From NCBI RefSeq assembly GCF_036417845.1, contig NC_089990.1, forward strand, positions 4,104,001 to 4,168,000: DNA of 64,000 nucleotides. Direction: 5' to 3'. Origin of the DNA: Apteryx mantelli. Taxonomy: Eukaryota > Chordata > Aves > Apterygiformes > Apterygidae. Each line of letters begins with the position of its first letter. Positions within the stretch are counted from its first letter, which is position 1. Below, in pieces: positions 1 through 64,000 of the stretch. The translations under genes were made by a program, and so were the position numbers. Under the pieces are notes generated by a model. That model worked only from the letters and a program-made list of their open reading frames with translations. It was not told the origin of the DNA and made no database searches.

Positions 1-1221
1 CGCAGCCCCACTCCGGGGTCTCGCTCCCCGGAGAACAGGACGCACAGGGCAGAAGCGGCACCGCACGGGGCGGCTACTGCAAGGGGAGATGCTAGGACTG
101 CTACCAAGCTCAGCTCAGGGAGAGCCACCCACTGGCCTGCCCTGTCCTGCGGGTTGCGGTACGGGTGCACGGCACTGCCCAGCGGGGACGGGCACTGCTG
201 GCATCAGGACTTCAGCTAATCGCTCATGCCAGTGCCTGGCATCTTCCCTCAGATCCTCGTTTCCTCCATCGCCGATAGTTCGCCCTGGGAACCAGCCGCA
301 CGGCTGCAGCGCGGCCCAGTTCTGCGCGGAGGAACCAGTGCTTTCCCAGGCGCAGCAGCTTTGAGAAAAGGCATTCAAATGCAAAGCACTCAGCCACGAG
401 CCAGCGGCGCAAAAAAAAAATCACTGTTCCCTCCAGCACCCTTTTTGCCTTGTGCCTTTCTCATAACGCGTGCTTCTCTTGCCCCGCAGCGGCAGGGAAA
501 CTTGCCCTCCAAAGGGGCAAGACACCCGTCCGCAACGATGCTGCGAGGGTGCAAGGATGCAGCCAAGGTTGGCGCGGGAGCCCGAACCCAGGGACGAGCT
601 GCTTGTCGCTAAGGCTGCCCTGACGCATCCTCCTTCCTCATCCCCACCGCCAGGCAGACCCGCAGGAACCATGGACGTCTCCCGGGAAGCGCACGGGCGT
701 CAGCACCTGCCTGCCGCGGCCGAGGCCGACACGGCCCTTGCGTGTGCAGAGACGGGCTTCCCCGCCAGCGCCTGCGCAGAGCTGAACCACACCGTGAGGC
801 TGGTACACCAAGACACGCAGCCAGAAACTCCTCCCTTGGGAGGAAGGGTCACCTCCTCCTCCTCCTCCTCAGTGCAAAACTGGGAATGAGATCACCAGAG
901 GCACCAAGTGGCCACGGAGCCAGGAGGTGTGGGCTAGCGTTGAGCTGTTCTACCTCTCGCGCACGCAGAAGGAAGGCCCTTCCCCACGCCACGTATGCAA
1001 TCCCAGGCTACGGGCAGAGCAAACCAACGCAGCCCCGCTGCAGCAGCGAGGCCGTGCAGACCCATCTCACGCACAGGACTGTCCCATCCTGCGTTTTCCA
1101 CCCGCGGGAAGCTGTGGGGCGATACCCTGTCCCATCCGCCCACCCCAGGCTGCCTAGAGCGAGGACGAGGGGGAGACAGGCAGCAAGTTCCTGCAACGGC
1201 GACGCGGGAGGTGAGCCTTAC
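1..1221 (-). other. DLG3: DLG3 intron 10, incomplete
   Basis: The intron follows exon 10 and its donor reads GTAAGG at 1221-1216. No SH3 exon of the DLG family is readable in any minus-strand frame down to base 1, so the next exon lies to the left of the window. A short CCT triplet run lies near 852-880. Nothing else was recognised. Confidence 0.85.
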
Positions 1222-1336
1222 CGGACGTAGAGGGATCTCTTCTCGCTTGTCCGGAGCGAGCCAGAGCCGGAGCTCATGCTGCTGTTCATCATCTGCTCTC
1301 TCAAGTCGTGGATCTTTGACTCAAAGCGGCTGTATT
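1222..1336 (-). CDS. DLG3: DLG3 exon 10: PDZ3-SH3 linker
   Basis: The exon has 115 bases, beginning with the last two bases of a split Glu codon and ending with CG of a split Arg codon. It encodes residues 468-504, starting [20 protein letters not shown] and continuing through a Ser/Gly stretch to SLYV, just ahead of the SH3 domain. The acceptor is TCTCTCCACAG and the donor GTAAGG. The SerLys after YSRFE and the SEKRSLYV ending fit SAP102 better than SAP97 (SQKRSLYV) or PSD-95 (NPKRGFYI), as I recall those proteins. Two in-frame Met codons (MMNSSM) could start a short SH3-guanylate kinase product if an internal promoter is used. Confidence 0.95.
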
Positions 1337-4300
1337 CTGTGGAGAGACACAACGTCAGTCCAGGCAGGAGCTGCCCGTAAGCCACCACCATGGCCCGAGC
1401 AGGGCTGAACCAGCAAGCTGCCGTTAGGTCCAGTAAGCACCAAGGGAGGCAACTACAGCCTGTCCACGAGGAATCTCGCCCGTGGCCCCGTCCCCCTCCA
1501 CATACGACAAGCGAGGCTGCAACCAAAGGAGCTGCAGTGCCCTACGCGACCTGGGGCAGAGCATCCAGAGAAGGGAGGACACCAGGTGCTGCCAAACGCA
1601 CCGTGAACACCAGCCCGGCCTGTTCCTCCAGGGAAGGAGCACAGATGATGGCTGCTGACACCTCCAGCGACGGTGAGCTGCAGCTCTGCCGGACAAGGGC
1701 CAGGCAGGGCTGGGGCCGCGCGTCCTGCACGCTCCTGTCCCAGGGCAGCAGTCGCTGCCTCTGAGCAAGGCACAGAGAAGAAGAGCAGGAGACTGTCACC
1801 CGCTTGCCAAAGCGGCAGGACACGACTGCAGCTCGCTGGGGGAGGCGACAGCCCCTTGCTGCGGGTCCCGACCCACCGCTCTCCACCAGCGGCAAAGACC
1901 TGCATCCAGAGCGCGCGCAGGGGAGGAGAAGGGACCGCTGATACTCAGCCACCAGGGCCGGGGACAAGGCAAGAGCCCCGCACACGGCACGGCCCCAGCG
2001 CGGGAGCCAAAGCCGCCCCTGCTTCCGCATACCTTGCGGTCCCTCAGCCTGAGCCCGGCTCGCAGGGATGCAAACTGCATCCCGGCAGCGGGAATCGCTC
2101 TCAGCCTTAGAAAGGAAGGGGGAGAGGAGGAATTCACCTTTCATCGCCTACATCCCGGGCAACGCAGGCAGCGCACGGCTCGCTGGCGGCAGGAAACCTG
2201 CCGGAGAAGCCGTGAGACCCTCCGGGCGGCCCCGGCACCTGCCCGCGGGGCTGCTGCGAGGGCAGCTGCCAACACCCGCAGCTCCTCCCGCCGCCCCGGG
2301 CCCTGCCAGCGACCGACCTTCGGCTGGGTGTAAAGGTCGGAAAGCAGAGGGTGGAGGCACCGCTCCCACTTATCCAGAGCGGACTGGGGAAGGTTCGCTC
2401 CCGTGTGGCAGGAGGACAGAGCGGCAGTGATCCCAGCTGCCAAGGCCTTCCCGGGCTTAGGAATATTTTGCCTTTCCCGACGGTCGCGAAAGCCCCCGCG
2501 GCGGCGCAAGCGGCGCGTTACCGCCAGAGCAGAAGCGCAGTTTCCCTCCCGCAGCAGATCCAGGGCAAGCAGCGAAGCGCCGGCTTGGCAAAACCGCCGC
2601 CGCCGGGTGCCAGTTCGCCTGGAGGCCGGGAGCGCGGCAGGCAGAGCGCGCGGCGCGCGCGCGGGGGTGGGACGCCGGCTCTAATCCCTCCCCGGCTGAT
2701 CCCCAGCGAGGAGCTGCCTCCGGCCTCCTCAGCTGCCGGCACGCGCGCGGATCCCGCGGCCGGCCGACGGGAGGGGAGCCGCGGAGGCGGAGAGGACGGG
2801 CAGAGAGGAGGGAACGGCGAGGGCTGCCCGCCACCCTAGGGAGCGAAACGGCAGCAGCCTCAGCACCGGCTGGTGAACGCGGCTCGGGGAAACGCATTGC
2901 CCTGTAAAGCCGCGCGCACGTTTGCCACCCGCCACTGCTAAAAATACGAGGCGCTCTGGTTTCAGAGTTCGTCTCTGACACCCTCTGGGTGATGTTTCCA
3001 CCGGGCTCGGGCTTTTCACTGCCTTGGTTTCCTCCTCGCGGGCAGGCTAACCTTGTCAAGGGTGGAGCTGAAGGGGTTAAACAGCAAGACTCAGGCACGC
3101 TGGAGACCCAGTCCTGCAGGGAGGTAAAAAGCTCCCTGCAAAGCTGCCTCTCCCGGCAGCCCCCGAACAGCCCCGCTCCCGCGCCGCCTTCCCCAGCCCT
3201 GCCTGGAGGGAGCAGAGGCCCCGCCGCCCTTTCCTTGCTTTATTCCCCTTAAAGCAAACAAAGCCCCTGCGGGCCGTGCGATCCCCCCGGGGCGGGAGCT
3301 GAGCTGTTACAGATAACGTCTTCTCCTTTTCAACCTCGCCCCGCAGCTTCGGGACCCTACGGGAGGACAGGAGGAGACTCGCCGCCCGCGCACGCAGCGA
3401 CACCGGGACGAAGCACAGCGCCGCGCGCAGGACGCGCACCGCTGCTCGCCGCCCTCGAAAGCCCGCAGACGAGGATAACCTAGAGCGGCCGGCTCACCGG
3501 GGGCGTGCGGACAACCTGCCCTCGATTTTATCCCGCGTGCTGCGTGCGAGAGGCAGCCCCCGACCGTACAGTCGGAGCGACTGCTCTACCCGCGTGGATG
3601 CATGCAGGGCTCACGATCTCCTTTCTGCACTTAAGAGCCAGACTGGCATTTCTGCTTAAAAAGACAAAGATTAAAAAAAAAAAAGAGATGCAAACAGCCC
3701 CCAACCCGCACACGCTAATCCCACAGCTGTACCAAGGAGCCGCGCTAGAGCTTTGCAGCCTCGGCCTCTGAAGCTCGCTCTGCTGGTTTGCACAAAACCC
3801 CAAACCCCAGCGCTCGCAGCGTGGGCCAGGGCGGCAAGCTGCCGGCGAGCAGGCTGCCGCGCTCGCCTCGGAGGGCGCGCGGCCGGGGGGGGCTCGGGAA
3901 GCGGGCAACAGCTTGTACAGAGGGTGCAAATACGCTGGGCTCACAGCTCGCCTCTTCTTCAACGCTGCGACGGCTCAAAATGCCCTCTCCTGTCCATAAG
4001 CGGGGTCTGAGCGCTGCGCTCCTCTCCTATAGCCCAAGCCGCACGGGCAGGCAAAGCAGACGGCTGCTGTCTCGGGCTGGGGTAAGCGGAAAGGGAGGAA
4101 GGTTGTTGCTAGCGGCTTGTCCTCAGCCCGGCTCCGCAACGAGAGCACGTGGGAGACTTATCCCACATGATGTCTCGAGATGGGCTGCCACCTTCCCCGA
4201 CGCGCTGCGAGAACGCTCCTGCGGTACTCAAAGGCTGCTGTTTTTCCCCTCGGAAAAGCAGCAAAAGGAAACGACAACGAGTGGGTACGGCTGCTCTGCG

Positions 4301-7300
4301 GACACCAGAAAGCGAGGTCCGTTTCCCCCGGAGAGCTGCAAAGCCGGGTGGCATCCACGTGCTCCCAGCCGAAGGGGCCCGCGTCTTGCCCGGGGCCTCG
4401 GCAGGCTGGAGCGCGGGTTGGGCGGCTGCCAGTGCCAGCACCATCCTAGCGAGCGCAATGCTCCCGGTGGAGCCGTCGGGCTGCAGGCAGGGATAACCCC
4501 GCTCCCTGCTCCAAGCAGGAAACACGAGTCCCAGCCTCCCCGGTGAGGCTGGCACCTCCCTCCTTACCCGCAGTTCGGGGCTCTGCTGCACCTTGCGTTA
4601 GCCAGGTTGGCCGGGCAAGCGGCTCGGACCCTCCGCGGGCACAGAGCAAGCGGCGCTGCAGTGCAGGAAGCAATCCCCTGGGATCCAGCGACACAGCCTC
4701 TCACGGAGCGGGACGTCACCCGCAGCTCGGATCCGGCAGATCCCCGGCCAAAGCGTGCCGAACCCTGCCCGCGGTCGCAGCCTCTCCGCGCGCCCCGCAC
4801 CGAGCTGAGCCCCGCTCCCTGCCGCGCGGGGACTCGTGGCCCTCCTGGGACGCCCTTGTCCACCTGCGACCGAGCCGCCCCGCCGCGGAGGAAGCAACGC
4901 CCGGGAACAGGCAGGCAGCAGAGGGAAAAGCAGGTTTAGGTGCCACCGGCAGCCGGGCAGGGTGGGGCCGCCGGGAGGGCAACCCTTGGGTGCTCCGTCA
5001 CGCCACCACCCTGCCCACAGAGCCGGCGCTGCCTGCCCAGGAAGGGACTTTCTCTGCAAGCCCTCAGGGCTTGCAGGGGTTGGGAAAAGTCACCTGGAAC
5101 AAAAACCTCGGCAGCGCAATGGAAGCGCGAGCCAGGCTGGGTGTCGGGAACGGGAAGGCACCAGTTTGCTCTGGCTTTGACCCCCCGGGAGCCGGTCAGC
5201 ACCATCCAGTCTGCTCCGCGCCAGGCCGTCTTGTCCTGTAAAGGCTTTTCCAAAGAGCCACTGCCCGGCTGCACGCTCAGACCGTGGGATCGCAGCCACG
5301 GAGCAGGAGGGAGAGGGCACAGGCGACCGAGGGCGGCTACAGGCACCCAGGTAGAGGCCTTGGCCGCCCGGGCTCCCAGCCGAGCGCTGCGCGGACCGAG
5401 CCCGGACGACACATCCAGCTCGCCGAGTAACGCGGTGCCAGGAGTGCTCCTCCCATGGCCCGGCCTCTCCGGAGGCTGCCGACAGGGTGCAAAACAACCA
5501 GGTTGCAAAGAGCCTCCGCTAAGGACGCTGCAAGCGGCACAGAGGCAGGAGCAGGGTGGCACGGCGCCACGGAGGCGGGACGGAAGGAAACCGGAGCGGC
5601 CGAGCACGGGGACAGAGGTGCCAGCCAAGGAGAGGGCTGGGCGGAGGAAGAGCCAGCCACGGAGCTAACCCGGAGCCTCTCTCCCAGCGCAGGGGAGCCG
5701 AGGTTACCCAGGCACGGCCCGGGAGCGAGTGCGGGGTGCGCTCCGCTGCCACCGGGCCCCTTGCATCCGGGGGCTGGAACAGCCTCCGAGGCAGCTCGCA
5801 GCAGATAAACCTCCAGCGAGCAACACTTCTATCTGTGTTCGCTGACCCGTGTCCACCCTTCCTCCGCATCCTGGAAGGAGACCTACGGCGCAGCAGAGCT
5901 CCTGCCTGGGAAACCTGCCTGCTGCTCCCCTCTCCCTGGGTGCTCCCGCGGGACCCAGGTGCCAGACACGCTCAAGACACATTTGTCAAGACCAAAAATA
6001 TGGAAACAGGTGAACTTGCCTCTTATTTCAAGAGCCACCGCTGTGCGACTGGGGCAGGGAGCTGCAACGCGAAACCTTGCACGGGGAGGAGCAGGCGGTT
6101 TCTTATTGCCACTTTGCAAGGCGATAAGGCTGCCACTCCACCCTCTCCTGCCGGCTCCTCTTCCAGGGCTGCCCCAGGGCCGTCAACACGCAGGTGCTCC
6201 GGGATACAGACCTGAGCTTGCCAAGCACAAAGCGGCTCCTCCAGGGCCCGGGCAATCCCACCCCCATTCCTGCCTTAGAAGAACCTCTCGAGTCCACATT
6301 CTTTCAAGAGAAAGCCCGAAGGGATTTGAGCTGCCCGGGTTTCAAAGCTCTGGGATTAGATATCCGTAGGGCCATTGTCTGCTCCTCTCTCTGCCTCTGC
6401 GGGCGGGATAACGCATCCCGCTTGTCAAAAGCTTCAATTCCGCACGGGCTTAGTAAGGTTCCCCGCGATCCCTGTGCTTATTTCCCTGCAGAACCGTTGT
6501 TTCTATGGCAAACGAGCCCTGCAAATGGAGTCAGCAGGCAGCAACGCAGCTGGACGGTAATCGAGTGGCCCCGAGGGGAACCAGCTGCCGTGCACGGGGA
6601 CGAGCGCTGCAGCTGAGGCAGGACGTGGCCTCGCGCCCGGGTGCACTGCCTGCACGCTCCAGCGGGCACCCCGGCCACGGACCTCGCCGGCCGCGGTGCA
6701 CCGGGCTCCATCGAGTCCGGGCTGGGAGTCTGAGCTTGCCTGCTCCCATCTGGGCTGAGAACATCCCCATATCAACACATGGGCGTGCGGCTCAAGCTGC
6801 AGGAATCGGGGTAAGCAGCAGAGCCCGGCACGTGCGCCGGCCCGAGAGGGAGCGGGGCCGGGCTCCCCGCGCCAAAGAGCGCAGCCCCGCTCCACCCCCA
6901 GCGCACGACGCGGGGCTCGGAGCCGGCCGCCCTCCCTCGCGCACATCTGGTTACCACATCAGCTTTCTCCCCCGCCGCCCAAGGGCTATCCAGCGCGCAC
7001 GCCTGCGGCCAAACGGCTGCTAGTTATCCCTCCTAGGCCCATCTGCAGGCATTAATGCCAGTATGAAGGAAGTCTACAATTGCTTTCCGGACCCCCGGAA
7101 ACGGTGTAAGGGGAGAAAGTGCTGTCAGAGAGGGGAGCAACGCCTGAGCATGCATAAAGCTTCATGCACGTGCCCTGTTTTCTCAGGCACGCAGAACTCC
7201 CCAAAGCAATCAGCAGGTCCCAGGGACCATCCAGATGCAGGCTCAATGCAAGGAGGCAGCTTCATTCTCTTCCCGCTTCCAGCCCGGTGCCTGTCACGTG

Positions 7301-10300
7301 CAAAACCGACAGGCAATTCCATCTCTCCTCTTAAACAAAGCATTTTATTGCCCCGATTCCATACGGCTTTGAACTGCAGGGTTAAAGTACAAACACCTCC
7401 CAACCACAAGCAGCATGAACTCAGGGCACACGGTGCTGCGTGCTTAGACGAGTGGAGGTGAAGCGCAAAGCTGAAGAAAGCTTTGCAACTTCTAAAAGCT
7501 GTTGCAGGGCCTCAGCAGTTTCCTTTTAGAAGCCAGCTCTGAAAAAAGCCGCTGCTCAAACTGTTGTGTTTTAGAGTAGAGAATATCAAGGCTTTGCTCC
7601 CCAGGGATTTACTGGGGGGAACTACCCTAACCCAAGCACTTGTGATAACAGCAGACAAAGCTCATAGGAAGAAGCATTTAAAGGAAAGGGACCTTGCAAA
7701 CTCGCAGCTCAGAGGCAGCATCACACGGAAGTGGCTTCCTTGCAAGAAAGCTTGCAGTAACTGCAGGAGGATCTGCACCAGGCACAGGTATTTGGAGAAA
7801 AGGAAGAACCGTGACTTCTCTTTCAGTTCTTCCCTGGTTTTGTCTGTGTTTCTTTCCCCTCCTCAGTTAGGAGGAGTGCCCACACCTCATAGGGCCCCCG
7901 GAAAGGGTACGTAACCTGCTGAGACTTAAGCAAGCAGCAAGTGTCACTATCCCATCAAAGCTTTAGAGTCTCAAGTCCTAAACAGAGAGCAACTAGGGAG
8001 CACACATGCACTTATCCAGTATCCTGCACAAAAGCCGCCCTCATGTTCGCACATGGGAGATGGGTGAATTGCAGTCCTCCGCGTCTGCCAGCGTGGATTA
8101 ACCTCTTGGAACCCCTTCCGACGGGTCCCCGTTATCGAGATTCAGTTAGCAATGGTCTGTATCCTGCTTTCAGGATTCAGGCCAGATTTGCAGCAGCCAG
8201 GTCAGTACTTTATTTGCCGTTCCCTCTACAGAGGTGTGCAGATGCTTTCTGCGCGAGCAGGTCTTGCTCGCAGGAAGACAGCGCACAAAGCATTTCCACC
8301 AGCATCACTACAACTAGGGTCTCCTTCTCCGGGCATCCCCGCATCCGGCGCTTTAGCTCTTTCAACAGCGATGACCCACATCAGCCCTCACTTTTGGGCC
8401 CCAGCTCCCAGCAAGACTCCATGTGCTCAGCACCGCTCGCCCTGCCTGCCTGCGCGAGTTTGGAAACAGCCAACAGCTCGGCAGTCGTCTTCAAGCCTCA
8501 GCAACTTCAAGCTCTGCTCACTGCTTTAATGCCCAGCGAGGTATTTGTCCCACGACAGCAAAGCTGCCTCCCCGAAGGGCTGCAGCCCATGTGTTCGGTG
8601 TTAACGCGCACATGCGCTACGAGCCGCGGCAGCGGAACGTACTGCGTGCCGTGCAACTCAAGAAAGCCACGAGCGACCAACCACCGACGTTTCAGCCAAA
8701 GTCTGAAGGGGTTTTAAAAACAATCTGCCCTCTCTGACATTTAAAAACCTCTCGGTCCACTCTTCGTTCGCGTCTTTGCCAAATCTCAAGTGGCAAACAG
8801 AGCCAGAAATACAAGAACATTAAGTGCTTCCTGGAAAAAAAGCAAAAACCACACCCACAGCACACCCCGGAGCGGCACTAACGGCTCTGCTCCCAAACCG
8901 GCCTCTGCTTCCCTTCCTGCACGGGATGGAGGAGGAGGAACGGCAAAGACGAGCAACTGCACGGCACTTCCCACAAAACACCCTGCACGGGAGCAGCAGA
9001 AGGAATGGAAAAGGTCCAAGCAAGAGCAGAAAGACATGTGGTGGCTGCACACCGCGCTTTGCAAAGACGACTAGAGTTGTTACATGCCCAACAACAGGGC
9101 CAACAACGGAAAAATACTTTGAAGAAAGGAGATGTTGGAGCTACAGTCCTCTCTCAGGATGCTAGAATAAAGGGTCGTTAAAAGAGAAAGATATAAAAAT
9201 AAGCAAAGGGAGGCAAATTCTAGCATCACAGCACCCGGCACAAACACTTCACTGCTCACAGTTGTATCAGCGCTACCAACTAAGCGGCTGCAGCAGACCT
9301 CTGCATGGCCAGCAGAGATCCCGGGCCCTTGGAGATCCCGGGCCCTTGGAGATCCCGGGCCCTTTGCCTGCCCGTGGGCTGCATGAGGCCCACAGATGCG
9401 ACACCACAGTAGCTTTGATCCCTTCCAGCGGGTCCATACTTGGACCTCCTGACCCTAAGGAATTTTTCATTAGACAACTAAGGCCTCCCTTCACCCGGCA
9501 GCGGGAAGAGTCCCCAGCACCCAGAGACCGCAGAGCAGGACACGTAGGATAAGGTGCCTTGGCGGAAAGCCGAGCCGTAGCCTGACACAGGCAGCGCCAA
9601 TTGGCAGCCAACACCTTTAGGAAGTGAATGAAAGACAAACGCTAATTAAACGCTGTTGTTATGATAATGCATCTGACGAAGATACTGCACGGGGCCTTGC
9701 CTTGAAGCACACACCTGGAGGTCCCGGGTCTTGGACTAACAACTTCCAAAGAGAAAACTGCTCTGCACATCACAAAATCCCACCCCTGCTCTGCACCAGC
9801 GACCCTCTGTGCCGGGGAGGAAGGCTCCACCACGCCGCTGAGCGGAGGGAACCCGGGACCGCGGGGATCATTGCCTCTGCCCAAGCTCCCGGCTGGGACC
9901 ACCTCCGCCTGCGCTCCTCTGTGCCGACCGTGCCGCCTCTGCTTTCCCGCACAGAAACGGGACTGGTGGGTGGCGGCAGGCCGAATCCCCAAGTGTCGTC
10001 CCTAGGGAGGAGCAGAGGCACTGCGGACCCGGATGCTCGAGCTCCCAAGACGCACGCGGACCCCGGACTCCAGCCCCTGCTCGACGACGGCGGGGACGGT
10101 GCCGGTGCCTGCGGGACCAGCTCCGTGGCGGAGCCAGAGCCAGCCGCGGCGTCACGGCCCTGCTCTCCCCGCTGCGGCGCAGGCCTGTGCGGGGGCAGCC
10201 GGGACGGGGGCGACCCTCGCGCCCAGGCCCCGAGACCCCGCGGGGGCGAGGGGTGGCCACCGCACCCGCCAGCCCCGCCGAGCGCTGCCGGGTGGGATCC

Positions 10301-13300
10301 GGGAGCCCCCGGCAACGCCCTCCGGGACCCCGTGGGGAAGGCCCACGGCGAGGCCCCCCGGGACCCCACGGCCAGGGACCCCCCGGCGAGGCCCCCCAAC
10401 CGCACAGCCAGGCCCCCAAGCCCAGGGCCCATGGAGAGGCCCCGGGACCCCCCCGCTGAGGCCCCCCAGGGCCCCCCCGAGCCCCCCGGCCTCCCCTCAG
10501 GCCCAGCTCCCGGCGGGGACCTCGCTCCGCGGCCCGGCAGCGGCGGGGCCGGCGCCGCCCGGGCGCTGGGGACACGCGAGGCCCGGGCCTGAGGCACCCG
10601 CAAGCGCCCGGAGCCCTCCACCCACCCGCGGGCCGCCGCCATGTCGGCGACAGCGCGGCGCCTGTCGCGACAGGGCCGGCGGCGCCCCGCGCTCACCTGC
10701 AGGCCGGTCGGAGGCGGCGCGGCGCCGGCAGCAGCCCCGCAGCCACCCGGCCCGCACACAAAGCCGCGCAGGCACCGCCGGCGGGACGCCGCCGCCACGC
10801 CCCCTCCTCCCGCCGCCGCCCAATCGGCGCCCGCACCTCCCGCGGGGGCCCCGCCCGTATCATCTGCATACGGAGCCCCGCCCCCACCCTTTCATCTGCA
10901 CGCGGGGCCCCGCCCCACCTCCTCATCTGCATGCGGGACACCGCCCCATCCCTTCATCTGCATGCGGAGCCCCGCCCAAGACCCCTCATCTGCATGCGGG
11001 GCCCCGCCCCCCGCCGCCATGGCCTACCTTCGGGCCGGTACTGCGTCACGATGGTCACCGCCTGCCCCGCCCGCTTCAGCGCCGCCGCCGCCTGCTCGTG
11101 CGTGGCGTTGCGGAGGTTGACGCCGTTCACCTGCGGCACAAGCGGCTCGTCGGGCGGCCCCGGGGGAAGGGGGGGGGGAGGCCCCGGGGGAGAGGCGGTG
11201 GGGGTGGGGGGAGCCCCGGCCCGCGCCGCCCGCCCCCCTTCCCCCCCCCCCCCCGCTCACCGAGAGGATGCGGTCGCCGCGCCGCAGCTCGCCGCTGAGG
11301 TCGGCGGGGCCGCCGGCCAGGATGAAGGAGACGAAGATGCCCTCGCCGTCCTCGCCGCCCACGATGTTGAAGCCCAGCCCGGTGGAGCCCTTGTGCAGCA
11401 CGATCTTCCGGGGCTCCCTGGAGGGGGGAGACGGGGGATTTTAGGCCGGCTCGGGATGGCCGCATCGCAAATAAACGGCGCGCGGGGACGCGGCGCGGGC
11501 CCTGCGAGGCTTAGCAGCGGCACGCTACAAGTTCTGAATTTTTTCACGATGACTTAATCCTGTTCCAGCTCACACAATAGGCAGGCAGAGGCAGGAAGAC
11601 TGCCCGGCATCACAAAAATCCAGGGTCGATTTTCAGCCGCGAGCAAACGAGGCTAAGGGGAACTACAGCGGCTCCCCAGCTCGAGCACCGCATTAAAATA
11701 AGCAGGAATAAGAAAAGGCGCCAGGCAGCCAGCGCGCCCTGGCCAGAACGCGCGGGCTGGCAGCGGTCGCCGAAGCCGCGATGTCCCGCGCTGTCGGTGC
11801 GCCGGCTGCAGCGACCGGCTCAGATGGTGCCGAGCACCCGGAGCCTAGCAGGTACCGCGAGCAACGACTGTTGGCCGGGGCGCTCGGCAGCCTCATCAGT
11901 CTCAAGTTAGCCCGGGGAGAAGATGGAGCTGTCTGGGACACGCGAGGAACGAAGCCAGAGCCTCGGGCTCAGCGCTGGTCGAGGGCACCCTCGGTGGATC
12001 CTAAAATATCGGCAGCACCGCGCGAAGAGGAGCCTGGGGCGAGCGGGGGGGCGGCTGGTCCCCACTCCCGGCCTCGGCTGCACGCGATAGCACGCGAAGG
12101 AGCTGGGCACCCTCGCGGTGCGCGTGGGAAGGCACCCGGGGGAATAAAGACGTTTTCCTCAGCAGACGCCAAGAAAGCCTGCAGCCTGTGCTTCCAGGCA
12201 GCTATTGCAAGAAAAAAATTCTTCTTGGGCCCCACAGGACAGACTTGAGCATCGCTGCCTTCACCTGCCTGGACCGGGGGAGATGTTAGTGCTGTCGCTG
12301 ATGCGGACAGCAGAATTACATCCGGGGACACGTGCCAGCACCTCGGGAAAAGTCTCCGGCCTGCCTTCCCCTGGAGGGAGTCCTGAGGGGCTGAATGTCA
12401 CTTAGTTACAGGCAGCGTAAGGAGCAAGAGCAGCAGGAGACGGACTGAACCAAGCGCAAGCTGCCTTGCGGGAAGGTCTTCCTCGCTGGGCTTGTGCCCT
12501 TCTCGCCCAGCCTGGCCCAGGCCCAGGGGCAGCGCGGCCGGGGGGAGCTGGAGAAAGTGCTGGGGGGGTAAATTGCCAGGGCTAAACCCGCCGGCTGGGC
12601 TCAGCGATGCCGAAGAAAGGGCTACGGCTGCAGCCTGCGCCTCTCCCCCTGCACGCTCGCAGCGGGGCTGAATCCTTCGCGGGCAGGCAGCTACGGGGGC
12701 CTGGCACAGCCAGGCTCGTTGCCTACAACGTGGGGACACCCTGCTGAGGACACCGTCCCAGTAGATGTCCCAGCCTCGCTCCCAGCGCCCAGGCTTTCCT
12801 CCTCAGCCCTCTGCATGGCCGGAGAGCACCAGCCCCTTGCCATGGAGCAAGTCCGACTGGCCTCGCGCTGTGACGGCAGCTCTCGCAGCGCGAGGGGCAG
12901 CCTGTCCGGCAGCGGCCGTGGCTCTGAACCCAACTCATGGCACTGGGAGCCTAGGAGTCCCTCTGTCCTGCCGCCTCTGAAGTGGGACAGTCAGACGCAC
13001 ACCCTTGGGGCTGCTCTGGGAAAGGCTGTGTCAGGGGAATAAACTTCCCCGCTGCCTTCTTCCCACCCATGCTCCAGCAACCTCCCCTCCCCAAATCCTT
13101 CTTTTACTACCCTGTGTGGGTGCCTCTTCACCCGCCGCACGCCAGCAGGACCCAGCAGCAGTGATGGGGAACCAGCACGCTTGCCTGCCCACGAGTACAG
13201 GGCACCTCTGCCCTTGAGCTACCCAGAAATGCAGGGAGTTTAGGGAGGGAATCTAAAAATCCGCACAGCCAGAGCTTTCCAGACAGCCCCAGCACTGCCC

Positions 13301-16300
13301 CTGCACAGCCGCTCTCAGCCTGCCTCCGCCGGAGATCCTCCCGGCTCCCCCAGCTGCTCCTCTCCCTGTCCTGCAGATGCCTCAGGTCGGTCAGCACCAT
13401 ACCTCTGGCCACATCTGCTCCTGTGGCCTCGCTGCTGTCTGGAAGGGGACACGGCCGGCTGTCCCCTGTAGGACATGGACGACGAGATGTTAACGGTGAA
13501 CATCGCTGCACGGCACGCTCTGCCCGCGGCACCCCTGCCTGCGTCTTGCTCGCGGCCGCGAGGCACGCGACGGGCAGGAATGTTCTGAATGCTCCCAGCT
13601 CTGCGCCCGGGCCTCGCTGCGCTGTTTATCTCTGCCTGCTCGTGCCTGGGGCTGCTGCGGGACACACGGCTTCCCAAACCCACTCTTGGGGGTTTTTTAT
13701 GGAAGCACTGAAAGGACAGACTTCAGCACTCACTTCACACTGCTAGACCTTACGGACTTAACTCCTTCCTGCCTTTGCAGGCAGGGCCAGTGCAGTCCCA
13801 ACCACAGGGAGCGCGAAAGCCAGGGGAAATCCACAGTGCCCGCTTGCGATATTCTCGGACGCTCCCAGAGCCCAGCTCTCCATGCCTCCAGCTCCACAGA
13901 CACACCACGCGTTGCTCAAGCACCTTTCCTCCAAATGCAGAGGTACAGAAGAGTCATAACTTTGACCTGAGCTGGCTACACACTTCTGATGTGCTTAGGG
14001 GCTGAATCTGCCTTGAAAATACCCCAGAAAATAGAGATGGAGAGAAATGTGCTGCTCAACTTGGTCTTTCACTGGCCGAAAGGCTCGGTGGCAGGGTGCG
14101 TTGGACAAGTAGAAGGGACCTGGAGTGTGGGGTGAGGGCTGAAGTCCAGCCCACGTCTCCTGGGCTCAGCAGGGCAGCTGAGGCCTTTTGTGGTCTTTCC
14201 AGCAGCGAGGAGCACGTTCCCTAACGCTAGACCCCCAACAGCACCTATACTGGGGTCATTTGGTCCCAATGAGGCTCAATCCCAAGTCTTAGAGAGACCC
14301 GTCAGCATTTAGGTGAGGTGCTAAGTCTCCATGCCCTAGACCTGCAGCTACCACCGAATTGCCTGTGCAGGGCTGGAAACTGAGGCACAGAGCCACATCC
14401 CAGCAGGTTTGTTGAAGGAGACTGCGGGCAGATACTGTGCTAACAGTCCTGTCTCGTTCCCTGTTCACCAGCTTTGGAGGGAAAAGCTGGTTTTGCTATT
14501 GCCTGGGAGTGGGATCTCCCAGTCCGAGCAGTCTCTTGTTTGTGGGACAGAACTGGTCTGCAGAGCCGTGATCCACCCTGAACCCAGCGCCACGAGCCTG
14601 TCGGCAGTGAAAAGCTCTTGGCCTCGCAGAGCCAAACCCCGGTACGCAGTCGACGAGAGCAGTGCTGGGGGGGGCTGCGGGGCCGTGGGGGCGAGGGAGG
14701 TATCTGGGGCGGGTCTGAGGGCGCAGGGAGGACTGCAGCCATCAGTCCCTCTGCAGTAAACCCAGGCCTGGGGCTAGAGCTCTTACAGGGGAAGAAATAG
14801 GTCAGATTTCTGGGTCTGCCAACCTTGCCTATAACCAGGCACAGCTGATGAACTTGGTGTTTTGCTGCCTCCCAAGCGAAGCACAGGAACTGCTGCTCCA
14901 CCTCGGCCCAGCAGCCCAGGCAGTCTAGGAACCGGTCAGCAGCACGGATGGGGACCAGAGAGCTCGGTGGAGGGCAGAGAGACACTACAAGAACCAAGAG
15001 GGAGAGGAGATAAAGCCCCACACAGGTAAGTCTCTCATCCCAGGTCTCAGCTCTGACACAGACTCTACTTGTGAATTCTCATGTGGGGAGGCAGGATGCG
15101 ATCCTTGCAGACGGCCCCAAGCTGGACGTTGTGGCATTAACGCCTCAACCTTAGCATGAAGCGAAAGCAGTGGGATCCTTCATGGCTGTGGTGTGGCTCA
15201 CGGGAAAACAGATGCTCTGGCCCAGGCCCTGGGTACTGCAGGGCAGCAGGGTCACAGGAGCCACGTCCACGTTTGCAGCAGCACTTGTGCCCTCAGGAGG
15301 GGAACAGACTGGATGCTGGATCCATGCCACGGCTGCTGACAGGAGTCTCCTGGGATTCAGCTGCTTTTTCTAGGCTTTTTGCAGGGATCCAGGCTGATGC
15401 ACAAGCTGACAGGCCCCTGGCGGTGAAGCTGTCCTGGGGGTGGGTGATGCACGCGAGGGCTCAGCACCGCTCTCCCCTTGCTCCTGCCATGGGTGAGGGA
15501 GGCGCTGAGCCTGCAGCGCTGCTGATGAGCTGCAAATGCCGTGGGAAGACCATGGGCTGTGCCTGGGGACGGCAGGTGACCCCAGCCCAGCCGCGCAGGG
15601 ACGGAGCGGTGCCGGCCTCCCTGCAGCAGGAGCTCTGCAAGGCAGCACCATCCTCTAGCGGCCACCGGCACGTGCTGCACGGGGGCCACCACCGAGCCAC
15701 CGCTGCCTGATGACGTCCAGGCCAGCTCGGGCTCGGAGACTGTTCTCGTCACTGCCTGGCCCACAAATAACGTCAGCGCATGTATAAGGTGGCAACACAG
15801 GGGCTCGATGGGATTGGGGTCTCTGGCAGAGGGACATTTTCAGAGCACTGGGAATCAGTGAAAAAAGCATAAATCCCGTAGTACGGCATGCTCCCCGCGG
15901 TGCCCTGACAACACGAGAACCGCTACACACGGAGCGGAATTATTGCGGGGAACAGACTGCAGAGCCTGCATCTTGGACACTGCCGCCACGGTGGGAGAGA
16001 GAGGACCCAGATGGAGTCAAGCGCTGCGAAGGTCACAGCGCGCAGCAGGGCCCCGGCCTCAGCTGAGCGCCGAAAAGCTAGAAATCAATACGCTGAATTT
16101 GATCTCGGATGTTCTCCGAGGAGGACGGTTCGCCTGCTGCTGTCACTGCAATGCCACCCACGCGCGCAAACAAAGGCCACGCCAGGTAGCTGGAGCCTCC
16201 GCACAACCAGGAGCCGTCGCACAACAAGGTAACGCCAACTCCTGCACCCTGCTGCTTCTGCGGATCAGCCCTGTGCAGCGAGGCAACGCTGGTGCCAGAG

Positions 16301-19300
16301 GACGGGTTAGAGTCTCCTCCTCTCCCATCTGGGAGAACCGAGCAATCCCTGCCAAAACCGGGATTCTGACATCTTTCACTACAAACGCAACTCTAAAACC
16401 AGCCTGCAACCTCAGCCGTAACTGCAGAGCCAATTCTAATCCTAACTTGGATATCAGTCCTAAGAGCTCAGCCTGAGTCCTAAATCCAGCCCTGGCCTTG
16501 AGGATACCGAACCCTAGAGCAGGCTCAGCACTGGCCCCACAGCTGCCACCGGGTGAAAGCATGAGAAAAGCTGCACGTCCGGGCAAGCGGAGCAGGAAAG
16601 GCAAGGTCTCGCTCTTGTATCCTCAGTAGGAGGCATCAGAAAGTTTCACGCACATTTAAACTCGGTGACATCACTGTCTCCTTGTTGCTTCTCTTAAAAA
16701 AAGGCAGTGTCTGCCTTTTGTTCCCTACGTTTAAAACCGAGCTTGGCACAGGAGCCCGCAGTGCTGCTTGCGCCGGATTTCACCATAAGAGCAGAAAGCA
16801 ACTTGCATTCACAGTATTGTAAATGAATAAAACAAAGGAAAGGACAAAGCTCAAGTGCAGGCATACTTGAGTCTCGGGAACACTCAAAGAGGAGCAGGAA
16901 AGGGAAAAGAGGGAATGGGCTGACGCACAGAGCTGCAGGCAGCAGAGCATGGGGGCAGTTGCTGCTTGATTGCTCTCAGGGGGAACGAGCCTGCCGGAGG
17001 GGACCTTGGGCTTTGCAGGGCTGCAAATGCGTGGGATGAGCGCTGAGCACTTATAAGGAGATGCCTTTGGCCACGGCTGAGGCAACTGCACCCACAACCA
17101 AGGGGACGAGGACAATAAACCAGAGAGAGATGGCGAGGAAGGAGCTGGGCATAGGGATGCCCACGCCCGGTACTCACCTGGTGAAGTCCTCGTCCCCGAG
17201 CATGTGTCGAGGGATGGGCGAGTACCTGGACGGAGTCACCTGGGGAGGGACGGGGTAGGCGGGCTTGCTCTCCACGCTGCCCAGGTAGCCCAGGCTGGAG
17301 TTATGGCTTATGTGGTTGTCAGCCAAGGCTGAAAAGGCTGCGGGGGAGAAGACGGGGATCAGGACCAGAAATCCCAACACGGAGGCTTCAGCGCAGCAGA
17401 GCCCAGCCCAGCATCACTCGCCGCCCAGCTTGCGCTTGTCCGTCAGTCCCCAGCACTCTCCATCCTTCCTCCTCCCCTCCGCAGCTCGGTCCCCACCGCC
17501 ACCGCTGTCCCCTCCCGGCCCGGGCACTGCGCCGGCCGGCGGCATACGTACTGCTGGCGTAGTCGGGGGGCGCGTACATGTCGTTGAGGTGGATGTTGCC
17601 AGGCTTGGCCACTTTCAAGTACACCATGTCGGAGGTGTTCTTCAGGGCGGCCACCGCTTCCTCGTGCCGCACGTCCTGCAGGTTTGTGTTGTTCACCTGC
17701 GGCAGCGAGAGGGCAGGGTGAGTGCCGGGGCCCGGGGGCGACCGCTGGGAAAGGGGCCGGGGCTCGGGGCCGGCAGGGCACGGCGCTTACCGCGAGCAGC
17801 CGGTCGCCGATCTGCAGGCGCCCGTCCTTCTGGGCCGCGCCGCCCTCGATGATCTTGGTGATGTAGATGCTGTTGTCCCCGGGGATGTGCTGGTTCCCGA
17901 TGCCCCCCGCGATGCTGAACCCCAGGCCTGCGGGCGAGGGGAGGGGAGGGGAGGAGAGGGGCGAGAGATGGCTGGCCAGAGCCCCACGCCCTGTGCCCCA
18001 CAGCATCCCACGCCGTGGGGCTGTCCCACACCCTGTGCCCCATGGCATCCCGCACCCTATGCCCCATGGCATCCCATGCTTTGGGGCTGTCCCACACCCT
18101 GTGCCCCATGGCACCCTGTGCCCCATAGCATCCTACACTGTGGGGCCATCCCCCATCCTGTGCCCCACAGCATCTTGCACCCTGTGCCCCATGGCACCCT
18201 GTGCCGCGGGGCTGCCCCACACCCTGCACCCCACAGCATCCCGTGCCACCTCTCACCCCGCAGCATCCCAAATCGCGATGCCACCTCGCGCCCCACAGCA
18301 TCCCGCCCCGAGGGGCCACCCCACGGCATCCCGCCCCATGGCATCCTGCCCTGAGGGGCCACCCCACGGCATCCCACCCCATGGCATCCCGCCCTGAGGG
18401 GCTGCCCCACGGCATCCCGCCCCACAGCATCCCGCCCCATGGCATCCTGCCCCGAGGGGCTGCCCCACGGCATCCCACCCCATGACATCCCACCCTGAGG
18501 GGCCACCCCACAGCATCCCACCCCAAGGGGCCACCCCACAGTATCCCACCCCATGGCATCCTGCCCCGAGGGGCTGCCCCACGGCATCCCACCCCACGAC
18601 ATCCCGCCCTGAGGGGCCACCCCACAGCATCCTGCCCCAAGGGGCTGCCCCATGGCATCCCGCCCCACGGCATCCTGCCCCGGCGCCGCGAGCTTCACCT
18701 TTGGGGCCCTTCATCAGGTTGACCTCCATGATGGTCTCCGGCGGGGGCTGCCGGCGGCGCACCACGAGCCGCACCACGGGCCCCGCTTCCTTCAGCGCCT
18801 CCACGGCCTTGCTGTGCACCACCTCGGAGACGTCCACGTCGTTCACCCGCAGCACGCAGTCGTTCACCCTGCGGGCACCGCACGGCCCCTGAGCGCCCAG
18901 GCGGCCGGCGAGCGCCCGCGCGGCCCCCCGCCGCCCCGGCCCCGCGCTCACCCCAGACGGCCGTCCATGGCTGCCGCTCCCCCGGGGATGATCTTGGTGA
19001 TGAAGATCCCCGGGTCATCCGGCACGTGGGGGTTGTCGATCCCTCCGGCGATGCTGAAGCCGAGGCCGGAGTTACCCTGTCGGAAAGGGGAAGCGCCGTG
19101 TGTCCGGCGGCGGTCCCGGTCCCCGTCCCGGTCCCGGCCGCGGCGCAGCGCCGAGCACCGAGCACCGAGCACCGAGCGGGAGCTGCGGAGCGGCTGCGGC
19201 TCCGGCGAGCGACTGAGGCGGGCGGGGGCCGAGGGGGTGGTTCTTGGCGGCGGAAACCTCCCCTCGCTGGCGGCTCCCCGGGGAGGAGACGAGCAGCGGG

Positions 19301-22300
19301 GCCCCGTCCGGCAGCACCGCCGCCGCCGCCGCCTCCCCGGGCAGCGCCGCCGCCGCGGGACTCCGTCCGCCCCGGCGCGGGCAGCGGGGCAACGGGAGGA
19401 AAAAAACGCACCGAAGCCTCCCGGCGGGTTGGGGACGGATAACCCGGCGACCGCAGAGTCCTGCTAGGGGATTCGGGGCGCAGAGCGGCATATTCGGCCC
19501 CCCCCCCCCCCGTGACACGCTCGCGGCCGCCGCTCCCAGCGCCGCACGGGTGGGCAGCTGCTATTTTTCCTGCTCTGCCTTGAAAAATGCGATGGCTCGA
19601 TGCCCTGCCCGCTCACGCGGCAGAGCTGCCACTCGGGCACGTCCCCCCGTGCCCGCCTCGCTCGCGCGCCGGGGTGCTCAGGCCACGCGCTGCCGCCGGC
19701 CAGAGAGGTTGGCACCGGCACTCGGGCTCCCCGGGATCGTCTGATAACTGGTCCCTTGAGCTGGGAAAGGATCTGTGGGGCCACGGGGGAGCTGGGGAGG
19801 AGTGGGCACAGCTTCTCTCCGGGATCTCAGCACGCCAAGACACTGGTGACCACGGACCGTGCGCCACGCGCAAGTCCCCGGGGCTGCAGCTCCGGAGGCA
19901 ATGCCCAGGGCCCGTCTCGGACAGCGCGACGCGCTCGCGATGCAGCGCACGGTCACGTTCGCCGGTCCTGGGCCAGCTGGGAAAGCTCTTCTCCCTCTGC
20001 ATTCGCGGCAGCCGGGGCGGAGGAGCGCGGAGGCCGGAGGCACCTCGGAGCGGCAAGGCGCCTGCTCCTCTGCCCGGCTCCTGGCTGCGCGCTCGCGGCT
20101 GGGCTTGCCTGGCACGGGACGAGGAGGCACCGGACGTCGACAGCTCGTCCCCTCCGCCCGGCTGCTCTTCTTCCTCCAATCCGGACTCGGGCTGCTCTGT
20201 GCTCAGCTCGAGAAAGCCGCTTGCTGCCCCCGGGAGACCCCTTCCAGGGACTTGGGGACGCTTCCGGGGCACTCTTGTCCCAGCAAGGGGGCGATACGCT
20301 ACAACCTGGACTTGCGGCATTAATCGCGCCTGGCTATGGCAGGGCGCGCTGTGACACTAGCTAAAAAACCTGGCAAAGATGCAGAAGACACTGGTTTTTA
20401 TTTCGATGAACTAGAGGAAAGCGAGTCTGAGGGACGCTTTAGCCTGCGTGGGGGGTGCTGCAGCCGTGGGGGCAGCTGCTCCTATCGCACAGCTCCGTTA
20501 TTCCAAATAAACCCAATGCCGGCACGTCACTCTGCGGAAGGAGAATCCTGGGGTACTGCCCTCCCGCTGCGTTTGCCCTCCTCTTTACGGCAAGGATAAC
20601 AGCTACAGGCCAGCGATTCCCAGACAGCCCGGAGTCACCTCCGGAGCCAAACGCTCCCTGGGGGATCCCCTCGCTCCCGAGGGGGCCGGGCCCTGCTCCC
20701 ACAGTACAGGAGGCTCTTCGGTGGCCGGCGGCGGCTTTCGGGCCAGCGGGGCACGCGGGATTTCCCCCGCGGTTCGGGGCTGCGGGAAGGGGAATCCCTG
20801 CAGGTCTCCTCCGCGGAGCACCGACCCACGCGGGAGGACGCGCTCGAGCGTCCCTAAAGACGGGGACGTCGTCCCTGAAGGGGCCCCGCTCAGCCCGAAA
20901 AGGCAGCGCTGCCGGGGGAGGCAGCGGCCCCGGGTAACCTGCCGCCCACCCGCCTCGCTGATGCAGAGCCGCGGGGAGGAGGGCGATGACTAACGGCGGC
21001 GAGGGACGGAAGAAGGACGAGCGATGCGGCTTCCTCGGCAGCAGGGCTGGGGCTGCCGGGCGCCGCCGAGGCCCCTCCGAGCCGCTCGGCGAGCGGCCGA
21101 GCCCACGCGGCGCGTGCCGGATCCGGCCGGCCGAGCACTTACCCTTTCCAGCACAATCTCCTCGTATTTAAACATCCCATCGCTGCCGTTCACCTGGGGA
21201 GAGGGAGAGAGCGTGTTGCAGACCCCGCGGAGTCACCTCTCCTGGGAGGAGGATTCGCCTGCCCCTTGCATATCCGAATATTGAGACCCCAACCCATCCC
21301 TGCACCCCTGTAGCTGACAGCCCCCAACGCCGTCCCTCGCTCCTGCCCCCAAATTAAACCCTTCCCTTCTTTTCTTTCCAGGCCCAAGCCGGAGCCCCCT
21401 GACCCTAATGCGCTTTCGATCGCACCCTTTATCCTCTCAGCTCATTTCGGGAGAGGTGGAAAGGGCCCCGAGTGGATCCACAGAAAGCAATAACGCCTTC
21501 GTTACGCAGCGTGTAATTCCCCGCTGGAATCCACTGCTCCAGGAAGGAAAGAAAGTAGCTCGGTCAATTAAAAAAAATAAATAAAAAGTCCCTACACAGT
21601 AACATAATATACACCTTCAGCAGCTTGTGTCTTTGAAACCTCTTGGTAACAAGAATTTGTTAACAGGGAAGGACAATTGAGAATAATTTATTCTACTGAA
21701 TTAGTTGGCCACAAAGGAAAAAAGGTGTTAGGAGCCTAAGGAGGGGGACAGAAAAATAGCGGAAAATACAGTGATGCCCTTATATTAAAAAAAGGCACAG
21801 ACTGGCTCGATGCTGCATATCATATTGACTGCTGCGTTTAAAAAATCCCATAGCCATAGTGTCAAAGCTCTCGGAGATGTAATGAGAAGGAGCTTGAACA
21901 CCTTTTGCCGAATCAGAGAGGAAACTAGAAAAGTAGGGACATGATCATAGGGTAAAATAAGGAACGCTGAATGCACAGGTCCAAAACTTCTGTTTCCCCA
22001 TAGCCAAAAATGCACGGAAAAATAAGGCGGCGGTTTCAAAACAGATACAAACACTTTTTCCCACACCGCAGGACCTAAACTGCTGCCGGGGCCTAAAATT
22101 TAGCAAGACTTGCAAGGCAATCGGATGTTTCTATGGATAACGAGCGCATCCGGAGTCCTTCTACTCAACCGCAACGACGCTTTTGGAAGCGGATAAACTC
22201 AGACCTCAGGGCTGAGGCCGCTCTTTCCGCGATAAGGGGCCGAAGGCAGCCGGGTCTCCACGGCCAGGCAAGGGGCAAGCGGGAGCCGGGTCCCTCCGCC

Positions 22301-25300
22301 GCGAGCCGCCCTCCGGCTCCGACCCGTTTCCGGGGTCTGCAACGGGGCTCGTCCGTCGGCGGCTAATTGATGGCTCGCGGCTGGCACGCAGCAGCTTGCT
22401 CGGAGCGCTCCATACCCCAACGCGGCCGCGCCGGGACACAGGTCCCCTTGTGCGGCGCCCGCGCCCGCCGGGGCGCCCGTGAATAGCTCCTCTGGAGCCG
22501 CGCCGCCGCTCTGCGACGTTCCTGTCACCGAACAGGCCCCCTCGGAGATTGATAGAAAGGGAGCACAAAAGGCCCGCGAGCGCGGCCAAGGCAGGCGCTG
22601 AGCGGCGCCGCCGCCGAATAACCGCGCGGCTGCTCCGCGCCGTTTGCCCAAGCGCGTCGCGGGAGGCAGCGCCGCCGGCTCCCCGGCCGCATCCCGGCCT
22701 CTCCGCCGCGCCACGAGCCTCCCGCGACCCCGAGTGCCGACCCTCCAGGCTAAGGGGACCGCAAACGCTATTCACACCGAAGACATCATTTACGCTGAAG
22801 ACGTCATCTGATACGACAGAACGAAACTCGGCAAAGCAGCTGCAGGGCCCTAGCTATAGGTGGGAATAATCGGGCGTCCGGGTGGAACAGCAGCCCGGGA
22901 TCTGACCCCGGGATGCGTCACCCCTGGGATACATCACCCCTGGGATACATCACCCCGGGATGCGTGCCCTCATCCTCTCTCCACCCAGCACTGGTAGGGC
23001 CTCGGCCAAAGAAGTCCTGCATTCAGCTGTGGGTACCGCATTTCGAGAAGGATGGGTTGAGAGCCGTGAGACAAGAGCAGGACTCTAGAGAGCATCGGCT
23101 AAGGCAGGAGGCTGAAGAGACCCAGGTGGTTTTGTCCAAAAAGACAAGATGGAAGGAAAATACAAATACAAACGCTAACTATGGAAGGGAGGGCAATCAC
23201 CTGTCAGAGAGGCTGCAGAATAAATTAGGCTGGAAGGGACCTTTGGAGATCTCTGCCCAACTCCTCTCAAAGCAGGGCCAGCTTCAAAATTGTTCAGGTC
23301 TTTTATGTCCACTATGGCCAAGGCAAGGAGTCAGGAGCTTAAATTGAAGCAGGGTAGATTCAGATTAGGCATTAGGAAAGTTTGGGTGTAAAAAGGCTAT
23401 GCAGCACCAAGCCGGACAGCCTGCGAGGACTGCGGCATCCTCCTTATCAGAGGTGCGAGGAAAACGCAAGGAAGACAGGCAGGAGGGGAGCAGGGCTGGG
23501 TTCAGTGACTTTACAAACTCCTTCCCAGCTCTGCCCTCCTCCGCCAATGATTCCCATCTTCCCCAGGCCTCTCTTCAGCTATCTGCCTTGCTTGCCACGT
23601 TTCTGCTGGCAGCGTTTCGTGGGATTGCCTTGGTGGGAAGCCCTAGCAGCCCGACCCGCAGAGCCCAACACAGCTCTGAGCTCTCCAAGCCCGTGTATGG
23701 TAGATGGACAACTTGCACCCATGGGAGCTCAGAAAGCAGCACCTCCTCCCTGGGCTGCTGGGCAAGGAGGGACGGTGCACGTGGCCACCTGATCTTGGCC
23801 ATGAACACCCATGTCACAGCGCTACGGCCTCGGGTGCCTGGACAAGCTGTCAGCCTGTGAGTGTGCGGAGATGGAGCACATCAGCTTGCCTTTGGCCAGG
23901 GGTGCAAGATCGGTGCTGAGCTGCATCTCATCCAGCCCATGGCGCTCTCAGTGCCTGGAAGGAGGTCTCCTGGCGAAGCCCCAAGGTGCTCAGCTCCGGT
24001 ACTGCCCTCACAGCGAGTCACACCTGGACCTCCTGCTATCCCATCCTGCTGGGAAGCCCTAACTTCAGCTCCTCTTCTCATGCTCTGATCATGTCTCTCG
24101 GGGGCCGTGGCGACCTTCTTCCATGTCTTAGCCCCCCACGGCTTTCCTGCTGTCGTGGTCTCTTTACACAAGTCCTCTATGGGGCTCACTAACCTCCCAC
24201 CATTGCGAGGGCCGGTTGCAGAGGGGCAGTCCAGCCCCACTGGTGCCCAGTCCTTCTCAGGCCCCACTGACTGCTCCTGGACGCCAGGCCCCACTACCTG
24301 GACACCTCTAACACAGCCTGGGCAGCAGGGTTGAGGTTTCTATAGCTGTGAAAACATGTGCTTGGCCTGGAGTTGGACAAGGCCACCCTACTGGAAGGGT
24401 TTCAAGACATCAGGACATCCAAGCTAGAAACACTGGGAGAGCCCTCTCCTCCGTCTCTCCCTCTGTCCATGAGGATATGGGGGCACAGACACCACATGGC
24501 TGGATTCCTGCTGGGAACGGTGCGATTAGCCACAGTTCAAGGCAAACCTCAGCATGGGAAACAGTGTCCTCTCCTGCTGCAATGTCAGTGGGCCACAGGC
24601 CTTTCCCTCCTCGCATCCCACCGCACAGACTAATCCCAGCTTGGAAAGCGGAGCCGGCGCTTTGTCCTGTGCCACCTTTACAACCTCCCTCGCCCAAGGC
24701 TCCGGGTTCGCCTTGTCGTTGCAGCCGGGAGCCTCGCGCTCGGTTCATGGCTTTGCTTCTCCGCAGCTTTCCAGCAACTCGGATTTCTGGCAGCCTCCGT
24801 TACTACACACGCTGTCCTCTGTGCTTTGGCATTAAACGCTATTGCCACACAGACAGCCGTATGCACACCCACGGGCACGGAGGAACAGCACATACATACC
24901 TACAGGATGGGGATGTGCCGAAAACGTTGACAATCTGTGAGCCGCGGAGAGTGCCAGCAGCGCGCGAGCCCCAGCGAAAGAGCAGCAGCCCCCGGCGCTG
25001 CCGCGGGAAAGGCGCGGGCAGGGGGGGCGGACGCAGAGCCGGCCTCGGCGCCCGACCCCGCGGAGACCTCCGACGGGAGCGGGCGGGGAAGCACGGGGAC
25101 GTCCCCGCCATCGATGCCTGGGGACCGTCAGCGCCGAGCAGCCCTTTGCGCCGCTCCCTGCGGACACGCCGCGGCGCACGCGGGGAGCAGCCCGGCGCTC
25201 CGAGGCCGGCCAGCGCCCGACGAGAAGTCGGAGCTTTGATTACGTTTCCCAAATTCATGCAACAGACGACAGCTAATTGCATAAGGAAGCCAAACGGAGA

Positions 25301-28300
25301 ACTTAATATATACCACGTAACCACGGTAACGAGCCAACAAAGCAAACGCTCCGGCGTCTGAACACGGAATACAGTCGCTCCCTGACGGCAAAGCCGAGCC
25401 GTGCTGCGCCCACCAGGACGGCCGCGGCCTCGGTTTGCCACCCCTGCTCACGAGCCAGCGCCGGGGCTCCGGGAAGGGCGACACCTCGCAGGGTCCGTGC
25501 CTCACCGGCAGCCGCGAGCGTCCCCACTCCCTCAGCCCCCCCCCGAGTAACATTTCACCGAGGGGTCGGAGGCTAATTAGCTGTTCCCAAGCCTCATCAA
25601 CAGCTGGTTCGAAGGGGAAGGGAGTAAGTGGTGTTTTTTTCCGAGCCCTACCCACACAGCGAGCCCACCTGAGGCCGCAGGAAGAAGCGCCCCTCTCCGG
25701 CCTACTCTTCTTTTCCGTGCTCGGAGCAGCAGGGAAAGAGTTAGCAACGATGACATTTAAATCATCAACAGAAGGCTGCAGAGTTAACACTCATGCGATA
25801 AACAGAAGAGCGCACACCTTCCAGCGCTACCGCAAGCTGTCTGCCGGCTCAGCCGGCCAACACCGCGCCGTTGCACGTGGACCGCGCGCTGCGATTTGCT
25901 AGAGAGTCCATTTATAAAGGAGGGGGGGAAAAAGTCAAATTTAGAAGCCTAAGATGGGGTTCTTAAAAACCAACCCGGACAGCTCAACGGACTGCAGAGA
26001 GACGGGACGCGGGGAGAGCGACCCACCCGCCTGCCCTCAGCACGCTCTGCCCCCAGTTTTTGCACTTGTGCACGGAGGAAATAAATGCCGTATCTCAGGC
26101 CCCCTTCGGCAGAGCAGCTTGCCAAAGGGCACCGGTTACGAGCCTGCTAAGCAGAGGCAGGAGGAAGGCGGCTGAATCACAGCGTGACAGCCTTCTCCAT
26201 CAGCCTGCGCCCAGCCCACGCGCCGAGCTGCCGGCCGCTCGCTGGAGGGCCGCTGCAACGGCGCCGGCGCGGGCATCGCTAGCCCAGGTACAGCGCTACC
26301 GCAGCTGCGCTAACCTACGGCCTGAGGCGCGCGAGAGCGCTTGTGCGACGCGTGAAGGCGGCCGTTTGGGTTGCATTTTCCTGCCTTTCCAGGCTTTGGA
26401 GCAGGTTCTGCCCTGCTGGTCCTGGCTCTGCCCCATGGCTTCTGCTGGGAGCCGGGGCGGGCGCCGCGCGAGGAGGTTGTCTCTGTGCTCGGCCACGCGC
26501 AGACCCTGCTTGCGGCTCCTCCGGCAGGGATCAGGCTCTCCGAGGAAGCGCTTCGCCTGCTTGGACCTGGCTTTTAGAGGAGCTTCGAAGCTGGGAGCGA
26601 GGAGGCAGCGGGGCAACCGCCTGGGAGCCCCAGGGAACGGGGCTACGAAGCCCTCGACTCCTCGAGAAGATCACAGGGCTTTGGAGCAACCTTCCCTGCT
26701 CGCTCTTGGGCTGCTTGGCAGCAGCCTCCGTGCACCCTTGGCAGCAATAAATAGCCTCAGCTTCAGAGAGGCAGCTCCAAAACACAGAGACCACTGTCTG
26801 CAACGGGAACCCTGCTTCCTAGGCTCCGTCCACGGACCCGCTGTGCAAAATAAATAAGCGTAACTGGGTGCAACACCCTTGAGCTGGCACAGGTGATCCC
26901 CCACCAAGCCTGTCAGCAGCTCAGGGGGACACTTCTGCTCGGAGACAGAGCTCTAGCGGGGGTGTGCAGCACACCTGGTTTGACAAGAAGTCACTTGGGG
27001 ACATGGGAAGGACACTGCAGCCCTGGCAGGGGCTGTCTGGACAGGGTGCATCCCAAAGGGCACTCTGCGAGGGGATCATGGGCTCCCTCCCCTAGGAAGG
27101 GAGCAGCAGAGCCCTGGGCAAGGGCATGGGGGAGCCAGGGACACACGGGAAGTGTATTCTCACTTACAGGTGGGTTCATGCAAACCTGCCTCTAGCACAA
27201 GGATTATTCTTCATGGGATCCTTTCAATGCAGCAGGAATTTCATGATTTTTTTTGGTTTGCATGCAATTTTGTTTGGTTGTTGCATGCTGGAGGTGCTGG
27301 GCACAGGGCTCGGTCGCAGGCGAGCGGGGCCCGGCTCCGCAGCGCTTACCTTGCGGCGCTGCTAGTGCCACATGCTCTTGGGGACGGAGGTGGGTGGACA
27401 GAGAGACTGAAATGTGGAGCAGACTTCTTGATAAACAGCCGGGGCCAAATTCAGCCCAGCAGCTAGTCCAACAAAATCAATGGAGCTAGAACAGGAAGGA
27501 ACTAGGCTACATCCATCTGTTTATCATTAAGTAAAACACTGAATAGTTAAGTAATTAAAGACTGGAAGAAGTGACATTAACTCTTCCAAATACAAACTGT
27601 ACCAACAGGCTTCAGCCTTTGTTTTTGTTAAAAGAAGTGCTCCCAGGCTTGCCATTTTAGCGTTCTCTTCTGGATAAAGCCCCTATTGCCATTCCTTTGC
27701 TGACCTGCAGCACTGTGCCGAATTTGAGTTTTTGAGCCCCATTTTTCTGGGACCCGAGTTCCCTGGAGGAGACGGCGGGGCTGAGCAGGGCTCTCCCCGG
27801 CTCCGAGCGGGGGGTACAGCCTTGTCAGACACACGTTCGCCGCAAGCCGCTTGGCACCGCGTTTGCGGCGGGGGAGGCTCGTATCTGTGCTGTTATGACA
27901 CGACAGGGAAGGAAGGGAGGGTTTCCAAGCCGGAGCTTCGATAGGAGATGAACTGAGGCTGGGGAGGGGGCCTTACCCCGGGGACCCGGATGAGGAGCAC
28001 CCTCCGGCACGGCACTGCCGCAGGGCATGTTCCCCAATTCAGTCTAGAGGACAACAGGCAGCGCAGCAGCCTCAGCCTGCCCCTTTTTTTTAAGGTCACC
28101 CCTACAAAAAAGAGGTCCTGGGCAAGGGACTGAGGCGGAGCTCAGCAGGGACTCTGCGGTGCCCCTCAGCCTTTCCCCATCCATCTCCCGCCCCATCCCT
28201 GGCTCCCGCCGGGCACTGCGGCTCTCCCCTTCGCTCCGTGCCAGCCCTGCCCCAATGCGCACCGGCCAGCACCCGCCGGCGCTCGGGGTTTTACTGCACG

Positions 28301-31300
28301 GCCAAGATGCAAGGAAAGGGGGTGACAGGGATGTGGGATTAACGAGATGGAGGGGAGGAGGCAGCACGCGCAAGAGGGCAGAAGAGCGAGGGCTGAGAGC
28401 CGGGCCAGACCGCGGCGCAGGGCCGCAGCGTGGCGGGGAGGATGCAGCTGCCGTCCCCGCAGGTGGGCTCGCTGCTGCCAGCTTCTGCAGGGCTCGAGGG
28501 CCCGGCTGGGGTGGCAGAGTCTGTCGTTGGCCCTGGCGCTCATCTCTCGCTGCCCTTGGGATCGCAGGCCTGGAGCGGGCACAGCCCGCGCTCCCCTCCA
28601 CGCGCTGCTGAGCTTGGGGAAAGGAGGACATGGCATGGAGAAGAAGAGCTGAGCAGGGAGAGAGGGGCCAGCGACATCCACCCAGGGGAGGGAGGGTGCA
28701 AACCAGACAGGAATCAGACTGTCAGTCCACAAATACCTCCCTGTCCTGCCCACAGGGAAAGCCTCACTCGCCCTGCTCCAGTCTTGCGGCGCGTTCCTCC
28801 CCTCTAGAGGACACTGCCCTTTTGAGCTCCCTGTAAAACCACGCTCGCTTCGATCCTGGTGAGCACAGAAAGCAGGCTGCAAGGTAGCACTTCCCTGCAG
28901 CCCCGGGAGCTGCCCAGCACCCTGGAAAAGGTGTCCACCCCCACAAATACCATGCCAAGTCACGGGTTTGGAGAGAGAAGCCTTTGGGGACGATCGTTCT
29001 CTTCTGCCATGTTTGCATGAGGCTGCTGGACCCAGCACCACCATGCTGAGAGAGGAACCATCTAAGCTCCTCCTGAATGCCAAGTGGTTTTGGTTCAGCA
29101 TTCAAAGCACAATTAAACAGCAAGGCCAGGCTCACAGAGGGCCTGGCTGGGGTCCCCTTCCTTTAGCTAGCTCTGACCCGTTAGCCCAGCGTGGATCTGA
29201 TGTGCATCGAGCTTATTGCAGAACTTGCTGCAGGCTGAAACCTGCCATTCTTTGCAGGGAAGGTGCAACGAAAGGAAGTGACCTGCAACCTTCCACCCGG
29301 AGTCCAAAGGCTAGTCAACACCACCACCGAGTCCTGGTGCCCCTTCATTAATGCGGAAGGCGGCTGTGATCTGCTGCATCACAAGACCAGGTGTAAAACA
29401 CACAACACTGGCAACCTGTCAATTGAGCTCCCTTCTGGGGAAAAACACCCCATGAGCACGGAGCCAGCGCTGCAGAAATCCATGCAGCCATTCAGCAGCT
29501 TCCTGCCCCGCTGCCTCCTCCTCCCTGCAGGATTTGATTTGTAGATGTTCTGCTAAGGGATGCAGCAGCTCACAAACCCTCTCTGCAACAAACCTAGGAG
29601 GATTATCTTTACGCTAAGCCAAAAGCGCAAAATGCACTATGGCTGTTAACACTCAGAGCCACCAAGCACTGCTGAGATGGCCTTGTTACCCACAGCAGCA
29701 GGGTCTCCTGCCTCGTACCCTTCCTGCGCTGGTGCCCCAACAGCACTTGCCCCCTGGTCCAGGCTCTACTCAGCATGACGCGGCCGCAGAGCGGCCCCAG
29801 CGAGGTTTGCAGGCAGGGGGTGCTGCAGGGACACAGCGCAGGTAGCAGGCTCCCCTGCCACCCAACCAGGGCCTCCCTGGGCTGGAGAAGCCATTCCCGC
29901 ACCACCGAGTAGGGAAAACAAACTGTTAGTTCAAAAGAAGTGAAACAAAACCAGGAGACTTACAGAGAGCCCTTGTTCCAGCGAGTCTGTGTTCACGATG
30001 ATGGGAGCAGGGTTGGCCTGTGAGGGGACAAAAGCGGAATGTCACAGAGCTGAGCCGAGCTACGAACCCAGCCCTTCGCAGCGCACAGCCTCTCCCCTCG
30101 CCTTGCACCGGGACCCAGCAGGCTAGGCAGGAAAGCAATTTAGGAAGCGCTCTGCGGTTGTCCCTCCTCCCAGGTGCCTGCCTGCCGGGGACAGGTGTGT
30201 TGCTGCAGCATGGCTCTGGGCAAGGCTCCCCTCCTCAGGCCTGGCGTGGCCTCAAACACACCCTGTGGCCTCAGCTGCTGGGAGGGAGACTGGGAAGACT
30301 GGAAGCTCTCCCAGCCTCAGGCCAGAACCACACCAGCACCATAACTTCCTTTAAATCCACATTACTAGGGAAGGAAGTCCTGAGGGAGGGATATATTGTC
30401 AGCAGACCAACCCTGAGGGCAGGTGCTAACAGTCTGCTGATTTAAGCAGCTGCTGCTGCCCCTACTAAGCATGATGCCATCGTACCTTGGGAGAGCAGTG
30501 TTCGCTCCCCCTTCCCCATCACCCTCGGGGCCAGCCCTCTGCTCGGCACCCCTGGGTCGTCCTCTGCACCTCCACGCACATGCCTGCTGAGCAGCCATCA
30601 CCCCTCTCTCGCAGGGCTCCCCATAAATCTCTCTCCAGGCCTTTCTCCCACATCCCCCCATCCGGGCTGTCCTCTGTCCATTAGCTTGATGCACACTTTA
30701 CGGCCTCCCTTCAATTTGGCTCCCTCCGGGAGCCGCTCCCCCTTAGCCCAGCAGCCTCTCCAGTCTCCCTGCAGCTCCGCTTTGCTTCCAGCTCCGCGTC
30801 CGACCAAGTCAATACTAATGCTGCGTGACGAGAGAGGAGGCAGAGCTGGCCATCGGAGCAAGACGGTGGCGAAGAGACAGCCTCCAGCTTCGGGGCGGCT
30901 GATTGCGTGCGGGGAGGAAGCAGGCGAGGCTGCGACGCAGGCCAGCGGGGGCTGGCGCAGGAGAAACGCGGGGAAAGACGTGCGGCGGGCACGAGGCCCT
31001 AAAGAGAGGGGGAGGCTCTTTTGGGGGAAGAGAGCCGCAAGGGCTTGTAGCCCCAAAGCGAAGAGGAGGAGGCCGCGCCGCGCCGGGCCGGGCCGGGCCG
31101 GGCCAGACCGGGCCGAGCCGCGCCGGAGCTGTCCAGCGCCGCAACCTCCTGAACGCGCTGCCGCCGCCCCGCGCCGCCCCCTCGGGCGCCCCTTCCCCTT
31201 CCCCTTCCCCTTCCCCGAGTCCCGAGCGAGGGAGGCCGGGGAGAGCGTTTCTCTAACGCTTTGCTTCTGCACAGGAGCGTGAGGGAGCAGGCGCGAAAGA

Positions 31301-34300
31301 CGAGGCGCTCCAGCCTCACACGAGGCCGGTTATTCCTCGCTGGCACACGAGGGCACGCGGCACGGTGAAAGCCGGGAGGTCAGGGCTTTCGCAAGATTCG
31401 CGATGTGATGCCAAGGCTCGCACAGAGAACGGCAGCCCGAGGTAGAACAGGAAACACTAAGAGACATGAGCTGCAAGGTGGAGGTGAACTCTCTGCCTTT
31501 GGGCAGCAAAAACATCACATCCAGAGTCAGGAGCAAAGAAGTCAAGGCACAGGCAAGCGTAGCAATTAACGGGAACCACTGTCTGTCCAGCAACGTGAGT
31601 GGTCGGACTGCATGGCTGGATGGCCTCTGAGAGTCTTCTATGCTTTTTTCAGGGGTAGACTGCCACCTCACTGCCCTCCTCTGAGTTTATATGCCTCCTC
31701 TGAGCCTCCGGCAGAGAATAACCTCCTCAAATAACGCAGAACAGCAGTCTCCACCTCCTCCTGTTTTAGCTGACTGTATTCCTGGACTTCTCACTCTCTT
31801 AGTATCATAGGTGGGAGAGCTAGTGGTCAACAAGACTGTGGTTTTGATCTTACCCTGAAAGGTTCTGCTCTCATAAGGATGGAGCTGGAGGTAGTTAATT
31901 TGATTTATTCAGATGCTTTCTGATCTTTCCTGCAGCTGTAACTATTGGTTACAAAACCATAGTTTTTATGGCAATTAATTCTGTAGCTCAGGCAAATATG
32001 ACCACTTCCAAGCACTCCTGCCAAACTCCTCCCACGCACATAAGAGCATCACAGTTTTCAGGTCCAGTGTCTTGGGATCTCCATGGCCCAGAAGCAGTGA
32101 TAAACTGGGAATATCCCCTCTCTGGCAGTACACAGTCCTTGTATTTAATCCAGATAATTTGTGAGATAGCATATATTAAATCGGGCACTGGCTTTTATTA
32201 GTCCCCAACGCAATTCTAGGAAGGGATTCCACATTTCAAGGCAAAAAAGAAGCACTTCTACTGCCAGCAATTAACAAATGGTGGATGTTTGAACCTTGGT
32301 GTGCCAGAGGCCAGCTCTGATTAGATGAGTTTCCAGGAAGGATGCAGAAGAGGCAGTCTAAGCGAATGCAGTCTGTCATGTGCCCCGTGATTTATGACAT
32401 GAATTCAACCCCACAAATGACGCTTTGGATCCCTCCCAGGGAGAAATGCTACGTACGATTATGTTATAGAGGCTCCTGCAGATCCAGCCTGCGTCCTCCA
32501 GTGAGCCCCACTGCAGTCTCTTTGTTGAATTACTAATAGCCCACAAATCACACATCGCATTGCCTCACTCGCACAGTGGCGAGCCCTAAGGACATATTTT
32601 GTCGAGCCTGCTCACTGTGCACTGAGCATCCTTCACAGTCATTCCACACTAGTGATTTTTACATCTCAAAATACTGCTAGGAGCACACTTTCCCACTCAG
32701 GCTCCAGATGGGACCCAGGAGATGCTGAATGCGAGTGGCTGCTTAAAGCAAAGTCACACATGGTCAGAAGGAATTCAGACCAGGAAACCCCTGTTTGCCT
32801 CCTGTGGCCAGCTATTCCATTACTATACGAAAGGTGTTTAGACATAATCTCCGACTTCTGCTTGCAAAGATCCCAGTGTTTGCACCTTGCCTGTATTTCC
32901 ACTGAGCCAGACAAGACCAAACTAAGACTCAGAGACGGACGGAGGCCCTGAAAATGAAAAGCTACTGCATTTCTCCATCAGGCATCACATGTACCAAGCC
33001 GTCTGCCAGCCAGAGGAGGGGAGAGAACATTACTATTTTTTTTGCTGGGCAGCAGGAACGTGCTGGTGAACTAACCATGCCCTCAACTCTATAGGGAATG
33101 GTAAGTAATTCCTGCCCTAAGGAGCATGGGGTTGTCGCATGCAGGGAGGAGAGGGAAGAGAGCTGTGCATTCACGTCACATTCAATGGGGGCTGTCAGAT
33201 CTCTTCCATCTGAAATGCTTCATCACACTATTATTATTATTTACCAAGCTCTGTTTGTGCTGAGGGCTGTACAAATGGAAGGAGAAGAGGTCCCTGCCCT
33301 GCGGTGCTCATGTGGCAGAACGCCCACTCAAGCCCAGCGGAGCTGCAAGTGCCCAGGACACCCTAAATCAGGCAGAGGCACAAGGGGCTGCACAAATCCT
33401 CAGGCTTGCTGTCTGGAGGCTGCGGGGAAGGCATGACTCAAGGAGGGCCTTGGGCAAGAGGAGAGTCCCTCCACATACGCGAAGAGACTGATCTAGGCTC
33501 GAGGGTAGAGGCAGAGGACAGCTGTTGGGAAGATCTGGGCAGCTAGAGATGTGGAAGGGAGTAGGGGGCTAAAGGTGGTGAGGTTTGAAGGTCGGGCCCC
33601 AAGAGGCCCAGGGAGAGCACAGGGACAGTTCGAAGGCAGCTGGCACCGAGGCTAATGCCAGGAGGAGGCTGCAGGTCTGTGTGCAGGGCAGGAGAGACGT
33701 CTCCTCTCCCCACCAGCCCGCAGCCACCCCGGGCTGCAGAGATTCTGCTGCTTCCGTGCAGCCCGTGCAAGGAGCAGCAAGGCAGCCGGCGGTGCTCCGA
33801 CACACCTAAGGGGCAGGATGTGCCCTTTCAGAAACACCTTTGGATGCAGCCAGATATCACCTCTGAGCAGCCATCTGAGAGAGACAGCTACCATTTGGGC
33901 CATGTTTTGAATGGGTGACTGGTCCCATCAGCTCAGGGTCACTAACATAAGTCACCTGCAGGCAGCCGTGCTCCACCTACTTGCAGCATATCATCCCTTC
34001 CCTTCCATTTCTATTGTTATCATCTGATAGGACAAAGGTAGGATTGTAAAACGTGAAGATTTTTCAGGATTTCCAACCAAAAGAAAGGCTACAATTAAAT
34101 GAAAATGGAGCAGGTCTGTTAGCTTGTTTCAGAGGGAGGGAGCCCTGTCCCGCAGCGTTTCCATGAGGACTACTGTCATGACTGACGCACCAGGAGCTAA
34201 GCGGGGAAATCCTGAACTGAAAGTTCAAGATATTCTCTCTGGAGCCCAAATCCCGAAGCTGTGTAACAGATCCACATCCCCCATAGATCCAGCACAGCGG

Positions 34301-37300
34301 CCAATCCGCAGAGGCTGGGGTCTCATGAACCTCCTCCAGACAAAATAAGCTTGCTGCAAACATCTGAGCCCTACAGCAACCGGCTTGTGCCCACATATAA
34401 AACAGCTACTGTCCTAACCAGCACCAGGACTGAAACAGGAGCCTCAGGGCTGACAAATCCCAGAGCTGGTCTCTGCAGGAGGCCTGCATGCCCTGTATGT
34501 CACGCACATGGAGATGCGCGGCACAGAACAACTATTTGTCACTCTAGGCTGGCGCATAAGAACCAAAATACTGACCTATCTGCTTTATTTGCGCAAGCCT
34601 CCCAGATTGGATCAGAGTGAGAAGTCGGATCTGTCTTTTAATGTCCTTTGCTTTATATCATCTCAGGTATAACTAGCAACACTCAGAAGGAAATGGCTCT
34701 GGGGATAAGTGCAATTAGGTCTTTACATCCTTTTAAAAGCTCTCAGGGGCAGGGGCCGAGCGGGGAGATGCTCAACAGAAGGCACCTGAACCGGGTGGAC
34801 ATGCTGGGCCGCTTGTAGCCCAGGCTCCACCTGCTTAGCTGTTTTAAAAGGGTGTAAAATCATAGAGAAAACTGTGCATTTACAGCTTCTAAAACAGCTG
34901 CTCGGTGGCAGGACCCTGCAGCGGTGGGTGCTAGCTGCGAACGCGCAGGTACCGCACGGCGGCTCCAGCCCGGGGCCGCCGAGGAGCGGAGCACGGCTCC
35001 CGCGGCGCAGCAGGGTCGGCGCGTGGGGAGCCCGCGGCGCCGGCAGGCTCCCGCTGCCGAGGGGAGCGGGTTCGGGTTCGCACGGAGCTAATGAATTAAT
35101 GTCACCGGAGTGAGCCCCGGTCCTCGCACAGCAACGCGCCCAGCTGGCTTGCGCTCCCTGGGCTCACCCTGAGAAGCACCGACACGCTCTTCTGTTTGGC
35201 GCCAGACTTTCCTGCCCTTCTCATGGACACCGATTTTCCCAATGCCCGGGCAGCGAGCCCGAAACGTAGCTGCCGAAAACATGCGCTCCCAAAACACCTG
35301 AGATGACACAGCTCCTCCACGGTGACCTGAGCGAGGCCAGGTGCCGCTTCGGAATTTGAGGCAGGGCAGAAATCCCTCCGGCTCCTTCCCGCTTCCCTCC
35401 AGCTCCCGAGGGACGCGAACGCAGCACGCCGGGCTGCCGAGGCCGAGCTGTGCCAGGTCCCACACCGCGGACCAGCCCGGCTGGCCAAGGGCCCTGCTCC
35501 AGCAGCCAGCCCTGAGGAGCGGCCGCCTTGCTTAGACCCCGCAGCTTCTTCTCCCAAGTGCCAGGGTCCCTTTGGCTGGAGACGACGCACCTGGGGCGAG
35601 AGCCCGGGCCACAGCCCCGGAGGGTGCCGCAAGGGGAATCGCTCCATGCCGTGCCGTGCGGTCCCAGGGCACTGGCTGCGTTGGCAGCTCCTCCGCATCT
35701 CCAAACGCCGGAGGGGCACCAGCTCTTCTCCATGCTGGAGCGCTCCCAAGCCCAGCCATAGGACCTCACTCTCAGGGATGCTCCCCACGCGCCCTCCGGA
35801 CCACGCAGGGCTCGGCGCCTCCCCCGGGACCCACGCGCCCGCCCACGGGCCTCCCGCGAGCCTTCATCTGGCGGTGGCCGAGGAACGCCGCGTCGCCGGC
35901 CTCGTATTAAGAAACGATGCATGACACATCTCTTCCTGGAACGAAGCCTGGCTCCCCAGCTGGCCCGGTGGCAATGCACGGGCTTTTCCAGCATCTCGGT
36001 ATTAAATCCATGCTTTGCTCTTCCTGCATCTTCACTTCTCGGGGGGAGAGGAAATATCTTGCTGCCCAAGGGGCAGCGCGCGGTGCCACGTCCCCCCGGC
36101 ACCCGGCAGCGTCCCCGCAGCGCGTGGGGCGCCCGCCCGTCCGCCTTCCCGCACCGGGCACGGCCACGTGCGCACGGGCGGCCCCAGGCCTCCTCCCCAC
36201 GCTCCGCTCGGGAGAATTTAACGCCCGGTAATTAAAGGGCTGTGGTCACGAGGATCACTGGCAAAGCTACTGAAGTGCCCAAAGTTTAATGCGAACACAA
36301 GCAGCTACTGAGGGTTTGATCTTTGTTTTGGTGCCTCTTTTTTTTTTTTTCCTCTTTTTTTTAAGAGTAAGCTTAAATAGGGACTGGAAAAAGCCTTCAC
36401 TCAGCGGGGAGGAAGAAAGGTTCCCCAGACAGAAGCTCTGTGGACTCCGAGTTTCCATTTCGAAGCCATTAAGGCCAGTGTGCTCATACTTGAAAGTTAG
36501 ACATCCTGTTCCAGGCTCAGGCCTCTAAAATAAGTGACCCAATTTGCAGAGGTGCTGGGCTCCAATAGCTTCCTTTTGACCCGACGTTACCAAATAAAAT
36601 TGACTCAATTCCTTTTTTTCACGAGCAGTTATTATCATCTGAAAGACTCGCACGCTTTCTTTCCCCTCAGACAAATACATACATACAGAGAAAGGAGGAG
36701 TGAATAGGGACAGCACTAAAATAAAGACTTCTTTGGTCTTTGGGATTCAAACATCCTCTTTTCTTCTCCTCTCTAATTTCCAGTGCACATCTAGCTACAA
36801 AACGTTAAGAAACATTTTTCCGTGGTGCAAAAACAAACCAAGATCCATCAAGAGAGCCTCAAACTAAATTACGGTTCCTCTGAGGGTGACAAGGAGAGTG
36901 TGGGCCTGGTCCAGGGTGCTCCAAAGCGCCACGTCCACCAGAAATAATTGCAACCCCGAATCGTCCTTCAGCGGGCCGCTTCCAGGTGCACTTCTGCAGA
37001 CTAAATGCTGAGCTGCATCTCAAGTTCAGGTATTTTGAACTTGTTAAATGCTGCATTAAGGGTTTGTCTCCCCGAGTTACTGATCCACGTTCATTCTATG
37101 CTGCCAGATTTACACCAAGTGCCCTCGAGGGATCCCTGTATCTTCACGCTTGCGTTAAATCCAACCACTGGTGTTTGCACAAAGCATTTCACTGGTAGCC
37201 CTCACACCACCTTACGGGCAGAGCGAGAGTTAAGCATTTTTCCCAAATTACAGCCAAGACGCTGGCCACGAGGAGTGACGGGATGATCAGTACCACGAGG

Positions 37301-40300
37301 AAGAGCGCGCCGCATCCCAGCCCAGGCCCCTCGACACCCCGCGGCCCCCGAACCACCCCGCCGCCACTGCCAGGACTTGACCCCAAAGCGGCTCAACGCC
37401 GGCTCTGCTTTCGCCCCGGAATCGCTCATTGGCATCCTGCGTGGGGCTGAGCGCTCGGGGTGCCCAGCACCGAGCGACGGCTGTGGCTCATTAAGGCCTG
37501 ATTAGTCTTAATCACTTCCTCTGTCTAAAGGAGCATCCGCAGCGAAGGGAGGAGGGAAGCTCCTCTGCTACGACCGGGTCATGTGAAGCGGCGAGGACCA
37601 GACGCAAGCGAGGGTCCCGCGGGGTCCCTCCTCCCTCGAGCTCGCCCCGAGAACAGCAGCTGCCAGAGCCTGGCTGAAACCCGGATGTTTGTCACCGATG
37701 GGCATGGGCAGGTCCCGGCTATGTGACCGGCACCCGAAAAGGAGGGGACTGAGTTTCAGTTGGGTTGAAAGCCCAGTGCATGGGGGTACGGAGAGCATCC
37801 CCGGAGGGGGGAAGCACTGAGGCTAAAGATCTTCCTGTCGCCACCGAGCTCTTCATCAGGAGCCCCCTCCTCGGCGCTTGCCACATCCCTGCCGAAACCT
37901 GCCCGTGCCTGGCCCCGGCTGCCTCACCACAGTGCTCTCCTCCTCCTCCTCCTCCCCCTCCTCCTCCTCCTCCTCCTCTGCAGGCAACACGGTGGGGCCA
38001 CGTCCACCCATTTCTGGTGGGCACCTTCCTCTGCACGTAGTGCTGAGAGGGTCTCTCCTACCCAGGTGGCTGCAGACGCTGCCTTTCCAGCAGCGATTCC
38101 CAGCAGTTACAGCTCTGCCCTGGCTGGTTTGCAAACCGGCTCCATTCCCGGGATCCCTGCATCACCTATAGGGTCTCTGATGGCCGCAGCGGGGAGCAGC
38201 ACCATGCGCTGCAGCCTGGGCATCCGGGCTCACCTGCAGGCAGCGGCCGATAATCCCGCTGGAGAGGAGCTCAGCCGAGTCCTTCAGCTCCCCTATGTAA
38301 TGCCACCTTCATCCCTTATGGTGCCGCTTACTAACATTATCCCTTTGGAAGGGTCAGCAAACAAATACGCAAACAAGCCAAAGAATTTGCACGGGAGCTG
38401 TGGCCAAGCGTGAAGGTGCACAGGGGCATCGGGGACCGCTGGGAGGTGGAGGAAGAGGTGAAACAACCATGACTACCGGTATGAGTTGTCCCAGGAGACA
38501 CACAAGGAGGAAGGCCACCCTAGAAACGACTTTAGAAAGCACTAACAGGACTTTGGTGCCGGCTGGGTGGCAGGAAAGGAAGGACAAGACCGATGGCCTC
38601 GCAGGTCTGCAGGGCACAGAGACACGGCTGTCCGCGAGGAAGATTTGGGGGGGGGAAGGAGAAAAGCTCAGCTCTTGGTTATACTGAATCAAAGATGACG
38701 GCAGGATCACCAGAAGGAGATGCCCAAGAAGCAAGCTGAGAGGTGAAATCAGAAGGAAGGAGATATATCGGGAACAGACACGCAGATTTACACCTCGTGA
38801 GTGAGAGGGTGATAAACAGGTCTGTGGGATGGGAATAAAACCCTCGCGACGAGGGAGCAGAGTGAGAAGAGGAGTGGTGGAGAGGGAAGACCCTCCCGGG
38901 ACTCCAGCTGATGGGAGGACACGCTGGAAAAGACGCCAGAGATGGAGGGGAGCCAGCGGGAAAGCCAGCAATTCCCGTGCCGGGGCAGGGAAGGCAGATG
39001 CGGTTGGGAACTGAAATGCACCGCGTTCAGCGAGGGCGGCAGAAGCAACCGGCAAGTTTTGCTACAGTTGCGCCTACATTCAAGTTGCCAAAAATATCTT
39101 CCACAAACGGGATGTCTTTAATTAAAGCAAAGTCTTTCTGTGCGACTGGCAGAGCTCCCCCGGCCACGTGGGGCTCCGCAGGGACCCGGGGCAGCCTGCG
39201 GGGGTTTTCCCGCGGGGTGGCTCGTGGCCGCCAGCCTCCCCTCGGCTCTGCCTTGCTCCCTCCCTGCGCCGGGCAGCGCTTTCCCGAATTGCTCCTCCAC
39301 GTCGCAGGTGCGGAGCAGAGGAGGAAAACTGAACCCCCTTCCTGTTTTGGCTTCCCTCCTTCCCTCCAAACACCGAGGCCGCCTTCCTCCTTTCTCCTCC
39401 TCCACCTTCGAGTGCAAAGATTTAGCTAATTTCTTCTATGAATAGCACGCGAGTAGCCATAGCAACATCACCCTGCCAACCTCACCACCTCCACTGCCTC
39501 CGTGTCCCCAGCGCCCCGTTCGCTCTCGCCCACCCTCGCACCTCCCCAGGGAACATCTGGGGCTGCAGCCCCTTTCCGGCGAAGCAAGGCCCGTTGGGCT
39601 CCCGGCCGGCCCCTTTGGCGCTCACCTCCGTCCTTCCAGCTGTGCCCCGGCTCAGAAATCCCGCCCGGACGCTGCTCCTGGGGCGATGGCCTGCCCCAAG
39701 GCTCTTCCCATTGCTGTTTCCCACGCCCCAAGCGTCAGGAGCCCCAAATCCCGACCTTGCTGCACCCAGCAGGAGGCCCTGGGAAATGGAGGCGTTTCCG
39801 CCAAGGCGTGCTGCCCCATGCCCACCTACTCCAGGTAATTCCCGATGCATGGGAGGAACTAAACCAAGCAACGTTCGCGCGTGGGAAACATCGCCGTCGG
39901 CAGAACGGTCGCAGGCCAAGACGGGCGGCGAGGACGCCTTTCCCTGTCCTCCATGCAGGAGGTCCGTGCAGGGGCTGGGGGAGCAGCACTCTGGGGCACT
40001 TGCAGCCCCAAAGCTGTCACCGGTTAACTCCGAGGCTGCTCTAACCCAGCCCGTGTCCCCCCACGAGCACCCGTCTCTGCAGGGAGGATGGGGCCGGGGG
40101 ACAGCTGGGTGCTGCAAGCTGTGCTCGGCGAGGGCATTTCAGGCCAAGCAGGGCCGGCAAACCCCAGGCAGCAGCGCGGGGCCGAGGGCATTTCCTAGCC
40201 GCGTGCCGGGGACCGGCCAAGCCCCGGCCCGGTCAACGCTTGGCCGTGCCCGTCCTCAGCCAGGTGCCCGGGGATGCGATACACCGCGGGGCTCCGCGGG

Positions 40301-43300
40301 AAGGCAAAGCGCCGGCTGCTGCCGATGCCCCCGGCGCCTCCGCCGCAGCACGGGGAACGGCCCGGAGCGGGGGCTCCCGCCTCGCCGGTCGGAGCGGCCC
40401 TGGATGGAGCAGCTGGGCGTCTCGGCGTTCCTCTCCCGGGAAGCCGTGGGCGTCACTGTGCAGCCGAGAGGAGGGGTTTCCAGCACTTCGCTCCTCTCGC
40501 CGCTGCGGATCAGGGATGCTTCCCTGTAAGGCGCTGCCATTCCTCCCTCAAAGCAGAGAGTCCTCTCCTCACCCCAGCCTGGCAGGGGAGGACTCGCGTC
40601 CCCGCCAGCACAGCGAGGGGGACCGGGGAGAGCGCAGGGCACGGGGCCGGGTGGAGGCAGCTAAGGAAACAACGGAGAATAGCAAGGAAAGCAGGCGCAC
40701 AGAAAATAAACTAAGAAATAGGAGACATCCAAGAGAGCAAGGGAGAAGAAATGAAAGATCTAGGAAGGGAGAAAGGGCAAGGGAGAAGAAAAGCAAAGCA
40801 AAAAGAAACAAGAAACCCCGAGCTCAGAAATTTCCCGTCTCCCTGTGGCCAGGATCAGGGGTTCTCAATTACTGGCATTGCCTGAGCAAGCTGATTTGTG
40901 TCCTAGAGAAGGAAAGAGGGACGAGGAAAGAAAAGACGGGCGCCAGGAGGTGGGAGGCAGCGCGCGTTACCACTGGGACGGGGCTGTGCTGGGCAGCACG
41001 TGTGGGCATGCCTCGCGCGCTGGAGCCGTGCGTGCGGGGTATGAGCACGCATGACGTCGGGGAACATGCACCGCCATATGCAGCCGCGAGCACGTTTCGC
41101 GTGGCAGAGCGTCGGCACCCACGGCCGCCCCGGCACAGGCACCGTGCACTTTCTCATCTGCTCGCATGCAAAGCGGAGCAGAGAAAGGCTCCGACGGGAG
41201 ATGGAGGAGCTCCCAGGGAGGTGAACAGCTCTGCTGTTTTTATGGGGAAGCCTCTTGGCCCGCTCTTCCTCCTCCCCGCTCTGCCTGCACATTCGCTTCC
41301 ACCTCTATTGTTGGAAGTGCTTCCAGGGACACGTATATCATTTAAAGGGGCAGTCCTGCATAATGGCAGACTTGCCGTTATCCTAACGCTGTCGAGGACC
41401 GAGGCGCTACCTCTTCATTTCCTGCAGAAAAGCTCAGCTTTGCACCTGCAGCATCCAGCCAATTCTACCCCGAGCATGACATCTCCCAGGCTGCCAGAGC
41501 CAAGCCAATCTGCCTCCGTGCAAGCCGTGCACAGCTGTTCCCATTTCACCACCTTTTGTCCCTCTGCCCACAACCGGACTGCAAAGAACATGGATTCCTA
41601 AAGGCTCCGACACCTGGCACCTTCGGAGCAGAAGGGGAGCTTTGCCGAGGTATTTGCTGCAAAGCTTTACCCACTGCATACATTTGCTACACCCCGGGGA
41701 GCAATCCTGTCTTCTCTGACACAGGCAGTGCACATACCACACACATGTCGTATTATACATGCAGACCCCACTGTGCTCACACAGCCTCGCACACGGGCAT
41801 CGGCCTCGCTGTAGCTGGCAATGCCGGGTGAAGGTTTTGATTTTTTTCCATCTCCAGAAAGGCTACGGCCGAGCAGAGAATCACAACATGGACTTTCCGA
41901 CCAACGCAACCCCTAGGGCTCCGAGGCAGCACCACAAAGACACAATGATTTCTCCTCCACCATTGCAAAGCATGAAAGGCTCCGCTGCCCAGCCTGCCAC
42001 AGCAGTCATGCAGCTGGCATTTTGCCCCTTCCATCCTGCTTGCAATCATCTTACCAGGAGCCCTGGGCTGGCCCTTTCATGCAAGCAGGAGGGGAAACGA
42101 GGGAACAGACCTGCTTCGATCGCTCTGCTCCCATCCAGCTCCCAGAGCTCAATGCACTGGATGGAGCAAAGGAAAGGGATAGCAAAGGAAAGATGAAAAA
42201 CGCTTGCGAGGAGTCAGCAGGCAAGAGAGAGACAAGACTGATTTTGATGCAAAGAGTAGCAAAGAAACAGACAGGAACCGGTAACAGCTGATAGGAAGGT
42301 GGCTGGGTTTTGGGGCGCTTTCTGTAAACATCATCTGAGCGTTTCAGCTTGGAATCAGATTAATTCAACCAGAGCTACAGATTTAGACAGTAATGAAGAA
42401 AAAACACAGGGAAGGGAAGAAGAGGGTTGTGTTTTGTGAGGGGAAAGGAGGAGAGAATTCCAATTGATTCCTGTGTCTCTGCCTGCATACAGCATCTTGA
42501 AATAATAATTAGAAGGATCAATAAGAAATCATGGGAGGTTTGAAGATAATGAATGAAAGAGTCAGAAGCAGCAAATTGAAATGCCTTTCCCTAAAGCCGG
42601 GTAAATTGTTTTTCAGGCAGGGTCTAGCCTCCATTTTAATGCTTTGCAAACAGCTCCAACCATTTTCTAAGCTGGCTTGTGGGTTCAAAACAAGAATGGT
42701 CCCTCCATGCAGAGGAGGACGAGAGCCCCAGCCTGCGAATCGGTCCTGAAGGAGAACGCGAATAAAATGACCGCGTGCGGGGAGCGATGGAGGCAGCGAA
42801 ACGGGGCAGAAAGCACACCGCACGCCGGCGACCGGGGACGCGTTACGTAATGATCCCGGGGAGCAGGGAGCCGGCGAGGGAAGCGGCACCCAAGGGGGAG
42901 CGGGCGGCGCTCGGGGGGCGCCGGGCGGGCAGCGCGTGGGCGCGCGGCGAGCGCGGCGCGACGGCCGCCTCGACGGGGCTCCGCCGGCCCGGCCCCATCG
43001 CGGCTCGGCCCCGGGGAGGCCGCCGCCGCCGCGTCCCGGGGAGCGGGGGCCCGGCGGCGGCGCCCCCCCGGCGCTGGCCCGTACCTGCTCGTACCAGTCG
43101 CGGCTCGAACACGTGCACTCGGGCCACCAGCCCGGGCCGCTGCCGTTCACCTTGGGCGCGCTCTTCCCCGGCGGCGGCGGCGGCGGCGGCGGCTTCAGCG
43201 CGGCGGCAGCGGCAGCGGCGGCGGCGTCGCGGGCGGGGGGCCCCAGCTTGGCCTTGCCGCGGGCGGCGGGCGCGGCCCCCCCCGGCGCCGGCAGCGTCTG

Positions 43301-43435
43301 CGAGCCGTAGCCGCCGTAGCCGTACTGCTCGTGCTGCCACTCGCCGTACGAGGGGGGCTCCATGCGCCGCAGGGCCGCCATCCGCGTCACCTCGTAGCAC
43401 TCGGGGCACTTGCAGCAGTGGTGGTGCTTGTGCAT
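1222..43435 (-). CDS. DLG3: DLG3 (SAP102) classical isoform, joined exons, 3' part missing
   Basis: This is the coding span of the synaptic scaffold SAP102, which links NMDA-receptor and other class I PDZ ligands to the postsynaptic density. The join, in transcript order, is 43435-43085, 21193-21143, 19076-18952, 18868-18699, 17927-17791, 17696-17552, 17337-17178, 11417-11261, 11130-11028 and 1336-1222. Every junction has a GT donor and AG acceptor and the phases agree throughout, giving 504 complete codons plus two bases. Domains by residue are a Cys/His N terminus 1-12, PDZ1 about 130-218, PDZ2 about 225-312, PDZ3 about 381-462, then the linker to SH3. I assign DLG3 rather than DLG1, 2 or 4 because of the [13 protein letters not shown] start, the HVPDDPGIF stretch of PDZ1 and the [20 protein letters not shown] linker. 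These match my memory of mammalian SAP102; no alignment was run. SH3, HOOK and guanylate kinase exons lie outside the window. Confidence 0.95.
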
Positions 43436-46400
43436 CGCTGCCCTCACACCATCGAGCCGGCAGCGAGGCGGGAGGCGGGCGCGGAGGGAGGGAGCGAGCG
43501 AGGGAGGGAGCGAGGGATGCGCGGGGGGCGGGAGCGGCCCCCGCCCCGCGCACGCGGCGCGCCCGGCCCCGCGGGCGGCGACGGCCGCGCGGTTACCTCC
43601 GCGGGGCCGCGCTCCGCATGGCCGGGGCCGGGGCCGCGGCTCCGCTGCGCGGGGCGGCTCGGCGCGGCGCGGCACCTGCGGCGGCGGCGCCGAGCATCCC
43701 CCGCCTCCCCCCCCCCCCCAAAAAAAAAAAACACAAAAAAAACCACCCGCCGCGGCCAATCCGCGCCCGCGCAGCCTCCGCGCACCGCCCCGCGCAGCCC
43801 CGCGCGCCGCCCACCCGCGCCTCGCCGCCCTCCGCGGGGCCCCGCGGCGCGGCCCCCACCGCGCGGGGCAGCGTCCCGCCGCGCCCCGAAACGCGGAGCG
43901 GCGCGGAGGCGGCGCCCGCCCGGGGGGAGCCCTTCACCGTCTCGCCGTGGCGGGGCTTCACCCGCAGCCACCCCCGTGGCCCCTGCCCAGGTCGGGGCGC
44001 GCGGGCTCCCCGTTGCTCTAGACCCAGCAGTCCCGCCAGCTTTGCCGTGCGCGCCCATCGGCCGTGATCCACACCGGGATATGAAACGAGTTTCCCAGGG
44101 ATCGGAGACGGTGCAGTAGCCCGACAGCAGCAGCTCTGCTGCCGTCCCAACACCAGCTCTCGCCCCGCTTTGCTGGGGGTGTTACTCCGCAGCACCCTGG
44201 TGTCACCACCATCGCCCAGCAAGCCGCGGGTCCGAAGGGGTGTAGAAACCTCCAGGGCACCTCCTGGGCCTCCCACCTGCTGCTGGCAGGGGATGGCAAA
44301 AGCAGGGCGCGCTGGGGCTGGGGCTGCAGGAACCTCCGCGGGGGGAGTGGGGCGAGGGCGCTGCTCCCGCTGCAGCTCTTGCAACAGAGGTGCCAGACTG
44401 GAAGAAGATCAGAAGAAAGTCACCCAAACAAGTCGAAGGGTGGAAGGAAAGGCCAGTGCAAGAAAATATAGCTGACAAGTCAGGAGAACCTGAACCTGGA
44501 CTTCTAGTTCTTGAAGGCTGTAGTAAACACTAGGGCAGGTGAAGAATTACTTAGGGAAAAGATACATAGATATGTAGAACAACAGTGGGATGAAGGGAGA
44601 GTGTTTAAAATTAGGCCAGATACAGGCCTAGACGCTGCTGAGAAGAATGATCTTGTTTGAGGCATGGGCTAAGTCAGTGCAGTCTCATTCTGCATCATGG
44701 AAGAGGCAGCAGGCAAGGCCAGGGATCGCCGAGGCAGTCTGCGATGGCAACACGAGCAAAGCGCGAGGAACCCCGCTCATCGGGACACTTCCCTTCGGCG
44801 GACAGGTGTCCAATAAAGCTGAACCATTACTAGCGCTTTTTGCCTGTTTTGGATGATGGTAAATCAGCAGTAGGTGCTGGCACTACAACCAGTTCAGTTC
44901 AGGTGTTGCGGAGCCGTTGAAGTGGCTCCACTTTTACCTGCTCCAACAGTCCCATCCTCTCTCCTCCAACCCCCCCCTTCCTGGCCCTTTGCTGTCCGTA
45001 CCGCGGGCGCCTGGTCGGCAGATCGTGGTGGCCAACAACCCCGATTTAGGCTGCAAGATCTAAGAGCTCCTGCTGGCCTCCGAGCAGCTGGCACAATATG
45101 GCCCTGCTCAGAGGCCAGCCTTTGGGAGGAGGAAGCGGGTGACAGCAGAACAAATGTCCCTGCCTGCTTCTTGTTTCCTCAGCTCTTTAAACTGCAGCAC
45201 AAAAGTACTTCTGTACTTTACCACTGCGGATAGACAGGCTCCAGCAGTGTTCGCTCCCAAGTGGTCAAGTGCAGCAGTTGCTCCCAGGTGTAGGAGAGGG
45301 GGCAGAAGACCCCTCTCCTTCAGACCCACGTTGTCCCAGGAGCCCCAGGCGCCGAGATCCCCACCGTGCAGCTGGGAGCCCTTCGTCTCCTGTGCTGGCT
45401 GGTGTTCGTCGCCTTGGGGCTGCGTAGGTTACCTCCAGCACAGAATGGATGTTACAACCATTTGCTGCTCCATGCCTGATGGAGCTCTGTTGTGGCTCAG
45501 ATATATTCACACAGAAAATACCCCGGCTCCCAAGTTCAGGACACTCATAAAGCTCAAGTTCAGAGAGCCCTGTTCCTCTGCGCTGGCATCAAGAGCGCCT
45601 CACACTGTCAGAGCCCTTGGAGACCAGTTTTCTGCTGGCGAGTCTCTCTCAGCAACTGCTGCTAGCCCTGCTGCTCCAAGGGGCTCTCGGTGGCACACAC
45701 ACAGGCCAGGAGCACTGCACCGGGTGACAGACACCCTGCACCCCGGGCACGCTGCAGCACCGACCCAAAGAGGCAGGAGACACAGCAAGAGGAAGCCAGC
45801 AGCTGCAGGTAAGAAAAGGCTTTTACCCTGCAGAACCTGCTGCTGTAGGACACTGCAGGCACCAAGCACTTACTAAGGTGAAGAAGGATTGGAGGTCTAC
45901 ATGGATAACAAGCCCCTTCAGAGTTATTTTAATCAAAGAAAAAGTGTGTGTTTGTGTATGTGTGCGTGGAGGGAAAGCTCACAGTGTTGGAATTAATGGA
46001 GAAGTTTATACTTCAGGCTTTCAGCAATTAGGATCATGTCCACATCTTCTACTGCTCCTTGAGACACCTCTCAAAGCACTTTTACTCTGCGGGGGATGTT
46101 TTCCGTGGAGAGTGGGCATCTTGCCGCGGTGAGGGCAGAAGCAGGAATGAGGGGTCAGACTGGGACACTAACGAAGCTGCCTGAGGCGCTTGCTCCACCA
46201 AAGCAGAGCAACGAGCCGGAAGCTTTGCAGAAACAGGTGGGAGGCCAGTGCCTCCCACATAAGAGTCAAGGGACACAAAGTCCATCTTGCCTACCCACCA
46301 CCTCCCACCCTGTGACACCTGCGAGACCCGAGTCGCTTCATCATCAAAAACAGAGGTGCCCAGAATCTGTAACGCACCGATAATTAATTACTGCTCTGAC

Positions 46401-49400
46401 CGAGCTGCAAAACTGCCTCCAATAGCAGTTCTCACCCTAGAAAACGGCACTTTTCAGCTGCAGGGACTGTGCGGTGCAGAGCCTCACTGGCCGCTGTGGG
46501 TCCAGGGGCCCCTCCACTGCTCTGAACGACCACCAAAGCCAGCTCTGGGCTGCAGTCAGACAGGAGACCTGCGTCTGGAAGAGACTGATTTGGTCTTGGT
46601 GGAGAAGGGCATGTGCCGCCCTCGTAACCCTGTCTATGCAAAAGCAAAGGATGAGACCTGTTAGGGAAAAACGCTTTAATGAGGAGCTGAATGAACAATT
46701 AAGAGAAGCATTTTGATCTTGTTTCTCCGTGGCAGATTGGAGTGTGTCCTCCACCAGGAGGGTGCTCTGGGAGCCCTGCAGACAGCCCTCGAGTGCAGCA
46801 TCACTGCCTTCACCCCCTTCCCTTGCCAGCGCACAGCCTGGGGAGGGCTCCTCGATCTAGATCTTCTGTTTCTTCTCCCGGCTCTCTTACTTGATAGTGT
46901 CTAACCACCACCTGCAAACAGAGGGCTCCTGTCTTCATGCCTCAACTGCTGCAGCACTTATGGATTTCATCCAAGCTTCCTACCAGCTTCTGGTTCCTTT
47001 CCTGAAAACCTGCATCTCCCATTTTCGCTCCCCTGCACTGTCCCTGCCGCAAGAGTTGTTTAATTCCTACTTGTTTACGGGGAGCTGCACGTGTCATCTG
47101 CTGGCCCCAATTAAAAGGAAAACAACCCCGGTTGCTGCTGCTTGTTTGCCGATGCTCCCTAACACTGTGAGTGGCTTGAGACATGTTATCGTGTAGAGAA
47201 GACTGGCTGCGCTCGACGGGAGCCCAGTGCCGGCTGGCCACGTGCACCTGCATCTTGCATCACTGGAGGTTTCTCCTGTGAATATCGGCATCTCCGGCTA
47301 CGGGGAGCGGCGCTGCCAGCGCCCGAAGGGTGCGAGCGGCTGTGCTGGTTCGTCCTGGCCTGGGTCTAGAGGGCCACATGCAGGGTCTGGCCACCTCCAG
47401 GCAGATGTGGGCTTATTGCCCAGTTAGCTGGGCGTTGAGCACAACTCAAGGCGCTGATTTCCAGACAGGTGCCTTCACCGAGGGGAGCGTTTCAAGGCAA
47501 CCAAGCATTCGCTGATCCCATCCTCTTCCTGCCAGCAGCCGGCCCGTCTTATTTAAATTCAGCTTTGGCAGCTGCTCTTTTTACAGGTGCTAATTTCAGC
47601 AAAGCGTCAAGAAATCCCAGGAGACGGTGCTATTTACACGGCCTGAGGGCGGCGCGGAGCTGGGTTTTATCCGGCGTTGCGGCATCTCAGCCCCTGTTGT
47701 CGCTTCCTCGCTCTCAGGCCAAGTCCTGCGGGAAGAGGAAGGCAGGCGTGAGGGAGAGGCTTGGAGGTGCAGCCTTCATCCCTAGCAGCCTTCCAAGGTG
47801 GGTCAGAAGGAAGGGAGCTGAGCCACTTCGGGGGGTTCTGTTGCATCCGCAGCTTTTCTAGGAAGGGGGCAGAAGCGTTTGAGGACGAACAGCTTCAAAC
47901 ACTGCTTGAGCCCGAGCAGTCTGCGGGCAGCCTGCTCCTTGGAGGCAGAGGGCAGTGACACAAGCGCTGTCACACTGGTGCTTCCCGCGCTTGCCTTTAG
48001 CCCCGGCGGGAGCTGGAGTCTTGCTGGGGGAACCTGGTCGCTGTCAGAGCCTCTGCGGCCGGGCTGCCTTCGCGAAATATTGCCCCGAAGCCGCGCGTTA
48101 TCTCTGAGCCTGAGCAGAGAGGGTGAAGGTGTCATCTTTGTAATATTTGGGGGTGAAGCTGTGGACAGTTTTGCATGGGGGGGGATGTATCTCCCTCAAA
48201 TGCAGCTGTCTGCAAAACCTACCCAGCATCCAAACAGCAGGGGAGACAGCGGGGTCTGCAGCCCCCGAACGGAGAGCGGGGAGCAAGGAGCAAAACGCAC
48301 GGCCGGGGCCAGGCCGCAGGGAGGCGAGCAGCAAGGGCAGGCGCGACCCCAGCCCCGCTCAGCCCCACCGCTTGGTTCCCTGCGGCTGTTACAGACCCCC
48401 ACTGCAGCGGGCATCGGCACTTTTCCGTGTCCGTGGGCTGCCGAATGAAGCTTTAACAGCCCGGCCCCATCCGTGCTGCCGGCGCTGCCCGGCGCCCGCT
48501 GCGCGGCGGCAGCGGCGTCCTGCCGGCGTTGGAGGTTTGCATAATCACCGGTGAATGGGAAGGGGCAGGATAACAAACGCCTCGTGCTGAGGCCGCTTCC
48601 CCACCCGGCGGGGAGCAATTTGTGCTGGGAAAAGTGCAGTTGGGCTAATAACGATTGGGCACGCCGAGGGACCGATAGCACACTCGGGGTGGTGGCCAAA
48701 CAAATGCTTCTCCTCCAGGGCAAAAAGACCTTTTTCATTCTGTTAACGGTCCCCGACACGCTGCCCAGCGCCGCGGCGCGGGGCCTGTAGCCTCACTAGC
48801 AGAAGCAACCGCGCGAGGTTCTCCAATAAACACCACCAGCGCCCTTCTGCAATGGAAATCACGGCAAATGAAACGTCTCCCACCGCCGTGGTCGCAGGGG
48901 TGAGGACTGACGCACCACGCACGGCTCCACGACGGAGCCCTGCCTGCGGGTCCCCCCAGCAGAGCCCCGGCTCCCTCGCCGCAAAGCAGAGCCCGGGGGC
49001 TCTGTTTAATAGCAATCACTTGCAGCGGGTTTTATGGATTTCCCGGCAGCCTCCCGATCCCACAGCCGCTCTCCCTAGTCGGCCGGGAGGGAGGCTTCAG
49101 CCTTACAACGAAGTGTTTGAAACACGGGCCATCTGCGGGCTGCCTTCCTGCGGAGCGGCCCCGGGTGCCGGGGAGCCTCGATGGCTCACCTGCCCCCCGA
49201 AATGCTGCTTTCCCTTCTCCCAGGGATGCAGCACTCCCCGGAGCCAGCACAGGCTAGAGGGTTTTTTTTTGGGGGGGGGGGGGGGTTTGGAGCACATGCC
49301 CACTGGGGCAATGCTGGGTCACACGTGTCCGAGCAAAACTGCAGTTTCAAGCACAGCTGGCAGCTCATAAAACGCAGAGAAATGTCCTTACCCCAGATTA

Positions 49401-52400
49401 AACATTAACAGGACTCAGTTGCTGTGTTACAGCCGGCTACGTCTCACGGTTCGTGGGTGCCCAATCCTTGTGCGCGCCTCATTGCCTTGAGGAGAAAGCA
49501 CATTCCTAGGCCGACGGATCGGAGGAAAAGTTTGCAAATGTGACCAGGGCGCCACTTCACAACTCAGAGGCAGAGTCAAAGAAGAGAGCTATTTTCAAGC
49601 CCCATGTTTTTAAGAGAATCTGTTGATATCTTTTTTTGGTCCTGTTCCTTGGTCTCCAGATGGTTGTGCTCAGAGCGGCTGCAGCAGACACCCTGTTTCC
49701 CCACATCTTTCCCTAGTCCCGAGCTGGCCCTGGGCGTACGCGCACGCTCAGCCTCGGCGGCAGCCGCACACGAACCGCGTGCGCCGTGCAAGGCGGCGCT
49801 GTGCCGGAGCCCGCCGTGCCGGCCCCGCGGGAGCCGACGCGCCCTGGGTGCCGCAGAGCCCCACGCGCCGGCTCGCCTGCGGGAGGCAGTTGGCGCCTGG
49901 CCCCAAAACCGCTGCAAGGGCTCAGCACCGCTGTGCTCGGGGCCAGAGCCGGGGCCCGGGCTGCCCTGGGCAATACAGGCGCAGCCTGCGGGGCATTTCC
50001 AGACATCCAGGGCCAGGGGGACCCAGGCTTCCCTGGATGATTCCCACCCTGTGTGGGGGGAGCAGAAAGGGAGCTCTCTGGACCCCGAAACGGCTAGGGG
50101 CAGGGGGCTAAGCTACACTTCGATGCTACACGCAGGTCTCTCCTGCTGGACTCGCAGGGTGCCGGCGGGTCAGGGACACTCCGCTGTCGGGGCTGACAGC
50201 GAGCGCGTGCAGCCTCAGAGGAGGGCTTCCCCTGCTGACCTGCCAGGGGTCTCATCCACCTCCGAGTGCCGCAGGATAACACGTTGGCTCCGGCTGTGTC
50301 CGACTCCCATTCAACAGTGGCCGCGGGACCAGCAGGGGTCAAGGTGGCCAAGACCCTTCAAGGGACAGCGCATGACAGGCCAAGTCCCAGGGTGGGATGC
50401 ACGGGAGGGATGTCCCTGGGGACACAGAGGGGCACAGCAGAGCCCAGAGGCTCCCCCCAGGCGAGGGAGGCCGGCGCCCGCCCGGCCCCAGCGGGCCTTC
50501 CCTCAACTGCGCCGGCTCCTTTAAGGGAGAAAGTGATGCTCGGAACTTTATGAATGGCGGGCCCCGCCCCCGGCTCGCCTGCCCGGCGCGCAGCCAATCG
50601 CGGCGTCCCGAGCCTGCCGCAGCCAGCTCACGCGCCGCCCTTAAAGGCGCCGCGCCGCCGTCAGCGCTGCTCCTGCTCTCGCGCGCCGGGAGCAGAAACC
50701 AGCGTCGCCGCGGCCCTGACGGGGTCTTCCAGTCTGTGCCCACCAGCGGGGCAGGGGCAAGGTTCACCTCAGCCTGACAGACAGGCGGATGTGTTAGGGT
50801 ACGGCCCGGCTGCCTTTTCAGGCTTGACCCCGGCGGGGAGCCAGTCCTCCCCGCACGAGCCGCATCTGCGATCCCCCTTGGCGCCAGCACGCGGAGAAGA
50901 AACAAGCAGAGCTTCCCCACTCCCAGCAAGGCGAGGGCCTCGGTGTCCTACATGCACGCGCCTTCCCCGAGGTCGTGGGGTGAGGTTTAACCCATGATCT
51001 GGAGCGCCGACCTGTGCAGCCCCCGGCACCGCTGCGGGGCCGGGGGTAGATGTGCCGCTTCACCCCACCCTGGCCTCCAAGGCTGCTTTGCACCGCGATG
51101 GTCCAGCCCCAAGGAGCAGCAGCTGGAGCTCCGGGTTGGGTTTAGTTTCACCCCAAAGGAAGCCAAGCCACGTGCTGTCATGAGCCACAGTGGTTTCCCA
51201 GCCACTCCTGGTCTGACACAGCTGTGCCCTTGGAGGAATGGAGCACCAAAGCTTACAAAAATCCCAAATCCCTGCAAAAATCCCAAATGAGCTTCGGCTT
51301 GGAAACCCGCCGCTGCGCACAGGGGGAAGAGCCACATGCAAGGTGCAAAGGGAGAGAGGAGCCGTCGGCACAGCGGCGGGACGGCAACGCGCTCGCGGAG
51401 CAGCGGGCAGAGCTTGCCCTGGCTTCGGCGGTGAAACGGGCCCCAGGAGCAGCCCGCGTCCGCCCCGCGCTGCAGCGCGCTGCCCCCTCCGTCGGTCTGG
51501 CACAACCCCTCGCCGCGGTCTGCCATAAACCAGACTGTGAACCGGCCTGGGCTAAAAGTAACCCCTAAACAGGGAGACCGCACGCACGGGCGGGCAGCAG
51601 GTTGTGAGGCTGCGGAAGCGCCCACAGCAAGGCACCACGCTGTCCAGGTCCGACTTCGGCTCCAGGCTCCGACGTGCCCGAATGCACCAGCCCAACGCGC
51701 CACCGAGGCCACCGGCCATGGCAGTCCTTCCCTTTAGTCTCAATGCTCGGAATAATTCCTTAGGAGCAGCACCGGGTAGGTCTTGCAAGGTACGACGGAC
51801 ACCTACGGACACCCTCCAAACAGCGAGTGGGAGCAATGTTTTAAAACATGCCCACGTGATCCAGCAAGGAAACCAAGCCCGTGCTCATACGGCACTTGGA
51901 TAGACTTGAAAATGCCATCGTGAGCTGGACTCTGGGAATCCCCCAGATTGGGAAGATACCGACAGGAGTTGGGGAAGGGGCCGGAGCTGAGCAAGAGGAG
52001 CAGCGAGTGCTCCTTTAAAAAGCGGGACGGCTCCCGAACCCGCGCCCATCCCTGCCTCCTGCCCTTCCAGCCGATGCCCTCAGTCCACCTACGGGCGCCA
52101 AGGGTAAGGCGCCTCTCGGCATAGCTCAGTACTGATCCTTCAAATCCGAAAGCCTAAAGACCCTCACGAGCCGTTATCGCGGCTGCTCTATTTCTACCAG
52201 CGCTGCTGCTGCCTCTGCCGCGGGAATCCTGGGCTCCGTCCAGCCCAGCGCCATTAAGATGCAGCGACGTCCCCCCAGCTCCCGCGCTCCGGATAGGAAG
52301 CAGCTGCCCTGCCAGGCTCCGCATTCAGGCGGGGTTTGTTCCTCCCCAAAACGGAGCTGAAAGCCCGTTTGCTGTGCAGAAACGCACCCGCGAGATTTGT

Positions 52401-55400
52401 CAGCAGCCTCCTGGGAGGCTGGGGCGGCTGCGCAGGGCAGCGGGGCGGGAGCGCGGGCACGGGGACCAAAATGGAAGCGGTGCCTGGCAGGTACTGGCTG
52501 GCTGGGGCTGTCGGAGAGGGGCTGGTGTCTGCTCAGCGCTGGCGCCCCGCAGATGCCAGCACATGGTCTGTCGCACGGGACCGCGCGCTTGCACCAGCAC
52601 AAAGCAAAACTGCCCTAAAGCAAGCAGCAATGGCAGCTCAAAAGGATGGACGGACGGACAACCCTATCTCCGGCACGGCTTTCCGGAAGCGGGGGGCGAG
52701 CGGCACTGGCTCGCAGGCGCAGGGCCGCTGCTCGGCAGCGCTGTTGTTCCCGCTTCACTTTCTCGCTGCGCCAGCAGCAGGGGGGGCACAAGGTCGGCGT
52801 CTGCAGGGGAACGACGGCTTCCTGCAGCCCCAGCCGGAGCACGGACAAGCCGGGCTGGCGGCTCCCGCTTCCGTAGCAGGGCCCGTTTCCGCGCGGCAGG
52901 GCCGTCCGGCCGCCCGCACCTCCTCGCCGGCGGTTCCCTGCTCCTGGAGGCGTCCGTGCAGACGGGCGAGCTGCTTCTCGCCACGGGTTTCTCACGCATT
53001 GGCCCGGCTCAAGCAGGTCGCAGCGGCTCGAGCTCTGCCATTGCCGGCGGCGGGAGCTGCAAGCGGGGCTGGGGACGAAGCCGGGACAACAGGAAACTTA
53101 TTTACGCTGACGGATGCGAGAAGAGAGCGGCACTTACTGCAGGCGCGACGGGACACTTCATCTCGCTTCCTTTTCTCGGCGGTGGGGTGGCAGCCAGCGC
53201 CCCGGCCCCCGCGGCGGCAGCCGTCGCTCTGCCCCGCAGCTTAGCACTAAGTATCTCCCCCTTAGAAAGCTTCCCCGGCTCTCGTGTGTGCCGTTTGCCG
53301 TCTCGAGGGCTTTCCCGAAACCCGCTTCGGAAATGCCACACAGCCCCCGCCGGAGCCTGGGAAACGCGTCGCCCCGGAGCCGGGTGCTCGGGTGTCACCC
53401 AGCCCCGACGCCACTTGGACCTTCGGGAACCGAAACCGAAGCGCCCAGGTGCCGGCGCCAGTGCCGAGGCCCCTCTCCCGCCTGTCGAGGTCCCGGCTAT
53501 GAAAGGAGGAGGCTGCAAATAACAAAGCGTCGGGAAAGAACGACGGGAATTATTTCAGGGCTGGGAAAAACCTGCCTCGCGCAGTGAAAGCGAAGCAGCC
53601 AAATCCGTTTCGTTTATCTGCAGGAAAGCGGAGAGGGAAGTCAGACGCATCTATAAATACCTACACGTTGGGAACATTTCTGATTGCTGCGGCCCTTGAT
53701 CCCAGCAAACAAAGGCAGCAAAACCTCCCGGGGCCGGGAGCTAACGCGAGAGAAATGCAGGCTGGCAGCAAGCGCAGGTTTTCAGCGGCGAGGATACCTA
53801 ACCGTCGGGACAGCGGATTCCCCAGCACGTGCACTCTTAAAACCAAGGCGAGATAGCTGCTGCTAAAGGACCCGTCGCAACGCACACACACGTTCGGGGC
53901 CTGGTGCAAGAGCCGATACTCTCCGGAGCCTGGGATAGTTAGGAAGAAAAATCCTTAAAATCTGCAGGCCGGACTGGTTCCCCCCCCCCCAGCCGTTACG
54001 GGTTTTTGCAACCCTCCCCGGAGCCACCTTCCCCTTCTCTGAGCACAGCAGACTCACTGCCAGAGACTGGAAATTTGCTCCAGGTTTTTAGTTAAAAAAA
54101 GCAGCTTTTTTCTAAAACAATCTCCTACTCTGTAAAAATGTGTTTTGTCAAAACTCGTGTTTTGGCTGTTCCCTTTCTCCCGTGGGAGGAAGGTGCAGCG
54201 TCCCTGCAAGGGAAGGGTCCCGGCTCTGTTGCTCCCTGCACATCTGCCCTGCTCCCTGCTGCGGCCAAGCCGAGCCGAGCCGAGCCTCTCGCATCGTCCC
54301 ATTGCATCCCTAAAACCCCAGTCCTGCCCCTCCAACATCCCTAAAGACTTGGAGAAAGTTGGAAAAGACTTGGAAAAGACAGAGAGAAGCAAAAGGAAAA
54401 GGAGAAATTAAACAGTAAGGGGGAAAAAAAAAAGGAGGATGGGGCATTACCCGTTTTATTGCAGTCCAGAACGAGACGGAAAACATTTAAAAAGGAGAGA
54501 GAAGAAGCGGTGACCCGTTCACCTGTCCAACGTTTCGGGAGAAGAGCTCCCGCGCAGACGCCGTTCCGAGCGCCGCCGAGGCCGACGCGGTGCGCGCGGC
54601 GCTCGAAACCCCGCGGCCGCCCCGGCGCGGAGCCTCACCTGGGGCAGGGCGCCACGCGCGCCCACCAGCAGGCCGCGGACGCTGGCCGGCGCCTCCGTCC
54701 TCCGCGCCGTCACCCGCACCAGGCGCGGCCGGGCCCCCGCCGGCGGCCTCCGCTCGGCGCCCTGCAACGAGACGCGCGGGCGGCTAGCGGGGGTTCCCGC
54801 GGCGTGGGGGGTCCCCGCCGCCCCCCGCTCGCGCCCGCCTTGAGGTGTCAACGCTTTTACCGACCGTGGCGTCTCCCGGGGGGCGGAATAGGGTCGGTGC
54901 CTGCTAGAGACGCCCGGAAAAGCAACCCCGGGGGCTCGCCGCCCCCCCCCTCCCGGCCCCCGCCGCTCGCTGCAGGGCTCGACGCCACCGAAAAGGGGCT
55001 GTTGGCTTTTCCCAGCGGTGCCCCCCCCCCCCCCCCGGTGCCGCCCCGGTGCGACGGGGCCGGCGGAACCGCCCGGGAGCGGTTTTTTAGGAGGCTGTTG
55101 AAAATTAAAGCCGATGCAAAGGAGAGGCACCAAATTTATGGGGGGGGCTGAAAGAAAAAAAAGAGAAAAATCCGGCGAAGGGGAAGCTAAAGGACTCGAG
55201 CTCCCTCTGGGAAGGTGGCTGCGGGATGGGGCTTACCTCGGGGGGGCCGGGGGGCTCGGCCGGGGGGCCGGGTGCGCCTGCCCCGACCTGCTGCCTGCCG
55301 GTGCTGGGGCTGGTGCTGGGGGCCGGGGTCGGTTCGGCGAGCGACGCCGGGGCCGAGCGCAGCGTCAGGTCGTAGAACTCGTGGATATCTGCAAAACAGC

Positions 55401-58400
55401 GCCGAGAGGTGCCCAGGACCGGGGAAGCGAGCCGCCGCGCCGCCGGGACGCCCGCCCCATCCCATCCCATCCCGTTCCATCCCGTCCCACCACCCGGCCG
55501 GGTGCGGGCATCTCCGTCCGTCCGGGCCTCGAGGGGAGCTTGCCAGCACCCCGTTTGCGGGTGCAGAAGCGTGTTATTAAGAAATAGCGCTCGCAGGAGG
55601 CACAGAGGCTGTTTGAAGATGCCGCACTGGCATAAGCGCAGAAAGGAGGGAAGCGGGGCTGGACAGCAGGGCGAGGGAGGCTATTAAAAGCGAGGAGACG
55701 TTCTTCTAAACAGCCGAAGTTGTGTCCAAAGGAGAAAAACAGACAGAATGGTAAATGCTGCCAGGTTAAATGCAGAGCTCCGAGAAGGTCGGCCAGAAGA
55801 GTTTGGGAAGAGCCTCGCGAAAGGCCTAAAACAGTAATAAAACCCTGCACGCGCCTGGGAGACAGGGAGCCCGTCGGGGAGTCCGCAGGGCCAAAAAGTG
55901 AGCGTGCCATGAATAAGCACCCGGGGAGGGTAAAGCCACAGCAGAGAGGCTCAACTCATCTCTGTATCTGCGCCTGCTGCGGAGGAGGCCGGAGAGCCCC
56001 GTGAAGGGGTGCGAAGGGTTACGGACAGACGGACGGTACCAAACCCCGGTGGCGCAGGGCGTTCGCCCAAGCGATCCGAGGGCGCTCGAGGACGAAACAC
56101 GGACCTACCTGCTCCAGTGGGCAATTTCTCCTTTTAAACCGTCCCCCAGCAGGGGACTGCGGGGTATTAAATGCCCATTTTTAAAAGATTTCCAGTGGAA
56201 ACCTGGCAAGGCGCTGGGAAAGGGTCCTCAGCCGCCCTGGCAGCCTGTCTGGCTGGTTCGATACACTGGGATGGGCTCCAGACCGGCCGTACCGCTGCGA
56301 AGGAGATCTTGGAGCTACGGTCGATAATTCTGGGGAAGTGATAACCTAATTCACGGCTCAGGAAATACCGGAGCTACAAAACACTTGAGGCCGGAAGAAT
56401 CGCTGGCTCCCCGCAGCCGGCTCGGAAGAGCATCCAGCACTCAGAGCGGAGTAAGACGGGGGCATCTCCACCGCAGCCGCCGGGAGTGCCGGGAAAGCAG
56501 CCCGGAGCCGGCGGAAAATTGACCCGAGGTCGCGGTGACCCGTCATCACGCAGCCGGACAAACGGGACTTTGTTTCAGGGCAAAAACATCTCTCCCTCCC
56601 GTTATAAAAATAAGTCGTTGCCTAACAGGCAGCCAGGGGCTCCTCATGGCACGGCTTACGCACGGCTCCGCTCGGGATGTGCCAAACTCCGGGGAAACGA
56701 AAACAGGATTTCAAGAGCATGCGGCCCCCCAGCCTGCCCCGTCTGCACGCGGACCGCGGCCCCGGGAGCCGCAGCCGCCCGCCTGGCAGCCCCGCTCGGC
56801 CGGCAAAAGGCATCGCAGTGACACGGGTGTCTCGCAGGCCGTGGGCACGGGCGTAATTCAAGTTAAATTACATTTACTTGTTTCCTTCACTTCCTTTGGG
56901 CTTTGCGGCTTTGCTTCACCTGCGCGTTTTAAGAACGGCGCTACCCTCGTAAGGGGACGTTGCGGCAGCAACAGCCGATGCCGCACGCGCTGTCGTGCAG
57001 CCCAGTTGCTGTCTGACGGCAGCGTAAATCCGCCCTGGCTCCAGTAAGGAAGAGCAACTCAAGATTTATGCAGAGTAACTCAGATCGGAATTAGCCTAAC
57101 AATTTCCTCCTGGGGCCAATACATCAAACGAACGGCACCAAACCTTCCCGTCGCACCGGAAGCGGAGGGATAATGCAGCATCCTCGTGCCGACCAGCGCG
57201 CGCGCTTGCAGAAAATGACCTTCCTGCTCCGATGGGTGCGGATTTGCTCCGAGAAACTCCACTCTCGCAGCAGCGGCACGGTGCTGGTGTGACCCCGGCG
57301 CCGCGGCGAGTCTGCACCGGCGACCGCTCGGCCGCGGGAAAGGAGCCGGCCCCGGAGGGCTTGCGGGAGGAGCGCTGCCTTTTTGGCCGCCGCCGGCCTG
57401 GGCGGGCGAGCGTGCACACGCCGAGCTTCTCCGGCCGGCTTCGCCCTCCGCGCGGGGCACAACGGCCCCTTTCAGGCTGCTCCGGGAGGGAAAGGTCAGC
57501 AGAGTGGCTCCTGTGGGTGATGGGCGATGCTGGGCGGCACGGCACGGCGCGGAGCATCTTCCCAGCCGGGCTCCAGGAGCGGGAATTGCTGCGAACGGCA
57601 CCTCTGCCCTCGCTGGCTCCGACCCCCGTTTGCAGGGAGCGGAGCCGCAACGCCGGGCGGGGAGCGTCACAGCCGGCTGCGCTTGGCTGGGGCGGCAACG
57701 GTGCCAAAAAACATGAAAAGCAGCACAAAGAGCAGCACGGGGTGTTTTTGTGGCACCCAGCACCCTTTTTCTGGGCTGTTTCCCTACAAATCATGAGCTT
57801 GGCTCAGCGATCTCGGCCAAATCAAGCGAAAGGCCGGGAGGAGGGAGCCAGTAAATCCCATTTTCCCTGCGTGCGGCCCAAGAATTTCTTCCGTGCCGGA
57901 GCCGCGGTCGGCGCGTCCCTGAGCAGAGCAGCGCGCGGGGCCACAAAAGAGCCGATTCATGCCAAAGCCTACAAAAAGCCGAATCTCTTCGGTTTTCCAC
58001 GTGGGACGTCCGGGCATTTGGCATTTCTGGTAACGATCGCGCAACGCGTTTCGGGGTGCAAACTCAGCAGGGCCAGCGCGCGTCTCAGGGCAGCGCTGCC
58101 CGTAGGCGGGCGAGGTCTGCGTCCAAGCACGTACCAGCCCCGCGTTCCCGAAAGCCTGCGGGAGGACGAGGCTCCGCTGGCCGGGATCTCTCCGGAGCCG
58201 GACGCATCTGCCGCCGCGCGGGGCAGCGAAAGGGGAGCGCCGCGGGAGGCGTTCAACCCTCGCAGCGCCTCCCTCCGAAAACTCCCCGCCTGCGGCTCTG
58301 TCCCAGCTTCGGGGAAAAGGGCGAGCGAAAAGCAAAGAAAGGCTGGAAACGCTCCACCCTCCCGGAGCGAGCCAGGGCCGTCGCCACGCTCCGACGGGCC

Positions 58401-61400
58401 GGGACCGCGGGAGCCGAGAGCCGCCGGCGCGCATCCGCCGCAGCGAGCAGCAGCCCGGCAGCGTCCCGCGTCCCTGCGCTGGGACGGAGGAATTTGCACA
58501 CGCGCATGCTTCGGGGGGGGGGGGGGGGAGGAAGCAATTAAGGCAAATTCCTCGTTAGGTAAACACTTCTAGAGAAAGCTTGCCGTGGCGGGGGGGGACT
58601 AATATCCTGTTCAACCAGTTCAGAAAGGGCACCGGAGGAGCGGCGCTCCCTCGTGCCCGTGCTGGTGGGACGCGAGGGCGGGCGGCTCGGAGCGGCGCGT
58701 CGGGAAGGTCCGCGCGCACACGCGCTCTGCCCGGCTACGTTCCCGCCACCACGCTCCTGCGCTGAAATGAAGCGTCGGGCTTCGTGCCACCTTGGGATGC
58801 TCCCGTGGAGGGGTGGGATCCCCCCACCTGTGCCAGGGGGATCGCAGCAGTCGCTGGGGGCCACGGCCCTGAACCCGCAGCAGTGTCCCCGCGCAGTTTA
58901 ATGCAGACTGTGACAATGTCCAGAGCGGTTGTGTAAACCAGGGGTCCAGAAAGGAGGTGCACGCCGGCCCCGCGCGCTACCGGAGCTGCTCCTTGTCCGT
59001 GTCCCTGCTACCAAGTCCACTTCACAACGACAAGCTTGGGCTGAAAGCCTCTACGGGTGATGCACAAACATCAAGAACAAGGAAAGTGAGAGTAAAACAG
59101 CTCCGGATCCACCCCGGAGGAGGGACACAGAGGAACCAAGCTCTTCGTGACACTCGTCCCGTGACCGTCTTCTGCTTTTCGCTGGGGAAACTGAGCCACG
59201 GGGTGATGCTCGCAACCTGGTGCCGGGGTCTGTGCTGAGATGCTGCAAGTTGCAAGCACATGGGCATGGGACTAGCAGCCGGTGCTCCTGCAGGAGTCCT
59301 GCTTTCTGCCCCCACCTACCCCACTCCGGGCCGGCTCATGCGGGAGCTCCTGCTGACCCCTGCATGGCCAAACACCGATGGCCGGCTTCACCTCGCGCGT
59401 CCCACTGACGCCTCTCCGCGAGAGGGGGCGGCTGAGCCACTGCCCACCCCGACCCTGCGCAGGGCCAAGGGATGCTCCTCCTTGAACAGGTACGGGCAGG
59501 AGAGAAGGAGCAGCAGGGAAAGGTGCTAAGAGGGCCAAGAGACAGAGAGAAGTGGGAGATGCTAATCTGGACTCTTGCAGGCAGAGAAAAGGGTGTCTGG
59601 CTGCAGGGTGTGAAGAAAAGATGCGAGCTGCCAAGATGGGACAGCGCTCTGGAGGAGCACCGGGGCCAAGAGTGGGACAAAACGTGCCGAGGACGGTGCA
59701 GAGCCAACCCTAGACCTCGTGCTGCCCTGGGCTGTGGGTCCTCCCGAGCCCTGCCAGTGAACGTGGCTGGTGGCAATGGCCTGAGCCCGTGGGAAGGAAA
59801 GGGAAACATGGTTTCCTCCAAAAGACCTGGGAATGGCAACCTCAAGGACTGCACGCGTTTCCCCTGGGGCCTCCAGGAAGCAGCACTTAAGGAGAGGAGC
59901 AGCGAGGGAGCTCCTGCCTCTCGCGGCACATTGGATCTTCTGTAAATCCTTTGCTGGGATTATCTTCAAAACTTGTGCCCTAAGAGAAACCGCAAAACCA
60001 GAACCTGGCCTGTTCCAGCGGGGAACGGAGCCAAGCGACTTCGGAGTCCAAAACACCAGATTTTTTTTTTTTAAATCCTTCACAAAGAAAGTGCGTTTTC
60101 AAATGACATCATACAGTGAGGTATCCACGCACTTCGCACAGAGCTGTGTAGTCCAGCGCGACTCCAGCTGTGTTTGTCTAATTCCACACAGACAGTGCTA
60201 CACTGTGCTCAAAATGGCATTTGCTGGTCCCCAGCCCGAAGCCAAGCCCGGCCGTCAAGCCCACTCCTTGTGTGAGATGCAGTCGCTTGCACGGCATGTC
60301 ACTCGCAAGCGCTCGCGGGTCGAAGCGTGAGAAAGGCCGGGCTGCTCCGAACGGAGCTGCGTGCGTGTGAATTCTCCCAAGCAAAGGCAGAAAATCTAGT
60401 TTTCCTTCGGGCTGGCAGCAAGCATGGGAAGCAGCAGGTTGAAGTGGGTGCAGGAGGGACCAGGACCCCTTTGGGGACTGTTGTCTGCACGGCGGCACAG
60501 CCGAAACACGGTGCTGCACAGCCTGGTGGTGACTGCAGACAGGAGCCCGGGTGTTTGCATGGGATGTCCCCAGCCTGGTCAGGACACGGGCCCCCAGGCA
60601 GGATTGGGGCAGCCTCGGTCACCGCCCTGGCATCTCCAGCAGTCAGCAGAGCCCACTGACCACAAAGCTTCAGGGACCAGAAGGAAGGGGCTTACCCAGC
60701 AGAGCCTGGAAGAGCTCGCTTTGGAAGATGTGTGAGACCTTTCCAATGGAGGCTTTCAACTCCTGCTCCTCTGGAGACCTCAAGGTGCTTTGGTATCTGG
60801 TCAGAATTTCCACTGCCCGTTCGGTGTCTGCAGAGATGACACAGGAGTAATGAGGTGTTAATGCCAAAAGCTAGCTACACATCATCTGGGAAGGCTTAGG
60901 GGCACTGCCTTAGAGCAGTGCAAAGGGGTGGCCTTGGTAAGACCTCAAGTTGCCTTCCAGCTCCAGATTTTTGAGTCAGCCAGCGACAAAAGCAGCCTCC
61001 TTGCACACACTCGGAAGAGCTTAGCACCTCTTCCTTTCTGGTGAACTTCCAGGCACACCAGTGAAGTCGGTGAGCCCAGCTAACCTGGCTGGGAGCTGCA
61101 GACAACGCATGGTGGAAAGCTGGACATGGGCTTTAAAGATGATTTTGCCCACTGGTGCTCTCTAACCCTCAGAGGCTAAACCCACAGTGACTTACCTCTA
61201 AACCTTTGCAGTGCTGGGCAATCTGAGCACAACTGCCATCTCCCTGGCAGGAAAACCATTTAGGAGCTGGACCCATCCCTGTTGCACAGGGTTATTAGCG
61301 CTAGCATGAGGAACTCTTCACAGTCTCCCATGTGGGGCCAGATGTCTGCAGTGAAGATGATCACTACAGCCTGTCCCCTTCGTCTAGTGCAAGATATCGT

Positions 61401-63202
61401 AAACAACTCAGCTACGCGAGTGGCAAAACCCACATTTCTACAGGCTGAAGCGTGGGAATTGCTCCACGCAGAGAGCTGGCCTTGGGTCAGCAGGAGATGG
61501 GAGCTGCTTGGTGGGTTCCTCAGGCTATGGAAAACGTGGGGGACACGATGTCCTAGGGAAGTAGGATGGAGGGATGCTGGCCAGGCAGGGGAGCCTGGAG
61601 CTGGGATAAAGCAGTGCTTTGGTTAAAGACTGGGCTCACCCATGGAGCTGTAGCTGTGGGACCATCCCGGTCTGGAACAGAGCTGTGATCTCTCTGTGCC
61701 AGGAGAGCTCCACGCTTCTCTGGGCAAACGTCCGGAGCTGCCAGCCCAGCTCTGCAGACAGGAAAAGCCAATTCCAGCCCCAGATACGACCCATTTCTCA
61801 AACAGGAGGAACGCTCCCATGGACTTTGAGCAGCGCCAGATGTGACCCATCTCTCCGCCGGGAGGAGAGCTCCCATGGACCTTGGGCCCGTCCCAGCCCT
61901 ATCAGTGAATATTTCCCTTTGTTTCTGAGGCGGCCAGCAGACAAAGGGCGTCTGTGCAAGGAGGCGGGGGAGGCGTCCCGGGAGCGTCGGGCACTCATCT
62001 TTTAACCCGGGAATTCATGCAAAAAGGATGGCCTTACTCGTCCCAGGGCTCGCAGCCGGGAATTCAGGTCACCGAACAAGGGGACCTGTGTCTGCCAGGG
62101 CCGGAGCACATGCCACCTGCTGTCCCAGCCCTTGGCCCCCAGGCAGCACTCGCCCCGCCGGCTCCCTGCTCCTCCTTGGCCGAAAGGGGAAGGGGTCCCG
62201 CCGGCGTCACGGGACCGCACTGACTCATCGCAGGAGCAGAAGGGGGAAAGGCGCGTGGGGAAGTGCGACCAGCCCCTCGCCCATGGAGACGCTCTGAGCC
62301 GGGCCCTGCTCAGAACTGAGCTCCATGCCAGCTCGGGAAAGGCCGGGACTTCCTGGAGCGCCAGATCCATTGGGCTTTATGAGCATCCCAGCCTCGTATT
62401 AGCGTGGAGGGTTTCCCTTTCTACAAGGAGAGACAGTGGCTTCAGACGCTGCCCAGCATCCCGCAAGCTGAGTTGAGTCATCTTCGCCTGGTCATTCCCA
62501 ACCTTATCAGCAGAGGCTAAAGAAGAGGGAGGAGAACCGGAGCCACCAGGCCGGTGCGCACGGAGATCGCCGACGTCCCGCCCCAATCCGAGCCGTACAG
62601 AAAAGGTGGAGCGCGCCGTGCACTGCCCCCTGCGCTGCTGGGCACCGGGTGACACCGGGCGGGAGCAGGGGAGCGCTGGCTCCGCACCGCCGAACCCGGG
62701 GAACCGCCGTACCCCCAACGCGTACATGGAGGGAGACAGGAACACCCTTCTTGCCACACCCACTGTCACATCCTTCAGGAAGGAGCGCGGGACACCCAGG
62801 GCCCGTCTCACCATGCCCCAAGCAGCGCAGGGAGGATCCCGCAGTGCCCGTAAGCCCGCGGCCACCCTCCCTGTGACACCCGACAGGGCTGCGAACGTGG
62901 GCAGCGTCCCACGGCTGCGCGCTCCAGAGCGGGCTGGCACGAGGACGCGGCCAGCGGCCCGGGCAGGGCGTGAAGCCGGAGTGCCCGTGGGGTCTCCCAC
63001 CCGGGGGGCACCGGGGGAGGCGTGCGTGGGGCAGGGCGGCCCGGACGGCAGCGGGAAGGAGGGAGGGAGGGAGGGAGCACCGGTGCCGGTGGGGCAGACA
63101 CTTGTTGAGCGCGGCGGGGCCGCGGTGCCCGGCGCTGCAGGCAGGACAGGACGGGACGGGACAGGGCAGGGCAGGACGCTCCTTACCTTCCCTGCGGATC
63201 AT
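1222..63202 (-). CDS. DLG3: DLG3 L27-containing long-5' isoform, joined exons, 3' part missing
   Basis: An alternative 5' end of the same gene joins 63202-63187, 60827-60696, 55388-55237 and 30017-29964 to the shared exon at 21193-21143 and onward. The four upstream exons total 354 bases, exactly 118 codons, and deliver phase 0 to the shared exon. Residues about 6-60 form an L27 domain, 61-100 a Pro/Ala-rich linker, and 101-118 the NTDSLE linker. L27 domains mediate heteromeric assembly with partners such as CASK and MPP proteins. The arrangement mirrors the L27 forms of SAP97 and PSD-93. Exon identity and phases are seen directly. That one transcript joins all four is inferred, and an extra exon at 54.7 kb may be inserted. 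Confidence 0.8.
2450..2880. other. CpG-dense patch inside intron 9
   Basis: The stretch is rich in CG dinucleotides, with runs such as cggcgcgcgcgcg near 2650. No core promoter motif or splice donor with a convincing exon was found, so it is listed only as a composition feature. It may mark an unmethylated regulatory element. Confidence 0.4.
9315..9365. repeat. Three tandem copies of a 17-base unit
   Basis: The unit GAGATCCCGGGCCCTTG occurs at 9315-9331 and 9332-9348, and a third copy at 9349-9365 differs only in its last base. Each copy contains the self-complementary CCCGGG. Copies this similar suggest recent local expansion. Confidence 0.95.
10640..10830 (-). promoter_or_regulatory. DLG3: Candidate internal promoter with alternative first exon
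   Basis: Read on the minus strand, an inverted CCAAT box (GATTGG, around 10820-10825) is followed by GC-box-like sequence. Next comes a CpG-rich segment ending in CTGCAG at 10697 and an excellent donor GTGAGC at 10696-10691. That is the layout of a TATA-less promoter with a first exon of about 100 bases. The exon has no ATG in frame with exon 10, so it would be untranslated. Splicing to 1336 would allow translation from MMNSSM in exon 10, giving an SH3-guanylate kinase product. A 14-base palindrome CCTGTCGCGACAGG lies just downstream at 10661-10674. Human DLG3 is known to have shorter isoforms lacking the first PDZ domains, but I cannot show this is the equivalent. Confidence 0.35.
10861..11011. 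repeat. Five-copy 31-32 base array of GC box plus ATCTGCAT
   Basis: Units beginning CATCTGCA start at 10861, 10893, 10924, 10955 and 10987. Each carries CATCTGCATGCGG or a close variant, followed by a GC box such as GCCCCGCCC. ATCTGCAT resembles a POU octamer with one difference. The array ends 16 bases before the exon 9 donor, so it is both intronic next to a splice site and directly upstream, on the minus strand, of the candidate internal promoter. Confidence 0.9.
11028..11130 (-). CDS. DLG3: DLG3 exon 9: second half of PDZ3
   Basis: The exon has 103 bases and encodes residues 433-466, starting [20 protein letters not shown] and ending QYRPE, with the first base of the next Glu codon at its end. 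The His of THEQA is the start of PDZ helix alphaB and marks class I specificity for Ser/Thr-X-hydrophobic C termini. The acceptor is GTGCCGCAG and the donor GTAGGC. Almost every codon ends in G or C, in contrast to exon 10. Confidence 0.95.
11261..11417 (-). CDS. DLG3: DLG3 exon 8: first half of PDZ3
   Basis: The exon has 157 bases and encodes residues 381-432 after completing a split Arg codon. It opens [20 protein letters not shown], with the GLGF carboxylate-binding loop, and ends with the GDRILS strand. The acceptor is CCCCCTCCAG and the donor [15 protein letters not shown] and [12 protein letters not shown] match SAP102 as recalled, where PSD-95 has HRGSTGLGF and GELRKGDQILS. The following intron is only 130 bases and contains a run of 14 C at 11241-11254. 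Confidence 0.95.
11418..17177 (-). other. DLG3: DLG3 intron 7, 5.8 kb
   Basis: I found no DLG exon here. The intron is moderately GC-rich and contains AT-richer blocks at about 16640-16900. A stop-free minus-strand frame at 14440-15021 was judged fortuitous. No transposon or RNA gene was recognised. Confidence 0.7.
17178..17337 (-). CDS. DLG3: DLG3 exon 7: PDZ2-PDZ3 linker
   Basis: The exon has 160 bases and encodes residues 328-379, opening [20 protein letters not shown] and ending [10 protein letters not shown], with split Thr and Arg codons at its ends. This flexible linker separates the PDZ1-PDZ2 tandem from PDZ3. The [17 protein letters not shown] and [10 protein letters not shown] segments are characteristic of SAP102. 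The acceptor is CTCCCCCGCAG and the donor GTGAGT. Confidence 0.95.
17552..17696 (-). CDS. DLG3: DLG3 exon 6: second half of PDZ2
   Basis: The exon has 145 bases and encodes residues 279-326, from [20 protein letters not shown] to MYAPPDYAS, and ends with the first base of a Thr codon. The His of VRHEE is the PDZ2 alphaB1 residue that sets class I specificity. [15 protein letters not shown] fits SAP102. The acceptor is CTGCCGCAG and the donor GTACGT. The intron before it is only 94 bases. Confidence 0.95.
17791..17927 (-). CDS. DLG3: DLG3 exon 5: first half of PDZ2
   Basis: The exon has 137 bases and encodes residues 234-278, opening [20 protein letters not shown] and ending GDRLLA. The GLGF binding loop is split across the exon 4/exon 5 junction. 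[27 protein letters not shown] is the near-invariant PDZ2 signature of the family; the longest identical part I rely on is [20 protein letters not shown]. The acceptor is GCCCGCAG and the donor GTAAGC. Confidence 0.95.
17928..18698 (-). other. DLG3: DLG3 intron 4, mostly minisatellite
   Basis: The intron is 771 bases long. Apart from about 60 bases at its 3' end and a few next to the donor, it consists of the minisatellite described separately. The donor is GTGAAG at 18698-18693. Confidence 0.9.
17985..18685. repeat. GC-rich minisatellite filling intron 4
   Basis: Degenerate units built on GCATCCC(G/A)CCCCATG alternate with GAGGGGC(C/T)(A/G)CCCCAC, giving a higher-order period of roughly 40-50 bases over about 700 bases. 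On the transcribed (minus) strand it is a succession of GGGG and GGG tracts, a composition able to form G-quadruplexes in DNA or pre-mRNA. All three minus-strand frames stay open for long distances, and one runs directly on from exon 4. Confidence 0.92.
18699..18868 (-). CDS. DLG3: DLG3 exon 4: second half of PDZ1 and start of PDZ2
   Basis: The exon has 170 bases and encodes residues 177-232, from [20 protein letters not shown] through [20 protein letters not shown] to K. Split Gly codons lie at both ends. The His of [10 protein letters not shown] is the PDZ1 alphaB1 residue. The [15 protein letters not shown] inter-PDZ linker is the SAP102 version. The acceptor is GTGCCCGCAG and the donor GTGAAG, a slightly weak donor that borders the minisatellite. 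Confidence 0.95.
18952..19076 (-). CDS. DLG3: DLG3 exon 3: first half of PDZ1
   Basis: The exon has 125 bases and encodes residues 135-175, opening [20 protein letters not shown] and ending AAAMDGRL plus two bases of Gly. The GLGF loop lies at residues 138-141. [20 protein letters not shown] distinguishes SAP102 from SAP97 and PSD-95, which have GDDSSIF or a similar sequence here. The acceptor is CCTTTCCGACAG and the donor GTGAGC. The following intron is only 83 bases. Confidence 0.96.
19077..21142 (-). other. DLG3: DLG3 intron 2, 2.1 kb
   Basis: The intron is GC-rich close to exon 3, including four copies of CGAGCAC spaced seven bases apart at about 19150-19178 and a C run near 19499-19511. 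No exon or mobile element was recognised. Several long open frames here reflect high GC content only. Confidence 0.7.
21143..21193 (-). CDS. DLG3: DLG3 exon 2: shared entry exon to PDZ1
   Basis: The exon has 51 bases, exactly 17 codons, encoding [17 protein letters not shown] (residues 118-134 of the classical isoform). Both ends are in phase 0 or agree with it, so it accepts the SAP102 start exon (ending WYEQ) or the cassette exon at 30.0 kb (ending GLS). It corresponds to the VNGT...YEEITLER segment of SAP97, PSD-93 and PSD-95. The acceptor is CCTCTCCCCAG and the donor GTAAGT. Confidence 0.97.
22906..22967. repeat. Four tandem copies of a 15-16 base unit
   Basis: Units CCCCTGGGATACATCA at 22921-22936 and 22937-22952 are identical. 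The flanking units at 22906-22920 and 22953-22967 are the 15-base variant CCCCGGGATGCGT plus two bases. The outer pair and inner pair resemble each other, suggesting duplication from the centre. Confidence 0.92.
23219..23302 (-). mobile_element. CR1 LINE 3' end remnant
   Basis: The plus strand reads AGGCTGGAAGGGACCTTTGG followed by a motif like AGATC...CAACTCCT...AAAGCAGGGCCA. This is the reverse complement of the familiar avian CR1 3' end, so the element is minus-oriented. It is 5'-truncated, as most CR1 copies are. It is the best clue here that the DNA is avian or archosaurian. Confidence 0.75.
23345..23390 (+). mobile_element. Probable second CR1 fragment
   Basis: The motif GGGTAGATTCAGATTAGGCA followed by TTAGGAAAG resembles an internal CR1 segment in plus orientation. 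It lies about 45 bases from the minus-oriented fragment. The match is short and from memory. Confidence 0.4.
25245..25340. promoter_or_regulatory. Candidate enhancer block with RFX X-box
   Basis: This AT-rich block sits between GC-rich flanks. It holds a homeodomain-type core CTAATTGCATAA at about 25272-25283 and a perfect match to the RFX X-box consensus, GTAACCACGGTAAC at 25317-25330. Its sharp contrast in composition is typical of constrained noncoding elements, but conservation was not tested. Confidence 0.35.
27447..27500. repeat. Fragment of an ancient amniote repeat
   Basis: The sequence GGGGCCAAATTCAGCCC, followed downstream by AAAATCAATGGAGCTA, resembles one arm of a palindromic element common in sauropsid genomes. 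The match rests on recall of that consensus and is divergent. Confidence 0.35.
29964..30017 (-). CDS. DLG3: DLG3 cassette exon encoding the NTDSLE linker
   Basis: The exon has 54 bases, 18 codons in phase 0 at both ends, encoding [18 protein letters not shown]. The acceptor is CCCCTCACAG and the donor GTAAGT. The same motif precedes the VNGT exon in SAP97 (ANPPPVLVNTDSLE), PSD-93 ([11 protein letters not shown]) and PSD-95 (PPVIVNTDTLE) as I recall them, so this is an orthologous linker exon and not chance. In frame it leads straight into VNGSDG of exon 2. It could be used with the L27 exons or, because both phases are 0, inserted after the SAP102 start exon. Confidence 0.9.
31083..31216. repeat. 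Short-period simple repeats in a CpG patch
   Basis: Four copies of CCGGG at about 31083-31105 are followed by about four copies of a six-base CCCCTT unit at about 31190-31216. These are low-complexity tracts in a CpG-dense intronic segment. Confidence 0.85.
33222..33330. repeat. Old interspersed repeat (MIR/L3-like 3' end)
   Basis: TATTATTATTATTTACCAAG is followed by GGGCTGTACAAA and AGGTCCCTGCCCTG. This order resembles the 3' region of an ancient amniote LINE or SINE. The family cannot be fixed without a repeat library. Confidence 0.4.
37937..37979. repeat. CCT triplet microsatellite
   Basis: Two runs of CTC/CCT triplets, about six and seven copies, are separated by one variant unit. The transcribed strand is an AGG purine tract. 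Confidence 0.95.
40660..40820. repeat. Purine-rich low-complexity tract
   Basis: About 160 bases are almost entirely A and G on the plus strand, with motifs such as GGGAGAAGAAAAGCAAAGC. Such tracts can be unusually structured, and this one contributes to a long chance open frame. Confidence 0.85.
42830..43990 (-). promoter_or_regulatory. DLG3: CpG island and promoter region of the SAP102 isoform
   Basis: CG dinucleotides are dense from just inside intron 1 through the start exon and about 550 bases upstream. No TATA box was seen near the start codon. GC-rich elements and GGAGGGAGCGAGCGAGGG-like repeats occupy the probable 5' UTR at about 43470-43520. A C13-A12 junction at 43707-43731 lies further upstream. 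The exact transcription start is not defined by sequence alone. Confidence 0.7.
43085..43435 (-). CDS. DLG3: DLG3 exon 1: SAP102 Cys/His-rich start exon
   Basis: The exon codes for 351 bases, residues 1-117, from ATG at 43435 to the donor GTACGG. It begins [15 protein letters not shown] and ends [15 protein letters not shown], both hallmark SAP102 segments. The N-terminal Cys/His cluster of SAP102 is reported to bind zinc, and the N-terminal region contributes to NMDA-receptor subunit interaction. Between residues 71 and 89 there is a run of nine Ala, Leu-Lys, then eight Pro, longer low-complexity tracts than I recall in mammals. The frame stays open upstream to 43759, but homology fixes this Met as the start. 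The context has G at -3. Confidence 0.95.
44390..44650 (+). mobile_element. Probable degraded LINE (CR1-like) segment
   Basis: The AT-richer stretch contains GAAGAATTACTTAGGGAAAA and nearby phrases reminiscent of a CR1 subfamily widespread in sauropsids. It has no open frame. The identification rests on a short resemblance and needs a repeat-library comparison. Confidence 0.35.
50500..50720 (-). promoter_or_regulatory. Promoter-like block with CCAAT, GC and TATA-like boxes
   Basis: On the minus strand, in the expected order and spacing, are an inverted CCAAT (ATTGG, 50598-50594), a GC box (GGGGCGGGGC, 50570-50561) and CATAAAG (50552-50546). A start near 50515-50520 is predicted. The plus strand also has CCAAT followed by TTAAAGG near 50641, so it could be bidirectional. 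No convincing first exon with a donor was found, and no mRNA is implied. Confidence 0.4.
54639..54761 (-). CDS. DLG3: Possible additional linker exon of DLG3
   Basis: The segment is 123 bases, 41 codons in phase 0 at both ends, with acceptor CTCGTTGCAG and donor GTGAGG. It would encode an Arg/Ala/Gly-rich linker starting [14 protein letters not shown] and ending GARGALPQ. It fits the phases of the L27 isoform between the 55.3 kb and 30.0 kb exons. It lacks a good pyrimidine tract and any family motif, and lies in GC-rich DNA where chance open segments are common. Confidence 0.3.
55021..55036. repeat. C16 homopolymer
   Basis: An uninterrupted run of 16 C lies in the short intron segment downstream of the L27-3 exon. 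Similar runs occur at 58513-58528 (G16), 49271-49285 (G15) and 63649-63666 (C18). Confidence 0.98.
55237..55388 (-). CDS. DLG3: DLG3 exon L27-3: end of L27 domain and Pro/Ala linker
   Basis: The exon has 152 bases. After completing a split Asp codon it encodes residues 51-100 of the L27 isoform, opening [15 protein letters not shown] and continuing as a Pro/Ala/Gly-rich linker to [13 protein letters not shown] corresponds to IQEFYEVTL, the last helix of the L27 domain in SAP97. The acceptor is GCTGTTTTGCAG and the donor GTAAGC, leaving phase 0. No counterpart of the YRYQDED exon found in SAP97 and PSD-95 was seen anywhere downstream. Confidence 0.88.
55389..60695 (-). other. DLG3: DLG3 intron between L27-2 and L27-3
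   Basis: The 5.3 kb include a CpG-rich patch at about 57200-58500 and a G16 run at 58513-58528. No exon, RNA gene or mobile element was recognised. Confidence 0.7.
60696..60827 (-). CDS. DLG3: DLG3 exon L27-2: core of the L27 domain
   Basis: The exon has 132 bases. It completes an Asp codon and encodes residues 7-49, opening [20 protein letters not shown] and closing [11 protein letters not shown], with the first base of the next Asp codon. The pattern DTxRAxxLLxxYxxxL...IFQSxLFQALxDIxEFY is that of the L27 domain of SAP97 and relatives, which pairs with L27 domains of CASK, Veli or MPP proteins. The acceptor is GTCATCTCTGCAG and the donor GTAAGC. Codon use is mixed, unlike the GC-saturated PDZ exons. 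Confidence 0.92.
60828..63186 (-). other. DLG3: DLG3 first intron of the L27 isoform
   Basis: The 2.4 kb contain an imperfect tandem duplication at 61781-61884 and the inner edge of the promoter CpG island from about 62550 onward, including CCAAT in a GC-rich setting at about 62584. No other feature was recognised. Confidence 0.7.
61781..61884. repeat. Imperfect tandem duplication, period 56
   Basis: Two 48-base copies (61781-61828 and 61837-61884) share GACCCAT, a purine-rich middle and CTCCCATGGAC near the end. They differ at roughly a fifth of positions, so the duplication is not recent. Confidence 0.85.
63187..63202 (-). CDS. DLG3: DLG3 exon L27-1: short start exon
   Basis: Only 16 coding bases are present: ATG ATC CGC AGG GAA plus G, encoding MIRRE and the first base of Asp, followed by the strong donor GTAAGG. 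SAP97 begins with an equally short start exon (MPVRKQ before DTQRA), and the phase matches the 60.8 kb acceptor exactly. The start codon context has G at -3. It lies inside a CpG island, as expected for a first exon. Confidence 0.85.
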
Positions 63203-64000
63203 CGCTCCGCCGCGGCCGGCGGCCGCTCCGCTCGGTGCCAGCCCGCGAGCGGCCGAGCCCGCCGCCCGCCCCGCCCCGCCCCGCGGGGACCGGCCGAGGA
63301 GCCGCCTCCCGCCGCCGCCGCCCGCCTCCCGCCGCCGCCCGCCTCCCGCCGCCCCCGGGGCGCTCCGCCGCCGGCCCCGCTCCCCCGGCCGCCGCCGCCA
63401 CCGGCACCGGCCCCGCCCCGGCGCGGAGCTGCTCGGAGCCCGGCCCGGCCGGCGCCCCGGTGCCCTCGGCGGCTGCCGGCCCCCGCCGGCACCACTTCCC
63501 CGCGCCGGCACTAGATGGCACGGACACGCCGCGCATCCCCGCCGGGCGGCAGAGGGTAAGGGGTGCAGGGGAAGGGAAGCGTTAGCTTCGGGGTCTACCT
63601 CTCGGTTCATTTATTGACATAAATAGCTAGGAACAAGTAAAACAGACTCCCCCCCCCCCCCCCCCCTCCAAGTGCAAGGCCCTGCCACAAAGTGACTGAC
63701 CGCGAATAACACTGCTCCCCTCCCTTGCGTCCCTGCGGCAGCAGGAGTGTGACCGTGGCTCAGCCCGGGATGTGCCCCGGGACACACTTTCTGCTCCAGG
63801 ACAGACAGGTCTCTCCAAACCCAGCCCCAGCTTCCTCTTCCACCAGCTCAACGGGCCCTGCTGGGTTGGCTGCTGGCACCCCAGCCCACAAGCATGAAGC
63901 CAGCAGTAAGAGCAGGACTCCAGTGCCCAGCACTGGGTTTGGAGGGGCTCTGCTCCTTATCCAGCCCTATCTGTCTTCTAAAAAGCCCCCTCCCTTGCAG
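63203..64000. other. 5' UTR and upstream flank of the L27 isoform
   Basis: The first roughly 350 bases are CpG island and probable 5' UTR. Beyond about 63560 the sequence becomes less CG-rich, with a C18 run at 63649-63666 and no recognisable gene to the window end. Confidence 0.6.
63508..63521 (+). promoter_or_regulatory. Candidate CTCF site at CpG island edge
   Basis: GCACTAGATGGCAC matches the CTCF core pattern CCASYAGRKGGCRS at 13 of 14 positions. It stands at the outer edge of the L27 promoter island, a common location for CTCF. Confidence 0.4.

Follow-up and report, generated by a model that had tools for sequence, protein, structure and literature searches.

Isoforms beginning with an L27 domain have been described for DLG1, DLG2 and DLG4, and in these genes the L27 start is alternative to a start without L27 (PMC7962242). 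In DLG2/PSD-93 the two starts have separate promoters (PMC6389146). The alternative heads of DLG2/PSD-93 and DLG4/PSD-95 include palmitoylated ones (PMC6365469), the corresponding head of DLG3 being the Cys/His exon. The L27 domain of SAP97 serves dimerisation (PMC6502786, PMC6365469) and CASK binding (PMC6365469), and both papers place the L27 form perisynaptically or outside the PSD. The coexistence of L27 and non-L27 starts is old, since Drosophila dlg, although a single gene, has both, its two transcription start sites giving rise to DLGA and DLGS97 (PMC5004195), and sponge dlg has L27; the source for the sponge gene adds that the mammalian paralogues except SAP-97 lost that L27 (PMC1876816).

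For DLG3, the available text of PMC7962242 gives every encoded protein as lacking L27, and that of PMC3979375 states that SAP102 has neither a palmitoylation site nor L27 and forms no homo-oligomers. Contrary to both, the legend of Figure 4 in a review (PMC6365469) places L27 in the SAP102 N-terminus. The remark of the initial annotation that mammalian SAP102 is usually listed without L27 is thus borne out by the first two sources and contradicted by the legend. Literature searches pairing SAP102 or DLG3 with L27 returned no title on an L27-containing DLG3, and a remark inside a text may have passed unseen. Below we describe three exons encoding an L27 domain upstream of DLG3 in a bird, Apteryx mantelli. 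An L27 5' end on bird DLG3 is contrary to most descriptions of mammalian SAP102; the surprise is modest, because the paralogues and the fly gene have L27 forms too, and automatic bird gene models may already include these exons.

The DLG3 gene and the exons upstream of it

The analysed stretch of 64,000 nucleotides, further referred to as the window, corresponds to positions 4104001-4168000 of contig C13 and contains no N. It was searched by tblastn using an approximate human DLG3 sequence as the query, and in the same way with an approximate DLG1 sequence. Profile scans covered the whole genome (1.504 Gb, 408 contigs). Its alpha-A globin points to a bird: among single-copy PDB chains the highest scores go to the alpha-A chains 3a59 (283.5 bits) and 1faw (282.8), which we take to be those of ostrich and goose, against 212.2 for 1a00, taken as human alpha. 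Six tandem chains outrank them solely through containing two copies, each of roughly 203-209 bits in the five alignments given. The features found are listed in Table 1.

Table 1. Features of the DLG3 locus, in positions of the window
Feature	Position	Strand	Details
CpG-rich block, candidate promoter and 5' UTR	62501-63750	minus	surrounds L27 exon 1
L27 exon 1	63202-63187	minus	16 nt; ATG; donor AAG/GTAAGG; encodes MIRRE + 1 base
L27 exon 2, domain core	60827-60696	minus	132 nt; TGCAG/A...TGG/GTAAGC
L27 exon 3	55388-55237	minus	152 nt; TGCAG/A...GAG/GTAAGC; acceptor TTTTGCAG
Cys/His first exon, canonical SAP102	43435-43085	minus	60% identity, E 1e-47 to human DLG3 query
Linker exon	30017-29964	minus	54 nt; phase 0/0; 18 residues; acceptor CCCCTCACAG; donor TCT/GTAAGT
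First common exon	21193-21143	minus	phase 0/0; 17/17 residues identical to human DLG3 query
PDZ1-PDZ3 exons, approximate outer limits	19079-11029	minus	tblastn with human DLG3 query
Exon 5' of SH3 (EYSRFESK...)	1337-1221	minus	39/39 residues identical to human DLG3 query

The tblastn stretches covering the PDZ domains (19262-18951, 18927-18697, 17943-17785, 17696-17550, 17374-17177, 11479-11252 and 11130-11029) are 49–94% identical to the human DLG3 query, and identity is low where a stretch enters an intron. The SH3, hook and GK exons lie just beyond the window and have 66–100% identity to the same query, the lows again entering intron. SNX12, the one neighbour examined, was found at C13:4016709-4019601, with 68 kb between it and the last GK exon; human SNX12 we take to be a neighbour of human DLG3. 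The gene downstream of the L27 exons is therefore recognised as DLG3, on the grounds of its tblastn likeness to DLG3, the location of DLG1 and DLG2 on other contigs and the proximity of SNX12. Its Cys/His exon, three PDZs, SH3 and GK, together with SNX12 nearby, uphold the initial identification of an SAP102 gene at this place. Mammalian SAP102, with or without I1, has the same Cys/His head, linker exon, VNGSDGM exon, PDZs, SH3 and GK; it is described without L27 (PMC7962242, PMC3979375, in the text available), whereas the bird DLG3 carries L27 exons.

Relative to the human query sequence, the Ala and Pro runs are longer in the bird Cys/His exon, which also shows a gap of 11 residues in a Gly-rich region. 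We rejected the possibility, which the legend in PMC6365469 may suggest, of the Cys/His head being an L27: neither the bird exon nor an approximate mammalian SAP102 N-terminus matches L27 at E up to 1. When compared with Pfam, this mammalian SAP102 N-terminus gave a MAGUK_N_PEST match and no L27_1.

The ends of the three L27 exons had been placed correctly to the base by the initial annotation. Spliced together, the exons form an open frame of 100 codons with zero stops. Exon 3 encodes the last part of the domain followed by a Pro-rich tail. In scoring with a simple consensus-based matrix, the donors of exons 1, 2 and 3 fall at the 99.90th, 97.79th and 99.68th percentiles, respectively, among 3117 minus-strand GTs. 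The end of exon 3, the start of the first common exon at 21193 and the end of the Cys/His exon are all in phase 0, and hence exon 3 would join either the exon at 30017 or that at 21193 in frame.

The spliced product matches Pfam L27_1 at residues 5-61 with 84 bits (E 6.2e-24, cut-off 29.7). Exon 2 by itself gives 58.8 bits (E 4.7e-16), and the L27_1 scan across all 1.5 Gb of the genome gives it E 2.9e-12; since this value is reached genome-wide on exon 2 alone, we consider a chance origin of its match excluded. Exons 1 and 3 are weaker when taken alone, and their assignment draws on where they lie, on their phases and splice sites, and on how the spliced product aligns. Exon 1 consists of five codons only and is too short for its sequence to count as evidence. 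In the genome-wide L27_1 scan at E up to 10, exon 3 by itself is not listed, and it was not matched by the DLG1 query in tblastn of the window; exons 3 of DLG1 and DLG2 are listed in the same scan, under the cut-off. Exon 3 is recognised within the spliced product, where it is aligned to SAP97 in the comparison with PDB sequences. The closest PDB chains are 3lra and 1rso (DLG1/SAP97) and 4rp3 (Dlg1 tumor suppressor protein), the last of which we take to be the Drosophila protein. An L27 fold is predicted for the DLG3 exons from these matches, and the complete SAP97-like domain proposed initially agrees with both the profile score and the nearest chains. One scan of the L27 sequence against viral contigs gave 19 pattern matches, 0 of them confirmed.

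At E up to 10 the L27_1 profile lists 8 places genome-wide, 3 of which, on contigs C9, C1 and C13, are above the cut-off. The exon on C9 has 93% identity to an approximate human DLG1 sequence, and this contig was assigned DLG1. The locus on C1 would then, by elimination, be DLG2.

The linker exon before PDZ1 was found by tblastn with the DLG1 query at E 0.002, and its donor reaches the 94.61st percentile only. A MAGUK_N_PEST match at this exon has 30.6 bits against the cut-off of 21.6, over a stretch that enters the intron with three stops. In the spliced model the match rises to 45.8 bits (cut-off 21.6), covering only positions 68-107 of the 107 of the profile. The domain order of the spliced N-terminus is thus L27_1, MAGUK_N_PEST, PDZ, as in the beta (L27) isoforms of the paralogues. 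A table in PMC11788884 gives the pair L27_1 and MAGUK_N_PEST for human DLG1 and two other Ensembl genes. In the genome studied here, long MAGUK_N_PEST exons are also present on C9 and C1. The two other Ensembl numbers in the table are presumably DLG4 and DLG2.

In sequence the linker exon is a homologue of the linker that precedes PDZ1 in DLG1. It is likely to be the I1 cassette of SAP102, which we take to be an 18-residue cassette of similar sequence at the position of the linker exon, and it may be optional. The path from 55237 directly to 21193, suggested in the initial annotation, keeps the frame and omits this exon; a transcript with L27 that passes through the linker exon is more natural than the direct jump.

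Both putative starts lie in CpG-rich blocks. In the five 250-base bins of the block around L27 exon 1, GC ranges from 0.62 to 0.91 and CpG o/e from 0.71 to 1.02, with the peak in bin 63251-63500 (GC 0.91, CpG o/e 1.02). The 300 bases preceding the L27 start contain no ATG. The Cys/His exon has a block of its own at 42751-44000, with GC of 0.76–0.86 and CpG o/e of 1.01–1.28. The window medians are 0.61 for GC and 0.66 for CpG o/e. CpG o/e is a weak sign of a promoter here, because the whole window is GC-rich; two alternative promoters, one for L27 and one for Cys/His, would be the simplest reading.

Comparison with the L27 exons of DLG1 and DLG2

The matching splice phases claimed in the initial annotation hold against the L27 exons of DLG1 and DLG2 from the same genome, where these were found. 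Exon 1 of DLG1 encodes MPVRKQ and one base, its DLG3 counterpart MIRRE and one base; for DLG2, a search of the 4.9 kb preceding exon 2 did not reveal exon 1. Exon 2 has a length of 132 nt and identical phases in DLG1, DLG2 and DLG3. The length of exon 3 equals 167 nt in DLG1, 146 nt in DLG2 and 152 nt in DLG3, and all three end with GAG/GT in phase 0. The beta form of DLG1/SAP97 likewise has a first exon of few codons ending in phase 1, a 132-nt exon 2 and an exon 3 ending GAG/GT in phase 0. It also has a linker with N-T-D-S-L-E shortly 5' of VNG, as in DLG3; the DLG3 linker, however, is shorter, and neither the DLG1 query nor the MAGUK_N_PEST scan revealed a KYRYQDED-type PEST segment in DLG3.

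Exon 2 of DLG3 shares 22 of 44 residues with DLG1 and 26 of 44 with DLG2 of the same genome; in bases, the identity is 74/132 and 73/132, respectively. The ungapped flanks of exon 2 have 27–39 identical bases of 120 or 121. Of the 44 codons, the numbers identical at positions 1, 2 and 3 are 25, 30 and 19 for the DLG1–DLG3 pair, 27, 33 and 13 for DLG2–DLG3, and 29, 36 and 11 for DLG1–DLG2. The pN/pS ratios for the same pairs equal 0.54, 0.35 and 0.28, and they are coarse, since pS (0.68–0.96) is near saturation. In these comparisons L27 exon 2 of DLG3 bears signs of constraint. When compared with the fly L27, 27 of 54 residues match in DLG3, 35 of 54 in DLG1 and 32 of 54 in DLG2. The DLG3 domain is the most diverged among the L27s of the three genes, and because it diverges most from that of fly, relaxed constraint on it is possible.

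Possible origin and use of the L27 exons

We consider it probable that the L27 exons represent a retained ancestral 5' end of the beta type, kept in the DLG3 of this bird lineage. The L27 start would have been inherited from the single dlg gene predating the vertebrate duplications. The initial annotation had proposed that the DLG ancestor possessed two promoters, both kept by DLG3 in this lineage; this ancestry finds partial support in the intact L27 5' end on a genuine DLG3 and in the two starts of fly dlg (PMC5004195). Transcription would begin near 63.2 kb, with predicted splices 63187/60827 and 60696/55388, followed by 55237/30017 (or a direct splice to 21193) and 29964/21193. The Cys/His exon would be skipped in this transcript, being an alternative first exon driven by a separate promoter, and the product would be SAP102 with an L27 domain replacing the Cys/His head. 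If it behaves like SAP97-beta, such a protein could pair via L27 with CASK, with MPP- or LIN7-type partners or with itself, and could be located apart from the Cys/His form, perisynaptically or at the epithelial junction. A further proposition, that a functional L27-SAP102 is produced in birds, or in sauropsids generally, as a DLG scaffold of the beta type absent in mammals, is held only tentatively, and we are inclined to doubt it somewhat.

The same exons might instead be a recently silenced relic, intact in sequence and either untranscribed or unjoined to the DLG3 body. The treatment of DLG3 as the member without L27 in the available text of PMC3979375 and PMC7962242 is consistent with such a relic, as is the greater divergence of its L27 compared with the other two copies. 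The silencing would have to be recent, since several hundred million years of disuse would be expected to erase the exons. The stop-free run of 100 spliced codons, the splice sites at every L27 junction, the pN/pS of exon 2 under 1 and the CpG-rich start all speak against disuse, and we regard this explanation as unlikely. In another reading the exons are in use, but their main output is something other than an L27-SAP102 scaffold: they would serve chiefly to make a short product, or to provide an upstream start giving, for instance, a regulatory transcript or a truncated L27 protein. The distance of approximately 34 kb between the exon ending at 55237 and that at 21193, with the Cys/His promoter inside it, would suit such a use. 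Within the same interval, however, lies the linker exon, and exon 3 ends in phase 0, fitting the exon at 30017 or 21193; we judge such a use quite improbable.

Assignment of the L27 exons to another gene, to misassembly or to a duplicate of DLG1 or DLG2 seems very improbable indeed: we found no point in its support, the exons are on the same strand as DLG3 with phases compatible with it, and the window is free of N. We also rejected the idea that they are an extra copy of DLG1 or DLG2, since the L27 exons of these two genes lie on other contigs and the identity in exon 2 is only 22/44 and 26/44. If the reading of the exons as a retained beta-type start is true, the loss of L27 from DLG3 would postdate the vertebrate gene duplications and would have occurred in only some lineages. 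The L27 domain would then provide the PDZ-SH3-GK body with a domain for dimerisation and for docking of CASK or MPP. The functions of bird and mammalian DLG3 are not to be equated before their isoforms are checked.

The DLG4 (PSD-95) locus was also sought in this genome. Genome-wide, an approximate PSD-95 GK query gave 23 matches, among which no DLG4 locus is apparent. Among the best candidates scored, the best-scoring GK exon has 82% identity in DLG1, 81% in DLG2 and 73% in DLG3, and no scored match outside these three genes exceeds 51%. It is possible that DLG4 is missing through a GC-rich assembly gap. A study of 2007 reported chicken to be without DLG4 (PMC1978500); its available text does not contain the word DLG3 and mentions no L27 in DLG. 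If an L27-SAP102 is produced where DLG4 is lacking, it could assume multimerising or CASK-coupled trafficking roles. Such roles are given in mammals to SAP97-beta and PSD-95.

The short I1-type cassette of DLG3 and the final part of the linker in the L27 form of DLG1 are homologous, which suggests that the mammalian I1 itself is what remains of the ancestral PEST linker.
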